NCBI GenBank assembly: GCA_017656425.1 | Contig: JACDNV010000018.1 | Coordinates: 1-39,126, forward strand | Length of the DNA: 39,126 nucleotides | Origin: Candidatus Neomarinimicrobiota bacterium | Lineage (GTDB): Bacteria > Fidelibacterota > UBA2242 > B5-G15 | Reading direction: 5' to 3' | Shown: positions 1 through 39,126 of the stretch, piece by piece | Layout of the letters: every line of letters starts with the position of its first letter | Position numbering within the stretch: position 1 is the stretch's first letter | Position numbers and translations under genes: made by a program | Notes under the pieces: generated by a model | The model's database searches: none | Told to the model about the DNA's origin: nothing | What the model saw: only the letters and a program-made list of their open reading frames with translations

Positions 1-92
1 TGTCTACATTTTGAGTACAAAAGCCAAATCTGACAAAAAGCGATTTTGCATTTTTAAATTTGCATTCTGCATTCTACATTAAGCCATTGCAC

Positions 93-130
93 TTAACACT
101 ATATTTATTCACTAATGGAAATATAGTTAA
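93..130. repeat. Bulged inverted repeat upstream of alaS
   Basis: CTATATTT (99-106) pairs with AAATATAG (119-126), and the flanking TTAA (93-96) pairs with TTAA (127-130), leaving CA at 97-98 unpaired. No T-run follows, so it is not a canonical terminator. An ACTTAAC/GTTAAAA pair at its edges resembles short attC ends, but the element is only about 42 nt. A second, weaker inverted repeat (AAAATTA...TAATTTT, about 185-207) lies nearer alaS. I see nothing else in 1-299. Confidence 0.4.
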
Positions 131-299
131 AAACGGGTGTGTAATGATATTTATAGGGTGGAGTAGTAAAAAATTATCAAAATAAAATTATCGATGTGGT
201 AATTTTAATACCGTTATAAATTTCATATTTAATTATATATTGTTAATCTTTGTTACTTACTGTAATTTTGAGGTTTTGAGGATTGATATTTGGGGAATT

Positions 300-2912
300 A
301 TGAAAAGTTCAAAACAAATCAGAAATGAGTTCTTGGAATTTTTTAAAGGAAAAGGGCATGAAATTGTAAAAAGTTCACCTGTTATACCGCAAAATGATCC
401 CACCTTACTTTTTACAAATGCAGGGATGAATCAATTCAAGACAATATTTTTAAACCTCGAGAAACCGAAATATAAAAGAGTTGCAAATGCACAGAAATGC
501 ATACGTGTAAGTGGAAAACACAACGATCTAGAAGAGGTAGGAAAGGATACATACCATCATACATTTTTTGAAATGCTTGGTAACTGGTCATTTGGTGATT
601 ACTATAAAAGGGAAGCCATACAATGGGCGTGGGAGCTTGTAACAGAGGTATGGAACCTTGATAAAAAGAGATTGTGGGCTACCGTATATAAAGGTGATGA
701 AGAAGCCGAGCGCCTTTGGAAAGAAGTTACAGATATATCACCTGAAAGGGTTTTAAGATTTGGAGAAAAGGATAACTTTTGGGAAATGGGAGAGACAGGT
801 CCATGTGGACCCTGTTCGGAAATTCACTACTATATTGGTGACATGCCTGAGTCGCAAAGTGCTGAGAAAATAAACTCCGGTGATCCAGAGTATATAGAAA
901 TATGGAATCTAGTTTTTATTCAATATAATAGAGTGGAAGATGGTTTATTAACTCCATTGCCTATGAAGCATATTGACACTGGTGCTGGACTGGAACGAAT
1001 AGTTGCGATAATCCAGGGGAAAAAATCAAACTATGATACGGATCTGTTTAAGCCATTGATTGATGCGATAGAAGACATTACGGGAGTTAAATATAACGAA
1101 GAGAATGGTGTGTCACATCGTGTTATCTCTGACCATGTGAGGATGCTTTCATTCGCAATAGCCGATGGTGGATTACCTTCTAATGAAGGTAGAGGGTACG
1201 TTATAAGGAGAATACTAAGGAGGGCAGCTCGTTTTGGAAGAATTATTGGTATGCATCAGCCATTTATCTATAGACTGGTTGATATACTTGCCGATATAAT
1301 GGGTGACGTTTATCCTGAAGTAAGGGAAAGAACTGACCATATTAAGCGTGTTATAAAATATGAAGAAGAGCTGTTTAACGAGGCTCTTGATAGAGGTTTG
1401 AATCTTTTTACAAGTATAGTTGAAAAAACAAAAAGTTCAGGTGGAAAGATTATAAATGGGGAAGACGTATTTAAACTTTATGATACATACGGATTTCCTG
1501 TCGATCTAACAAAATTGATGGCAGAGGAAGAAGGTTTAACTATTGATGAAAATGGTTTTAATAAGATGCTTGAAGAACAGAGGGAACGTGGTAGAGCATA
1601 TTCTTCTTTTCAGGATAAATATGATATGAAGAAAATTGATTGGGTTTATGTTTCAGGTGTAGCAGATTCAGAATTTATCGGATATGAAAATATAGAATGT
1701 GAAGCTCAAATTGTAAGGTACCATTTTAGTGGTGATACTGCGTATCTAGTATTAGATAAAACTCCTTTTTATCCAGAGTCAGGTGGTCAAGTTGGAGATA
1801 AAGGTGTAATTGAAGGTAAAGGTTTTATCATTGAAGTAAACGATACAAAGAAAGCAAATGATTCTATAATCCACATAGGAAAACTAAAGCAAGGTGAAAG
1901 AAAAATTGATGATAACAAAGTTATAGCTAAGGTTAATAAGGAATTAAGAGATGCAACAAAGAGGAATCATACTGCTACTCATTTACTCCATCGTGCTCTG
2001 ATAATAACTCTTGGAGAGCATGTTCATCAGGCTGGTTCGCTTGTTGAACCTGAAAGGTTACGCTTTGATTTTACACATTATGAAAAACTAACTGATGAAC
2101 AAATAGAAAAAATTGAAGATATAGTGAACCGTATTATTTTAGAAAATAGAAAAGTGATAAAAACATATAAAAAGTTTGATGAAGCAAAAAAAGATGATGT
2201 AATTGCTCTTTTCGGTGAAAAATATGATGAAATCGTTAGGGTAGTTGAAGTTGAGGGTTTTAGCAAAGAACTTTGCGGAGGTACTCATGTGGACTATACG
2301 GGGGAAGTTGGATATTTTAAAATTTTAAGTGAGACATCTGTTGCTGCTGGAGTAAGAAGAATTGAAGCTGTAACAGGCATGGAATCAGTAAAAGTATCAA
2401 GAACTTATAGCAAGATTATAAAGTCGCTGGAAGAAAAATTTGGAATTTCCCATAAAGAACTAATAAAAAGAGTGGAAAAACTTATCGAAGAAAATAAAGC
2501 CCTAAAGAAGAGGGGGATAGGGTTAATCAATACCGATGATTTGAAAATAAAAGAAGTAGACAAACAGAATTTGGGAGAATTAACAGTTGTAAGTAAATAT
2601 TTTTATGAATTAGATGAGAGAATGCTAATGGAAATAGCCGACAAAATAAGAGAAGAAAATAGAAATTGCATTGGTATACTTGGAACTATTATAGACGGTA
2701 AACCAAAAGCTGTAGTAACTATTACAGACGATGTTATAAGTAAATATAAAATAAAAGCTGGTGACATTGCCAAGGAAATTGGTAGCATTATGGGTGGTGG
2801 AGGAGGTGGTAAATCTCATATCGCAACAGCTGGCGGAAGAGAACCAAGTTTAATTCACAAAGCGCTGAAAAAATCAATAGATATAATAAGAGAAGTTTTA
2901 GATAAAAATTGA
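300..2912 (+). CDS. alaS: Alanine--tRNA ligase
   Basis: AlaRS charges tRNA-Ala with alanine and hydrolyses mischarged products; it is cytosolic. The class II catalytic core is at the N-terminus (YHHTFFEMLGNWSFGDYYK, then GPCGPCSEIHYY). The editing domain has the zinc motif HTATHLLHRAL plus CGGTHV. The C-terminal DHHA1 region ends in GGGGGGKSHIATAGG. At 870 residues it is the normal family length. I start at the ATG at 300 because GGGGA (292-296) is a well-placed ribosome binding site and the protein then begins MKSSKQIRNEFLEFF, as in other AlaRS. An upstream TTG at 240 would add 20 residues with no homology-like character. It heads a closely packed run, with gcvPB 8 nt downstream. Confidence 0.97.
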   Translation: MKSSKQIRNEFLEFFKGKGHEIVKSSPVIPQNDPTLLFTNAGMNQFKTIFLNLEKPKYKRVANAQKCIRVSGKHNDLEEVGKDTYHHTFFEMLGNWSFGDYYKREAIQWAWELVTEVWNLDKKRLWATVYKGDEEAERLWKEVTDISPERVLRFGEKDNFWEMGETGPCGPCSEIHYYIGDMPESQSAEKINSGDPEYIEIWNLVFIQYNRVEDGLLTPLPMKHIDTGAGLERIVAIIQGKKSNYDTDLFKPLIDAIEDITGVKYNEENGVSHRVISDHVRMLSFAIADGGLPSNEGRGYVIRRILRRAARFGRIIGMHQPFIYRLVDILADIMGDVYPEVRERTDHIKRVIKYEEELFNEALDRGLNLFTSIVEKTKSSGGKIINGEDVFKLYDTYGFPVDLTKLMAEEEGLTIDENGFNKMLEEQRERGRAYSSFQDKYDMKKIDWVYVSGVADSEFIGYENIECEAQIVRYHFSGDTAYLVLDKTPFYPESGGQVGDKGVIEGKGFIIEVNDTKKANDSIIHIGKLKQGERKIDDNKVIAKVNKELRDATKRNHTATHLLHRALIITLGEHVHQAGSLVEPERLRFDFTHYEKLTDEQIEKIEDIVNRIILENRKVIKTYKKFDEAKKDDVIALFGEKYDEIVRVVEVEGFSKELCGGTHVDYTGEVGYFKILSETSVAAGVRRIEAVTGMESVKVSRTYSKIIKSLEEKFGISHKELIKRVEKLIEENKALKKRGIGLINTDDLKIKEVDKQNLGELTVVSKYFYELDERMLMEIADKIREENRNCIGILGTIIDGKPKAVVTITDDVISKYKIKAGDIAKEIGSIMGGGGGGKSHIATAGGREPSLIHKALKKSIDIIREVLDKN

Positions 2913-2920
2913 GACTTTGA

Positions 2921-4375
2921 ATGGAAAAATTAATTTTTGAATATTCAAAAGAGGGTAAAATTGGTTATTCTTTACCGGAATTTGACTACAAAGAAGTAGA
3001 ACAACTTATTCCTGATGAGTACTTACGTATTAAGGAGGCAGAATTACCTGAAGTATCTGAGCCAGAAGTTGTTAGACACTTTATTAAACTATCAACTTTG
3101 AATCATCATGTGGATAAAGATTTTTATCCGTTAGGTTCCTGTACAATGAAATATAACCCTAAAATTAATGAAAAACTTGCTTCCTTATCCGGATTTACAG
3201 AGTTACATCCACTTCAAGACGAATCTTCAGTTCAGGGAGCTTTGCAAATAATGTATGAACTGGAAAAATATTTGTGTGAAATTACTGGGATGAATTCTGC
3301 TACATTGCAACCGGCGGCGGGCTCACATGGAGAACTAACAGGCGTTATGATAATGAAAAAATATCATAACAAGAAAGGAGAGAATAGAGAATATATTCTG
3401 GTTCCTGACTCTGCCCATGGGACAAATCCATCCAGTGTTAGCTCATGTGGTTTTAAAGCATTATCGCTCAAGACTGATGAAAATGGAATGGTCGATCTGG
3501 AAGATTTGAAAGAAAAAATGAATGAGAATGTAGCCGGTTTAATGTTGACAAATCCGAATACACTTGGAATTTTTGAAGAAAATGTTGAAAAACTCTCAGA
3601 GATCGTACACTCCTATGATGGTATAATGTATATGGACGGAGCAAATCTTAACGCTTTACTCGGTATTGTGAGACCCGGTGATATGGGATTTGATATTGTT
3701 CATATTAATCTTCACAAAACTTTTTCCACACCTCATGGTGGTGGAGGACCGGGTAGTGGTCCGATTGCTGTATCAAAGAGACTTGAAAAATTTCTACCTG
3801 TTCCTCGGATTGTTCTAAAAAATGGTAAATACAGTTTTGACTATAATAGACCTGATTCCATAGGTAAAGTTTTATCATTTTATGGAAATTTCGGAATAAT
3901 TGTAAGGGCTTATGTCTATATAAGGATGATGGGAATTGAGGGATTAAAAAAGGCATCCAAAAATGCTATAATAAATGCTAATTATTTAAAAGAAAAGATA
4001 AAAAAATATTATGAGGTTCCCTATGATAGACCATGTATGCATGAATTTGTCGCATCAGGAAAGAATTTAAAGAGGTATGGAGTTAGGACACTTGATATAG
4101 CTAAACGAATACTGGATTTTGGTATGCATGCACCGACGATCTATTTCCCTTTAATAGTGCCTGAGGCTTTAATGATAGAGCCGGCTGAAACTGAGAGCAA
4201 AGAGACACTTGATAGATTTATTGACGTTATGATTAAAATCAGAAAAGAGGCAGAGGAAAATCCTGATTTACTTCATGAAGCACCTCATAATACCCCTGTC
4301 AGTAGGGTAAACGATCTAAAGGCAAATAAGGAATTGAAGGTCAATTGGTATAAAGATAAAGGTGGTGAATTATGA
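2921..4375 (+). CDS. gcvPB: Glycine dehydrogenase (decarboxylating) subunit 2
   Basis: This is the PLP-binding subunit of the two-subunit P-protein of the glycine cleavage system, which decarboxylates glycine and passes aminomethyl to the H-protein. Diagnostic blocks are [23 protein letters not shown] and [19 protein letters not shown], in which Lys266 is the expected PLP lysine. At 484 residues it matches the split-type subunit 2. The partner gcvPA and the gcvT and gcvH genes are absent from the window; alaS lies directly upstream instead, so the complex must be completed from another locus. The final codons overlap the next start (ATGA). Confidence 0.95.
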
Positions 4376-4788
4376 AATATAAAAAAAGTGGAAATGTATA
4401 CATAGTGAAGATTGATAAGGGTGAATCAGTTATTGAGAAACTTATGGAATTTGCAGAAAATGAAGAGATTGTCAGTGGTAAAATTTCAGGTATTGGTGCT
4501 ATTTTTGATCCTGTATTGTCCTATTTTGATGTAAGTAAGAAAGAATATAGAACAAAGGAATTCCATGGGGAATATGAAATGGCATCATGTCTGGGAAATA
4601 TCGCTTTGAAAGATGGAGAGGTTTTTGTTCATTTACATGTTGTCCTTTCAGATGGTGATTTCAAAACGATAGGAGGTCATCTTAATTCTGCGAAAATTTC
4701 AGGTGCGGGTGAATTTTTTATCATTCCAACTATTGAAATAAATAGAAAATACGATGATAATGTTGGTCTTTTTATATGGGATTTATAA
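4372..4788 (+). CDS. PPC/DUF296 domain protein
   Basis: A 138-residue single-domain PPC (plants and prokaryotes conserved, DUF296) protein. Visible family features are the N-terminal beta-strand ending GKISGIGA, the metal-site histidines H87 and H89 (VHLHVVLSD) and H103 (GGHL), and the closing [10 protein letters not shown] strand. Plant members are fused to AT-hooks and bind DNA. Stand-alone bacterial members form trimers, usually of unknown function, and nothing here shows DNA binding. The start overlaps the gcvPB stop in an ATGA, so it is translationally coupled to gcvPB, and ridA follows 16 nt later. A role near amino-acid or PLP metabolism is inference from that context only. Confidence 0.85.
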
Positions 4789-4804
4789 ACAAAGAGGTTT
4801 TTAA

Positions 4805-5191
4805 ATGTGTTCAAAAAAGATAGTAAAGACAGATAAGGCTCCTTCTGCAATAGGTCCTTACAGTCAGGCAGTAATTTCAAATAATTTTATTTTTACTGCT
4901 GGGCAGATTCCAATTAATCCAGAGACAGGCAGGATCGTTGATGGTGGTTTTAAAGAACAGGTTAGGCAAGTTCTAGAGAATATAAAAGCAATTATAGAAG
5001 CTGCAGGTAGCAATATAGAGAATATTGTTAAATTAACGGTATATTTGACTGACCTTAGCTTTTTTGGAGAATTAAATGAGGTCTTTAATGAATATTTTTC
5101 TGATAATCCACCTGCAAGGTCAGCTATGCAGGTTTCACGTTTACCAAAAGAGGCTATGATAGAAATAGATGCAGTTGTAACTCTCAAATAG
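4805..5191 (+). CDS. ridA: RidA/YjgF-family enamine/imine deaminase
   Basis: RidA hydrolyses reactive 2-aminoacrylate and related imines released by PLP enzymes, protecting cytosolic PLP-dependent proteins. The sequence has APSAIGPYSQA and FTAGQIPINPETG near the N-terminus. The catalytic arginine R105 is in PPARSAMQV, and E120 is in AMIEIDAVV, both in canonical positions. Its 128 residues are the usual family length. An AGAGG ribosome binding site lies about 7 nt before the ATG. Neighbouring gcvPB is a PLP enzyme, which fits a protective role. Confidence 0.93.
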   Translation: MCSKKIVKTDKAPSAIGPYSQAVISNNFIFTAGQIPINPETGRIVDGGFKEQVRQVLENIKAIIEAAGSNIENIVKLTVYLTDLSFFGELNEVFNEYFSDNPPARSAMQVSRLPKEAMIEIDAVVTLK

Positions 5192-5202
5192 GGGTGTATT
5201 TA

Positions 5203-6087
5203 TTGAAGAAGAAATTTGCGATAATTGTAAATCCAATTGCAGGGCGAGGAAGGACGTTAAAAAAATTGAAAGTATTAAAATCTCTAACTGACAATGCGAA
5301 ATATGCGGATTTCGATTTCTATTTTACCGAATATCCACAGCATGCCACACAAATAGCTGAGGCAATACACAAGAATTATGACGCAGTACTTGCGTTTGGT
5401 GGAGATGGAACTGCTAATGAGGTTATGAATGGGCTCATAGGTACAGATACCCCATTTGGAATAATTCCTCAGGGAACTGGTAATGATTTTGCTCGCAGTA
5501 TGAAAATGAGTTTTGATATAAAAGAGACTATTGAAAAGATATTAAAATTTAACACAAGAAAAATAGACATTGGTAGTATCGGAGATAAATTTTTCTTAAA
5601 TGGTGTTGGAATCGGATTTGATGGATACGTAAGCCACGTAGCAAAGAAGATAAAAATACTAAAAGGTCCAATAATATATTTTACAACCATATTATATTGC
5701 ATGCTGGTATGGAAAGCCATTCCCATTCACCTTGAAATAGATGGTAAACATTACGGGAAGATGCATGTCTTCCTTCTTGCAGTAGGCAATGGAAATTATA
5801 TTGGCGGGGGCTTGAAACTTACTCCAAATGCAGTTGTAGATGATGAAAATTTTGACATTTGTAAGATCGATAACCTTCCAATATTTAAAGTCATTTTCAA
5901 CCTATTTCGCCTTAAAGATGGGACAATAGAAAGAATAAAAGAAGTTAGCATTCTAAGAGGTAAGAGTTTGTTGATAAGAAGTCATCTGAATTTACCAATA
6001 CATTATGATGGTGAGCTATTCCAGAGCCAGGGTAAAGATGTAAAAATAACCATTTATCCAAAATCGGCACTTGTAATTTCAGGATGA
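5203..6087 (+). CDS. YegS/BmrU-type lipid (diacylglycerol) kinase
   Basis: A diacylglycerol-kinase catalytic-domain protein that phosphorylates a lipid alcohol with ATP at the membrane. The N-terminus reads KKKFAIIVNPIAGRGR, followed by the nucleotide loop AFGGDGTANEVMNGL and GIIPQGTGNDFARS, all hallmark motifs. The C-terminal half has the YegS-type beta-sandwich blocks (FLNGVGIGFDG, GNGNYIGGGLKLTPNA, HYDGE). I favour the TTG at 5203 because GGGG (5191-5194) is then correctly spaced; a GTG at 5194 would overlap that site and add three residues. The substrate cannot be read from sequence. A UbiA/geranylgeranyl-reductase cluster and plsY in the same gene run make a membrane-lipid role likely. 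Confidence 0.88.
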   Translation: MKKKFAIIVNPIAGRGRTLKKLKVLKSLTDNAKYADFDFYFTEYPQHATQIAEAIHKNYDAVLAFGGDGTANEVMNGLIGTDTPFGIIPQGTGNDFARSMKMSFDIKETIEKILKFNTRKIDIGSIGDKFFLNGVGIGFDGYVSHVAKKIKILKGPIIYFTTILYCMLVWKAIPIHLEIDGKHYGKMHVFLLAVGNGNYIGGGLKLTPNAVVDDENFDICKIDNLPIFKVIFNLFRLKDGTIERIKEVSILRGKSLLIRSHLNLPIHYDGELFQSQGKDVKITIYPKSALVISG

Positions 6088-6608
6088 AATATAACTTAAA
6101 AACAATTATTATTATAATTATTGCTATAGATAAAATTTTATTATCGGCCGATACGACGGATATCGATACAATTAGTTCAAAAAAAGCTCTAATTTATTCT
6201 ATAATGTTTCCCGGAATGGGGCAGATATATTTAAAGAAGTACCATAAAGCAGTATTAATGATTTCTGCGGAAGCATTTTTTATCTACAAGGCTTCATACT
6301 ATCATAAGATAAATAGATATGTTGACAGGACTATTGATATAGTAGGTCCAGAGGTGTGGTTTTCTCTATCAGAGGATGCGAGGAAGGATTCTATAAAAAA
6401 ATACACAGGATTTGATCTGAACTTGAGTACATGGAGACCAAGAGAAAAAAGGAATAAATATGTATGGTGGGCTGTAGCAACATATCTTTATAATATACTT
6501 GATGCGTATGTCGATGCTGAGTTATATTATTTCCCCGAGGAAACTAAATTTAGATTCTTCTATGATCCAATTAAGGGAGTGGGTGCAAAGTTTGTTATAA
6601 ACTTTTAG
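6084..6608 (+). CDS. DUF5683-family membrane/envelope protein
   Basis: A 174-residue protein with an N-terminal hydrophobic segment (about residues 7-22, signal peptide or anchor). Next comes the block IMFPGMGQIYLKKYHKAVLM and a late hydrophobic segment WWAVATYLYNILDAYVDAEL. The 'PGxGQIY...KY.KA' and 'N.LDAYVDA.L' pair is what I recognise as DUF5683, widespread in FCB bacteria and of unknown function. The start overlaps the lipid kinase stop (ATGA). A symporter gene follows 13 nt downstream. Confidence 0.75.
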   Translation: MKYNLKTIIIIIIAIDKILLSADTTDIDTISSKKALIYSIMFPGMGQIYLKKYHKAVLMISAEAFFIYKASYYHKINRYVDRTIDIVGPEVWFSLSEDARKDSIKKYTGFDLNLSTWRPREKRNKYVWWAVATYLYNILDAYVDAELYYFPEETKFRFFYDPIKGVGAKFVINF

Positions 6609-6621
6609 GAGGTATAGTTTA

Positions 6622-7971
6622 ATGGAAAGGGAAAGATGGTCTTCCAAGGTTGGATTTGTGCTTGCTTCAGCTGGTTCAGCAATAGGTCTTGGAAATATCT
6701 GGAAATTTCCATATTTGGTGGGTGAAAATGGAGGGGCTGCATTTATATTTATATATTTGTTGAGTGTTTGTATAATTGGTCTCCCAGTTCTAATTGCGGA
6801 GATTTTGATTGGTAGAACTGCTCAGAGAAATCCAGTTGGAAGTTTTCGAGTTTTAACAAACGGAAATAAATTCTGGACATTAGTAGGCTATATGGGAATT
6901 TTTGCTGGCTTTATAATATTAAGCTATTACAATATTATAGCTGGTTGGAGTTTCGGTTATTTTATAGAATCTTTTCGTGGTTCTTTTAACAAACTTATAA
7001 CCCCAGATCAGGCTTCAGAGTATTTTAAAATTTTAAGTAATAATCCCCTTTGGACGCTTTTATATCATGCCATCTTTATGGCATTCTCTACAATCATAAT
7101 TTTCTTTGGTATTAAGAAGGGAATAGAAAAATCAGCAAAGATAATGATGCCACTTTTATTTATCTTGATTATTGTATTGGTAATAAGAGGCGTAACATTG
7201 ATTGGATCAAGAGAAGGTGTAAACTACCTGATAAAGATAGATTTGCATCGTATAGATAGTAAAACCTTTTTAATGGCGCTAGGACAGGCTTTTTTCTCAT
7301 TAAGCCTTGGAATGGGGGCGTTGATGACCTATGGTAGCTACATGTCTAAGGAAGATAATTTACCTTCTTCGGCTTTAAATATTGTTCTACTAGATACTCT
7401 TGTAGCACTTGTATCAGGATTTATGATTTTCCCCGCACTTTTTGCAATGGGACAGGAGCCAAATCAGGGGATCGCTCTAATATTTTATATATTACCTGTT
7501 ATATTTAATTCCATACCAGGTGGGTATATATTCAGAATATTTTTCTTTCTATTACTTTCCCTTGCAGCTCTTACATCAACAATATCACTATTTGAGGTGG
7601 TAACATCATTTGCAATAGACGAACTGAAAGCAAATAGGAAAAAATGTGTGATCCTCATTGGGTTATTAGTTTTTGTTATTGGTATTCCAAGTGGCTTGTC
7701 TTTCAGTGTATTCAAAAATTTTAAGATTTTTGGAATGACATTTTTTGAGTTTTTTGATTTTATTGCAGCAAATATATTATTGCCGACAGGCGGGATATTG
7801 ATATCAGTTTTTATTGGTTGGTATTGGGGTAAAGAAAAGGCTATAAGGTATCTAATACAGGGAGTTAAGAGGTTTCCAGAGCCTCTGCTGAATTGCTGGT
7901 TTATAGTAGTCAAATATCTTGCTCCTGTTTTAATACTCCTTGTATTTTTTACAGGCTTGGGTATATTATGA
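6622..7971 (+). CDS. Neurotransmitter:sodium symporter (NSS/SNF) family transporter
   Basis: A Na+-coupled amino-acid-type transporter of the LeuT fold. The unwound TM1 is explicit: VGFVLASAGSAIGLGNIWKFPYL followed by GENGGAAF. TM6 reads ALGQAFFSLSLGMGALMTYGSY, the other half of the substrate and sodium site. At 449 residues with about 11-12 hydrophobic segments it matches the shorter bacterial members such as MhsT. The substrate, probably a hydrophobic or small amino acid, cannot be assigned. AGGAGG-like spacing (TTTTAGGAGGTATAG) precedes the ATG. The stop overlaps the next gene's start. Confidence 0.93.
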   Translation: MERERWSSKVGFVLASAGSAIGLGNIWKFPYLVGENGGAAFIFIYLLSVCIIGLPVLIAEILIGRTAQRNPVGSFRVLTNGNKFWTLVGYMGIFAGFIILSYYNIIAGWSFGYFIESFRGSFNKLITPDQASEYFKILSNNPLWTLLYHAIFMAFSTIIIFFGIKKGIEKSAKIMMPLLFILIIVLVIRGVTLIGSREGVNYLIKIDLHRIDSKTFLMALGQAFFSLSLGMGALMTYGSYMSKEDNLPSSALNIVLLDTLVALVSGFMIFPALFAMGQEPNQGIALIFYILPVIFNSIPGGYIFRIFFFLLLSLAALTSTISLFEVVTSFAIDELKANRKKCVILIGLLVFVIGIPSGLSFSVFKNFKIFGMTFFEFFDFIAANILLPTGGILISVFIGWYWGKEKAIRYLIQGVKRFPEPLLNCWFIVVKYLAPVLILLVFFTGLGIL

Positions 7972-8309
7972 AAAAGTATTTCCCTTGCATCCTGGTATTA
8001 ATCATCATTTTTATTCTTTTTCATAGTCCGCTGGTTTGTAATCAACGGGATAAATGGTTAGCTTTTGACAAATATCAGCATTTGACAGCTTCATTCTTCT
8101 TAGTGACGGCTAACTATTATTTTTTTAACAGGTATAATGATTATTCTTCTCAAAACGCAAAGAAATATTCAGCTATAGTTACTTTTAATATTGGATTATT
8201 AAAAGAATTTTATGATAGGTACTATAAAAAAACTTATTTCAGTAGAAAGGATTTAGTTATTGATATGGTTGGAATTGGATTGGCTTTGATATTTGTTAAT
8301 AACTTATGA
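7968..8309 (+). CDS. DUF2279 (YfiM-like) envelope protein
   Basis: I start this 113-residue protein at the ATG overlapping the symporter stop (ATGA); an upstream in-frame extension inside the symporter is unlikely. An N-terminal hydrophobic stretch (ILVLIIIFILFHSPLV) is a signal peptide or anchor. Conserved blocks are DKYQHLTASFFL, GLLKEFYDR and FSRKDLVIDMVGIGLAL, the D-K-x-x-H / KE-x-x-D / D-x-x-x-D pattern of DUF2279/YfiM proteins. Function is unknown. Both ends overlap neighbouring genes, so it is part of one transcript. Confidence 0.72.
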   Translation: MKKYFPCILVLIIIFILFHSPLVCNQRDKWLAFDKYQHLTASFFLVTANYYFFNRYNDYSSQNAKKYSAIVTFNIGLLKEFYDRYYKKTYFSRKDLVIDMVGIGLALIFVNNL

Positions 8310-9367
8310 ATAGTGAAATAGAATATGTAGGTTGCATACATATCCATACTATTTATTCCGACGGTTCAGGGAATTATGAAGATATTATTAGCAAAGGGAT
8401 AGAAGCGAACCTTGATTATCTTATGTTTTCTGACCATATGACATTACAACCCAAAAGAGATGGTTATGGTGGCTGGTATAATGGTCTTTTTGTAATTGTA
8501 GGGTATGAAATTAATGATAAAGATGATAGACATCACTTTCTTGCTTTTGGTATTGATGAAGAGTTGCCGAAAGATCTATCTCACGAGGAATATATTGAAA
8601 GGGTTAAAGCCTTAGGTGGATTGGGTATTGTTGCTCATCCTTTTGAAGAAAGAGATATTGAACATGCATTACCTGGTTATCCGCCGGCACCATGGGGAAA
8701 TCTTGATTATAAAGGAATAGAAACAATAGAAATCTGGAATATGATGTCTCACTGGATGGAGAAAACAACTATAAGGAATAAATACTGGAATGCGATTCAT
8801 CCTCGAAGTTTTTCTACATTTCCTAAAAAGAACCTGCTTCAGTGGTGGGATAATGTAAATAAAGTTAGGAAAGTAACAGGAATCGGTTCTGTTGATGCAC
8901 ATGCAATTAAAGTAAAAGTACTGGGACTTTTTTCTAAATCAATTTTCGATTATAAAATAATGTTTAAATCAATTCGCACTCATCTATTGCTCGATAAGCC
9001 AATTTCAAAAGAAAAGTCCATAAAGGAAAATGAAAAGTTGATTTTTAATGCAATAAAAAATGGTAGATGTTTTATATCAAACTATAGACGAGGTGACGCC
9101 AGGGGATTCAGGTTTTGGGCTGAAAATGAAGGCAATATTTATCATATGGGTGATAGGGTAATAAGTAATGATGTAACGCTTAAAGCAATATTACCAGATA
9201 AAGCCGTTTGTAAAGTCATAAAAGATGGGAAAGTGTTTTATAAAAATGAAATAAATACGTTAAATTTGGATGTACCTAGTGGTATTTATCGGCTCGAAGT
9301 GGAAAAGGAAGGAAGAGGCTGGATTTATACAAATCATATAAAGGTAATTGGAAATTTTGAAAGGTGA
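8306..9367 (+). CDS. PHP-domain metal-dependent phosphoesterase
   Basis: A PHP domain occupies roughly residues 8-215. Metal ligands are in HIHTIYSDGSG (H12, H14, D19), FSDH (D43, H44), GYEIN (E68), VAHPFEE and GSVDAHA. The C-terminal third is a beta-rich accessory region ending in RLEVEKEGRGWIYTNHIKV, which I do not recognise. PHP enzymes hydrolyse phosphoesters such as 3',5'-nucleotides or histidinol phosphate. At 353 residues with this extension it is closer to the stand-alone phosphoesterases than to HisK. The start overlaps the DUF2279 stop (ATGA), and purF follows after 6 nt. Confidence 0.85.
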   Translation: MNSEIEYVGCIHIHTIYSDGSGNYEDIISKGIEANLDYLMFSDHMTLQPKRDGYGGWYNGLFVIVGYEINDKDDRHHFLAFGIDEELPKDLSHEEYIERVKALGGLGIVAHPFEERDIEHALPGYPPAPWGNLDYKGIETIEIWNMMSHWMEKTTIRNKYWNAIHPRSFSTFPKKNLLQWWDNVNKVRKVTGIGSVDAHAIKVKVLGLFSKSIFDYKIMFKSIRTHLLLDKPISKEKSIKENEKLIFNAIKNGRCFISNYRRGDARGFRFWAENEGNIYHMGDRVISNDVTLKAILPDKAVCKVIKDGKVFYKNEINTLNLDVPSGIYRLEVEKEGRGWIYTNHIKVIGNFER

Positions 9368-9373
9368 AATGAT

Positions 9374-10744
9374 ATGTGTGGGATAGCAGCTGTTTATGGT
9401 AATCAAGATGCGTCAAATCTTGTATACCTCTGTCTATACGCATTGCAACATAGAGGGCAGGAAGCGGCAGGAATAGTATCATGTAATGGTGAAAGACTCC
9501 ATATAATTAAAGATTTTGGGCTTGTTTCTGAAGTATTTGATACTCAAGAAAAATTTGGAATTCTTAAAGGTAATATTGCTGTAGGACATGTAAGATATTC
9601 CACCCATGGGGAAGCCACTTTATTGAATGTACAGCCATTAGTTTTTAATTATAAAGGGCACAATATTGCAATAGCTCATAATGGTAATCTTGTAAATCTT
9701 AAAAAGTTAAAAAAAGAACTTGAAGATAATGGAGCTATATTTCAAACAACAAGTGATACTGAATTTATAATACATTTAATGGCTCAGTCAAAGGGTGACA
9801 CGATTGAAGAAAGACTGATAAATGCATTGAGAAGAGTTGAAGGAGCCTACTCTTTACTTATAATTGTTGATGATAGATTATTTGCCATTAGAGACAAGTA
9901 TGGGTTTAGACCATTATGTATGGGAAAATTAGGCAATTCGGTAGTTTTTGCTTCAGAAACCTGTGCTTTTGATCTTATCGGTGCAAATTATGAGAGAGAT
10001 GTCTATCCTGGGGAAATGATTATCGTTGATTCAACAAAAGTAAGGTCAATTCAGTTTGAGAAACCAATACCCCATTACTGTATTTTTGAATATGTATACT
10101 TTTCACGTCCTGATAGTAAGATATTCGGTGAGAACGTAGATAAAGCAAGAAGAAAACTTGGTAAAATATCCGCATTGGAAAGTCCGGTTAAAAATGCTGA
10201 TATAGTATTTTCAATACCTGACTCGAGTAATACCATAGCACTTGGGTATGCTCAAAAGTCTGGTATCAGGTTTGATATAGGATTAATAAGGAATCATTAT
10301 ATAGGTCGAACATTTATCCACCCACATCAGACAATTAGAGATTTTTCTGTTAAAGTAAAATTCAATACCATCGCTGGTATAATAAAGGATAAAGTTTGTG
10401 TTGTAGTAGATGATTCTATTGTTCGTGGTACAACATTGAAGAAATTGGTTTCCCTTATAAAAAAAGAGAATCCAAAAGAAGTACATATTCGTATAGGTTC
10501 ACCTCCAATAAGATTTCCTTGTTATTACGGTATGGATTTTCCATCTCAAGAGGAGTTAATAGCATTTAAAAAAACGGTTAATGAGATTAAAGAATATCTT
10601 GAAGTTGATTCACTTGAATATTTGAGTGTGAAAGGTTTACTTGATGCGATGTCATTTCCTCCTGAGGATTTTTGTACTGCATGTTTTACAGGTGATTATA
10701 TTATTCCAATAACTGAATATAAGAAAAGTAAGGAAGATATATGA
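9374..10744 (+). CDS. purF: Amidophosphoribosyltransferase
   Basis: PurF makes phosphoribosylamine from PRPP and glutamine, the first step of purine synthesis. The N-terminal nucleophile is Cys2 (MCGIAAVYG), so only Met removal is needed. This differs from Bacillus PurF, which has an 11-residue propeptide. Glutaminase blocks are LQHRGQEAAGI and GHVRYSTHG; the PRPP loop is VCVVVDDSIVRGTT. Cysteines at 236, 383, 434 and 437 match the [4Fe-4S] ligands of the Bacillus-type enzyme (236, 382, 437, 440), so an iron-sulfur form is expected. The other pur genes are not in the window. The end overlaps the UbiA gene (ATGA). Confidence 0.96.
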   Translation: MCGIAAVYGNQDASNLVYLCLYALQHRGQEAAGIVSCNGERLHIIKDFGLVSEVFDTQEKFGILKGNIAVGHVRYSTHGEATLLNVQPLVFNYKGHNIAIAHNGNLVNLKKLKKELEDNGAIFQTTSDTEFIIHLMAQSKGDTIEERLINALRRVEGAYSLLIIVDDRLFAIRDKYGFRPLCMGKLGNSVVFASETCAFDLIGANYERDVYPGEMIIVDSTKVRSIQFEKPIPHYCIFEYVYFSRPDSKIFGENVDKARRKLGKISALESPVKNADIVFSIPDSSNTIALGYAQKSGIRFDIGLIRNHYIGRTFIHPHQTIRDFSVKVKFNTIAGIIKDKVCVVVDDSIVRGTTLKKLVSLIKKENPKEVHIRIGSPPIRFPCYYGMDFPSQEELIAFKKTVNEIKEYLEVDSLEYLSVKGLLDAMSFPPEDFCTACFTGDYIIPITEYKKSKEDI

Positions 10745-11700
10745 AGCTTAAAGTACCAGAAAGATTAGTAAAGCCTTTAGATTATTTGTTTATTTTTAGG
10801 CCGACACTATTTTTCCCTGTATGGATAATTACTCTTGCTGGATATTCTGCATTTTTTACTTCTAAAAATGAAACATTGTGGTGGGTTACAAATTTTAACT
10901 TGAAAATAGTTCTAAACTTGCTTTTTGTTACAGTGCTTTCAGGCGCAGTGTTTATCTTTAATCAGTTAAAAGATATTAATACTGATAAGATTAATAAAAA
11001 ATTGTTTTTAGTGTCAGAGCAATACGTAAATCCGGAAACTGCAAGTAAAATTGCGATTATCTCCTTAATAATTTCATATATTTATTTTATTATTACTTTC
11101 CAATTCATCGCTCTGGTCATATTGATTTTGTTTGGTGCTTTATGGGGATATTTTTATAATTTTGAACCTTTCAGACTAAAAGATAGACCAATTCTTGGAT
11201 TTTTTGCTAATATTGGTGGAAGCCTCTTACTTTTTGTTGCTGGCTGGAGCACGGCAGGAGCATTAAATTTCGACACTTTATTATTTTCGGTACCTTATGT
11301 TTTTGCATTAAGTTCTGTAACTCTATTGACAATGCTTCCTGATTATAATGGTGATGCAATATCAGGTAAAAATACATTTCCAGTAAAATATGGTAAAAGT
11401 ATAACAATTTATTTGTCAGTTATTTTTGTATTCCTTGCGCTTATTTTTGGAATTTATGTAGATGATCCTGTTATAAGTCTACCATCTTTACTTTCCATAC
11501 CTCTTTTTGTAATATTATTGTTTAAAAATAATCTACCATCGATATTTCGGTGTATAAGATATCCGATTCTATTTTTGGGGCTTACTTTATGTGTGCAGTT
11601 TCCATATTTCTTTATATTATTAGCATTAAATTACTATCTGTCAAGGATTTATTATACATCAAGATTTAATCTTGATTATCCTACATTTAAAGTTGATTAG
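10741..11700 (+). CDS. UbiA-superfamily prenyltransferase
   Basis: An integral membrane aromatic/lipid prenyltransferase with about nine hydrophobic segments over 319 residues. The first Asp-rich motif is N74-x3-D78-x3-D82 (FNQLKDINTDKINKK) and the second is D201-x3-D205 (LPDYNGDAISGKNTFPVKYG), the Mg-diphosphate sites of the family. Its acceptor could be a quinone head group, a chlorophyll-like ring or (S)-geranylgeranylglyceryl phosphate. The neighbouring ferredoxin and geranylgeranyl-reductase-like protein favour an isoprenoid lipid or a side-chain-hydrogenated quinone. The start overlaps purF. Confidence 0.85.
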   Translation: MKLKVPERLVKPLDYLFIFRPTLFFPVWIITLAGYSAFFTSKNETLWWVTNFNLKIVLNLLFVTVLSGAVFIFNQLKDINTDKINKKLFLVSEQYVNPETASKIAIISLIISYIYFIITFQFIALVILILFGALWGYFYNFEPFRLKDRPILGFFANIGGSLLLFVAGWSTAGALNFDTLLFSVPYVFALSSVTLLTMLPDYNGDAISGKNTFPVKYGKSITIYLSVIFVFLALIFGIYVDDPVISLPSLLSIPLFVILLFKNNLPSIFRCIRYPILFLGLTLCVQFPYFFILLALNYYLSRIYYTSRFNLDYPTFKVD

Positions 11701-11724
11701 ATATCAATTAGTTAGAGGTTAATT

Positions 11725-11916
11725 ATGATTGTTGTAAATGAATCATTGTGTGATCTTTGCGGAACCTGTATAGGAGTATGTCCACAAAACTGCATGGAAC
11801 TTTTTGAGACAAGGATTATCATTGATAATGAAAAGTGTATCGAATGCCTTAATTGTGTTGATATATGTCCATTCCGAGCAATTAATCAACAAAAAGAAGA
11901 GGACGTTAGGGTATGA
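11725..11916 (+). CDS. 2[4Fe-4S] ferredoxin
   Basis: A 63-residue bacterial-type ferredoxin with two complete CxxCxxCxxxCP clusters: CDLCGTCIGVCP near residues 9-20 and CIECLNCVDICP near 37-48. It is small, soluble and cytosolic. A GAGG ribosome binding site precedes the ATG. Its last codons overlap the start of the flavoprotein gene (ATGA), strongly suggesting that it is the dedicated electron donor for that reductase. Confidence 0.94.
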   Translation: MIVVNESLCDLCGTCIGVCPQNCMELFETRIIIDNEKCIECLNCVDICPFRAINQQKEEDVRV

Positions 11917-13100
11917 TCAATAAAGATGTATATGATGTTATTGTTATTGGTGCTGGACCAGCAGGTTCAATGGCGGCTTATTATTCAAAGAAAAATGGTG
12001 CAAATAGTGTTCTTCTTCTCGAAAGGGACCGTGAAATAGGCGTACCTGTGCGATGTGGCGAAGCTGTAAGTGAAATGTCCTTGAAGAAGTTTGTTCCTGA
12101 CATTGACTTTAGGTGGGTTGCAACAATTATTAGTGAGGTGAGATTTGTTTCCCCAAATGGCTATATAGTTGACGCATATATACCAGGTAGAGGATTTATC
12201 CTTAATAGAAGGATTTTTGACCACTACTTGGCTAATGAAGCATCAAATATTGGGGTTGAGGTTTTGACGAGGGCTAATGTCAGAGAGGTTTCGGATTTTG
12301 AGAATGGTTATAGGAATGTATATATAGATGTTTTAGGTGAAAAGTATACAATAAAAGGTAGAATTGTAATTGCTGCAGATGGTGTAGAATCTCGAATAGC
12401 AAGAATGGTTGGTATCAATACATATGTACAAATTAAAGATATGGAATCCTGTGTACAAATGCATTTAGGCAATATTAATGTTAAATCAAATAGGATAGAG
12501 TTTTATCTATCAAAAGAGCTTGCACCAGGTGGCTATCTATGGGTTTTCCCGAAAGGAAAAAGGGATGCGAATGTTGGTCTTGGAATCAGTGGTGATTTTT
12601 CAAATAGCAAACATGCGATAGATTATTTAACCGAATTTGTTAAGAATAGATTTCCGGGTGCATCGATACTAACCATAGTAGCTGGTGGGGTACCATGTAC
12701 TAAACCTCTTGAAAAATTGGTAGGCGACGGATTTATAGTCATTGGAGATGCTGCTAGACAAGTAAATCCTATGACAGGAGGGGGTATATCTCTAGCCTTA
12801 GCATCGGGTAAAATGGCGGGCGAATTAGCTGGTGAGGCAATAAAGGAAAATGATTGTAGTTCAGATTATCTAATGCGTTATCAAAAGAATTGGTTAAAGA
12901 AATATGGAGGTGAACAAAAAAGATATTATAGATTAAAAGAATTTATCAGAACCCTTGAGGATCAAGAACTTGATGATATTGCAAAGAATCTATTCGATAC
13001 GCCACCAGAAAAAGTTACGTTAACAAAAATATTTACCCTTGCAGTTAGACGCAAACCTTCTCTTTTAGTGGATGTAGCGAAAGTGTTTGCTGGATTATAA
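11913..13100 (+). CDS. Geranylgeranyl reductase-family FAD-dependent oxidoreductase
   Basis: The N-terminal FAD dinucleotide fold is YDVIVIGAGPAGSMAAYYSK (residues 7-26), followed by the family block ERDREIGVPVRCGEAVS. The second FAD site is GDGFIVIGDAARQVNPMTGGG. The FixC/ChlP/GGR family saturates isoprenoid double bonds in archaeal lipids, chlorophyll or menaquinone. The family assignment is firm and the substrate is inference. Linkage to a UbiA enzyme and a ferredoxin suggests hydrogenation of a prenyl chain installed by the UbiA protein. At 395 residues it is the normal family length. Confidence 0.88.
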   Translation: MINKDVYDVIVIGAGPAGSMAAYYSKKNGANSVLLLERDREIGVPVRCGEAVSEMSLKKFVPDIDFRWVATIISEVRFVSPNGYIVDAYIPGRGFILNRRIFDHYLANEASNIGVEVLTRANVREVSDFENGYRNVYIDVLGEKYTIKGRIVIAADGVESRIARMVGINTYVQIKDMESCVQMHLGNINVKSNRIEFYLSKELAPGGYLWVFPKGKRDANVGLGISGDFSNSKHAIDYLTEFVKNRFPGASILTIVAGGVPCTKPLEKLVGDGFIVIGDAARQVNPMTGGGISLALASGKMAGELAGEAIKENDCSSDYLMRYQKNWLKKYGGEQKRYYRLKEFIRTLEDQELDDIAKNLFDTPPEKVTLTKIFTLAVRRKPSLLVDVAKVFAGL

Positions 13101-13103
13101 AAA

Positions 13104-15980
13104 ATGGATATAAAATGGGAAGATCTTGGTCTCGAATCCTTTGTTATAATGGATTTTGAGACTACAGGTTTAAATCCCTGTACCGACTCTATAATAGAAT
13201 TTGCCCTTGCAAGGTACGAGAAGGGAGTTCTAAGAGAAAAGTTTTCTTCCCTTTGTAAACCTGATTCTGAAATACCAGAAGAAATAACAAAAATTACCGG
13301 TATTACAAATGATATGGTGAAAAATAAGCCTAACTTTAGAAAATTTGTTAAAGACATTATCGATTTTATTGGATATCAACCAATTATTGGTCATAATATA
13401 TCTTTTGACTTGAGATTTTTTAAAGCACAATTGGATAGGATGAACATAAAAATTGATTTTAGCGACTTTTTAATTATCGATACGTTATTACTTTCAAGGA
13501 CATTTTTATTTTATTTACCAGGATTTAGCCTTTCATCAATTTGTTCAAGTTTAGACATTAAAGGATTTGAGTTTCACGGAGCTGTCGATGATGTAACTGC
13601 AACGGGTGAAATTTTTAGTAGAATAATACCAAGCGTTTTGAGTTTTGAAGAAGATGTGTTGAAAGTTTTATACTATATACTAGAAGATACTAGCGATCCA
13701 CATAAATACTTTTTTAAAAAAATTATTGATTATAGAATCCGAAATAGCTTTATGATTAATCAAAATCATAGCGAATGTGATTGGATAGCGCCTGAAAATA
13801 TTATAGAGAATGATGATAATAACTGTCAACTGTCATCATTGCAGAACGTATATAGTTATTTCAAAAAAGATAGTCAAATAAAGGCACTAATTGAGGGTTT
13901 TGAAGAGAGGGATGAACAAATTTCAATGGTAAATGACATTGTAGATGCACTTGAAAATGAAAAGTTTGCAATAATAGAAGCAGGTACTGGTGTTGGTAAA
14001 AGTTTAGCCTATTTATTGCCAACTCTAATCTGGTCAGGTTTGAATAAAAATGAAAAGGTGGTGATAGCATGTAATACAAAGGCACTACAGGGGCAGCTAT
14101 TTTATAAAGACATGCCAATTCTATTAAAAGACATTAAACTGCCCGGTCGTGCAGTGCTTTTAAAAGGAAGAGGTAATTATATTTGTTTAACGAGGTGGAA
14201 TAGAGTTTTAGACAATTTACAGAGGTATCTAGGAAGCTACAATAGAACCGGAATTTTGCCTATAGTAACTTGGCTTTCAAAAACTAAAACAGGTGATATA
14301 TCAGAAAATTCAGGTTTCTTAAACTCAGATGGATATTCAAATGTCTGGAAGGAGATATGTTCCATGCCCGGCTACTGCACAACCTCTGTTTGCAGTAAAT
14401 ATAATGGCTGTTTTCTGGGGAAGATAAGGCGAAAATTAAATGATTCAAACCTGATAATTGTAAATCATTCACTACTTTTATCTGATACTGGAATGGGTAA
14501 AAAAATTATCCCAGATTATTCTGTGCTTGTTATAGATGAAGCGCATAACCTTGTAAAGAATACCTACGATAGTCTAACCGTTGAGATTTCTCTAAACGAA
14601 ATAAGGAGTTTATTGGATAGAATTTATAATGCCAGAAAAGAAAAACATGGGATACTAGATGAGATAGAAATACTATCAAAAAGAGTAATCTTATCCGATG
14701 AGTACGTTCGCATAGAAAAATATTTTGATAATGCTAAAGATATGATAGATAAATTAAAACCTTTATTTTTTCAACTATTTGCTGAAATGATTGCTGTTGT
14801 TAGAAGGAAGATAGATGATTTTGAAAAATTCCTTTCTTATGGTGATAAAAAAAGATATAAAAGTTTTGTAGATGTCTTTGGCAATCATATAAAAGAAAAA
14901 ATTGATTCCTTAATCTTAGCATCGAGAAATTTATATGAAACCCTTAATAAAATTTATGAGACATTGAATAGTACACTGTTTAAGTTTGGTATTCATGATA
15001 ACGAAATAGTGGTGGAATATAGAAATACCATAGATAACCTTTGTTCATTAGTTGAGGCTATGGAAATAGTAGCGAATGATGAGGCGAGTGAAGATTTTAT
15101 AAAATGGTACTACATAAAAGGAGATGGGAATGAGTATAATCTGAGCCTTAATTATTCAAAATTTGATGTATCAGATTATTTGTATTCAAATCTATTCAAT
15201 GATTTGAAAACGGCAATATTAACATCTGCTACAATCAGAGTTAATAATGAGTTTGAATATTTTCTGGATAGAACTGGTTTGAATAAAATTGATAAAGACA
15301 GGATAATTACAAGTACTATAAGTTCACCCTTTGATTATGAAAATCAACTGGTATTTTTTAGTTATCATAGCGATAAAAACGAACTTAATTCATTAAATGA
15401 GTTATCAAATCTGATAATCGAATTGAGTATTACGTATAGAAAAGGTACACTCGTTCTTTTCACGTCAATAGAAGCGATGAAAAGAGTTTATGATAAAATA
15501 AATTCAATATTATCATCAAATGGAATTGAGGTCCTGGTACAAACAAAACGTATATCAAAGGAGGTTTTACTAGATAGGTTCAGGAGAAATAAAGGATCTG
15601 TGCTACTTGGGACTGATATTTTCTGGGAAGGAATTGATATTGTTGGTGATTCATTACAGATATTGATTATTCAAAAATTACCATTTGATGTACCATCTGA
15701 TCCTTTAGTGGAAGCTTACTGTGAGAAGCTGGAAAAAGATGGCAAAGACTATTTTATTGATTATTATATTCCTGAAGCAATTATTAAATTTAGGCAGGGG
15801 TTTGGAAGACTAATAAGGTCAAAAAGTGATATAGGAATTGTTATTAATTTTGACAATAGAATTGATACGAAATATTACGGTAGATTTTTTAAAGATGCAT
15901 TACCTGTTAAGGTAGTGAAGGTTCGCGGAATCGGAGCAACCTTAGAATTGTCGGGCAGATTTTTTAGCTCTCGGGAATAG
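13104..15980 (+). CDS. dinG: DnaQ-like exonuclease/DinG-type helicase fusion
   Basis: Residues 1-170 are a DEDDh 3'-5' exonuclease: MDFETTGLNP (D17, E19), GHNISFDLRFF, HGAVDDVTATGEIF. Residues about 250-958 are an XPD/DinG superfamily 2 helicase with Walker A EAGTGVGKS (292-300), DEAH box 478-481 and final motif QGFGRLIRSKSDIG. Cysteines 361, 425, 430 and 436 have the C-x63-C-x4-C-x5-C spacing of a helicase [4Fe-4S] cluster, close to E. coli DinG. The Bacillus/Staphylococcus exonuclease-DinG fusions lack a cluster, so this looks like the fusion with an intact iron-sulfur domain. A role in DNA repair or replication-block removal is inferred from the family. Confidence 0.9.
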   Translation: MDIKWEDLGLESFVIMDFETTGLNPCTDSIIEFALARYEKGVLREKFSSLCKPDSEIPEEITKITGITNDMVKNKPNFRKFVKDIIDFIGYQPIIGHNISFDLRFFKAQLDRMNIKIDFSDFLIIDTLLLSRTFLFYLPGFSLSSICSSLDIKGFEFHGAVDDVTATGEIFSRIIPSVLSFEEDVLKVLYYILEDTSDPHKYFFKKIIDYRIRNSFMINQNHSECDWIAPENIIENDDNNCQLSSLQNVYSYFKKDSQIKALIEGFEERDEQISMVNDIVDALENEKFAIIEAGTGVGKSLAYLLPTLIWSGLNKNEKVVIACNTKALQGQLFYKDMPILLKDIKLPGRAVLLKGRGNYICLTRWNRVLDNLQRYLGSYNRTGILPIVTWLSKTKTGDISENSGFLNSDGYSNVWKEICSMPGYCTTSVCSKYNGCFLGKIRRKLNDSNLIIVNHSLLLSDTGMGKKIIPDYSVLVIDEAHNLVKNTYDSLTVEISLNEIRSLLDRIYNARKEKHGILDEIEILSKRVILSDEYVRIEKYFDNAKDMIDKLKPLFFQLFAEMIAVVRRKIDDFEKFLSYGDKKRYKSFVDVFGNHIKEKIDSLILASRNLYETLNKIYETLNSTLFKFGIHDNEIVVEYRNTIDNLCSLVEAMEIVANDEASEDFIKWYYIKGDGNEYNLSLNYSKFDVSDYLYSNLFNDLKTAILTSATIRVNNEFEYFLDRTGLNKIDKDRIITSTISSPFDYENQLVFFSYHSDKNELNSLNELSNLIIELSITYRKGTLVLFTSIEAMKRVYDKINSILSSNGIEVLVQTKRISKEVLLDRFRRNKGSVLLGTDIFWEGIDIVGDSLQILIIQKLPFDVPSDPLVEAYCEKLEKDGKDYFIDYYIPEAIIKFRQGFGRLIRSKSDIGIVINFDNRIDTKYYGRFFKDALPVKVVKVRGIGATLELSGRFFSSRE

Positions 15981-15983
15981 TAG

Positions 15984-18125
15984 ATGATAAGAAAAATATT
16001 TTTTGTTGCCTTATCTGGCATTTTAGCCATAAATATACTGGCTCAAGAGAAAAAATTCCTGACTGTAAGGGATATATATGAAGATCCGGCTTTAAACAAT
16101 AAGGAATTTTATAGTTTCAAATTCGCATGGAAGGGAGATACTGAACATCTTACTTATTTCAAAACTGTGAATGATTCAGCAAAGCAGCTCGTCGGATATG
16201 ATCCCGTAAGAAAAAATGAATATGTAATTCTGGACGGTAATGATTTAGTTGGTATGTTGACAATAGATGATATAAAAAATATACAATGGTCGCCCGATGG
16301 TGAAAATTTAGTTACAATAAAAGACAATGATATTTATATAGTTGATGTTAAAAACAAAAGATATAGAAGGCTTACAAAAGATGGTCGGAAGAAATCAGAT
16401 GTAAGGTTTTCAAATAACGGTGAATACATAAGCTTTATCAAAAATCATAATTTATGGTTAATTGATTTAAAAACAGAAGAGCTTGAGCAAATAACCACCG
16501 AAGGTAATGATAGTATTTATTTTGGAGAACTTGATTGGGTATATCCAGAGGAACTCCAGATAAGTTCAGGATATTGCTGGTCTCCTGATGATAAATATAT
16601 AGCATTTCTGAAACTGGATGAATCGAAGGTAGGAAAATACCCCATTATCTATCAGGATAGTATTTATCCTAAAATATACTGGGAATACTATCCAAAAGCT
16701 GGAACTGATAATCCAGGAGTAGAAGTTGGATTAATTAATATTAGTAACAAAAGGATTAACTGGATAACATTGCCATGGATTGATGTAGAATATATCGCAC
16801 GTATAGACTGGGGTAGTAGTAATGAACTTTATATTCAGACATTAAACCGTAATCAAAATATTTTAAGACTTTATCGTTACGACATAAGAGATGGAAGAGT
16901 AAAGCTTGTTATTGAGGAAAAAGATCCATTCTGGGTAAACATAAAAGATTTATATTATTATTTTAAAGACTCAGATAGAATTTTATGGTATTCCGAAAGA
17001 AGCGGGTATACTCACTTCTACTTGTACGATAGTAATGGAAAATTGTTAAAAACCCTGACTTCTGGTGAATGGAATGTAACAAAACTTTATGGCGTTGATG
17101 AAGAGGAAGACTGGATTTATTTCGCCAGTACAAAGGATTCATATCTTGAGAGACATATTTATAGAGTCAATATCAAAAGCGGGAAGATATATAGACTTGA
17201 CGACAAACCAGGTACAAATGATGGTATATTTTCAAATAAATTGAATTTCTTTTTGTGTATAAATTCTAGACTTGATGAACCCTTAAATGCAATATTATGC
17301 GATAGCAATGGTAATAAAATTACTGATATATACAAGAACAAAAATTGGGACGAGGATAAATATTTAATGCCCGATTATCTTTTTGTAAAGATAAAATCCC
17401 ATAATGGCGATTCACTCACAGGTGTTATGTTTTATCCCTATAATTTTAATCCTGAGAAAAAATATCCTGTCCTTGTTTATGTCTATGGTGGACCACACGT
17501 ACAGGTTGTTCAAAACAGTTTCATTAATCCATGGCATCTATTATTAACGCAAAGAGGCTATATAGTTTTTTCATTGGATAACCGAGGTTCTGCAGCAAGG
17601 GGAAGAGATTGGGAGCGAAAAATATATCTAAGATTTGGGAAATACGAACTCGATGATCAACTTGCTGGTGTTGATTATCTAAGAAGTCTTCCATATATTG
17701 ACACAAATAGAATCGGCATCTGGGGATGGAGCTTCGGAGGGTATATGACTTTGATGGCACTGACTAAGGAACCTGATGTATTTAAAATTGGCATTGCAAT
17801 AGCGCCAGTAACTGATTGGAGATATTATGATACTATTTACACTGAAAGATATATGGGTTTACCTCAATACAATAAGGATGGGTATTATAATAGCTCCCCA
17901 ATAAATTTTGTGAAAAATATAAAATCTAAATTATTTTTAGCACACGGGTTGACAGATGATAATGTTCATTTTCAGAATACAGAGCAATTTGTTAAAAAAC
18001 TTATCGAAAATAATATACACTTCAAGTTCTTAGTGTATCCTGAGAAAAAACATGGTATACGTGGAGACAAAGCAAGAATTCATCTATTTGAAGAGATGAC
18101 AAATTTTATAGAGGAAAATTTATAG
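15984..18125 (+). CDS. Dipeptidyl peptidase IV-like S9 serine peptidase
   Basis: An N-terminal signal peptide (MIRKIFFVALSGILAINILAQ) exports the protein. Residues about 30-450 form the DPPIV beta-propeller, with repeated WSPDG/WSPDD blades and the YPEELQISSG loop carrying the E-E pair that binds the substrate amino terminus (DWVYPEELQ). The C-terminal alpha/beta hydrolase domain has Ser583 in GWSFGGYM, the Asp motif HGLTDDNVHFQ and the His in EKKHGIRG. It probably removes Xaa-Pro-type dipeptides in the periplasm. At 713 residues the length is normal. It begins 3 nt after dinG. Confidence 0.92.
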   Translation: MIRKIFFVALSGILAINILAQEKKFLTVRDIYEDPALNNKEFYSFKFAWKGDTEHLTYFKTVNDSAKQLVGYDPVRKNEYVILDGNDLVGMLTIDDIKNIQWSPDGENLVTIKDNDIYIVDVKNKRYRRLTKDGRKKSDVRFSNNGEYISFIKNHNLWLIDLKTEELEQITTEGNDSIYFGELDWVYPEELQISSGYCWSPDDKYIAFLKLDESKVGKYPIIYQDSIYPKIYWEYYPKAGTDNPGVEVGLINISNKRINWITLPWIDVEYIARIDWGSSNELYIQTLNRNQNILRLYRYDIRDGRVKLVIEEKDPFWVNIKDLYYYFKDSDRILWYSERSGYTHFYLYDSNGKLLKTLTSGEWNVTKLYGVDEEEDWIYFASTKDSYLERHIYRVNIKSGKIYRLDDKPGTNDGIFSNKLNFFLCINSRLDEPLNAILCDSNGNKITDIYKNKNWDEDKYLMPDYLFVKIKSHNGDSLTGVMFYPYNFNPEKKYPVLVYVYGGPHVQVVQNSFINPWHLLLTQRGYIVFSLDNRGSAARGRDWERKIYLRFGKYELDDQLAGVDYLRSLPYIDTNRIGIWGWSFGGYMTLMALTKEPDVFKIGIAIAPVTDWRYYDTIYTERYMGLPQYNKDGYYNSSPINFVKNIKSKLFLAHGLTDDNVHFQNTEQFVKKLIENNIHFKFLVYPEKKHGIRGDKARIHLFEEMTNFIEENL

Positions 18126-18214
18126 TGAATTCTTTTAAAAATTACTCATTAAATATTTAATCTCTTGAAGGATTTCAATAAAAATATTTTTAATATTAAA
18201 AAATAAAATCATAG

Positions 18215-18391
18215 ATTGATTTTAAAAATTTTATTGCCCGACTTGAGAAGATGGAATTTTCTATAATGACAAGTTCCCTGAATAATTGGAAAAATTATAA
18301 TAAAATTGATAAAGTGGTAAATTTTATTCAGAAGCCATATTCTATGCAGGGACTCTTATCGAAAGTAAGAGAAGTTATAACAGATAAATAG
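18215..18391 (+). pseudogene. Remnant of a response-regulator receiver domain (C-terminus)
   Basis: The 18126-18465 gap has no full gene, but the frame ending in TAG at 18389-18391 reads like the last third of a CheY-like receiver. It has SIMTSSLNN (strand beta-4 with the conserved Ser/Thr), then KVVNFIQKPYSMQGLLSKVREVI. This contains the conserved lysine-proline of strand beta-5 and the amphipathic helix that follows. There is no start codon context or ribosome binding site, and a stop lies in frame at 18212. It is probably the tail of a lost receiver or hybrid histidine kinase. I see no other feature in this gap. Confidence 0.5.
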
Positions 18392-18465
18392 TTAAAAGAG
18401 CTTGGATTATAGATTCTTACAATTTTGAAATTGCAAAATATTTTTATTAGTTTTATAATTGAAAG

Positions 18466-19071
18466 GTGATGGTAGTATTATTAACAATATTATGCTTTAT
18501 AAGTGGTGCGGTCCCTTACTCATATATTGTAGGAAAACTGTTTATTAAAAAAGATATTAGAAATTATGGGGATGGCAATCCTGGATCTGCAAATGTTATA
18601 AGGGCTGGTGGATGGTTGATTGGATTGTTAGCAGCGATACTGGATTTTGGTAAGGGATTCATTCCAGTGATAATAATAAAACAGAATATGTCAGATAGTT
18701 CATTGGCGTTAATACCAATACTAATCGCTCCTATTTTAGGTCATGCTTTTACTCCATTTTTGCGTTTCAAAGGGGGTAAAGCAGTAGCTGTTACCTATGG
18801 TGTCTGGATGGCATATACAAATTTTGATGCCCTTCCATTTATTGGAATAAGTATGTTGATTTTTACATCGATACAAAAGCAGGATGCCTGGTCAGTCGTT
18901 GCTGGATTTTTAATCTTTGGGGCATATCCAATTTTTATTATAGGAAATACTGTCGCAATAAGTTTATTTCTAACTAACTTATCTATATTAATATACAAAC
19001 ATTATAAGGACCTTAAAGGTGGAATATTACCAAGGGACTGGGTGACTAAACTCATCGGGGTGGGGAAGTGA
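18466..19071 (+). CDS. plsY: Glycerol-3-phosphate acyltransferase PlsY
   Basis: PlsY acylates glycerol-3-phosphate from acyl-phosphate at the membrane, the first step of phospholipid synthesis. The three family motifs are present: SYIVGKLFIKKDIRNYGDGN, GNPGSANVIRAGG and RFKGGKAVAVTYG. There are about five membrane segments in 201 residues. GTG at 18466 and ATG at 18469 are adjacent candidate starts; both sit unusually close to the GAAAGG at 18461-18466. The stop overlaps the next start (GTGA). Its presence shows that conventional ester lipid synthesis operates whatever the UbiA/GGR cluster makes. Confidence 0.93.
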   Translation: MMVVLLTILCFISGAVPYSYIVGKLFIKKDIRNYGDGNPGSANVIRAGGWLIGLLAAILDFGKGFIPVIIIKQNMSDSSLALIPILIAPILGHAFTPFLRFKGGKAVAVTYGVWMAYTNFDALPFIGISMLIFTSIQKQDAWSVVAGFLIFGAYPIFIIGNTVAISLFLTNLSILIYKHYKDLKGGILPRDWVTKLIGVGK

Positions 19072-20231
19072 GCTCGACTTTACATTTAATAAGTGTTATA
19101 GCATTTCTTTCATCGCTAACCTTTCTACTTATTTCTATCAATAATCTATCAAATTTTAGAAGACTTGGCGAGTACAGACTGGTAAAAAGTTTGCCAAGAC
19201 TATCTGTCTTAATTCCTGTACGGAATGAGGAAGAAAAAATCGAAAAATGTGTATTAAGCATTTTGAATCAGGATTATCCTGACTTTGAAGTAATAGTTTT
19301 GCTTGATAATTGTGAAGATAAAACTGAAGAAATATTGCATGATATTGCAAAAAAATATAAAAATTTAAAGATAATAAAAGGTCAGCCTTTGCCAGAAGGA
19401 TGGTATGGAAAACACTGGGCATGTTTTCAATTGACAAATTATGCTAATGGTGATCTTCTGCTATTTACAGATGCTGATACGGTTTATAAAAGAAAAAATA
19501 CTTTAAAGCTTGCAGTATCAGCACTTATTAAAGAGAATGCAGACTTATTAACTGGGCTACCAAAGGAAGAAGCATATTCCTTTTCAGAAAAGTTAGCGAT
19601 ACCATTTATCTCCTTTGGAATTCATACGATAGTGCCTATAAAATTGATATCAAAAATGAAAAGCCCGATAGCTACTGTTACCATTGGCCAATTTATGCTA
19701 TTCCGCAGAGAGGTACTTGAAGATATTGGAGGATTTGAAAGCGTTAGGGATGAGATAGCAGATGATATTGCCCTAGGAAGAAAAATAAAAGAATACGGAT
19801 ACAAGTGGTATTTTATTGATATCAGTGATCATGTAAGCTGCAGAATGTATGAGGACTTAAAAAGTGTATTTCACGGTTTTGGAAAAAATTTATTTGGAGT
19901 TTTTAATTATAAAATTCTTACTTACTTCTTGGTATGGACTTTTGTCGCAGTAGTATTTCTTTGTCCTATATATATAATTGCATTGAAATTTTTAAAATAT
20001 ACAATAACTAAATCTGTCCTATATTACTCACTGGGGACTTTGACTGCGCTCTCCATTACCTTTTATATCCCTTATAATAGATTTAAATATTCCACAAGCC
20101 TGATTCTTCTATATCCAATTACTGTTACAATATGGATTCTAATGGCATTTTACTCATTTTATTCAACTATTGCTGGTAAAGCAGCTTGGAAAGGTAGAAA
20201 AGTCCTGAAACACGAAGTCCGCTGGCTATAG
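19068..20231 (+). CDS. Family 2 glycosyltransferase (CrtQ/HpnB-like)
   Basis: An N-terminal membrane segment (about residues 5-25) precedes a GT-A domain: LSVLIPVRNEEEKIEKCVLS, VIVLLDNCEDKT and the metal-binding LLLFTDADTVYK (DxD). The block LPEGWYGKHWACFQ is typical of the hopene- or carotenoid-associated GT2 group (HpnB, CrtQ). The DEIADDIALGRKIKEYG stretch supplies the catalytic Asp region. The C-terminus has three or four membrane helices. The acceptor is unknown; an isoprenoid or membrane lipid is plausible given the family and the nearby UbiA/GGR genes. The GTG start overlaps the plsY stop. Confidence 0.85.
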   Translation: MSSTLHLISVIAFLSSLTFLLISINNLSNFRRLGEYRLVKSLPRLSVLIPVRNEEEKIEKCVLSILNQDYPDFEVIVLLDNCEDKTEEILHDIAKKYKNLKIIKGQPLPEGWYGKHWACFQLTNYANGDLLLFTDADTVYKRKNTLKLAVSALIKENADLLTGLPKEEAYSFSEKLAIPFISFGIHTIVPIKLISKMKSPIATVTIGQFMLFRREVLEDIGGFESVRDEIADDIALGRKIKEYGYKWYFIDISDHVSCRMYEDLKSVFHGFGKNLFGVFNYKILTYFLVWTFVAVVFLCPIYIIALKFLKYTITKSVLYYSLGTLTALSITFYIPYNRFKYSTSLILLYPITVTIWILMAFYSFYSTIAGKAAWKGRKVLKHEVRWL

Positions 20232-20240
20232 CCATAAGCG

Positions 20241-21230
20241 ATGGGCAAAAATTTTATTTCTCTTGATATAGAAAAAAATTTATGGCAAAAAGGATATAAA
20301 CATATTGCTGGTGTTGACGAGGCAGGTAGGGGACCTCTTGCCGGACCTGTAGTAGCCGCTGCTGTAGTCTTTGACCACGATGAATACATAGAAGGTGTAA
20401 ATGATTCAAAAAAATTAAACCCAAAACGAAGAGAAGAGCTTTTTGAGGAAATTACAACTAAAGCACTTACCTACGGTATAGGTGTTGTTGATAATAATGA
20501 GATTGATAGAATAAATATTTTACAGGCTACACATAAAGCTATGCGAAAAGCACTTGGTAGTCTAAAACTGAAAATAGATTATATAATAGTTGATGGTTAT
20601 GGACTACCCGAGAAAATTTATCCTCAGAAAGCTATACACGGTGGAGATAAACTGTCCTTTACAATAGCATCAGCTTCAATTCTTGCAAAGGTTTTTCGTG
20701 ACAGATTAATGAGAGAATATGACAAAATTTTTCCTGAATATGGTTTTGGAAAACATATGGGTTATGGGACTAAGGAGCACATTGAAGCAATTAAAAAGCA
20801 TAATCCAAGTCCCATTCATAGAAAATCTTTTTCCAGAGTTAAGGAATATTTGAATAACATTTATAAGAATAATAAAACCATTGGTAAATATGGTGAGCAA
20901 CTTGCAGTGAAATATTTATTCGACAAAGGTTTTAATATTATAAAAAGGAATTACAGAGTGGGAACATTGGGAGAGATTGATATAATAGCACAAAAGGATG
21001 AATGTATATATTTTGTGGAGGTCAAGACCCAACTTAGTGATAGATTTGGTCCTGCTGAGTTTCGTGTCGACGAAATTAAACAGTCTCAAATAGCAAAAAT
21101 AGCCGAACAATTTTTATTTGAACAAAGATATAAAACAAATCTTGATGTTAAATTTTCTGTCATTGCCATCGATCTGAAAAATAAAATTGAAAAAATAAGA
21201 TTCTATCCTAATGCCTTTATAATAGAATAG
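20241..21230 (+). CDS. rnhB: Fused ribonuclease HII - YraN (UPF0102) endonuclease-like protein
   Basis: Residues 1-205 are RNase HII, which cleaves RNA in RNA-DNA duplexes: GVDEAGRGPLAGP (D26, E27), IIVDGYGLP (D118) and AKVFRDRLM (D154). Residues about 212-329 are a complete UPF0102/YraN domain: GKYGEQLAVKYLFDKGF, GEIDIIAQ (E245, D247) and FVEVKTQ (E260, K262), the PD-(D/E)xK-like nuclease core. The two are usually separate, often adjacent, genes of about 200 and 120 residues. Here they form one 329-residue open frame with a short Asn/Lys-rich linker. The ATG lacks a strong ribosome binding site and lies 9 nt after the glycosyltransferase. Confidence 0.93.
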   Translation: MGKNFISLDIEKNLWQKGYKHIAGVDEAGRGPLAGPVVAAAVVFDHDEYIEGVNDSKKLNPKRREELFEEITTKALTYGIGVVDNNEIDRINILQATHKAMRKALGSLKLKIDYIIVDGYGLPEKIYPQKAIHGGDKLSFTIASASILAKVFRDRLMREYDKIFPEYGFGKHMGYGTKEHIEAIKKHNPSPIHRKSFSRVKEYLNNIYKNNKTIGKYGEQLAVKYLFDKGFNIIKRNYRVGTLGEIDIIAQKDECIYFVEVKTQLSDRFGPAEFRVDEIKQSQIAKIAEQFLFEQRYKTNLDVKFSVIAIDLKNKIEKIRFYPNAFIIE

Positions 21231-21399
21231 CTCACCCGACGCCTAACTTTTTCTATAATTATCCCAATTTTTTAATTGTTAAACAATATAATGATTATAA
21301 ATTATATGATGTATTTTTAATTTAATACGGTTGATGGTTGAAAATGGAAAAATAATATTAATTCATTCTTGTAGGGAATAAAGACAGGAGGCTGAATTA

Positions 21400-22971
21400 A
21401 TGAAACACATTGGACTGGGAAAAATCAGTTATATAACAGTAGTGATAATAATTATTTCATTATGGCAGATGTTAATAGGGGATTCTGCCTATATTTATCT
21501 TGATAGTACAAAACAGGTAATCCAGGGATTTGGTGCAGCAAATATACAACCATGGCGTCCTGATATGACTGATGAAGAGATAGAAAAGGCTTTTGGTACA
21601 GGTGAGGGGCAACTTGGATTTACGATATTGCGAATTAGAGTACCGAATGACGAAGATCAGTTTAGTATGAATGTCAGAACAGCGAAGGCTGCCTATGAAA
21701 GAGGAGTGAAAATTATTGCATCACCATGGTCACCCCCAGCCTATATGAAAAGTAATAACAATGTAGTTGGTGGTAGACTTCTTGATGAATATTACGATGA
21801 CTTTGCAGAGTATTTAAAATCCTTTGCTGAATATATGGCTGAGAATGGTGCCCCACTATATGCTATTTCAATTCAAAATGAGCCAGATATAAAAGTAGGA
21901 TATGAATCATGCGATTGGACAGCAAGTGATATGGTAAAGTTTTTAAGGGAAAATGTTTCCATAATCAGATCGGAAGGTGTAAAAATTATGGCTCCTGAAT
22001 CTTATCAATTTAGAAGAGAAATGTCAGATCCAATATTAAATGATTCTCTGGCATGTGCAAATTTGGATATAGTCGCAGGACATATTTATGGGGGTGGAAT
22101 TGCTCCCTATCCTCTTGCAGAGGAGAAAGGAAAAGAAATATGGATGACTGAATATCTGATTAATAGCGGTAGTGAACCTACTGATACTGGAATTGATACT
22201 GGTTGGGCTGGTGCGATGCAAACCGCAAAGAGTATCCAGAGCTGTATGAATGTCGGTATGAGTGCTTATGTTTGGTGGTATATTGTTAGATACTATGGCC
22301 CTATTTCTGATGGAACTTTCGTTCCCAGAGGGAAGATTACAAAAAAGGGTTACGTGATGTCGCAATTTTCAAGGTTTATACGACCAGGGTACAGACGAGT
22401 TTACTCTACCTATATACCTCAGAGAGATGTATTTGTAACTTCTTATAAAGGCGATTCGATAAATAATAAAATTATAATTGTCGCTATAAATTCAGGTAGC
22501 GAAGATAAGCAACAAGATTTTATTATTAAAGATGGTATAGTATCAAAATTTACACCGTTCACAACATCCAGCGGTAAAAATTGCGAAAGAGGTGAAGATA
22601 TAATGGTAACTGATAGCGCATTTTCTATAACCCTTCCGGCATCCAGTATTACCACGTTTGTTTCTGATGAGATAAGGGATGGTATTGTGGAAAACAGAAA
22701 TGTATTGAATGAATTTCACCTATTTCAAAATTATCCAAATCCCTTTAATTCAGTTACGAAGATAAGGTATTCCGTTCTTGATAAGTGTTATGTTAAGTTA
22801 AAATTGTATAATTTATTAGGTAAAGAAGTTTGTACAATATTTGATGGTTTATCGAATAGTGGAACTTATGAAGTAATACTGGATGGGTCTAGCCTTGAAA
22901 GTGGTGTTTATATTTATACAATGGAACTTAATGGTAAAAAAGTATCAAAAAAATTATTGTTGATTAAATAA
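21400..22971 (+). CDS. GH30 glucuronoxylanase-like hydrolase with T9SS sorting domain
   Basis: The signal anchor (about residues 8-28) is followed by a GH30 (beta/alpha)8 barrel starting QVIQGFGAANIQPW. The acid/base is E161 (ISIQNEPD) and the nucleophile E251 (IWMTEYL). The loop WWYIVRYYGP...KKGYVMSQFSRFIRPGY closely resembles subfamily 8 xylanases (XynC/XynA). One arginine of the usual IRRSYGP is kept and the first is Val here. A beta-sandwich follows. Residues about 435-523 are a type A sorting domain (HLFQNYPNPFNSVTKIRYS...), predicting type IX secretion. Subfamily 8 enzymes cut xylan next to methylglucuronic acid branches; whether this one needs the branch is uncertain. An AGGAGG ribosome binding site precedes the ATG. 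Confidence 0.92.
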   Translation: MKHIGLGKISYITVVIIIISLWQMLIGDSAYIYLDSTKQVIQGFGAANIQPWRPDMTDEEIEKAFGTGEGQLGFTILRIRVPNDEDQFSMNVRTAKAAYERGVKIIASPWSPPAYMKSNNNVVGGRLLDEYYDDFAEYLKSFAEYMAENGAPLYAISIQNEPDIKVGYESCDWTASDMVKFLRENVSIIRSEGVKIMAPESYQFRREMSDPILNDSLACANLDIVAGHIYGGGIAPYPLAEEKGKEIWMTEYLINSGSEPTDTGIDTGWAGAMQTAKSIQSCMNVGMSAYVWWYIVRYYGPISDGTFVPRGKITKKGYVMSQFSRFIRPGYRRVYSTYIPQRDVFVTSYKGDSINNKIIIVAINSGSEDKQQDFIIKDGIVSKFTPFTTSSGKNCERGEDIMVTDSAFSITLPASSITTFVSDEIRDGIVENRNVLNEFHLFQNYPNPFNSVTKIRYSVLDKCYVKLKLYNLLGKEVCTIFDGLSNSGTYEVILDGSSLESGVYIYTMELNGKKVSKKLLLIK

Positions 22972-22982
22972 ATGGAGGGGAT

Positions 22983-25307
22983 ATGTCTGAGGTTAACAGG
23001 AGATTATCAATTATTTTAATTTTTTTAACGCTATTTATCACAGGAATTGATGCTCGATCCCCATCTTTTGAAACTTTTGTAAATCCTGTTATCCCTGGTG
23101 ATCATCCAGATCCAACTTTAACTAAAATTGGAAATTATTTTTATACCTCTGGCTCTTCATTTAATCCAACGCCAATAATATATAGGTCAACAGATCTTGT
23201 GCATTGGGAGGCGATAGCAAGGCCCGTATCAGCATCCTGGAGCGAATATGGTGATGAGCCCGGTTTGGGTATCTGGGGAGGACATATAGTTTATTACAAT
23301 GGATATTACTGGCATTTCTTCTGTCGACAAGGCAGGGGATTTTTCTATGTTAAAGCTGAAAAACCTGAAGGTCCCTGGAGTAAACCAGTACAGGTCAATT
23401 GTCCTCCTGGGGTACCTGGGCTGGGATACGATAACTCAATTTTCATTGATGATAATGGGAAATGGTATCTGCTTGTAAAAAATGGGCAAGTGAATAACTG
23501 GATTGTCGAGCTCGGTCCTGATGGACAACCAAAAGGTTCAATACTGGATTTGACATGGCTTAATCCCGCTCCAAATTATCCATATAGTTGGGCAGAAGGC
23601 CCTGTGATGTGGAAGTATAACGGATATTATTATTACAGTTTTGCTTTGAATCTGGCTGGTGGTCAGAAAACAATGAGGAGTCCTACTTTGACAGACGATT
23701 CAATTTCGTGGGAAATGCTCGGTGATTTTTTTAAGGATAAAGGATCAAATCCAGCTTTATTTTCCGGACCAAATCACGCATCTCCAGTCGTTACACTTAA
23801 TGATGGTACACATTGGGTTATGTATCATGCGTATAATACATCAAATAGTAGCGAGTGGTATGGACATGGTAGGCAGGGGCTATTGAGTCAGGTAAGATAT
23901 GATGAAGAAGGAAGGCCAGTAGCGGATTATCCAATAAACGCTCCCTTACCAGCACCCAATTTACCAAGCAGTGGTATTCCCTGGATGGTACCAAAATCCG
24001 ATTTTTTTGAATCTGATGAACTAAATCCCGAATGGTCTATACTCGGATATACCGAAGCAAATAAGATATCTCTACAGGAAAGAGCTGGCTGGTTACGTTT
24101 ATATCCAAAAAGCCTCACAAAAGCAACTACAGTTATAAAGAATGATGGAGAAAGAAATTATTCTCTAATGACAAGAATAGATTTTAATCCCATGACATCA
24201 GATGATGAAGCAGGGTTATGGATTATAAATGGTCCGGAGACAAAATATGTAAAACTCTGTGTTTCAGAGAATGATCAAAATAAAGATGTTATACGTTTTT
24301 CATTTGAATACAATAACACGAAATATGAGGTTATTAAAGAGAAAACAGGACCTGTTTGGTTAAAGTTATACAGGGATAATCATATAGTTACAGCTTATTA
24401 TAGCTATGATACAATAAACTGGACTGAGGTTGGAGAACCAATTGATATAACTGTATTGGATAGAGGTGAACCAGAAAATAGTTTTAATAAATTTACAGGG
24501 AATAGACAGGGGTTGTTTGTTATAGGTAGGAACAGCGCTGATTTTGATTGTTACATATATAGAGATGCATATTCTCCTATACTTGCAGAGGCTCCAGCCA
24601 ATTGGTATGGTATAAAAAGGGAAGCAGTCGGTGGAAAATATGTTCTTAGTGGAATTGAGATTGGCGATTGGGCTTTGTATGCAGGAGTTGAGTTTGGTGG
24701 AAGACAGGAATATCCAAAAAAGCCACTTGCAGTAGAGGTAGAAGCTTCAAGTGCTACATCAGGTGGTACCATCGAGATGTGGTTGGATTCAATTGATACC
24801 GGAAATAAGATTGCAGAAGTAACTGTAGAAAATACTGGAGATTGGACTACCTTTAAAAAATTCAGAACTAATATTAACTCTGATATCAGTGGTAGGCATG
24901 ATCTATATTTGAGATTTACTGGCGGTAAAGATGAATTATTAAAGTTAAAAAGTATAGTTTTTATTTCCGATTCTTCTGTTGCTATTGACGAGCAAAGCTC
25001 AAGCCATGTACCGGACGGTTTTTCTCTATACCAGAACTATCCAAACCCATTTAACTCATCAACAACTATTGAATTTTCACTCCCAGTCAGTGGTTATGTA
25101 GAAATATCAATTTATGATATAGCCGGAAAAGAGATATATAAAACTGAGAAAAAACACTTAAATCATGGCCTTTATAGAGTAATCTGGCCGGATGGACGAT
25201 ATAAAGAAATTTTATCATCAGGTATTTATTTTTACAGACTAAGAGTGTATAGAGATAACAACAATTTAATTTTTAGCGATGTAAGAAAGATGGCATATAT
25301 AGAATAG
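22983..25307 (+). CDS. GH43 family glycoside hydrolase with C-terminal modules and T9SS sorting domain
   Basis: Signal peptide about residues 8-24. The GH43 five-bladed propeller spans about 32-335: general base D43 (HPDPT), pKa modulator D150 (GYDNSIFIDD) and general acid E205 (WAEGPVMW). Residues about 345-560 form a GH43 C-terminal beta-sandwich (DFFESDELNPEWSILG). Residues about 575-695 look like a CBM6-type domain (VEVEASSATSGGTIEMWLDS...GDWTTFKKFRT). The last 75 residues are a NYPNPFNSSTTIEFSLP sorting domain. At 774 residues this is a multi-module secreted beta-xylosidase or alpha-L-arabinofuranosidase; activity cannot be separated by eye. A GGAGGGG ribosome binding site lies just upstream. 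Confidence 0.92.
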   Translation: MSEVNRRLSIILIFLTLFITGIDARSPSFETFVNPVIPGDHPDPTLTKIGNYFYTSGSSFNPTPIIYRSTDLVHWEAIARPVSASWSEYGDEPGLGIWGGHIVYYNGYYWHFFCRQGRGFFYVKAEKPEGPWSKPVQVNCPPGVPGLGYDNSIFIDDNGKWYLLVKNGQVNNWIVELGPDGQPKGSILDLTWLNPAPNYPYSWAEGPVMWKYNGYYYYSFALNLAGGQKTMRSPTLTDDSISWEMLGDFFKDKGSNPALFSGPNHASPVVTLNDGTHWVMYHAYNTSNSSEWYGHGRQGLLSQVRYDEEGRPVADYPINAPLPAPNLPSSGIPWMVPKSDFFESDELNPEWSILGYTEANKISLQERAGWLRLYPKSLTKATTVIKNDGERNYSLMTRIDFNPMTSDDEAGLWIINGPETKYVKLCVSENDQNKDVIRFSFEYNNTKYEVIKEKTGPVWLKLYRDNHIVTAYYSYDTINWTEVGEPIDITVLDRGEPENSFNKFTGNRQGLFVIGRNSADFDCYIYRDAYSPILAEAPANWYGIKREAVGGKYVLSGIEIGDWALYAGVEFGGRQEYPKKPLAVEVEASSATSGGTIEMWLDSIDTGNKIAEVTVENTGDWTTFKKFRTNINSDISGRHDLYLRFTGGKDELLKLKSIVFISDSSVAIDEQSSSHVPDGFSLYQNYPNPFNSSTTIEFSLPVSGYVEISIYDIAGKEIYKTEKKHLNHGLYRVIWPDGRYKEILSSGIYFYRLRVYRDNNNLIFSDVRKMAYIE

Positions 25308-25337
25308 GGTTAAGCTTAAAAGGATTATTAATATATA

Positions 25338-26576
25338 ATGGAAAAAGTGATTAAGTTGATTAATGTAATCCTGATTATTACATTCCTTCCTGTTTCAAAA
25401 TTACACACCCAGCAGTTATTTTCGCATAATGATCTGGAAAATTACGGTATAGAATGTTCTGAACCACCTTTACTATCTATTGATGAGCTATCTATTATAG
25501 AATCTTTGCCTGATCTATTTGAATGGTCTGACGGAAGTGGAAGGATAAACAAAATCAGTGAATGGCGTTGTCGAAGAGCAGAAATAGTCGAAGAAATACA
25601 GCATTACCAGTTAGGTTATAAACCGCCTCCCCCTGATGCTCTGATTGCAACATTTACACCTGGTGATAGTACTATACGGCTTTCAGTTATTGATAACAAT
25701 GATACATTAAATTTAACCGCATATGTATTTTATCTTCCCTCCGGTAAAGGTCCTTTCCCTGCGATAATTCTTACAGGTGGATTCCCGACTATTCCTTTAA
25801 AGTTTTTTACTTCACGAAACATAGTAGTAGTGTCTTTTAGATGGTGGGAACTTGCTCCATGGCAGAGAAATTCACGTTCCGAAGGAGCATTTTTTCAATT
25901 TTACCCAGAACTGCAATACGCAGGAAGTATGCTGGCATGGGCATGGGGTGTAAGTAGATTAATAGATGCTATTTATGAATTACCAGAACTTAAGGTAGAT
26001 ACTGCAAAAATTGGGGTGACCGGTTGTTCGTTTGCCGGCAAGATAGCAATATATTCTGCAGTTCTTGATGAGAGGATTGCCCTTACAATAGCACAGGAGC
26101 CTGGGTGCGGAGGAAGTGCTTCATGGAGGGTCGCAGAAGTTTTACCGGGTTCAAGAGAAAAACTGAGCAATGCTTTATGGGCTGGATGGTATCACCAAAA
26201 CCTTGGGCAGTTCAGTTCATGTGTAACGAAACTTCCATACGATCACCATGAAGTAATGGGTGCTATAGCACCACGACCATTATTAGTATTGGGTAATCCT
26301 GATTTCGAATGGCTTGCAGAGGAAGCAACGTATGTAGCATGTAAAGCCACTAAAGAGATATATAGAGCTCTTGGAGTTCCCGATAGATTTGGATTTTCAC
26401 AGGCAGGAGGGCATGATCACTGTGCACTGCCAGAAAGCCAGTATTCGGAAGTTGAAGCATTCCTTGATAAGTTTTTACTAGATATTAATTCAGTAAATAC
26501 AGATATAGAAAAAACCCCTTATAATGATATTGATTTATCTGAATGGATAAAATGGGATACACCAACATTAAAATGA
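25338..26576 (+). CDS. CE15 glucuronoyl esterase-like protein
   Basis: CE15 enzymes cleave the ester between lignin alcohols and the methylglucuronic acid branches of xylan. A signal peptide (about 1-24) is followed by an alpha/beta hydrolase. The nucleophile is S231 in GVTGCSFAGK, the QEPGCGGSASWR block (253-264) is the family QESGAGGAACWR equivalent, and the His is in AGGHDHCALP. In canonical CE15 the nucleophile motif is GCSRxGK, with an arginine in the oxyanion region; here that residue is Phe232. There is no sorting domain, so it is probably periplasmic. It lies between two GH43 genes. Confidence 0.88.
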   Translation: MEKVIKLINVILIITFLPVSKLHTQQLFSHNDLENYGIECSEPPLLSIDELSIIESLPDLFEWSDGSGRINKISEWRCRRAEIVEEIQHYQLGYKPPPPDALIATFTPGDSTIRLSVIDNNDTLNLTAYVFYLPSGKGPFPAIILTGGFPTIPLKFFTSRNIVVVSFRWWELAPWQRNSRSEGAFFQFYPELQYAGSMLAWAWGVSRLIDAIYELPELKVDTAKIGVTGCSFAGKIAIYSAVLDERIALTIAQEPGCGGSASWRVAEVLPGSREKLSNALWAGWYHQNLGQFSSCVTKLPYDHHEVMGAIAPRPLLVLGNPDFEWLAEEATYVACKATKEIYRALGVPDRFGFSQAGGHDHCALPESQYSEVEAFLDKFLLDINSVNTDIEKTPYNDIDLSEWIKWDTPTLK

Positions 26577-26769
26577 AGTTGTAGATAGACTGATTGAACT
26601 TGATGATTTTCACCAGTTCGAAACTATTTTTATCTATTCTATAAAGAAACAAACATGGGATCGTTTCTGGTAATTTGTTTTTAATTTTACAGAATTAAAA
26701 ATATGATTTTACAATTACAAAGAATATTTTATAGTTTCAGTAGCAGTAGGAATTAAAGGAGGGGGTTTT

Positions 26770-28674
26770 ATGTTACTTAAGATAAAGAATATTAAAGTTT
26801 TAAATAATATTTTTGCTAAATTGGTCAGTAATACGTTAATTCTTACCATTACCGTACTCAGCGGTTCCACTTCAGAAATATCTCCAAAAGCACATAACCC
26901 AATAATATGGGCTGATGTACCAGACCCATCGGTCATAACAGTAGATAGTTGCTATTATATGAGCAGTACAACAATGCATATGTGTCCAGGTGTTCCTATA
27001 ATGAAGTCGAAAGATCTCGTAAACTGGGAAATTGTAAACTACGTTTATGATACACTTTCAAACAGTGATGAAATGAATCTAGAAAATGGTAAAAATGCAT
27101 ATGGTAAGGGTTCATGGGCAAGCTGTCTAAGATATCATAATGGTTTCTTTTACTTAGTAACATTCTCTTACACAACCAATAAAACATATATCTTTAAAAC
27201 TGATGATATAGAAAATGGAGTTTGGGAACGTAGCATAATTAATCAGGTTTGCCATGATCCATCTTTACTATTCGATGATGATGGTAAAGTTTATCTAGTT
27301 TATGGAATCGATAATATAAAAGTACTAGAACTAACGGAGGATGTTACAGCAATTAAGCATGGTGGATTGAATAGGACCATAATAGAAAGTGCAAGTAAGA
27401 TTGCGGGAACTGAATTTTACGTTGCGGCAGAAGGTTCTCATATCCATAAAATAAGAGGTAAATATTATATATTTTTGATTTCATGGCCAAAGGGTGGAAT
27501 GAGAACGCAACTTGTATTTCGTTCAGAAAGAATTACGGGTCCATACGAAGGAAAAATTGCATTAAAATATGAAGGCATTGCCCAGGGAGGCTTAGTAGAA
27601 AGTATTGATGGAAAGTGGTATGCTCTTTTGTTCCAGGATCATGGCTCTGTTGGTAGAATTCCTTGTCTCGTTCCTGTCACTTGGGAAAATGGTTGGCCTG
27701 TATTTGGTATCAAAGGTAAAGTACCCACTGAGCTGGACATCCCAGTGAAAAATGATAGTATACCTAAAATTGTATCTTCTGATGATTTCGAATGGACGGA
27801 AAAGATGCCCCTTGTATGGCAATGGAATCACAATCCAGACAACCGTTATTGGTCAACCAAACAGCGCCCTGGTTACCTGAGACTAATTAATGGAAGAGTA
27901 GATAGAGATTTTACAGAAACTAGGAATACACTTACACAAAGAACTTTTGGTCCCAGGTGCTCTGGAGAAATCAAAATGGATACAAGGAATATGAAAGATG
28001 GTGATATAGCAGGTTTAGGATTATTGCAGGAGATTTATGGCTTTGTCGCAGTTAGAAGAGATGGCGAAATAAAAAATATTGTAATGGTTAATTCCAGCGC
28101 CGGGAGGCCTGAGATTGTCGAAAGTGTACTTTTAGAGCAAGACACAGTGTTTTTGAGGGTATCATGCGATTTAGAAAACAGGTCAGATAGTGCTTATTTT
28201 TATTATAGTTTGGACGGAGTAAAGTGGATTGAAATAGGAAATATTCTTAAAATGGAATATAGACTTTCACACTTTATGGGATATAAGTTTGCGTTGTTCA
28301 ATTATGCTACAAAAAGCACGGGTGGTTATGTGGATTTTGATTTTTTTCATATCGATGATTCGTTAACCAAGCTAAGCGAGGTAGAAGAGCAAGGTTATTA
28401 CATCCCGGATAGATTTAATTTGTATCCCAATTATCCAAATCCATTCAATACTAACACTGTGATTTGCTATCAATTGCCAGAGAAATCAGGGTTGAATATA
28501 AAGGTCACTGATATTTTGGGACAGGAGGTATGCACATTATTTGAAGGCATTAGAGAGCCCGGGATTTATGAGATTACATTAGATAGTCGTAACCTAACAA
28601 GCGGTGTATATTTTTTCCAGTTAAGAACAAACAATAACTTTGTTATAACGAGGAAATTCCTTGTATTGAAGTAA
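26770..28674 (+). CDS. GH43 (subfamily 12-like) hydrolase with T9SS sorting domain
   Basis: After an N-terminal hydrophobic signal (about residues 10-32), the GH43 domain starts NPIIWADVPDPSV with general base D52. The block YYMSSTTMHMCPGVPIMKSK is highly typical of GH43 subfamily 12 arabinofuranosidases/xylosidases. D163 (CHDPSLLFDD) and E221 (AAEGSHIHKI) complete the active site. Residues about 340-540 form the GH43 C2-type beta-sandwich (DDFEWTEKMPLVWQWNHNPD). Residues about 550-634 are the NYPNPFNTNTVICYQLP sorting domain. It probably removes arabinose or xylose branches outside the cell. A very strong AGGAGGGGG site precedes the ATG. The 193-nt gap before it holds nothing I can name. Confidence 0.92.
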   Translation: MLLKIKNIKVLNNIFAKLVSNTLILTITVLSGSTSEISPKAHNPIIWADVPDPSVITVDSCYYMSSTTMHMCPGVPIMKSKDLVNWEIVNYVYDTLSNSDEMNLENGKNAYGKGSWASCLRYHNGFFYLVTFSYTTNKTYIFKTDDIENGVWERSIINQVCHDPSLLFDDDGKVYLVYGIDNIKVLELTEDVTAIKHGGLNRTIIESASKIAGTEFYVAAEGSHIHKIRGKYYIFLISWPKGGMRTQLVFRSERITGPYEGKIALKYEGIAQGGLVESIDGKWYALLFQDHGSVGRIPCLVPVTWENGWPVFGIKGKVPTELDIPVKNDSIPKIVSSDDFEWTEKMPLVWQWNHNPDNRYWSTKQRPGYLRLINGRVDRDFTETRNTLTQRTFGPRCSGEIKMDTRNMKDGDIAGLGLLQEIYGFVAVRRDGEIKNIVMVNSSAGRPEIVESVLLEQDTVFLRVSCDLENRSDSAYFYYSLDGVKWIEIGNILKMEYRLSHFMGYKFALFNYATKSTGGYVDFDFFHIDDSLTKLSEVEEQGYYIPDRFNLYPNYPNPFNTNTVICYQLPEKSGLNIKVTDILGQEVCTLFEGIREPGIYEITLDSRNLTSGVYFFQLRTNNNFVITRKFLVLK

Positions 28675-30642
<1,968 letters not shown>

Positions 30643-30653
30643 AGGAGTATAAA

Positions 30654-32597
30654 ATGCTGGGAAGGTATTTCAATTTGTCAGTTGTAGTTTTATTGACTTT
30701 ACTCTCGAATAAGGATTTGTGCTCAAAAACTTATATAGTAAGGAGTCCAAATCAAAAGATATCAGTTTCATTCTGGCTTACTGAACAGGGGGAACCTGTA
30801 TATTCCGTCTCTCACTCTGGTACTCCGGTCCTTCGAGAATCAAGATTAGGACTAATCAGAAGTGATGAAGACTTTTCACGAAATCTATTTTTGGATTCAG
30901 TTTCAAATGAAATTATAGTTAAAGATAAATACACCCTTTTACACGGCAAGAAATCAACTTGCTATTATGAGGGCATAAAGAGAATATTCTATCTAAAAAG
31001 TAAGAATTTAAAGCCCATGGAAATTATTTTTCAGGTCTCAAATGATGGCGTGGCATTCAGATATCACTTCCCCGATAAAACTGAAGACAAAGTGAAAATT
31101 TATAAAGAAGTATCTTCATTTCATTTTGATACATCGGCAAAAGCATTTTTACAGCCCTGTCCAGATGCTCGTACCGGCTGGTGTTTTACCCAACCATCAT
31201 ATGAAGAATACTATCAAATTGAAATACCTGTTGGAACTCCAGCACCTTTTCAAGCAGGATGGGTAATGCCTGCGCTATTTAATTATGGAAAGTACTGGAT
31301 ATGTATCACAGAAACCGCGGTGGATACGAATTATTGTGGATCTCGTTTAAGTCAATTCTCTCCAGATGGGGAGTACTCTATTCAATTTCCTCAACCTCAA
31401 GAACGAAGAAATGACGAACCCTATTTACCAGAATCGCCTCTCACTTGGTATACACCATGGAGAATAGTTGCAGTTACGGATAATCTAGGTGACCTTGTAG
31501 AATCAACAATTGGGACTGATCTTGCTAGTCCCGCACAATATGATGTTTCTTCATGGTTAAAACCTGGTATTGCTTCATGGAGTTGGGTGATTCTGAAAGA
31601 TGATTCTACAATTTATAGAGTTCAAAAAAGATATATTGACTTTGCAGCATCAATGGGATGGAAATATTGCCTCATAGATGCATTCTGGGATAGGCAAATA
31701 GGATATGACAAAATAAAAGAACTTGCAAAATACGCAAAAAACAAGAATGTAAAAATTCTTTTATGGTACAACTCGGCTGGAGACTGGAATACCACAAACT
31801 TAACACCTCGTAATAAATTACTTACAAGAGAATCAAGAGTGAAAGAATTTCAAAAGTTAAAAGAGATGGGAGTAGCTGGTATAAAAGTTGATTTCTTCGG
31901 TGGAGACGGACAATCGATGATGAAGTATTATATTGATATACTAAAGGATGCTGCAAAATTTAATCTTGCGGTAAACTTTCACGGGTGCACCTATCCCAGA
32001 GGCTGGCACAGAACATATCCTAATTTGGTAAGTATGGAGGCGATAAAAGGCGAAGAATATGTGACATTCGATCAGTATTTTGCAGATAATCAACCATGGC
32101 ATTGCACGGTTATTCCTTTTACCCGAAATCTTTTCGATCCGATGGATTTTACGCCTGTGAATTTTTCAGGTATACCCAATATTAAACGTAGAACAACAAA
32201 AGGTTTTGAAATAGCCTTGTCGGTACTGTTCACATCTGGAATTCAACATATTGCGGAAACTCCCCGGGGAATGTCAGCTCAGAAAAACTTTATAAAAAAA
32301 TTCATGAGTACTTTACCCACAAGCTGGGACGATGTGAAATTTATTGATGGTTATCCAGGTAAGTTTGTTGTGCTGGCAAGAAGGAAAGGTGATATGTGGT
32401 ATATAGCAGGGATCAATGACGAAGAAAAAGAACGAACGATTGAATTAAAACTTCAATTTATCAACAAAAAGTCAAAGGGACTTTTGATTACTGATTCTAA
32501 AGATGGAAAATGGCTTGTGAAACGTCATATAGATTTGTCGAAATCACAAAAGATAAAAGTGGTTCCTTATGGTGGGTTTGTAATAAAAACGTTTTGA
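30654..32597 (+). CDS. GH97 family glycoside hydrolase
   Basis: GH97 enzymes are alpha-glucosidases or alpha-galactosidases of FCB bacteria. The N-terminal beta-super-sandwich starts VRSPNQKISVSFWL after a signal peptide. The catalytic barrel has KPGIASWSWV, GWKYCLIDAFWD, KILLWYNSAGDW and GVAGIKVDFFGGDGQ. Asp413 in the last motif sits where retaining members such as the Bacteroides alpha-galactosidase BtGal97b have their nucleophile, so a retaining mechanism is likely. SMEAIKGEE supplies later acidic residues. I start at 30654 because GGAG (30644-30647) is ideally spaced; an in-frame ATG at 30639 would overlap the preceding stop and lack a site. No sorting domain. Confidence 0.9.
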   Translation: MLGRYFNLSVVVLLTLLSNKDLCSKTYIVRSPNQKISVSFWLTEQGEPVYSVSHSGTPVLRESRLGLIRSDEDFSRNLFLDSVSNEIIVKDKYTLLHGKKSTCYYEGIKRIFYLKSKNLKPMEIIFQVSNDGVAFRYHFPDKTEDKVKIYKEVSSFHFDTSAKAFLQPCPDARTGWCFTQPSYEEYYQIEIPVGTPAPFQAGWVMPALFNYGKYWICITETAVDTNYCGSRLSQFSPDGEYSIQFPQPQERRNDEPYLPESPLTWYTPWRIVAVTDNLGDLVESTIGTDLASPAQYDVSSWLKPGIASWSWVILKDDSTIYRVQKRYIDFAASMGWKYCLIDAFWDRQIGYDKIKELAKYAKNKNVKILLWYNSAGDWNTTNLTPRNKLLTRESRVKEFQKLKEMGVAGIKVDFFGGDGQSMMKYYIDILKDAAKFNLAVNFHGCTYPRGWHRTYPNLVSMEAIKGEEYVTFDQYFADNQPWHCTVIPFTRNLFDPMDFTPVNFSGIPNIKRRTTKGFEIALSVLFTSGIQHIAETPRGMSAQKNFIKKFMSTLPTSWDDVKFIDGYPGKFVVLARRKGDMWYIAGINDEEKERTIELKLQFINKKSKGLLITDSKDGKWLVKRHIDLSKSQKIKVVPYGGFVIKTF

Positions 32598-32706
32598 AAT
32601 ACAGATATTTGAAGTGTGATTGCCAGAGTTGAATTCATTTTTTAATTAAAGTAACCTAAAGTAAATGGTTAATTCTGTGTATTAAATTTATAAATAATAG
32701 CTTTGA
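32598..32706. other. Intergenic stretch between GH97 and the GH95-like remnant
   Basis: I see no gene, repeat or hairpin of note here. It is AT-rich and has stops in all frames. It joins the pseudogene that follows to the end of the xylan locus. Confidence 0.5.
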
Positions 32707-32958
32707 TATGGGGAAAACGGTAAGATTAAAAAAGTTGTAATTAAATCAAACCTTGGGGGAAATTTAAGAGTAAGAAGCTATGAAAGGTTAAAAGCATTAA
32801 GCAGTCATAAATTAAAAAAGTCAAGAGGAGAAAACCCAAATCCACTTTATAAGACCCCGCATGTTAAGAAACCTATAATCAGGGATAGAACTAAAATACA
32901 AAAAGTTGTAATCAAAAAAACATATCTTTATGATATACAAACTAAAAAAAGGGGATAA
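32707..32958 (+). pseudogene. C-terminal remnant of a GH95-family (fucosidase-type) hydrolase
   Basis: About 83 codons read without a stop to TAA at 32956. The protein pattern matches what I know of GH95 C-termini: NGKIKKVVIKSNLGGNLRVR (dG-x-V-x-x-V-x-i-x-S-x-x-G-G-x-x-R-v-R), then GENPNPLYKTP, KKPII and the closing TYLYDIQTKKRG. A stop lies in frame at 32704-32706, and no start or upstream barrel is present, so about nine tenths of the gene is gone. GH95 members are alpha-L-fucosidases or alpha-L-galactosidases acting on xyloglucan or xylan side chains, which fits the adjacent locus. From 32959 to about 33086 I see nothing else. Confidence 0.6.
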
Positions 32959-33087
32959 AGTTATTCTCGAGGTAAGGGAATAAAAAATGTTTAAATTGAA
33001 TTGATTTTTTATATATAATGTTATTTATATGATTATCCATTCTTTAGTCTCGAATACGATAATACTTCAACTAAAAAATTTCAATTA

Positions 33088-33109
33088 TCCGTAGGATCCC
33101 TATTAGGGA
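33088..33109 (+). repeat. 22-nt repeat unit copy 1
   Basis: A copy of the unit that starts TCCGTAGGATC and ends in a TCCC-5 nt-GGGA mini-hairpin. The loop here is TATTA. It lies in AT-rich sequence upstream of the recognisable recombinase remnant, so its original host reading frame is not clear. Confidence 0.8.
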
Positions 33110-33186
33110 GAAGATTCAATATTTGGTAACTTTTTAATAATAACCTTGATTTACAGCTTTTATTTTTTAAAATTAGATATAGAATG

Positions 33187-33208
33187 TCCGTAGGATCACT
33201 AATCAGGA
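33187..33208 (+). repeat. 22-nt repeat unit copy 2
   Basis: A divergent copy (TCCGTAGGATCACTAATCA then GGA). Removing it joins ATG to TTG and gives the recombinase-like reading KIRYRMLMKALA. That resembles the helix preceding the catalytic arginine in Xer proteins, but the match is weaker than at copies 4 and 5. Confidence 0.8.
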
Positions 33209-33253
33209 TTGATGAAAGCATTGGCGTAAAGATAAAGTTGGAAGAATTAGATA

Positions 33254-33275
33254 TCCGTAGGATCCCTAATCGGGA
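33254..33275 (+). repeat. 22-nt repeat unit copy 3
   Basis: Same core as copy 6 (loop TAATC). It follows the recombinase fragment VKIKLEELD. Here excision alone does not rejoin the protein, because the downstream GKGKKDR-type segment is also missing. A deletion therefore accompanied or followed the insertion. Confidence 0.85.
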
Positions 33276-33303
33276 AGAGAAATTGCCCATATTACAAGTT
33301 TTA

Positions 33304-33325
33304 TTCGTAGAATCCCTATTTGGGA
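33304..33325 (+). repeat. 22-nt repeat unit copy 4
   Basis: A variant starting TTCGTAGAATC with loop TATTT. Removing these 22 bases joins codons TTA and AAA and restores PILQVL-KEYCKKCKPQKWLFE, a conserved Xer stretch. No target-site duplication is obvious. Confidence 0.9.
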
Positions 33326-33496
33326 AAAGAATATTGTAAGAAGTGTAAACCACAGAAGTGGTTGTTTGAAAGAGCAAAATAAGGTTTACATTTTTTGACA
33401 AGGATGAGGGAAAGATTTCCCAAAGTGCATGTAAAAAGACAGGTAATAAAAATGAGGTTCCATTTTGTAGTTTGAGGTACGGTTTTGCTACACATC

Positions 33497-33518
33497 TCCC
33501 GAATAGGGATTCTACGAA
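33497..33518 (-). repeat. 22-nt repeat unit copy 5 (inverted)
   Basis: The only copy on the minus strand (variant TTCGTAGAATC, loop TATTC read on that strand). Removing it rebuilds CTT TTA GAA and the highly conserved recombinase sequence FATHLLEAGTDL. This is the clearest evidence that the unit was inserted into a functional gene. Confidence 0.92.
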
Positions 33519-33660
33519 TTTTAGAAGCTGGAACAGATTTAAGTTATATTCAAGAACGTTTAGATCATACTCATATCAAAGCTACCGGGATTTATACTCA
33601 TGTCAGCAGAAAAAAATCTGGACAATATAATTAGTCCAATCGATACCATAAACATTAATA

Positions 33661-33682
33661 TCCGTAGGATCCCTAATCGGGA
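33661..33682 (+). repeat. 22-nt repeat unit copy 6
   Basis: Identical to copy 3 over the unit. Removing it turns the recombinase tail into DTININKEGGR followed by TGA at 33697-33699, a plausible natural C-terminus. Confidence 0.88.
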
Positions 33683-33746
33683 AAGAAGGCGGGAGGTGAA
33701 AATGTTTATAAAATTAAAAGATTTTGTTAGTTCGTCAATAGGGAGT

Positions 33747-33769
33747 ATATCTGCACTAAGTGCGGATAT
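33747..33769. repeat. Near-perfect 23-nt palindrome before the cassette array
   Basis: ATATCTGCACT and AGTGCGGATAT face each other around a central A, with 10 of 11 pairs Watson-Crick and one T-G. The left arm can pair instead with AGTGCGAATATA at 33801-33812, next to the GTTAGGC core. It lies between the recombinase tail and the first cassette, where an integron attI or recombinase operator would be expected. Function is inferred. Confidence 0.6.
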
Positions 33770-33817
33770 CATCCAAAAAAGGCATCATATCAGTACCAAG
33801 AGTGCGAATATAACAAC

Positions 33818-33824
33818 GTTAGGC
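33818..33824 (+). other. attI-like recombination core GTTAGGC
   Basis: A perfect GTTRRRY core, the integron crossover sequence, located 60 bp before the first cassette gene. No matching RYYYAAC partner lies within 150 bp upstream, which fits attI better than a full attC. If correct, cassette 1 begins at 33819. Confidence 0.5.
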
Positions 33825-33877
33825 GAAATAGATAAAATATATTAGTAGAGATTTAAAATAAAAAGGAGGGGTAAGTT

Positions 33878-34195
33878 ATGGCTTTTAAAGCATTATTTTT
33901 AGCGCATGCACCTGATGCAGACTATGAAAAACATAAAAGTATTATTGACACAGGAAAGTATAGACTTTTGACAGTTGTTGTGAAATCTCAAGACGAAGCA
34001 ATAAAAGTTTCAAAAAGTATCTATGAAAAGGAGAAAATAGATGCCATTATACTTTGTCCAGGCTTTACACATAGTGATGTAGCAGAGATATTTCAGGTAC
34101 TAAAAGGCAAAGTATCTGTCAACGTTGCTAGAGGAGATGGTCCCAGCAATAAAATTTCACAAGCTGTGATACAAAAAGAATTTTTCAATAAGTAG
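33878..34195 (+). CDS. Small DUF6506-like protein (cassette 1)
   Basis: A 105-residue soluble protein starting MAFKALFLAHAPDADYEKH, with VVVKSQDEAIKVSKSIYEKEKIDAIILCPGFTHSDVAEIFQVLKG. The pattern of a short alpha/beta fold with 'A-P-x-A-D-x-x-x-H' and a 'CxGF.H..V..I' core is what I associate with DUF6506, whose function is unknown. There are no membrane segments. AGGAGGGG is a very strong ribosome binding site, so the cassette carries its own translation start. It ends 28 nt before its attC site. Confidence 0.65.
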   Translation: MAFKALFLAHAPDADYEKHKSIIDTGKYRLLTVVVKSQDEAIKVSKSIYEKEKIDAIILCPGFTHSDVAEIFQVLKGKVSVNVARGDGPSNKISQAVIQKEFFNK

Positions 34196-34223
34196 TGTGA
34201 AAAGGTGATAATGTTACTACTTC

Positions 34224-34303
34224 GCCTAACAGCGGATAAAAGGGAAATCAAAGATTCCTCTAAATTGCCTTCGGCAACTTCTTTTATTCGCAATATGTTA
34301 TGC
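34224..34303 (+). other. attC site 1 (80 bp)
   Basis: R'' GCCTAAC (34224-34230) and R' GTTATGC (34297-34303) bracket the site. Inner arms GCGGATAAAAG and CTTTTATTCGC pair at 10 of 11 positions, with unequal spacers (1 and 5 nt) giving the unpaired bases expected in a folded attC. Inside are two mini-hairpins, GGAAATC/GATTCC and TTGCC-TTC-GGCAA. It is almost identical to site 2. Confidence 0.82.
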
Positions 34304-34335
34304 GCAATGCAAAAATATTTGATGGCGTAAGGATT

Positions 34336-35118
34336 ATGAAAATTGATGAACTGAATAAAAGGATAAAGGAATGTAAGAAATGCAGGTTATTTGAAACCAG
34401 AAAGAATGCTATCTGTGGCGAGGGAAATTTGAATGCTAAAATTATGTTAATTGCTCAGGCACCAGGAGAAAAAGAGGATAGAGAAGGAAAAATGTTTGTT
34501 GGTCCTTCAGGGAAAGTATTAGACGAATTACTAAAATCAGCAGGAATTAGCAGGCAGGCAATTTATATGACAAATTTAATTAAATGTATGCTTCCAAAAT
34601 ACAGAAGGCCCAAGCAGGATGAAATTATAGCCTGCAGTTATTACTTGAATGAAGAAATTAAATTAATAAATCTAAAGATATTGGTCCCCTTAGGTTATTA
34701 TGCCACCTATTACATTTTTCAAAAACATGGCATTTTGTCACCTTCAAAAAGAGAGTTTTCTTCAATTTATGGTAGACTTTTTTTAGCTGGAGATAAAAAG
34801 ATACTACCCCTACCTCATCCCGCAACTCTTCTTTATAATCCTGACTTTAAGCAAGGTTTAATAAAAAGTTACAAAAAATTGCAGGTGCTACTTAAGGATT
34901 GCAAATGGTATCTGGCGTGTCCAATGAAAAGATTTTATGAGGAAGGAAAGTTAGATAAGAAGTGGATAGAATTGTACTGTAAGGGAGATTGGAAAAGTTG
35001 TATTCGTTATCACATGGAAGAAAAAGGTAAGGTGCATCCAGATTGGATGCTTCCCGATGGAACCTTAGATGAAAGATTGCATAAGGAGGCAAGATATGAA
35101 AGTTACGATTATTTATGA
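34336..35118 (+). CDS. Family 4 uracil-DNA glycosylase with cysteine-containing C-terminal extension (cassette 2)
   Basis: This enzyme removes uracil from DNA. The UDG core (residues 1-185) has iron-sulfur ligands C13, C16, C84 and C100, motif QAPGEKEDREGKMFVGPSGK and HPA (161-163). Residues 190-260 form an extension (CPMKRFYEEGKLDKKWIELY, CKGDWKSCIRYHMEE, HPDWMLPDG) found in some archaeal and thermophile homologues, perhaps a second metal site. I prefer the ATG at 34336, giving MKIDELNKRIKECKKC. An upstream ATG at 34300 lies inside the attC core and would make translation depend on the cassette junction. It overlaps the next gene by 23 nt. Confidence 0.85.
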   Translation: MKIDELNKRIKECKKCRLFETRKNAICGEGNLNAKIMLIAQAPGEKEDREGKMFVGPSGKVLDELLKSAGISRQAIYMTNLIKCMLPKYRRPKQDEIIACSYYLNEEIKLINLKILVPLGYYATYYIFQKHGILSPSKREFSSIYGRLFLAGDKKILPLPHPATLLYNPDFKQGLIKSYKKLQVLLKDCKWYLACPMKRFYEEGKLDKKWIELYCKGDWKSCIRYHMEEKGKVHPDWMLPDGTLDERLHKEARYESYDYL

Positions 35119-35734
35119 TAATACTACTTTAAGAACCGAGCTTAAAGCTGACTGGGGTTTCTCAGCACTTACCCATGTTAAAGGAAAGAATATTCTTTTT
35201 GATGCAGGAGCAAATGGAGATATTTTACTTTCCAATATGAAAGAGCTTAAAATTAATCCAGAAAAGATCGAAGATATTTTCATTTCTCATCTTCACTGGG
35301 ATCATACAGGTGGTTTATCATCCTTTCTTCAACTGAATAATAAAGTGAAACTCTGGGCTCCTTCTCATTTTTACGAAGCAAAAAATGCAAGAGAAGTTAT
35401 TGAAGTGAAGAAACCCACAAAGCTTTATGAAGGAATTTACTCTACAGGTGAACTTGATGGAATAGAACAATCCCTCTGCATTGAGACAGAAAAAGGTATT
35501 GTAATTATAGCCGGATGCTCGCACCCAAGAATGGAGTATATTCTTAAAACAGCTTCTCAATTTGGTAAGGTTTATGGCATTATAGGAGGATTACACGGAA
35601 CAAGTCCTGAATCCTTAAAGAACTTAGATTTGATTTGCCCAACCCATTGCACTCAATATAAATCAGAGATAAGGTTCCTTTATCCCGAAAAATATATTGA
35701 GGGAGGAGCAGGGAAAATAATTGAGGTTGAGTAG
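35096..35734 (+). CDS. Metallo-beta-lactamase-fold hydrolase, cytosolic (cassette 2)
   Basis: A 212-residue MBL-fold protein with the zinc motif SHLHWDHTGG (H65, H67, D69, H70), AGCSHP and GGLHG. The start VTIIYDN and overall pattern resemble the dihydropterin-ribofuranosyl-aminobenzene-phosphate synthase-like subgroup (MJ0301 type), whose members are mostly of unknown activity. The ATG at 35096 follows AAGGAGG (35083-35089) and lies inside the end of the UDG gene; a longer reading from 35069 would ignore that site. A homologous gene follows directly. Confidence 0.88.
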   Translation: MKVTIIYDNTTLRTELKADWGFSALTHVKGKNILFDAGANGDILLSNMKELKINPEKIEDIFISHLHWDHTGGLSSFLQLNNKVKLWAPSHFYEAKNAREVIEVKKPTKLYEGIYSTGELDGIEQSLCIETEKGIVIIAGCSHPRMEYILKTASQFGKVYGIIGGLHGTSPESLKNLDLICPTHCTQYKSEIRFLYPEKYIEGGAGKIIEVE

Positions 35735-35735
35735 A

Positions 35736-36521
35736 ATGAATCTCAAGATCTTAACTTTAATCGGAACCTTAATTTTGGCAGGAGGAGGGATTTGGTTCCC
35801 AGCTCTGGCTGAAAAAGAAAAACCAGAAATAACTTTAATCTCTGTCTATGACAACTGCCAAGTAGACCCAGAACTTAAAACTACCTGGGGCTTTGCCACC
35901 ATAATAAAAACTCCTCAGGAGCTAATACTTTTTGATACCGGAGGAAACTCAGAAATTTTGCTTTTCAATATGAAAAAATTAGGTATCGATCCTTCCTCAA
36001 TCAAAAAAGTAGTTATTTCTCATATCCATGCTGATCATTTAGGAGGATTAGAAGGTTTTTTAGAGAGAAACAGTAATGTTACAGTTTTCATTCCCCATTC
36101 CTTTCCAAAATCCGTTAAGAATATGATAATCCAAAAGAAAGCCAAATTTGTAGAAATTTCAGCTCCAAGAAAAATTTCTGCTTCTATTTACACAACTGGA
36201 GAGCTTTATGGACCTCCAGAAGAGCAATCCTTAATTATTGATTCAAAGAAGGGATTAGTGGTTATTACAGGCTGTGCTCATCCAGGAATTGTAAATATTA
36301 TAAAGAGAGCCAAAAAATTAATGAAAGAAGATAAGGTATACTTAGTTTTAGGAGGGTTTCACCGTCCTCCTACATCTTGCATTAAAGAATTTAAAGAATT
36401 GGGAGTAGAAAAGGTTGCACCATCTCATTGCACAGGTGATTTGGTCAGAGAAACTTTTAGAAAGGAATATAAGGAAAATTTTATTGAGCACGGAGTAGGA
36501 AAGGTAATTGAAATCAAATAA
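35736..36521 (+). CDS. Metallo-beta-lactamase-fold hydrolase, exported paralogue (cassette 2)
   Basis: Clearly homologous to the preceding protein (VYDN, TTWGFAT, LFDTGGN, SHIHADHLGG with H96, H98, D100, H101, then TGCAHPG and GGFH). It adds a cleavable signal peptide (MNLKILTLIGTLILAGGG...FPALA). The pair thus provides a cytosolic and a periplasmic version of the same enzyme type, probably after tandem duplication. The ATG at 35736 follows GAGG; a TTG at 35721 would add five residues. The substrate is unknown, and a beta-lactamase function is not implied. Confidence 0.87.
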   Translation: MNLKILTLIGTLILAGGGIWFPALAEKEKPEITLISVYDNCQVDPELKTTWGFATIIKTPQELILFDTGGNSEILLFNMKKLGIDPSSIKKVVISHIHADHLGGLEGFLERNSNVTVFIPHSFPKSVKNMIIQKKAKFVEISAPRKISASIYTTGELYGPPEEQSLIIDSKKGLVVITGCAHPGIVNIIKRAKKLMKEDKVYLVLGGFHRPPTSCIKEFKELGVEKVAPSHCTGDLVRETFRKEYKENFIEHGVGKVIEIK

Positions 36522-36544
36522 AAAGTATCCTCAATTTGCACATC

Positions 36545-36624
36545 ATCTAACAGCGGATAAAAGGGAAATCAAAGATTCCTCTAAATTGCCTCCGGCAACT
36601 TCTTATATTTGCAATATGTTAGGT
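36545..36624 (+). other. attC site 2 (80 bp)
   Basis: R'' ATCTAAC (36545-36551) and R' GTTAGGT (36618-36624) both fit RYYYAAC/GTTRRRY exactly. The interior differs from site 1 at only about three positions over 66 bases, including the TTGCC-TCC-GGCAA mini-hairpin. Near-identical attC sites on unrelated cassettes are typical of resident chromosomal integrons. Confidence 0.85.
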
Positions 36625-36652
36625 ATCATACCAATATTCTAAGGAGAACATT

Positions 36653-37540
36653 ATGAAAGCAATTAAAACAGGTGATGGAGTTGCAGCGGCAAGAGCAATG
36701 ATGATGTTATATCCTAAAGAAAAGCGGCTTTTTGAAGATCCCTATTCTGAAAAATTATTACCACCAGTTTATAAATTTTATATCTGGCTTATGCGAAATC
36801 CTAAAATACGCGATTCGTTTATAATGAAAAAAGAAAAAAGTATCCCGGGAGCTATGGGATGGTTTTTTTGTCGAGAGCGTTACATAGATGATGTATTAAG
36901 AAAGACTCTTGAAAAAAATGAATTTGAGACAGTTGTAAATTTGGGTGCTGGAATGGATTGCCGTGCATATTATATCCCGGAAATAGAAAAACTACTCTAC
37001 TTTGAAGTTGATCATCCGAAAGTGATAAAAAAGAAAATGAAAAAAATGAAAAAAATATTAGGAAAGCTTCCAGACAATGTTGTTTATGTTCCCATTGATT
37101 TTCAGAAGCAAAGTCTTGATCTTAAATTAAAAAATGCAGGATATAATTTAACTTTTAAGACTCTTTTTATCTGGGAAGCTGTTACTCAATATATCCCCAA
37201 AGAAGCTATTGATAATACATTAAAATATATAGGACAAGCTGCACCCGGAAGTAAACTTGTATTTAGTTATGTTATTAAGAGTTTTATTGATGGTAAATAC
37301 TCCAATGATGGTATAAAAAGACTCGCTAAACAATTTCTTAAAAAAAGTAATCCTATCTTTATATCTGGTTTCAATCCTGCAGAGATGAAAGATTATCTTT
37401 CCAAATACTCACTTACTCTTATTGAAGATATTGATTCCGTGGAGATGCAGAAACGCTATTCAAATTTAGTTGACCTTGATTTACTTAAAACGATAAAAGA
37501 ATTTGATATTGAGCGCTTTGTCCTTGCGGAGGTAAAATGA
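36653..37540 (+). CDS. LCM-type SAM-dependent methyltransferase (cassette 3)
   Basis: A 295-residue class I methyltransferase of the leucine carboxyl methyltransferase/TIGR00027 family. It has ARAMMMLYPKEKRLFEDPYSE near the N-terminus, the SAM motif VVNLGAGMDCRAYYI, FEVDHPKVIKKK (acidic residue after beta-2) and LFIWEAVTQYI. Known relatives methylate carboxyl or hydroxyl groups of small molecules, including polyketides; the substrate is unknown here. AAGGAG gives a good ribosome binding site 29 nt after the attC 2 crossover. Confidence 0.87.
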   Translation: MKAIKTGDGVAAARAMMMLYPKEKRLFEDPYSEKLLPPVYKFYIWLMRNPKIRDSFIMKKEKSIPGAMGWFFCRERYIDDVLRKTLEKNEFETVVNLGAGMDCRAYYIPEIEKLLYFEVDHPKVIKKKMKKMKKILGKLPDNVVYVPIDFQKQSLDLKLKNAGYNLTFKTLFIWEAVTQYIPKEAIDNTLKYIGQAAPGSKLVFSYVIKSFIDGKYSNDGIKRLAKQFLKKSNPIFISGFNPAEMKDYLSKYSLTLIEDIDSVEMQKRYSNLVDLDLLKTIKEFDIERFVLAEVK

Positions 37541-37595
37541 TAAAATATAGAAAGAAGGTGCTTAAATATTTCAATTAAATATAAATGTGCACGGC

Positions 37596-37683
37596 GCCTA
37601 ACAGCGAGTACCCGGCTCCGATACGCTACGCCCAAATTGGCTCCCGTTAGTCGCCAACTTTGGGTACTCGCAAAACGTTAAGT
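37596..37683 (+). other. attC site 3 (88 bp)
   Basis: R'' GCCTAAC (37596-37602) and R' GTTAAGT (37677-37683) fit the consensus. GCGAGTACCC and GGGTACTCGC form a perfect 10-bp inverted repeat just inside, with a larger irregular loop. The interior is unrelated to sites 1 and 2, so the array mixes attC lineages. Confidence 0.85.
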
Positions 37684-37734
37684 GAAATCGTGGACTTCGG
37701 GTGCATCTAACATGTGCATAAAAATCGTGTGATT

Positions 37735-38880
37735 ATGATGAAAAATCAGGATAAATCAGATAAGTGGCAAGATTTTAGATTTAATTTGGAAGAAATATCT
37801 GGTGCAGTTGGAGATTATGGAACGTTAATCCCTATTGTCCTTGGCGTGGCTATAATTTCAAATGCCAATTTAGGACACATTCTACTGTTTTTCAGCATAT
37901 GGTATATTATCACAGGTCTATATTACAAAATGCCTGTTCCTGTAGAACCAATGAAGGCTATTGGGGTTGTAGTTATTGAAGGAGGTTTAAGCTGTGGCGA
38001 GATTGCAGCTTCTGGAATAATCTTAGGGGCTCTTTTTTTAGTTTTGGGATTTTGTAAAGGAATGAAATTCATTCAGGAAAAAGTTCCCAATAGTGTTATT
38101 AGAGGCATACAATTAGGTTTAGCATTACTTTTGATTAAAACATCAATTAATTTTATTGTTGGAGATTATATTTTAGCCATTGTTTGTATAATTATTGTTA
38201 TTTTATTTTTAATAGTTAATAAATTTGGCAAAATTCCAGACCTTTCTGCAATATTTATTCTATTAATCGGCATAATTGTTGGTTTTTCTAAATTTGGGAT
38301 TCCTCCTATTAGCATTATATCATTACCAAATATCATTATCCCAACAGTCCATGATTTCCTAAAAGGTGCTTGGTTATTAGCTATTCCTCAGGCACCGTTG
38401 ACTATTACCAACGCAATACTTGCCACCTCATTGTTAATGCAAGATCTTGTTCGCAGAGATGTTGACCCGGATAAATTATCAAAGAGTATCGGTCTAATGA
38501 ATCTAACATCTGCTCCTTTTGGAGGTTTTCCTATGTGTCATGGTGCTGGCGGTCTTGCAGCACAATACAGATTTGGAGCAAGAACTGGAGGGTCAAATAT
38601 TATTAGTGGTTTGATATTATTACCAATTGCTCTGTTTTTTGCCAGTCCAGAATTTGTCGCAATTATTCCTTTTGGTGTTTTTGGAGCATTATTAGTTTTT
38701 GTTGCAATTGAATTAGGAAAACATGGTTTGAAAACAGATTCTTATATTGTTACGGGCATCATATCAATATTAGCATTAGTAACTAATATTACAATTGCTT
38801 ATATTTTTGGGATGATGCTGGCCTATGTACTAACAAAGATACGAAAGCGTCCACAAAGGTCTAATAATGTTAGGGGATGA
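37735..38880 (+). CDS. MOT1-type molybdate/sulfate transporter (cassette 4)
   Basis: About ten membrane segments in 381 residues. Family motifs are SGAVGDYGTLIPIVLG, MPVPVEPMKAIGVV and CHGAGGLAAQYRFGARTGG, the signature blocks of the MOT1 group within the SulP/MFS_MOT1 superfamily. Such proteins import molybdate or sulfate. Start choice is uncertain: ATG at 37735 or 37738, or GTG at 37714, and none has a clear ribosome binding site. The last codons reach into the repeat-rich end of the cassette. Confidence 0.87.
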   Translation: MMKNQDKSDKWQDFRFNLEEISGAVGDYGTLIPIVLGVAIISNANLGHILLFFSIWYIITGLYYKMPVPVEPMKAIGVVVIEGGLSCGEIAASGIILGALFLVLGFCKGMKFIQEKVPNSVIRGIQLGLALLLIKTSINFIVGDYILAIVCIIIVILFLIVNKFGKIPDLSAIFILLIGIIVGFSKFGIPPISIISLPNIIIPTVHDFLKGAWLLAIPQAPLTITNAILATSLLMQDLVRRDVDPDKLSKSIGLMNLTSAPFGGFPMCHGAGGLAAQYRFGARTGGSNIISGLILLPIALFFASPEFVAIIPFGVFGALLVFVAIELGKHGLKTDSYIVTGIISILALVTNITIAYIFGMMLAYVLTKIRKRPQRSNNVRG

Positions 38881-38926
38881 GATAGATATTAGTAAAATGA
38901 CTAATACTGACCTGGGGGAGATAAGC

Positions 38927-39063
38927 ACCTTACGTTCACGACTCTCGCCAACTTCGTTGGCTCGGTGCTATCGCACTCGGACAACAGGTGGATATGTAGC
39001 TCGCTCACGCTTGCCCAAATCCCGACTATCGTCGGGACTTCACATATCCCCGGAACGTTATCT
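38927..39063 (+). other. Probable attC site 4 (about 137 bp, irregular)
   Basis: A looser site: ACCTTAC (one mismatch to RYYYAAC) and GTTATCT bracket it. TTACGTTC pairs with GAACGTTA, and GGATATGT pairs with ACATATCC. Inside are compact hairpins GCCAAC-TTC-GTTGGC, GTGC-TATC-GCAC and CCCGAC-TATC-GTCGGG. Its place between two genes at the expected spacing supports attC, but both core sequences are imperfect. Confidence 0.5.
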
Positions 39064-39097
39064 GCAATTCCAAAAAAAATAAAATGGAGATGAGAAG

Positions 39098-39126
39098 ATG
39101 AGCATTGTTGAAATTATCTTAATAAT
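39098..39126 (+). CDS. Start of a fifth cassette gene (truncated by window edge)
   Basis: ATG at 39098 with GGAG (39086-39089) at good spacing opens the frame MSIVEIILI, which runs off the end. It begins 35 nt after the attC 4 core, like the other cassette genes. The product cannot be predicted; the hydrophobic start hints at a membrane protein. Confidence 0.5.

Follow-up and report, generated by a model that had tools for sequence, protein, structure and literature searches.

A phylum-wide RNase HII-YraN fusion protein and decay of its YraN half alongside loss of competence genes

Introduction

What does an RNase HII do in one polypeptide with a YraN domain? The question is raised by an rnhB::yraN fusion gene in the window, i.e. 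the whole 39,126-nucleotide stretch of DNA that was analysed here. RNase HII introduces nicks where ribonucleotides occur in DNA. In natural transformation, ComEC mediates uptake of single-stranded DNA, DprA loads RecA, and ComM migrates branches. UPF0102/YraN is a widespread family, yet it has long been termed "uncharacterised". A 2024 preprint by Hardy et al. reportedly deals with ComM-YraN in natural transformation.

The YraN family has been placed among predicted PD-(D/E)XK endonucleases (PMC1189080). Another paper names YraN a "helicase-associated nuclease" beside ComM, on the strength of that 2024 preprint (PMC12455585). In a study of Antarctic metagenomes, a UPF0102 protein that had been purified bound DNA and showed no nuclease activity (PMC10140301). 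A first-pass annotation of the window proposed that the two fused halves act in one process, perhaps ribonucleotide removal or branched-DNA processing. A gene fusion alone is no proof of a shared biochemical pathway. We followed each half of the protein, together with the competence genes, through a phylum sample of 245 genomes.

Results

The fusion gene and its two domains

The fusion gene lies at positions 20241-21230 on the + strand. It is a single open frame with an ATG start and no internal stop, and it encodes 329 aa. The RNase HII domain covers aa 23-199 (20307-20837, + strand; Pfam PF01351, E 2.8e-43, 148.6 bits vs. a curated cut-off of 25.8), and the YraN/UPF0102 PD-(D/E)XK domain covers aa 218-310 (20892-21170, + strand; PF02021, E 3.7e-21, 75.7 bits vs. 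a curated cut-off of 23.6). They are joined by a short linker, aa 200-217 (20838-20891, + strand), whose length is tightly conserved in relatives as judged by the spacing of H193 and A222. The N-terminal half also exceeded the cut-off of the NCBIfam ribonuclease HII model NF000594 (281.9 vs. 243 bits). The fusion did not reach the cut-offs of NCBIfam YraN models NF009154 (85.3 vs. 109 bits), NF009150 (75.9 vs. 81 bits) and TIGR00252 (57.2 vs. 69.05 bits); these models are narrow and do not define the UPF0102 domain. Searches against solved structures gave RNase HII entries for the first half (best E 1.7e-52; Thermotoga 2etj and 3o3g among the closest) and UPF0102 protein RPA0323 (3fov) for the YraN half (E 4.7e-7). 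An AlphaFold model of the fusion from single sequence had a pLDDT of 41 and was set aside.

The RNase HII half has residues D26, E27, D118 and D136 as well as GRG, the ribonucleotide-recognition motif (G29-R30-G31); these D-E-D-D and GRG columns were kept in 186-188 of 188 proteins from relatives. The YraN half has E219, G244-E245, D247 and E260-V-K262; its PD-(D/E)XK core, D247 ... E260-x-K262, is complete. The catalytic roles given to these residues follow what is established for both families and an alignment to the Thermotoga RNase HII. The fusion thus has the full domain and all catalytic residues of a bacterial RNase HII, and differs from it by an added C-terminal nuclease-type domain. 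With YraN/UPF0102 proteins it shares the domain, over the Pfam cut-off, and the G-E-x-D ... E-x-K core. The statement in the first-pass annotation that both domains are catalytically complete within one open frame was borne out.

The genome of the window has no UPF0102 gene besides the fusion. It has two RNase HII matches, one to the fusion and one to a divergent protein of 472 aa encoded on contig C12. This second RNase HII-clan protein (C12:31636-33054; L023 1240-2658) carries CxxC in its C-terminal part and a "DETGKGE" motif, which we take to be as in RNase HIII. Searches of 60 further relatives gave no second RNase HII match in any of them.

Distribution of the fusion

A UPF0102 match over the cut-off was present in 139 of the 245 phylum genomes, and in 134 of these 139 the frame containing it was 309 aa or longer. 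The five exceptions were four contig ends (G021, G151, G194, G059) and one split frame (G074). Intact YraN cores were found in 131 proteins. In 126 of these, the frame also encodes the complete set of four RNase HII residues; the remaining five were these same exceptions. The spacing between H193 and A222 was 30-33 residues in 129 of the 130 proteins scored.

Outside the phylum, UPF0102 was found in 11 of 12 named genomes (11 with Bacteroidota-type titles and one Clostridium MAG), always in frames of 121-195 aa; in the fusion, by contrast, YraN sits behind RNase HII. Monoglobus and Ruminococcus albus have rnhB and yraN as separate neighbouring genes, with a 15-bp gap and a 26-bp overlap. Gene order in these pairs is the same as in the fusion; they differ from it in encoding two proteins, in lying behind lepB and ylqF, and in having no comEC in the stretch. 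In the Antarctic study, all five UPF0102 genes on Dry Valley contigs (5/5) lie beside RNase HII (PMC10140301). The earlier remark that rnhB and yraN are often neighbours agrees with these cases.

Because other phyla carry rnhB and yraN as separate genes, two adjacent genes could have been united artificially, through an error of sequencing or assembly, and a missed stop or frameshift near codon 205 had been named as a concern. However, 134 phylum genomes have the same fusion, and the junction has the same length in 129 of 130 proteins. This conservation refutes the artefact, whose probability is next to nil, and a missed stop or frameshift is excluded. These findings indicate that the fusion is old and present across its phylum. 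The component families are known; a phylum-wide fusion with traceable decay of one half is new. No paper on an RNase HII-YraN fusion was found in the literature, as judged by excerpts and abstracts, and UniProt-like databases may well list the architecture.

State of the YraN core in relatives

RNase HII matches were present in 200 of the 245 phylum genomes, exceeding UPF0102 matches, and ~20 genomes had RNase HII in a >300-aa frame with no UPF0102 match over the cut-off. We assembled a census set of 202 genomes having the locus, chosen by an RNase HII or YraN match; it includes G194 and G059, in which YraN lies at a contig end without an RNase HII match. The other side of this choice is that 45 of the 245 genomes had no RNase HII match, and retention of RNase HII is stated here for the scored set. 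Loci were fetched for 193 of the 200 RNase HII genomes. The seven unfetched ones (G085, G089, G092, G094, G096, G097, G098), with frames of 182-192 aa, were entered as YraN absent. G195 was dropped (a weak match of 22.4 bits in a 443-aa frame, with no fusion-like protein). YraN was classed by thresholds of our own, i.e. a tail of at least 60 aa and D/E/K at the three alignment columns D247/E260/K262.

The YraN core was intact in 130 of the 202 genomes; 33 had a tail with a broken core, 34 had no tail, and 5 were cut by a contig end and left uncounted in the comparisons below. The RNase HII D/E/D/D residues were complete in 187 protein rows and never substituted, the 13 other rows being cut or containing X; within the scored set, G202 had a stop in the RNase HII frame. 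Single-residue core lesions were found in YraN domains that still scored strongly: D247N in G032, G131, G132 and G192, E260K in G108, and E260G in G191. Genus g65 contains both states. G189 and G190 are ComM-positive with intact cores; G191 and G192 are ComM-negative, each with a different single core change. Further same-genus contrasts were found in g22, g43, g62, g32 and g27.

Two other accounts of the broken cores were rejected. Whole-genome searches revealed no second YraN replacing the broken fused copy in those genomes. Misalignment of the motifs was considered for tails with a loose D..E-x-K pattern; on inspection by eye, none restored the core in the right place.

Association of YraN with competence genes

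We searched the 245 genomes for ComM (TIGR00368), ComEC (PF03772) and DprA (PF02481). ComM was scored positive at E<=1e-30, a threshold that admits three partial matches scoring less than the curated cut-off (G107, G227, G033); ComEC and DprA were scored positive at E<=1e-10. All 118 assessable ComM-positive genomes had an intact YraN core vs. 12 of 79 ComM-negative genomes, the latter comprising 12 intact, 33 degenerate and 34 absent cases (Fisher's test, 1.2e-40, ignoring descent). Corresponding values were 116/116 vs. 14/81 for ComEC and 115/116 vs. 15/81 for DprA. With the comparison restricted to genomes of >=90% completeness and <=5% contamination, all 72 carrying at least one of the three genes had an intact YraN vs. 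0 of the 16 that carried none. The genome of the window has ComEC, DprA and ComM.

To take descent into account, we built a 191-row tree in which only the RNase HII half was used; on it, the YraN state changes at least 16 times. For any competence gene, supported branches gave 9 independent pairs, typically 7 in the same direction, 0 opposite and 2 without change (median p 0.016). ComM alone gave 13 pairs (~6 the same way, 0 opposite, 7 without difference; median p 0.031), and ComEC alone gave 12 pairs (~5 the same way, 0 opposite; median p 0.0625).

Of the 12 ComM-negative genomes with intact YraN, 8 have ComEC and/or DprA, and ComM may therefore be absent from the assembly only. The other four (G111, G117, G024, G148), which are 65-77% complete, have intact YraN without any of the three genes. 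Conversely, G192 has a broken YraN and yet a DprA; that DprA contains an internal stop. Separately, ComM, ComEC or DprA was broken by stops or split while YraN was intact in G118 (C2), G190 (C145/C254), G184 (C45/C95) and G042 (C6/C16), which possibly represents early competence loss.

ComM, ComEC and DprA were lost together in the phylum, and the phylum census thus does not single out the partner of YraN. A distinction between ComM and the other two is possible only in the 14 control genomes: YraN and ComM occurred in the same 8, and ComEC and DprA in 10, the two extra genomes being those of B. subtilis and L. lactis, without YraN and ComM. This pattern agrees with a published account in which ComM is canonical in Gram-negative bacteria and RadA has a role in Firmicutes (PMC11612176).

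Homology and selection in broken tails

The idea that the degenerate tails are unrelated sequence was rejected; beyond the single-residue lesions, they are far decayed but in most cases still recognisable. Among 34 examined, 27 matched the intact-tail profile at E<1e-3, and shuffled tails scored at most 12.5 bits (955 of 1020 shuffles reported). Tails of family f14 gave a profile-profile match with a probability of 97.9.

The median ratio of dN in the tail to dN in the RNase HII half was 2.74 for broken tails (64 pairs) vs. 1.55 for intact ones (990 pairs), the pairs being non-independent. In the closest usable pairs (G205/G203, G198/G201, G198/G200), omega was 0.23-0.40 for broken tails and 0.06-0.08 for RNase HII; dS was high or saturated in most other pairs. 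In these closest pairs, the broken tails are under relaxed, non-neutral constraint. Broken-core tails of ~103-127 aa stand behind an intact RNase HII in 33 genomes (L069-L097 and others) and are possible pseudonucleases.

Genome context of the fusion

Two genes precede the fusion in the window on the + strand: a plsY-like gene (18466-19071; encodes a glycerol-3-phosphate acyltransferase, PF02660) and a gene for an HpnB-like family 2 glycosyltransferase (19068-20231; PF00535, TIGR03469 below its cut-off), which ends 9 bp before the fusion. Elsewhere in the phylum, both comEC and the YraN part were located in 118 genomes, and in 61 of these comEC lies upstream of the YraN part, no more than 4.5 kb away and in the same orientation (three of the 61 were placed by the RNase HII half only). 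In the remaining genomes, the two were on one contig but apart (7) or on different contigs (50), contig breaks included. Among seven loci inspected along with comEC, three have overlapping comEC and fusion frames, by 22 bp in G134, 10 bp in G037 and 25 bp in G221. The spacing is ~134 bp in G106 and ~387 bp in G019, and two other frames lie between comEC and the fusion in G001 and G034. For G001, which was the only further genome of the window's family to be searched, position, size and sequence start give the order comEC, plsY-like, glycosyltransferase-like, fusion. The window has the order plsY-glycosyltransferase-fusion (18466-21230), and comEC of the same genome lies away from the fusion on contig C14, still preceded by the same kind of upstream gene. 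The comEC-plsY-glycosyltransferase-fusion block therefore appears to have been split between comEC and plsY in this genome. No paper on a pairing of rnhB with comEC was found in the literature, as judged by abstracts.

Discussion

The fusion probably joins a housekeeping RNase HII to a putative transformation/recombination nuclease, YraN, the presumed partner of ComM. The RNase HII half would perform ribonucleotide excision or RNA removal as elsewhere. The YraN half may cut or trim branched DNA (a D-loop or three-way junction) of the kind expected to arise during ComM-driven branch migration of incoming DNA, and such trimming could lead to longer recombined tracts. The short linker of fixed length and the operon would place both nucleases beside the DNA-entry machinery. 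The reason for fusing might, as a guess, be co-translation with comEC and a common workplace. We propose that loss of competence either turns the YraN half into a non-catalytic tail under weak constraint or leads to its removal. Co-occurrence of YraN with ComM is shared with ComM-YraN of natural transformation; the difference is that YraN is here fused to RNase HII, often directly behind comEC.

Because YraN is fused to RNase HII, the locus persists once YraN is no longer needed, and breakage of the active site, residue by residue, becomes visible alongside competence-gene loss. The census thereby supports a role of YraN in transformation, as independent backing. The stepwise decay is an independent, phylum-scale argument for the job of YraN in DNA uptake and recombination; its pattern points to ComM and ComEC as working partners and supplies clean residues.

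The proposal that both halves serve one ribonucleotide-excision or R-loop process, in which RNase HII nicks ribonucleotides and YraN trims the resulting flap, draws on the fusion itself, the tight linker, and the adjoining of separate rnhB and yraN in Clostridia and on Dry Valley contigs (PMC10140301). However, 66 assessable genomes without ComM, ComEC and DprA retain RNase HII with the YraN half lost or broken, and in no protein complete enough to score was an RNase HII catalytic residue substituted. Since RNase HII is kept while YraN is broken, ribonucleotide removal presumably continues there without YraN activity. The census speaks against a need of YraN activity for the cellular work of RNase HII and already disfavours the one-process proposal, which we consider highly improbable. 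Of the two processes named in the first-pass annotation, ribonucleotide removal suits the RNase HII half alone; branched-DNA processing is fair for the YraN half, provided that YraN works with the ComM branch-migration helicase.

YraN decay might instead reflect general genome reduction or fast evolution, with the competence link as a by-product of many joint losses. The biggest block of losses does fall in small-genome lineages (family f9, 0.4-1.0 Mb), and the co-loss comparison covers three competence genes only. Nevertheless, the RNase HII half of the same polypeptide stays undecayed, losses also occurred in genomes of ordinary size and 97% completeness (G032, 2.1 Mb; G108, 2.2 Mb) beside intact congeners, and the independent pairs ran 7:0. 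Such an origin is distinctly unlikely. It is also rather unlikely that the fusion is a putative dual-nuclease part of the DNA-uptake machine, made with ComEC, in which RNase HII would police ribonucleotides or RNA in the newly integrated heteroduplex, YraN and ComM would extend and resolve the joint, and dead tails would be kept after competence loss as a non-catalytic DNA-binding or stabilising module of RNase HII. The figures behind the retained module are the 33 genomes with full-length broken-core tails and the omega of ~0.2-0.4 in the closest pairs. The joining of a housekeeping RNase HII to the putative partner nuclease of ComM remains our preferred explanation.

Other genes in the window

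Upstream of the fusion, positions 13104-15980 encode a 958-aa protein resembling DnaQ exonuclease and DinG helicase. This gene directly precedes a DPP IV-like peptidase gene, which in turn precedes the plsY-like gene. A UbiA-type prenyltransferase (10741-11700) adjoins a geranylgeranyl-reductase-family protein (11913-13100) that scores well on digeranylgeranylglycerophospholipid reductase models, below their cut-offs; the pair might belong to archaeal-type isoprenoid lipid genes. Downstream, positions 21400-32597 encode polysaccharide enzymes (GH30, two GH43 with C-terminal Por_Secre_tail sorting domains, a glucuronyl-esterase-like protein, and GH97), a run that looks like a hemicellulose utilisation block.

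Follow-up and report, generated by a model that had tools for sequence, protein, structure and literature searches.

Integrons, CALINs and rAID arrays are already known, and so are integrons in the FCB groups, where they have been reported in Chlorobi, Ignavibacteriae and Salinibacter (PMC9024848). The integron integrase, IntI, carries a specific insertion, or patch, that is described as essential to integron function (PMC8138268, citing MacDonald 2006). Current tools separate integrons from CALINs by the recognition of IntI: the definition of a CALIN asks for two or more attC sites, spaced by less than 4 kb, with no integron integrase (PMC9668308, PMC9024848). The rAID arrays of gut bacteria combine a tyrosine recombinase, co-oriented short genes and conserved intergenic motifs; according to a 2025 paper, their biogenesis is still to be defined (PMC12247911). 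On Acinetobacter plasmids, the arrangement xerD-tet(X3)-res-orf1-ISVsa3 is recorded without a cassette reading in the excerpted text of its description (PMC7494873).

What is new here is evidence for patch-less recombinases at the head of arrays of attC type. The window, by which we mean the whole stretch of 39,126 bp that was analysed, probably holds a decaying array of integron-type cassettes that was originally built by such a recombinase. Its attC sites, the clade of its recombinase remnant and the arrays found behind intact relatives of this remnant point to a decaying member of a patch-less variant of integrons.

The array and its attC sites

The window is the entire contig C18 of a host genome of 2.80 Mb, in 50 contigs and 99.66% complete; the cassette array therefore continues beyond the contig end. 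The left part contains housekeeping and carbohydrate-degradation genes, one of which has a Por_Secre_tail sorting domain: the host looks to be of the FCB type, as a first, sequence-only reading of this DNA had it. A domain search of the window also recovered the cargo named in that reading, a uracil-DNA glycosylase (UDG), two MBL-fold proteins, an LCM methyltransferase and a MOT1 transporter, as well as a DUF6506 protein. The same reading held that arrays with this cargo would be notable in FCB lineages; with integrons already in print for these groups (PMC9024848), the notable part is the recombinase, not the host alone. The features of the array are listed below, where "type-2" is a convenience label for patch-less recombinases, "words" gives the agreement between the start word of a cassette and its own attC, and z scores come from single-strand DNA folding.

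33404..33640, + strand: tyrosine recombinase gene of the patch-less (type-2) clade, a remnant that covers the C-terminal part, with frameshifts and stops; translation pieces ...SLRYGFATHL / LEAGTDLSYIQERLDHTHIKATGIYTHVSRKK / NIISPIDTI
33496..33516, - strand: copy of a genome-wide repeat of about 21 bp, inside the recombinase remnant
33735..33820, + strand: attI-like region, terminating at the G^TTAGGC junction; aligns with the conserved stretch downstream of type-2 genes
33818, + strand: first junction, GTTAGGC
33819..34297, + strand: cassette 1, DUF6506 protein (33878-34195); words 7/7
34224..34303, + strand: attC 1; R2 57.0 bits, E 6e-12; bottom-strand fold z -3.8
34298..36618, + strand: cassette unit 2, with genes for a uracil-DNA glycosylase (34300-35118) and two MBL-fold proteins (35069-35734 and 35721-36521); words 4/7
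36545..36624, + strand: attC 2; R2 48.7 bits; bottom-strand fold z -1.7; 93% identical to attC 1
36619..37677, + strand: cassette 3, LCM-family methyltransferase (36653-37540); words 6/7
37596..37683, + strand: attC 3; R2 62.9 bits; bottom-strand fold z -2.6
37678..39057, + strand: cassette 4, MOT1-type molybdate transporter (37714-38880); words 3/7
38979..39063, + strand: attC 4; R2 26.8 bits, E 2e-4; bottom-strand fold z -4.1
39058..39126, + strand: fifth cassette, beginning only, cut at the contig end

The attC-type sites are confirmed, and lie between unrelated same-strand genes just where the sequence-only reading had placed them: there are four, all on the + strand. As in a canonical integron, they have RYYYAAC...GTTRRRY ends and a conserved fold, and they separate co-oriented genes. 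Each site consists of R'' (ending in AAC), a 1-base spacer, a stem of 8-11 bp, a head, the other arm, a 5-base spacer and R' (GTTA...); the head has two hairpins, with the motif CYYAAATT-hairpin-(A)ACTT. Two sites of 80 bases had seemed almost identical, and attC 1 and attC 2 indeed agree at 93% over 82 nt.

A generic attC scan recovered three of the sites in the last 5.5 kb, versus 0.22 matches per shuffle. The narrow covariance model R1, built from five clinical attCs, misses the sites of the window (about 9 bits, with E about 5) owing to spacers unlike those of the clinical type; R1 did detect arrays in named Proteobacteria and Acidobacteria. For the covariance model R2, four sites from outside the window served as training set, three on contig C19 and one from Klebsiella, which were picked by likeness to the window sites, making the hold-out not fully blind. 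Applied to the whole 39-kb window, R2 scores all four sites and no others, with E from 2e-13 to 2e-4. A scan of the window against Rfam gave no match.

The fold itself can be examined by covariation. Sites were aligned with the covariance model, since MAFFT puts attC sites out of register; in the resulting alignment of 44 sites, which is fitted to the structure and whose figures are to be read accordingly, 87.4% of cells are paired, and 160 cells have double changes, versus 61.7 +/- 7.3 after shuffling. Compensatory changes occur in 10 of the 11 inner-stem pairs, and sliding the partner by 1 to 3 columns leaves 28-42% of cells paired.

A blind comparison with plasmids by blastn yielded a single record, the Klebsiella plasmid NZ_CP044036.1, which carries a class 1 integron: at 78.7% identity over 89 nt, attC 3 matches the attC that lies immediately upstream of ere(B), behind intI1. 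A search for the UDG cassette in viral contigs found none.

Folded, intergenic and in part nearly identical sites could also be transcription terminators, or a dispersed family of palindromic repeats, and not recombination sites. We regard this as highly improbable: the R'' and R' ends are fixed, the spacer is one-sided, and the geometry is kept despite differing stem sequences. Moreover, the sites are oriented with the genes, start and end words match in relatives, and one such site is found in a class 1 integron. Nor are they scattered: in the 2.8-Mb genome, R2 matches just 21 places, clustered on contigs C1, C6, C8, C18, C19 and C20.

The recombinase at the head of the array

The recombinase remnant directly precedes the array, in the same direction as the cassettes. 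Stops interrupt it, and so does a copy of the 21-bp repeat, of which the genome has at least 30 copies; this insertion of about 22 nt shifts the frame of the gene. An initial impression, based on TIGR02249, that it was an IntI was dropped after comparison of profile scores: 49.8 bits for type-2 versus 22.0 for IntI. Similarly, a remnant on contig C8 scores 61.7 for type-2 versus 36.3 for IntI. Two further remnants score for IntI, with 75.9 versus 13.0 on contig C19, and 73.5 versus 44.1 on contig C20.

The closest relatives of the window remnant are patch-less recombinases of 280-434 amino acids, with 54-65% identity. Every IntI aligned has some 40 residues between its catalytic boxes, LPxALxxKYPxA...W.W..VFP...DPRSG..RRHH, that these type-2 proteins do not have; the IntI-specific insertion is thus missing from the relatives, and the corresponding stretch is absent from the window remnant itself. 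NCBIfam assigns type-2 proteins to NF040815 (247-250 bits, for a cut-off of 220), and TIGR02249 gives them 218-238 bits, below its cut-off of 265. In a tree of 55 proteins, all IntI sequences form a single clade (100/100, stem 1.61) that excludes the patch-less proteins; the latter make up two groups, each well supported, with no clear support for their union. A search for type-2 recombinases in phages found none.

In the 99.66%-complete genome, the TIGR02249 search found no intact intI: the matches are remnants and two XerC/D-like genes, of a type also matched in control genomes. Consequently, the integron identity first proposed for this locus stands as far as an integron-type array of attC cassettes is concerned, and is not supported as far as a standard chromosomal integron is meant, there being no intact intI and the heading remnant being type-2.

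The main rival to a patch-less builder is that IntI was the sole mover, because the genome and its relatives have, or had, IntI, and because presence in a genome is undiscriminating: window-type attCs track neither type-2 nor IntI genes cleanly. The window would then be an ordinary CALIN, whose cassettes were moved by a canonical IntI, since lost, the type-2 remnant being an unrelated neighbour. The IntI remnants on C19 and C20 speak for it, together with full-length IntI genes in eight relatives of the same order, one of which (G015) has canonical attCs behind the gene, and with the window-type attC inside a class 1 integron. Against it, the remnant that directly heads the window array is type-2, and so is the one on C8. 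We thus consider this account unlikely, the more so in view of the arrays described in the next section.

Arrays behind related recombinases

Strong type-2 matches occur in 35 of the 245 genomes of the host phylum. The close type-2 group accounts for some 20-odd genomes, and the remaining matches are in part more distant. The distant patch-less genes, such as G107, G122 and G146, were left uncounted: they form their own clade, in neighbourhoods that seem to be fixed and of housekeeping character, with no arrays. Downstream of most close type-2 genes, some 70-90 bp are conserved; this stretch contains two dif-like repeats and ends in ACGTT or AGTT. Several contigs stop within a few bases of this attI-like stretch, as expected if the DNA downstream varies. 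On contigs that go on, the next features are usually cassettes.

Twelve type-2 loci have more than 1 kb of sequence downstream. At eight of them, an intact type-2 gene is followed by an attI-like site and at least one cassette with an exact match of its words; four have no exact match. The control, random GTT starts, gives 60/1441, hence a binomial P of about 4e-9, or 2e-5 with a conservative background. An example is G008, with four consecutive exact matches: attI GTTATGC / GCATAAC...GTTGGGC / GCCCAAC...GTTGTGC / GCACAAC...GTTGTGT / ACACAAC...GTTAGCG. Window-type attCs themselves are found behind intact type-2 genes in G014, in G019, where the first word has one mismatch and the second match is exact, and outside the phylum in the Nitrospinae MAG RIFCSPLOWO2_12_FULL_45_22, where an intact type-2 gene and an attI precede three such sites, with words 7/7, 6/7 and 7/7. 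The succession of type-2 gene, attI and attC cassettes, in a single direction, is present in G008, G014, G019, G044, G057 and the Nitrospinae locus.

These three genomes with window-type attCs behind an intact type-2 gene argue against IntI as sole mover, as does the fact that none of the 17 intact-IntI loci of the phylum has a significant window-type attC, most of them having little sequence behind the gene.

In the window, the type-2 gene of this layout is broken and the attI match is weak. The attI region aligns with the region downstream of type-2 genes, by eye and with MAFFT, and a hold-out attI profile matches at 33759-33820 (4.6 bits, E 9), its last base falling exactly at GTT. Contig C8 of the same genome has a type-2 remnant, then a better attI match (E 0.03), then four attC sites, all in the same direction. 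Cassette 1 of the window starts with GTTAGGC, which is complementary at every base to the R'' of the same cassette, GCCTAAC, read in reverse, and cassette 3 comes close to such a match. Cassettes 2 and 4 match at 4/7 and 3/7 only; the window array is therefore worn or fused, and unit 2 is probably fused or decayed. These two cassettes without a match, and the weak attI match, count against a type-2 builder.

If the array was nevertheless built by its patch-less recombinase, the reading that we prefer, each cassette would be made of one or a few genes and a folded attC site. Cassettes would have been added one by one at an attI, at its G^TT, beside a recombinase gene of the same direction; by analogy with IntI, the type-2 recombinase most likely joined attI to circular cassettes through their folded bottom strand. 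Repeated insertion would yield an array in a single direction. Adjacency and junction signatures suggest that the type-2 recombinase itself performed the recombination, in which case it would recognise attC without a patch. Since the gene in the window is broken, its cassettes would now be mobile only via another integrase. IntI is probably able to use window-type attCs, because one of them sits in a class 1 integron run by IntI1; this example also suggests that cassettes are probably common to type-2 and IntI systems.

Comparison with described systems

We lean, with more reserve than for the window itself, towards a wider conjecture: a second lineage of integrons, made of patch-less tyrosine recombinases and folded attC-type sites, would exist in this phylum, Nitrospinota and Bacteroidota. 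It would have built the rAID arrays, may be the route by which Acinetobacter obtained tet(X3), would swap cassettes with IntI integrons, and would explain part of the unexplained CALINs.

The array resembles a canonical integron by its folded attC sites with R'' and R', its G^TTRRRY junctions, its same-strand cassettes and a recombinase beside the insertion point; relatives of the host in the same order carry real IntI integrons. It differs by a type-2 recombinase without the IntI insertion and outside the IntI clade, by attC sites with 1- and 5-nt spacers and a two-hairpin head, and by the common direction of recombinase and cassettes. If the conjecture is true, the rule that the patch is essential needs revising, and attC recognition without a patch becomes a mechanistic question.

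With four sites, a largest gap of 2.24 kb and no IntI on the contig, the array also falls within the definition of a CALIN. Unlike a CALIN, it has a recombinase remnant, of a family that current tools do not count as an integrase; some CALINs might thus gain their missing integrase.

A tblastn search of plasmids with the type-2 clade found it in Bacteroides, Parabacteroides, Phocaeicola, Chryseobacterium and Persicobacter, and truncated beside tet(X3) of Acinetobacter. The "xerD" of the xerD-tet(X3) unit is this truncated type-2 relative, and it is separated from tet(X3) by an attI-like stretch that ends in GTTATGT. The unit differs in being moved by ISVsa3, and no attC matching GTTATGT is left downstream of tet(X3); the cassette origin of this resistance unit is therefore only a lead.

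In Bacteroides ovatus and Parabacteroides distasonis, the clade stands in front of arrays whose genes are small and co-oriented and include many immunity genes; by its feature list, this is the arrangement of rAID (PMC12247911). The 8-base start word of rAID cassettes is the exact reverse complement of their own 3' end word in 15 of 16 cases, the remaining one matching at 7/8, and mismatched pairings are perfect in 2 of 120. The genes of rAID arrays therefore bear the junction mark of circular cassettes. We take this shared signature as new, leaving aside comparison with the original paper on rAID (recombinase-associated acquired interbacterial defence), reportedly that of Ross et al. 2019. 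If the conjecture is true, it provides a testable answer on how gut bacteria come to assemble these immunity arrays.

The feature list of rAID (tyrosine recombinase, co-oriented short genes, conserved intergenic motifs; PMC12247911) also describes the window, with a broken recombinase. Orphan T6SS immunity genes, the cargo of rAID arrays, are not found among the window genes, which are DUF6506, UDG, MBL-fold, LCM and MOT1; in the arrays of gut Bacteroidales, the junction is CA^TTA and not G^TTR, and the sites are about 60 nt long. Both systems have a recombinase of the same clade, an array in a single direction, attC-like intergenic motifs and cassettes with matching start and end words, in the window for some of the cassettes only.

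Neighbourhood of the array and worn arrays elsewhere in the genome

Directly 5' of the cassette array, at window positions 33085-33683, lies a group of six copies of a ~21-bp repeat, TCCGTAGGATCCCTAATCGGGA, one of them inverted and within the recombinase remnant. At least 30 copies are found across the genome. The repeat behaves like a tiny mobile palindrome. Further left (26770-32597), GH43, esterase and GH97 genes follow each other consecutively, the first with a Por_Secre_tail domain, and likely form a polysaccharide-degradation cluster.

Contigs C1, C6, C8, C19 and C20 of the same genome carry more clusters of attC sites like those of the window, together with remnants of both kinds of recombinase; the genome therefore holds several worn arrays.

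Type-2 recombinases and resistance genes in other genomes

The Nitrospinae MAG RIFCSPLOWO2_12_FULL_45_22 (L303) has three cassettes with an intact type-2 (patch-less) recombinase, and also encodes a canonical IntI (L099). On the plasmid of Chryseobacterium sp. SNU WT5 (L305, 7831-14828), a type-2 gene is followed by co-oriented genes, with a long folded repeat at GTTGGGA after the recombinase gene, a layout that is possibly another form of array.

In Acinetobacter baylyi pJAT2044 (L309, 3632-3822), the gene called 'xerD' that lies 5' of tet(X3) encodes a patch-less recombinase in truncated form, and an attI-like stretch precedes tet(X3), features hinting that tet(X3) once sat at an attI of this type. 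In a class 1 integron from Klebsiella (NZ_CP044036.1, 7997-8084), a window-type attC precedes ere(B), suggesting a cassette derived from a window-like source.

Cassette ends in rAID immunity arrays

The recombinase-associated acquired interbacterial defence (rAID) arrays of gut Bacteroidales, whose recombinases belong to the same clade, were examined on two plasmids.

rAID immunity arrays
L308, 6828-12804: Bacteroides ovatus plasmid
L310, 7828-12960: Parabacteroides distasonis plasmid

In 15 of the 16 cassettes of these two arrays, the 8-base start word exactly matches the cassette's own end word, a match that integron cassettes share.
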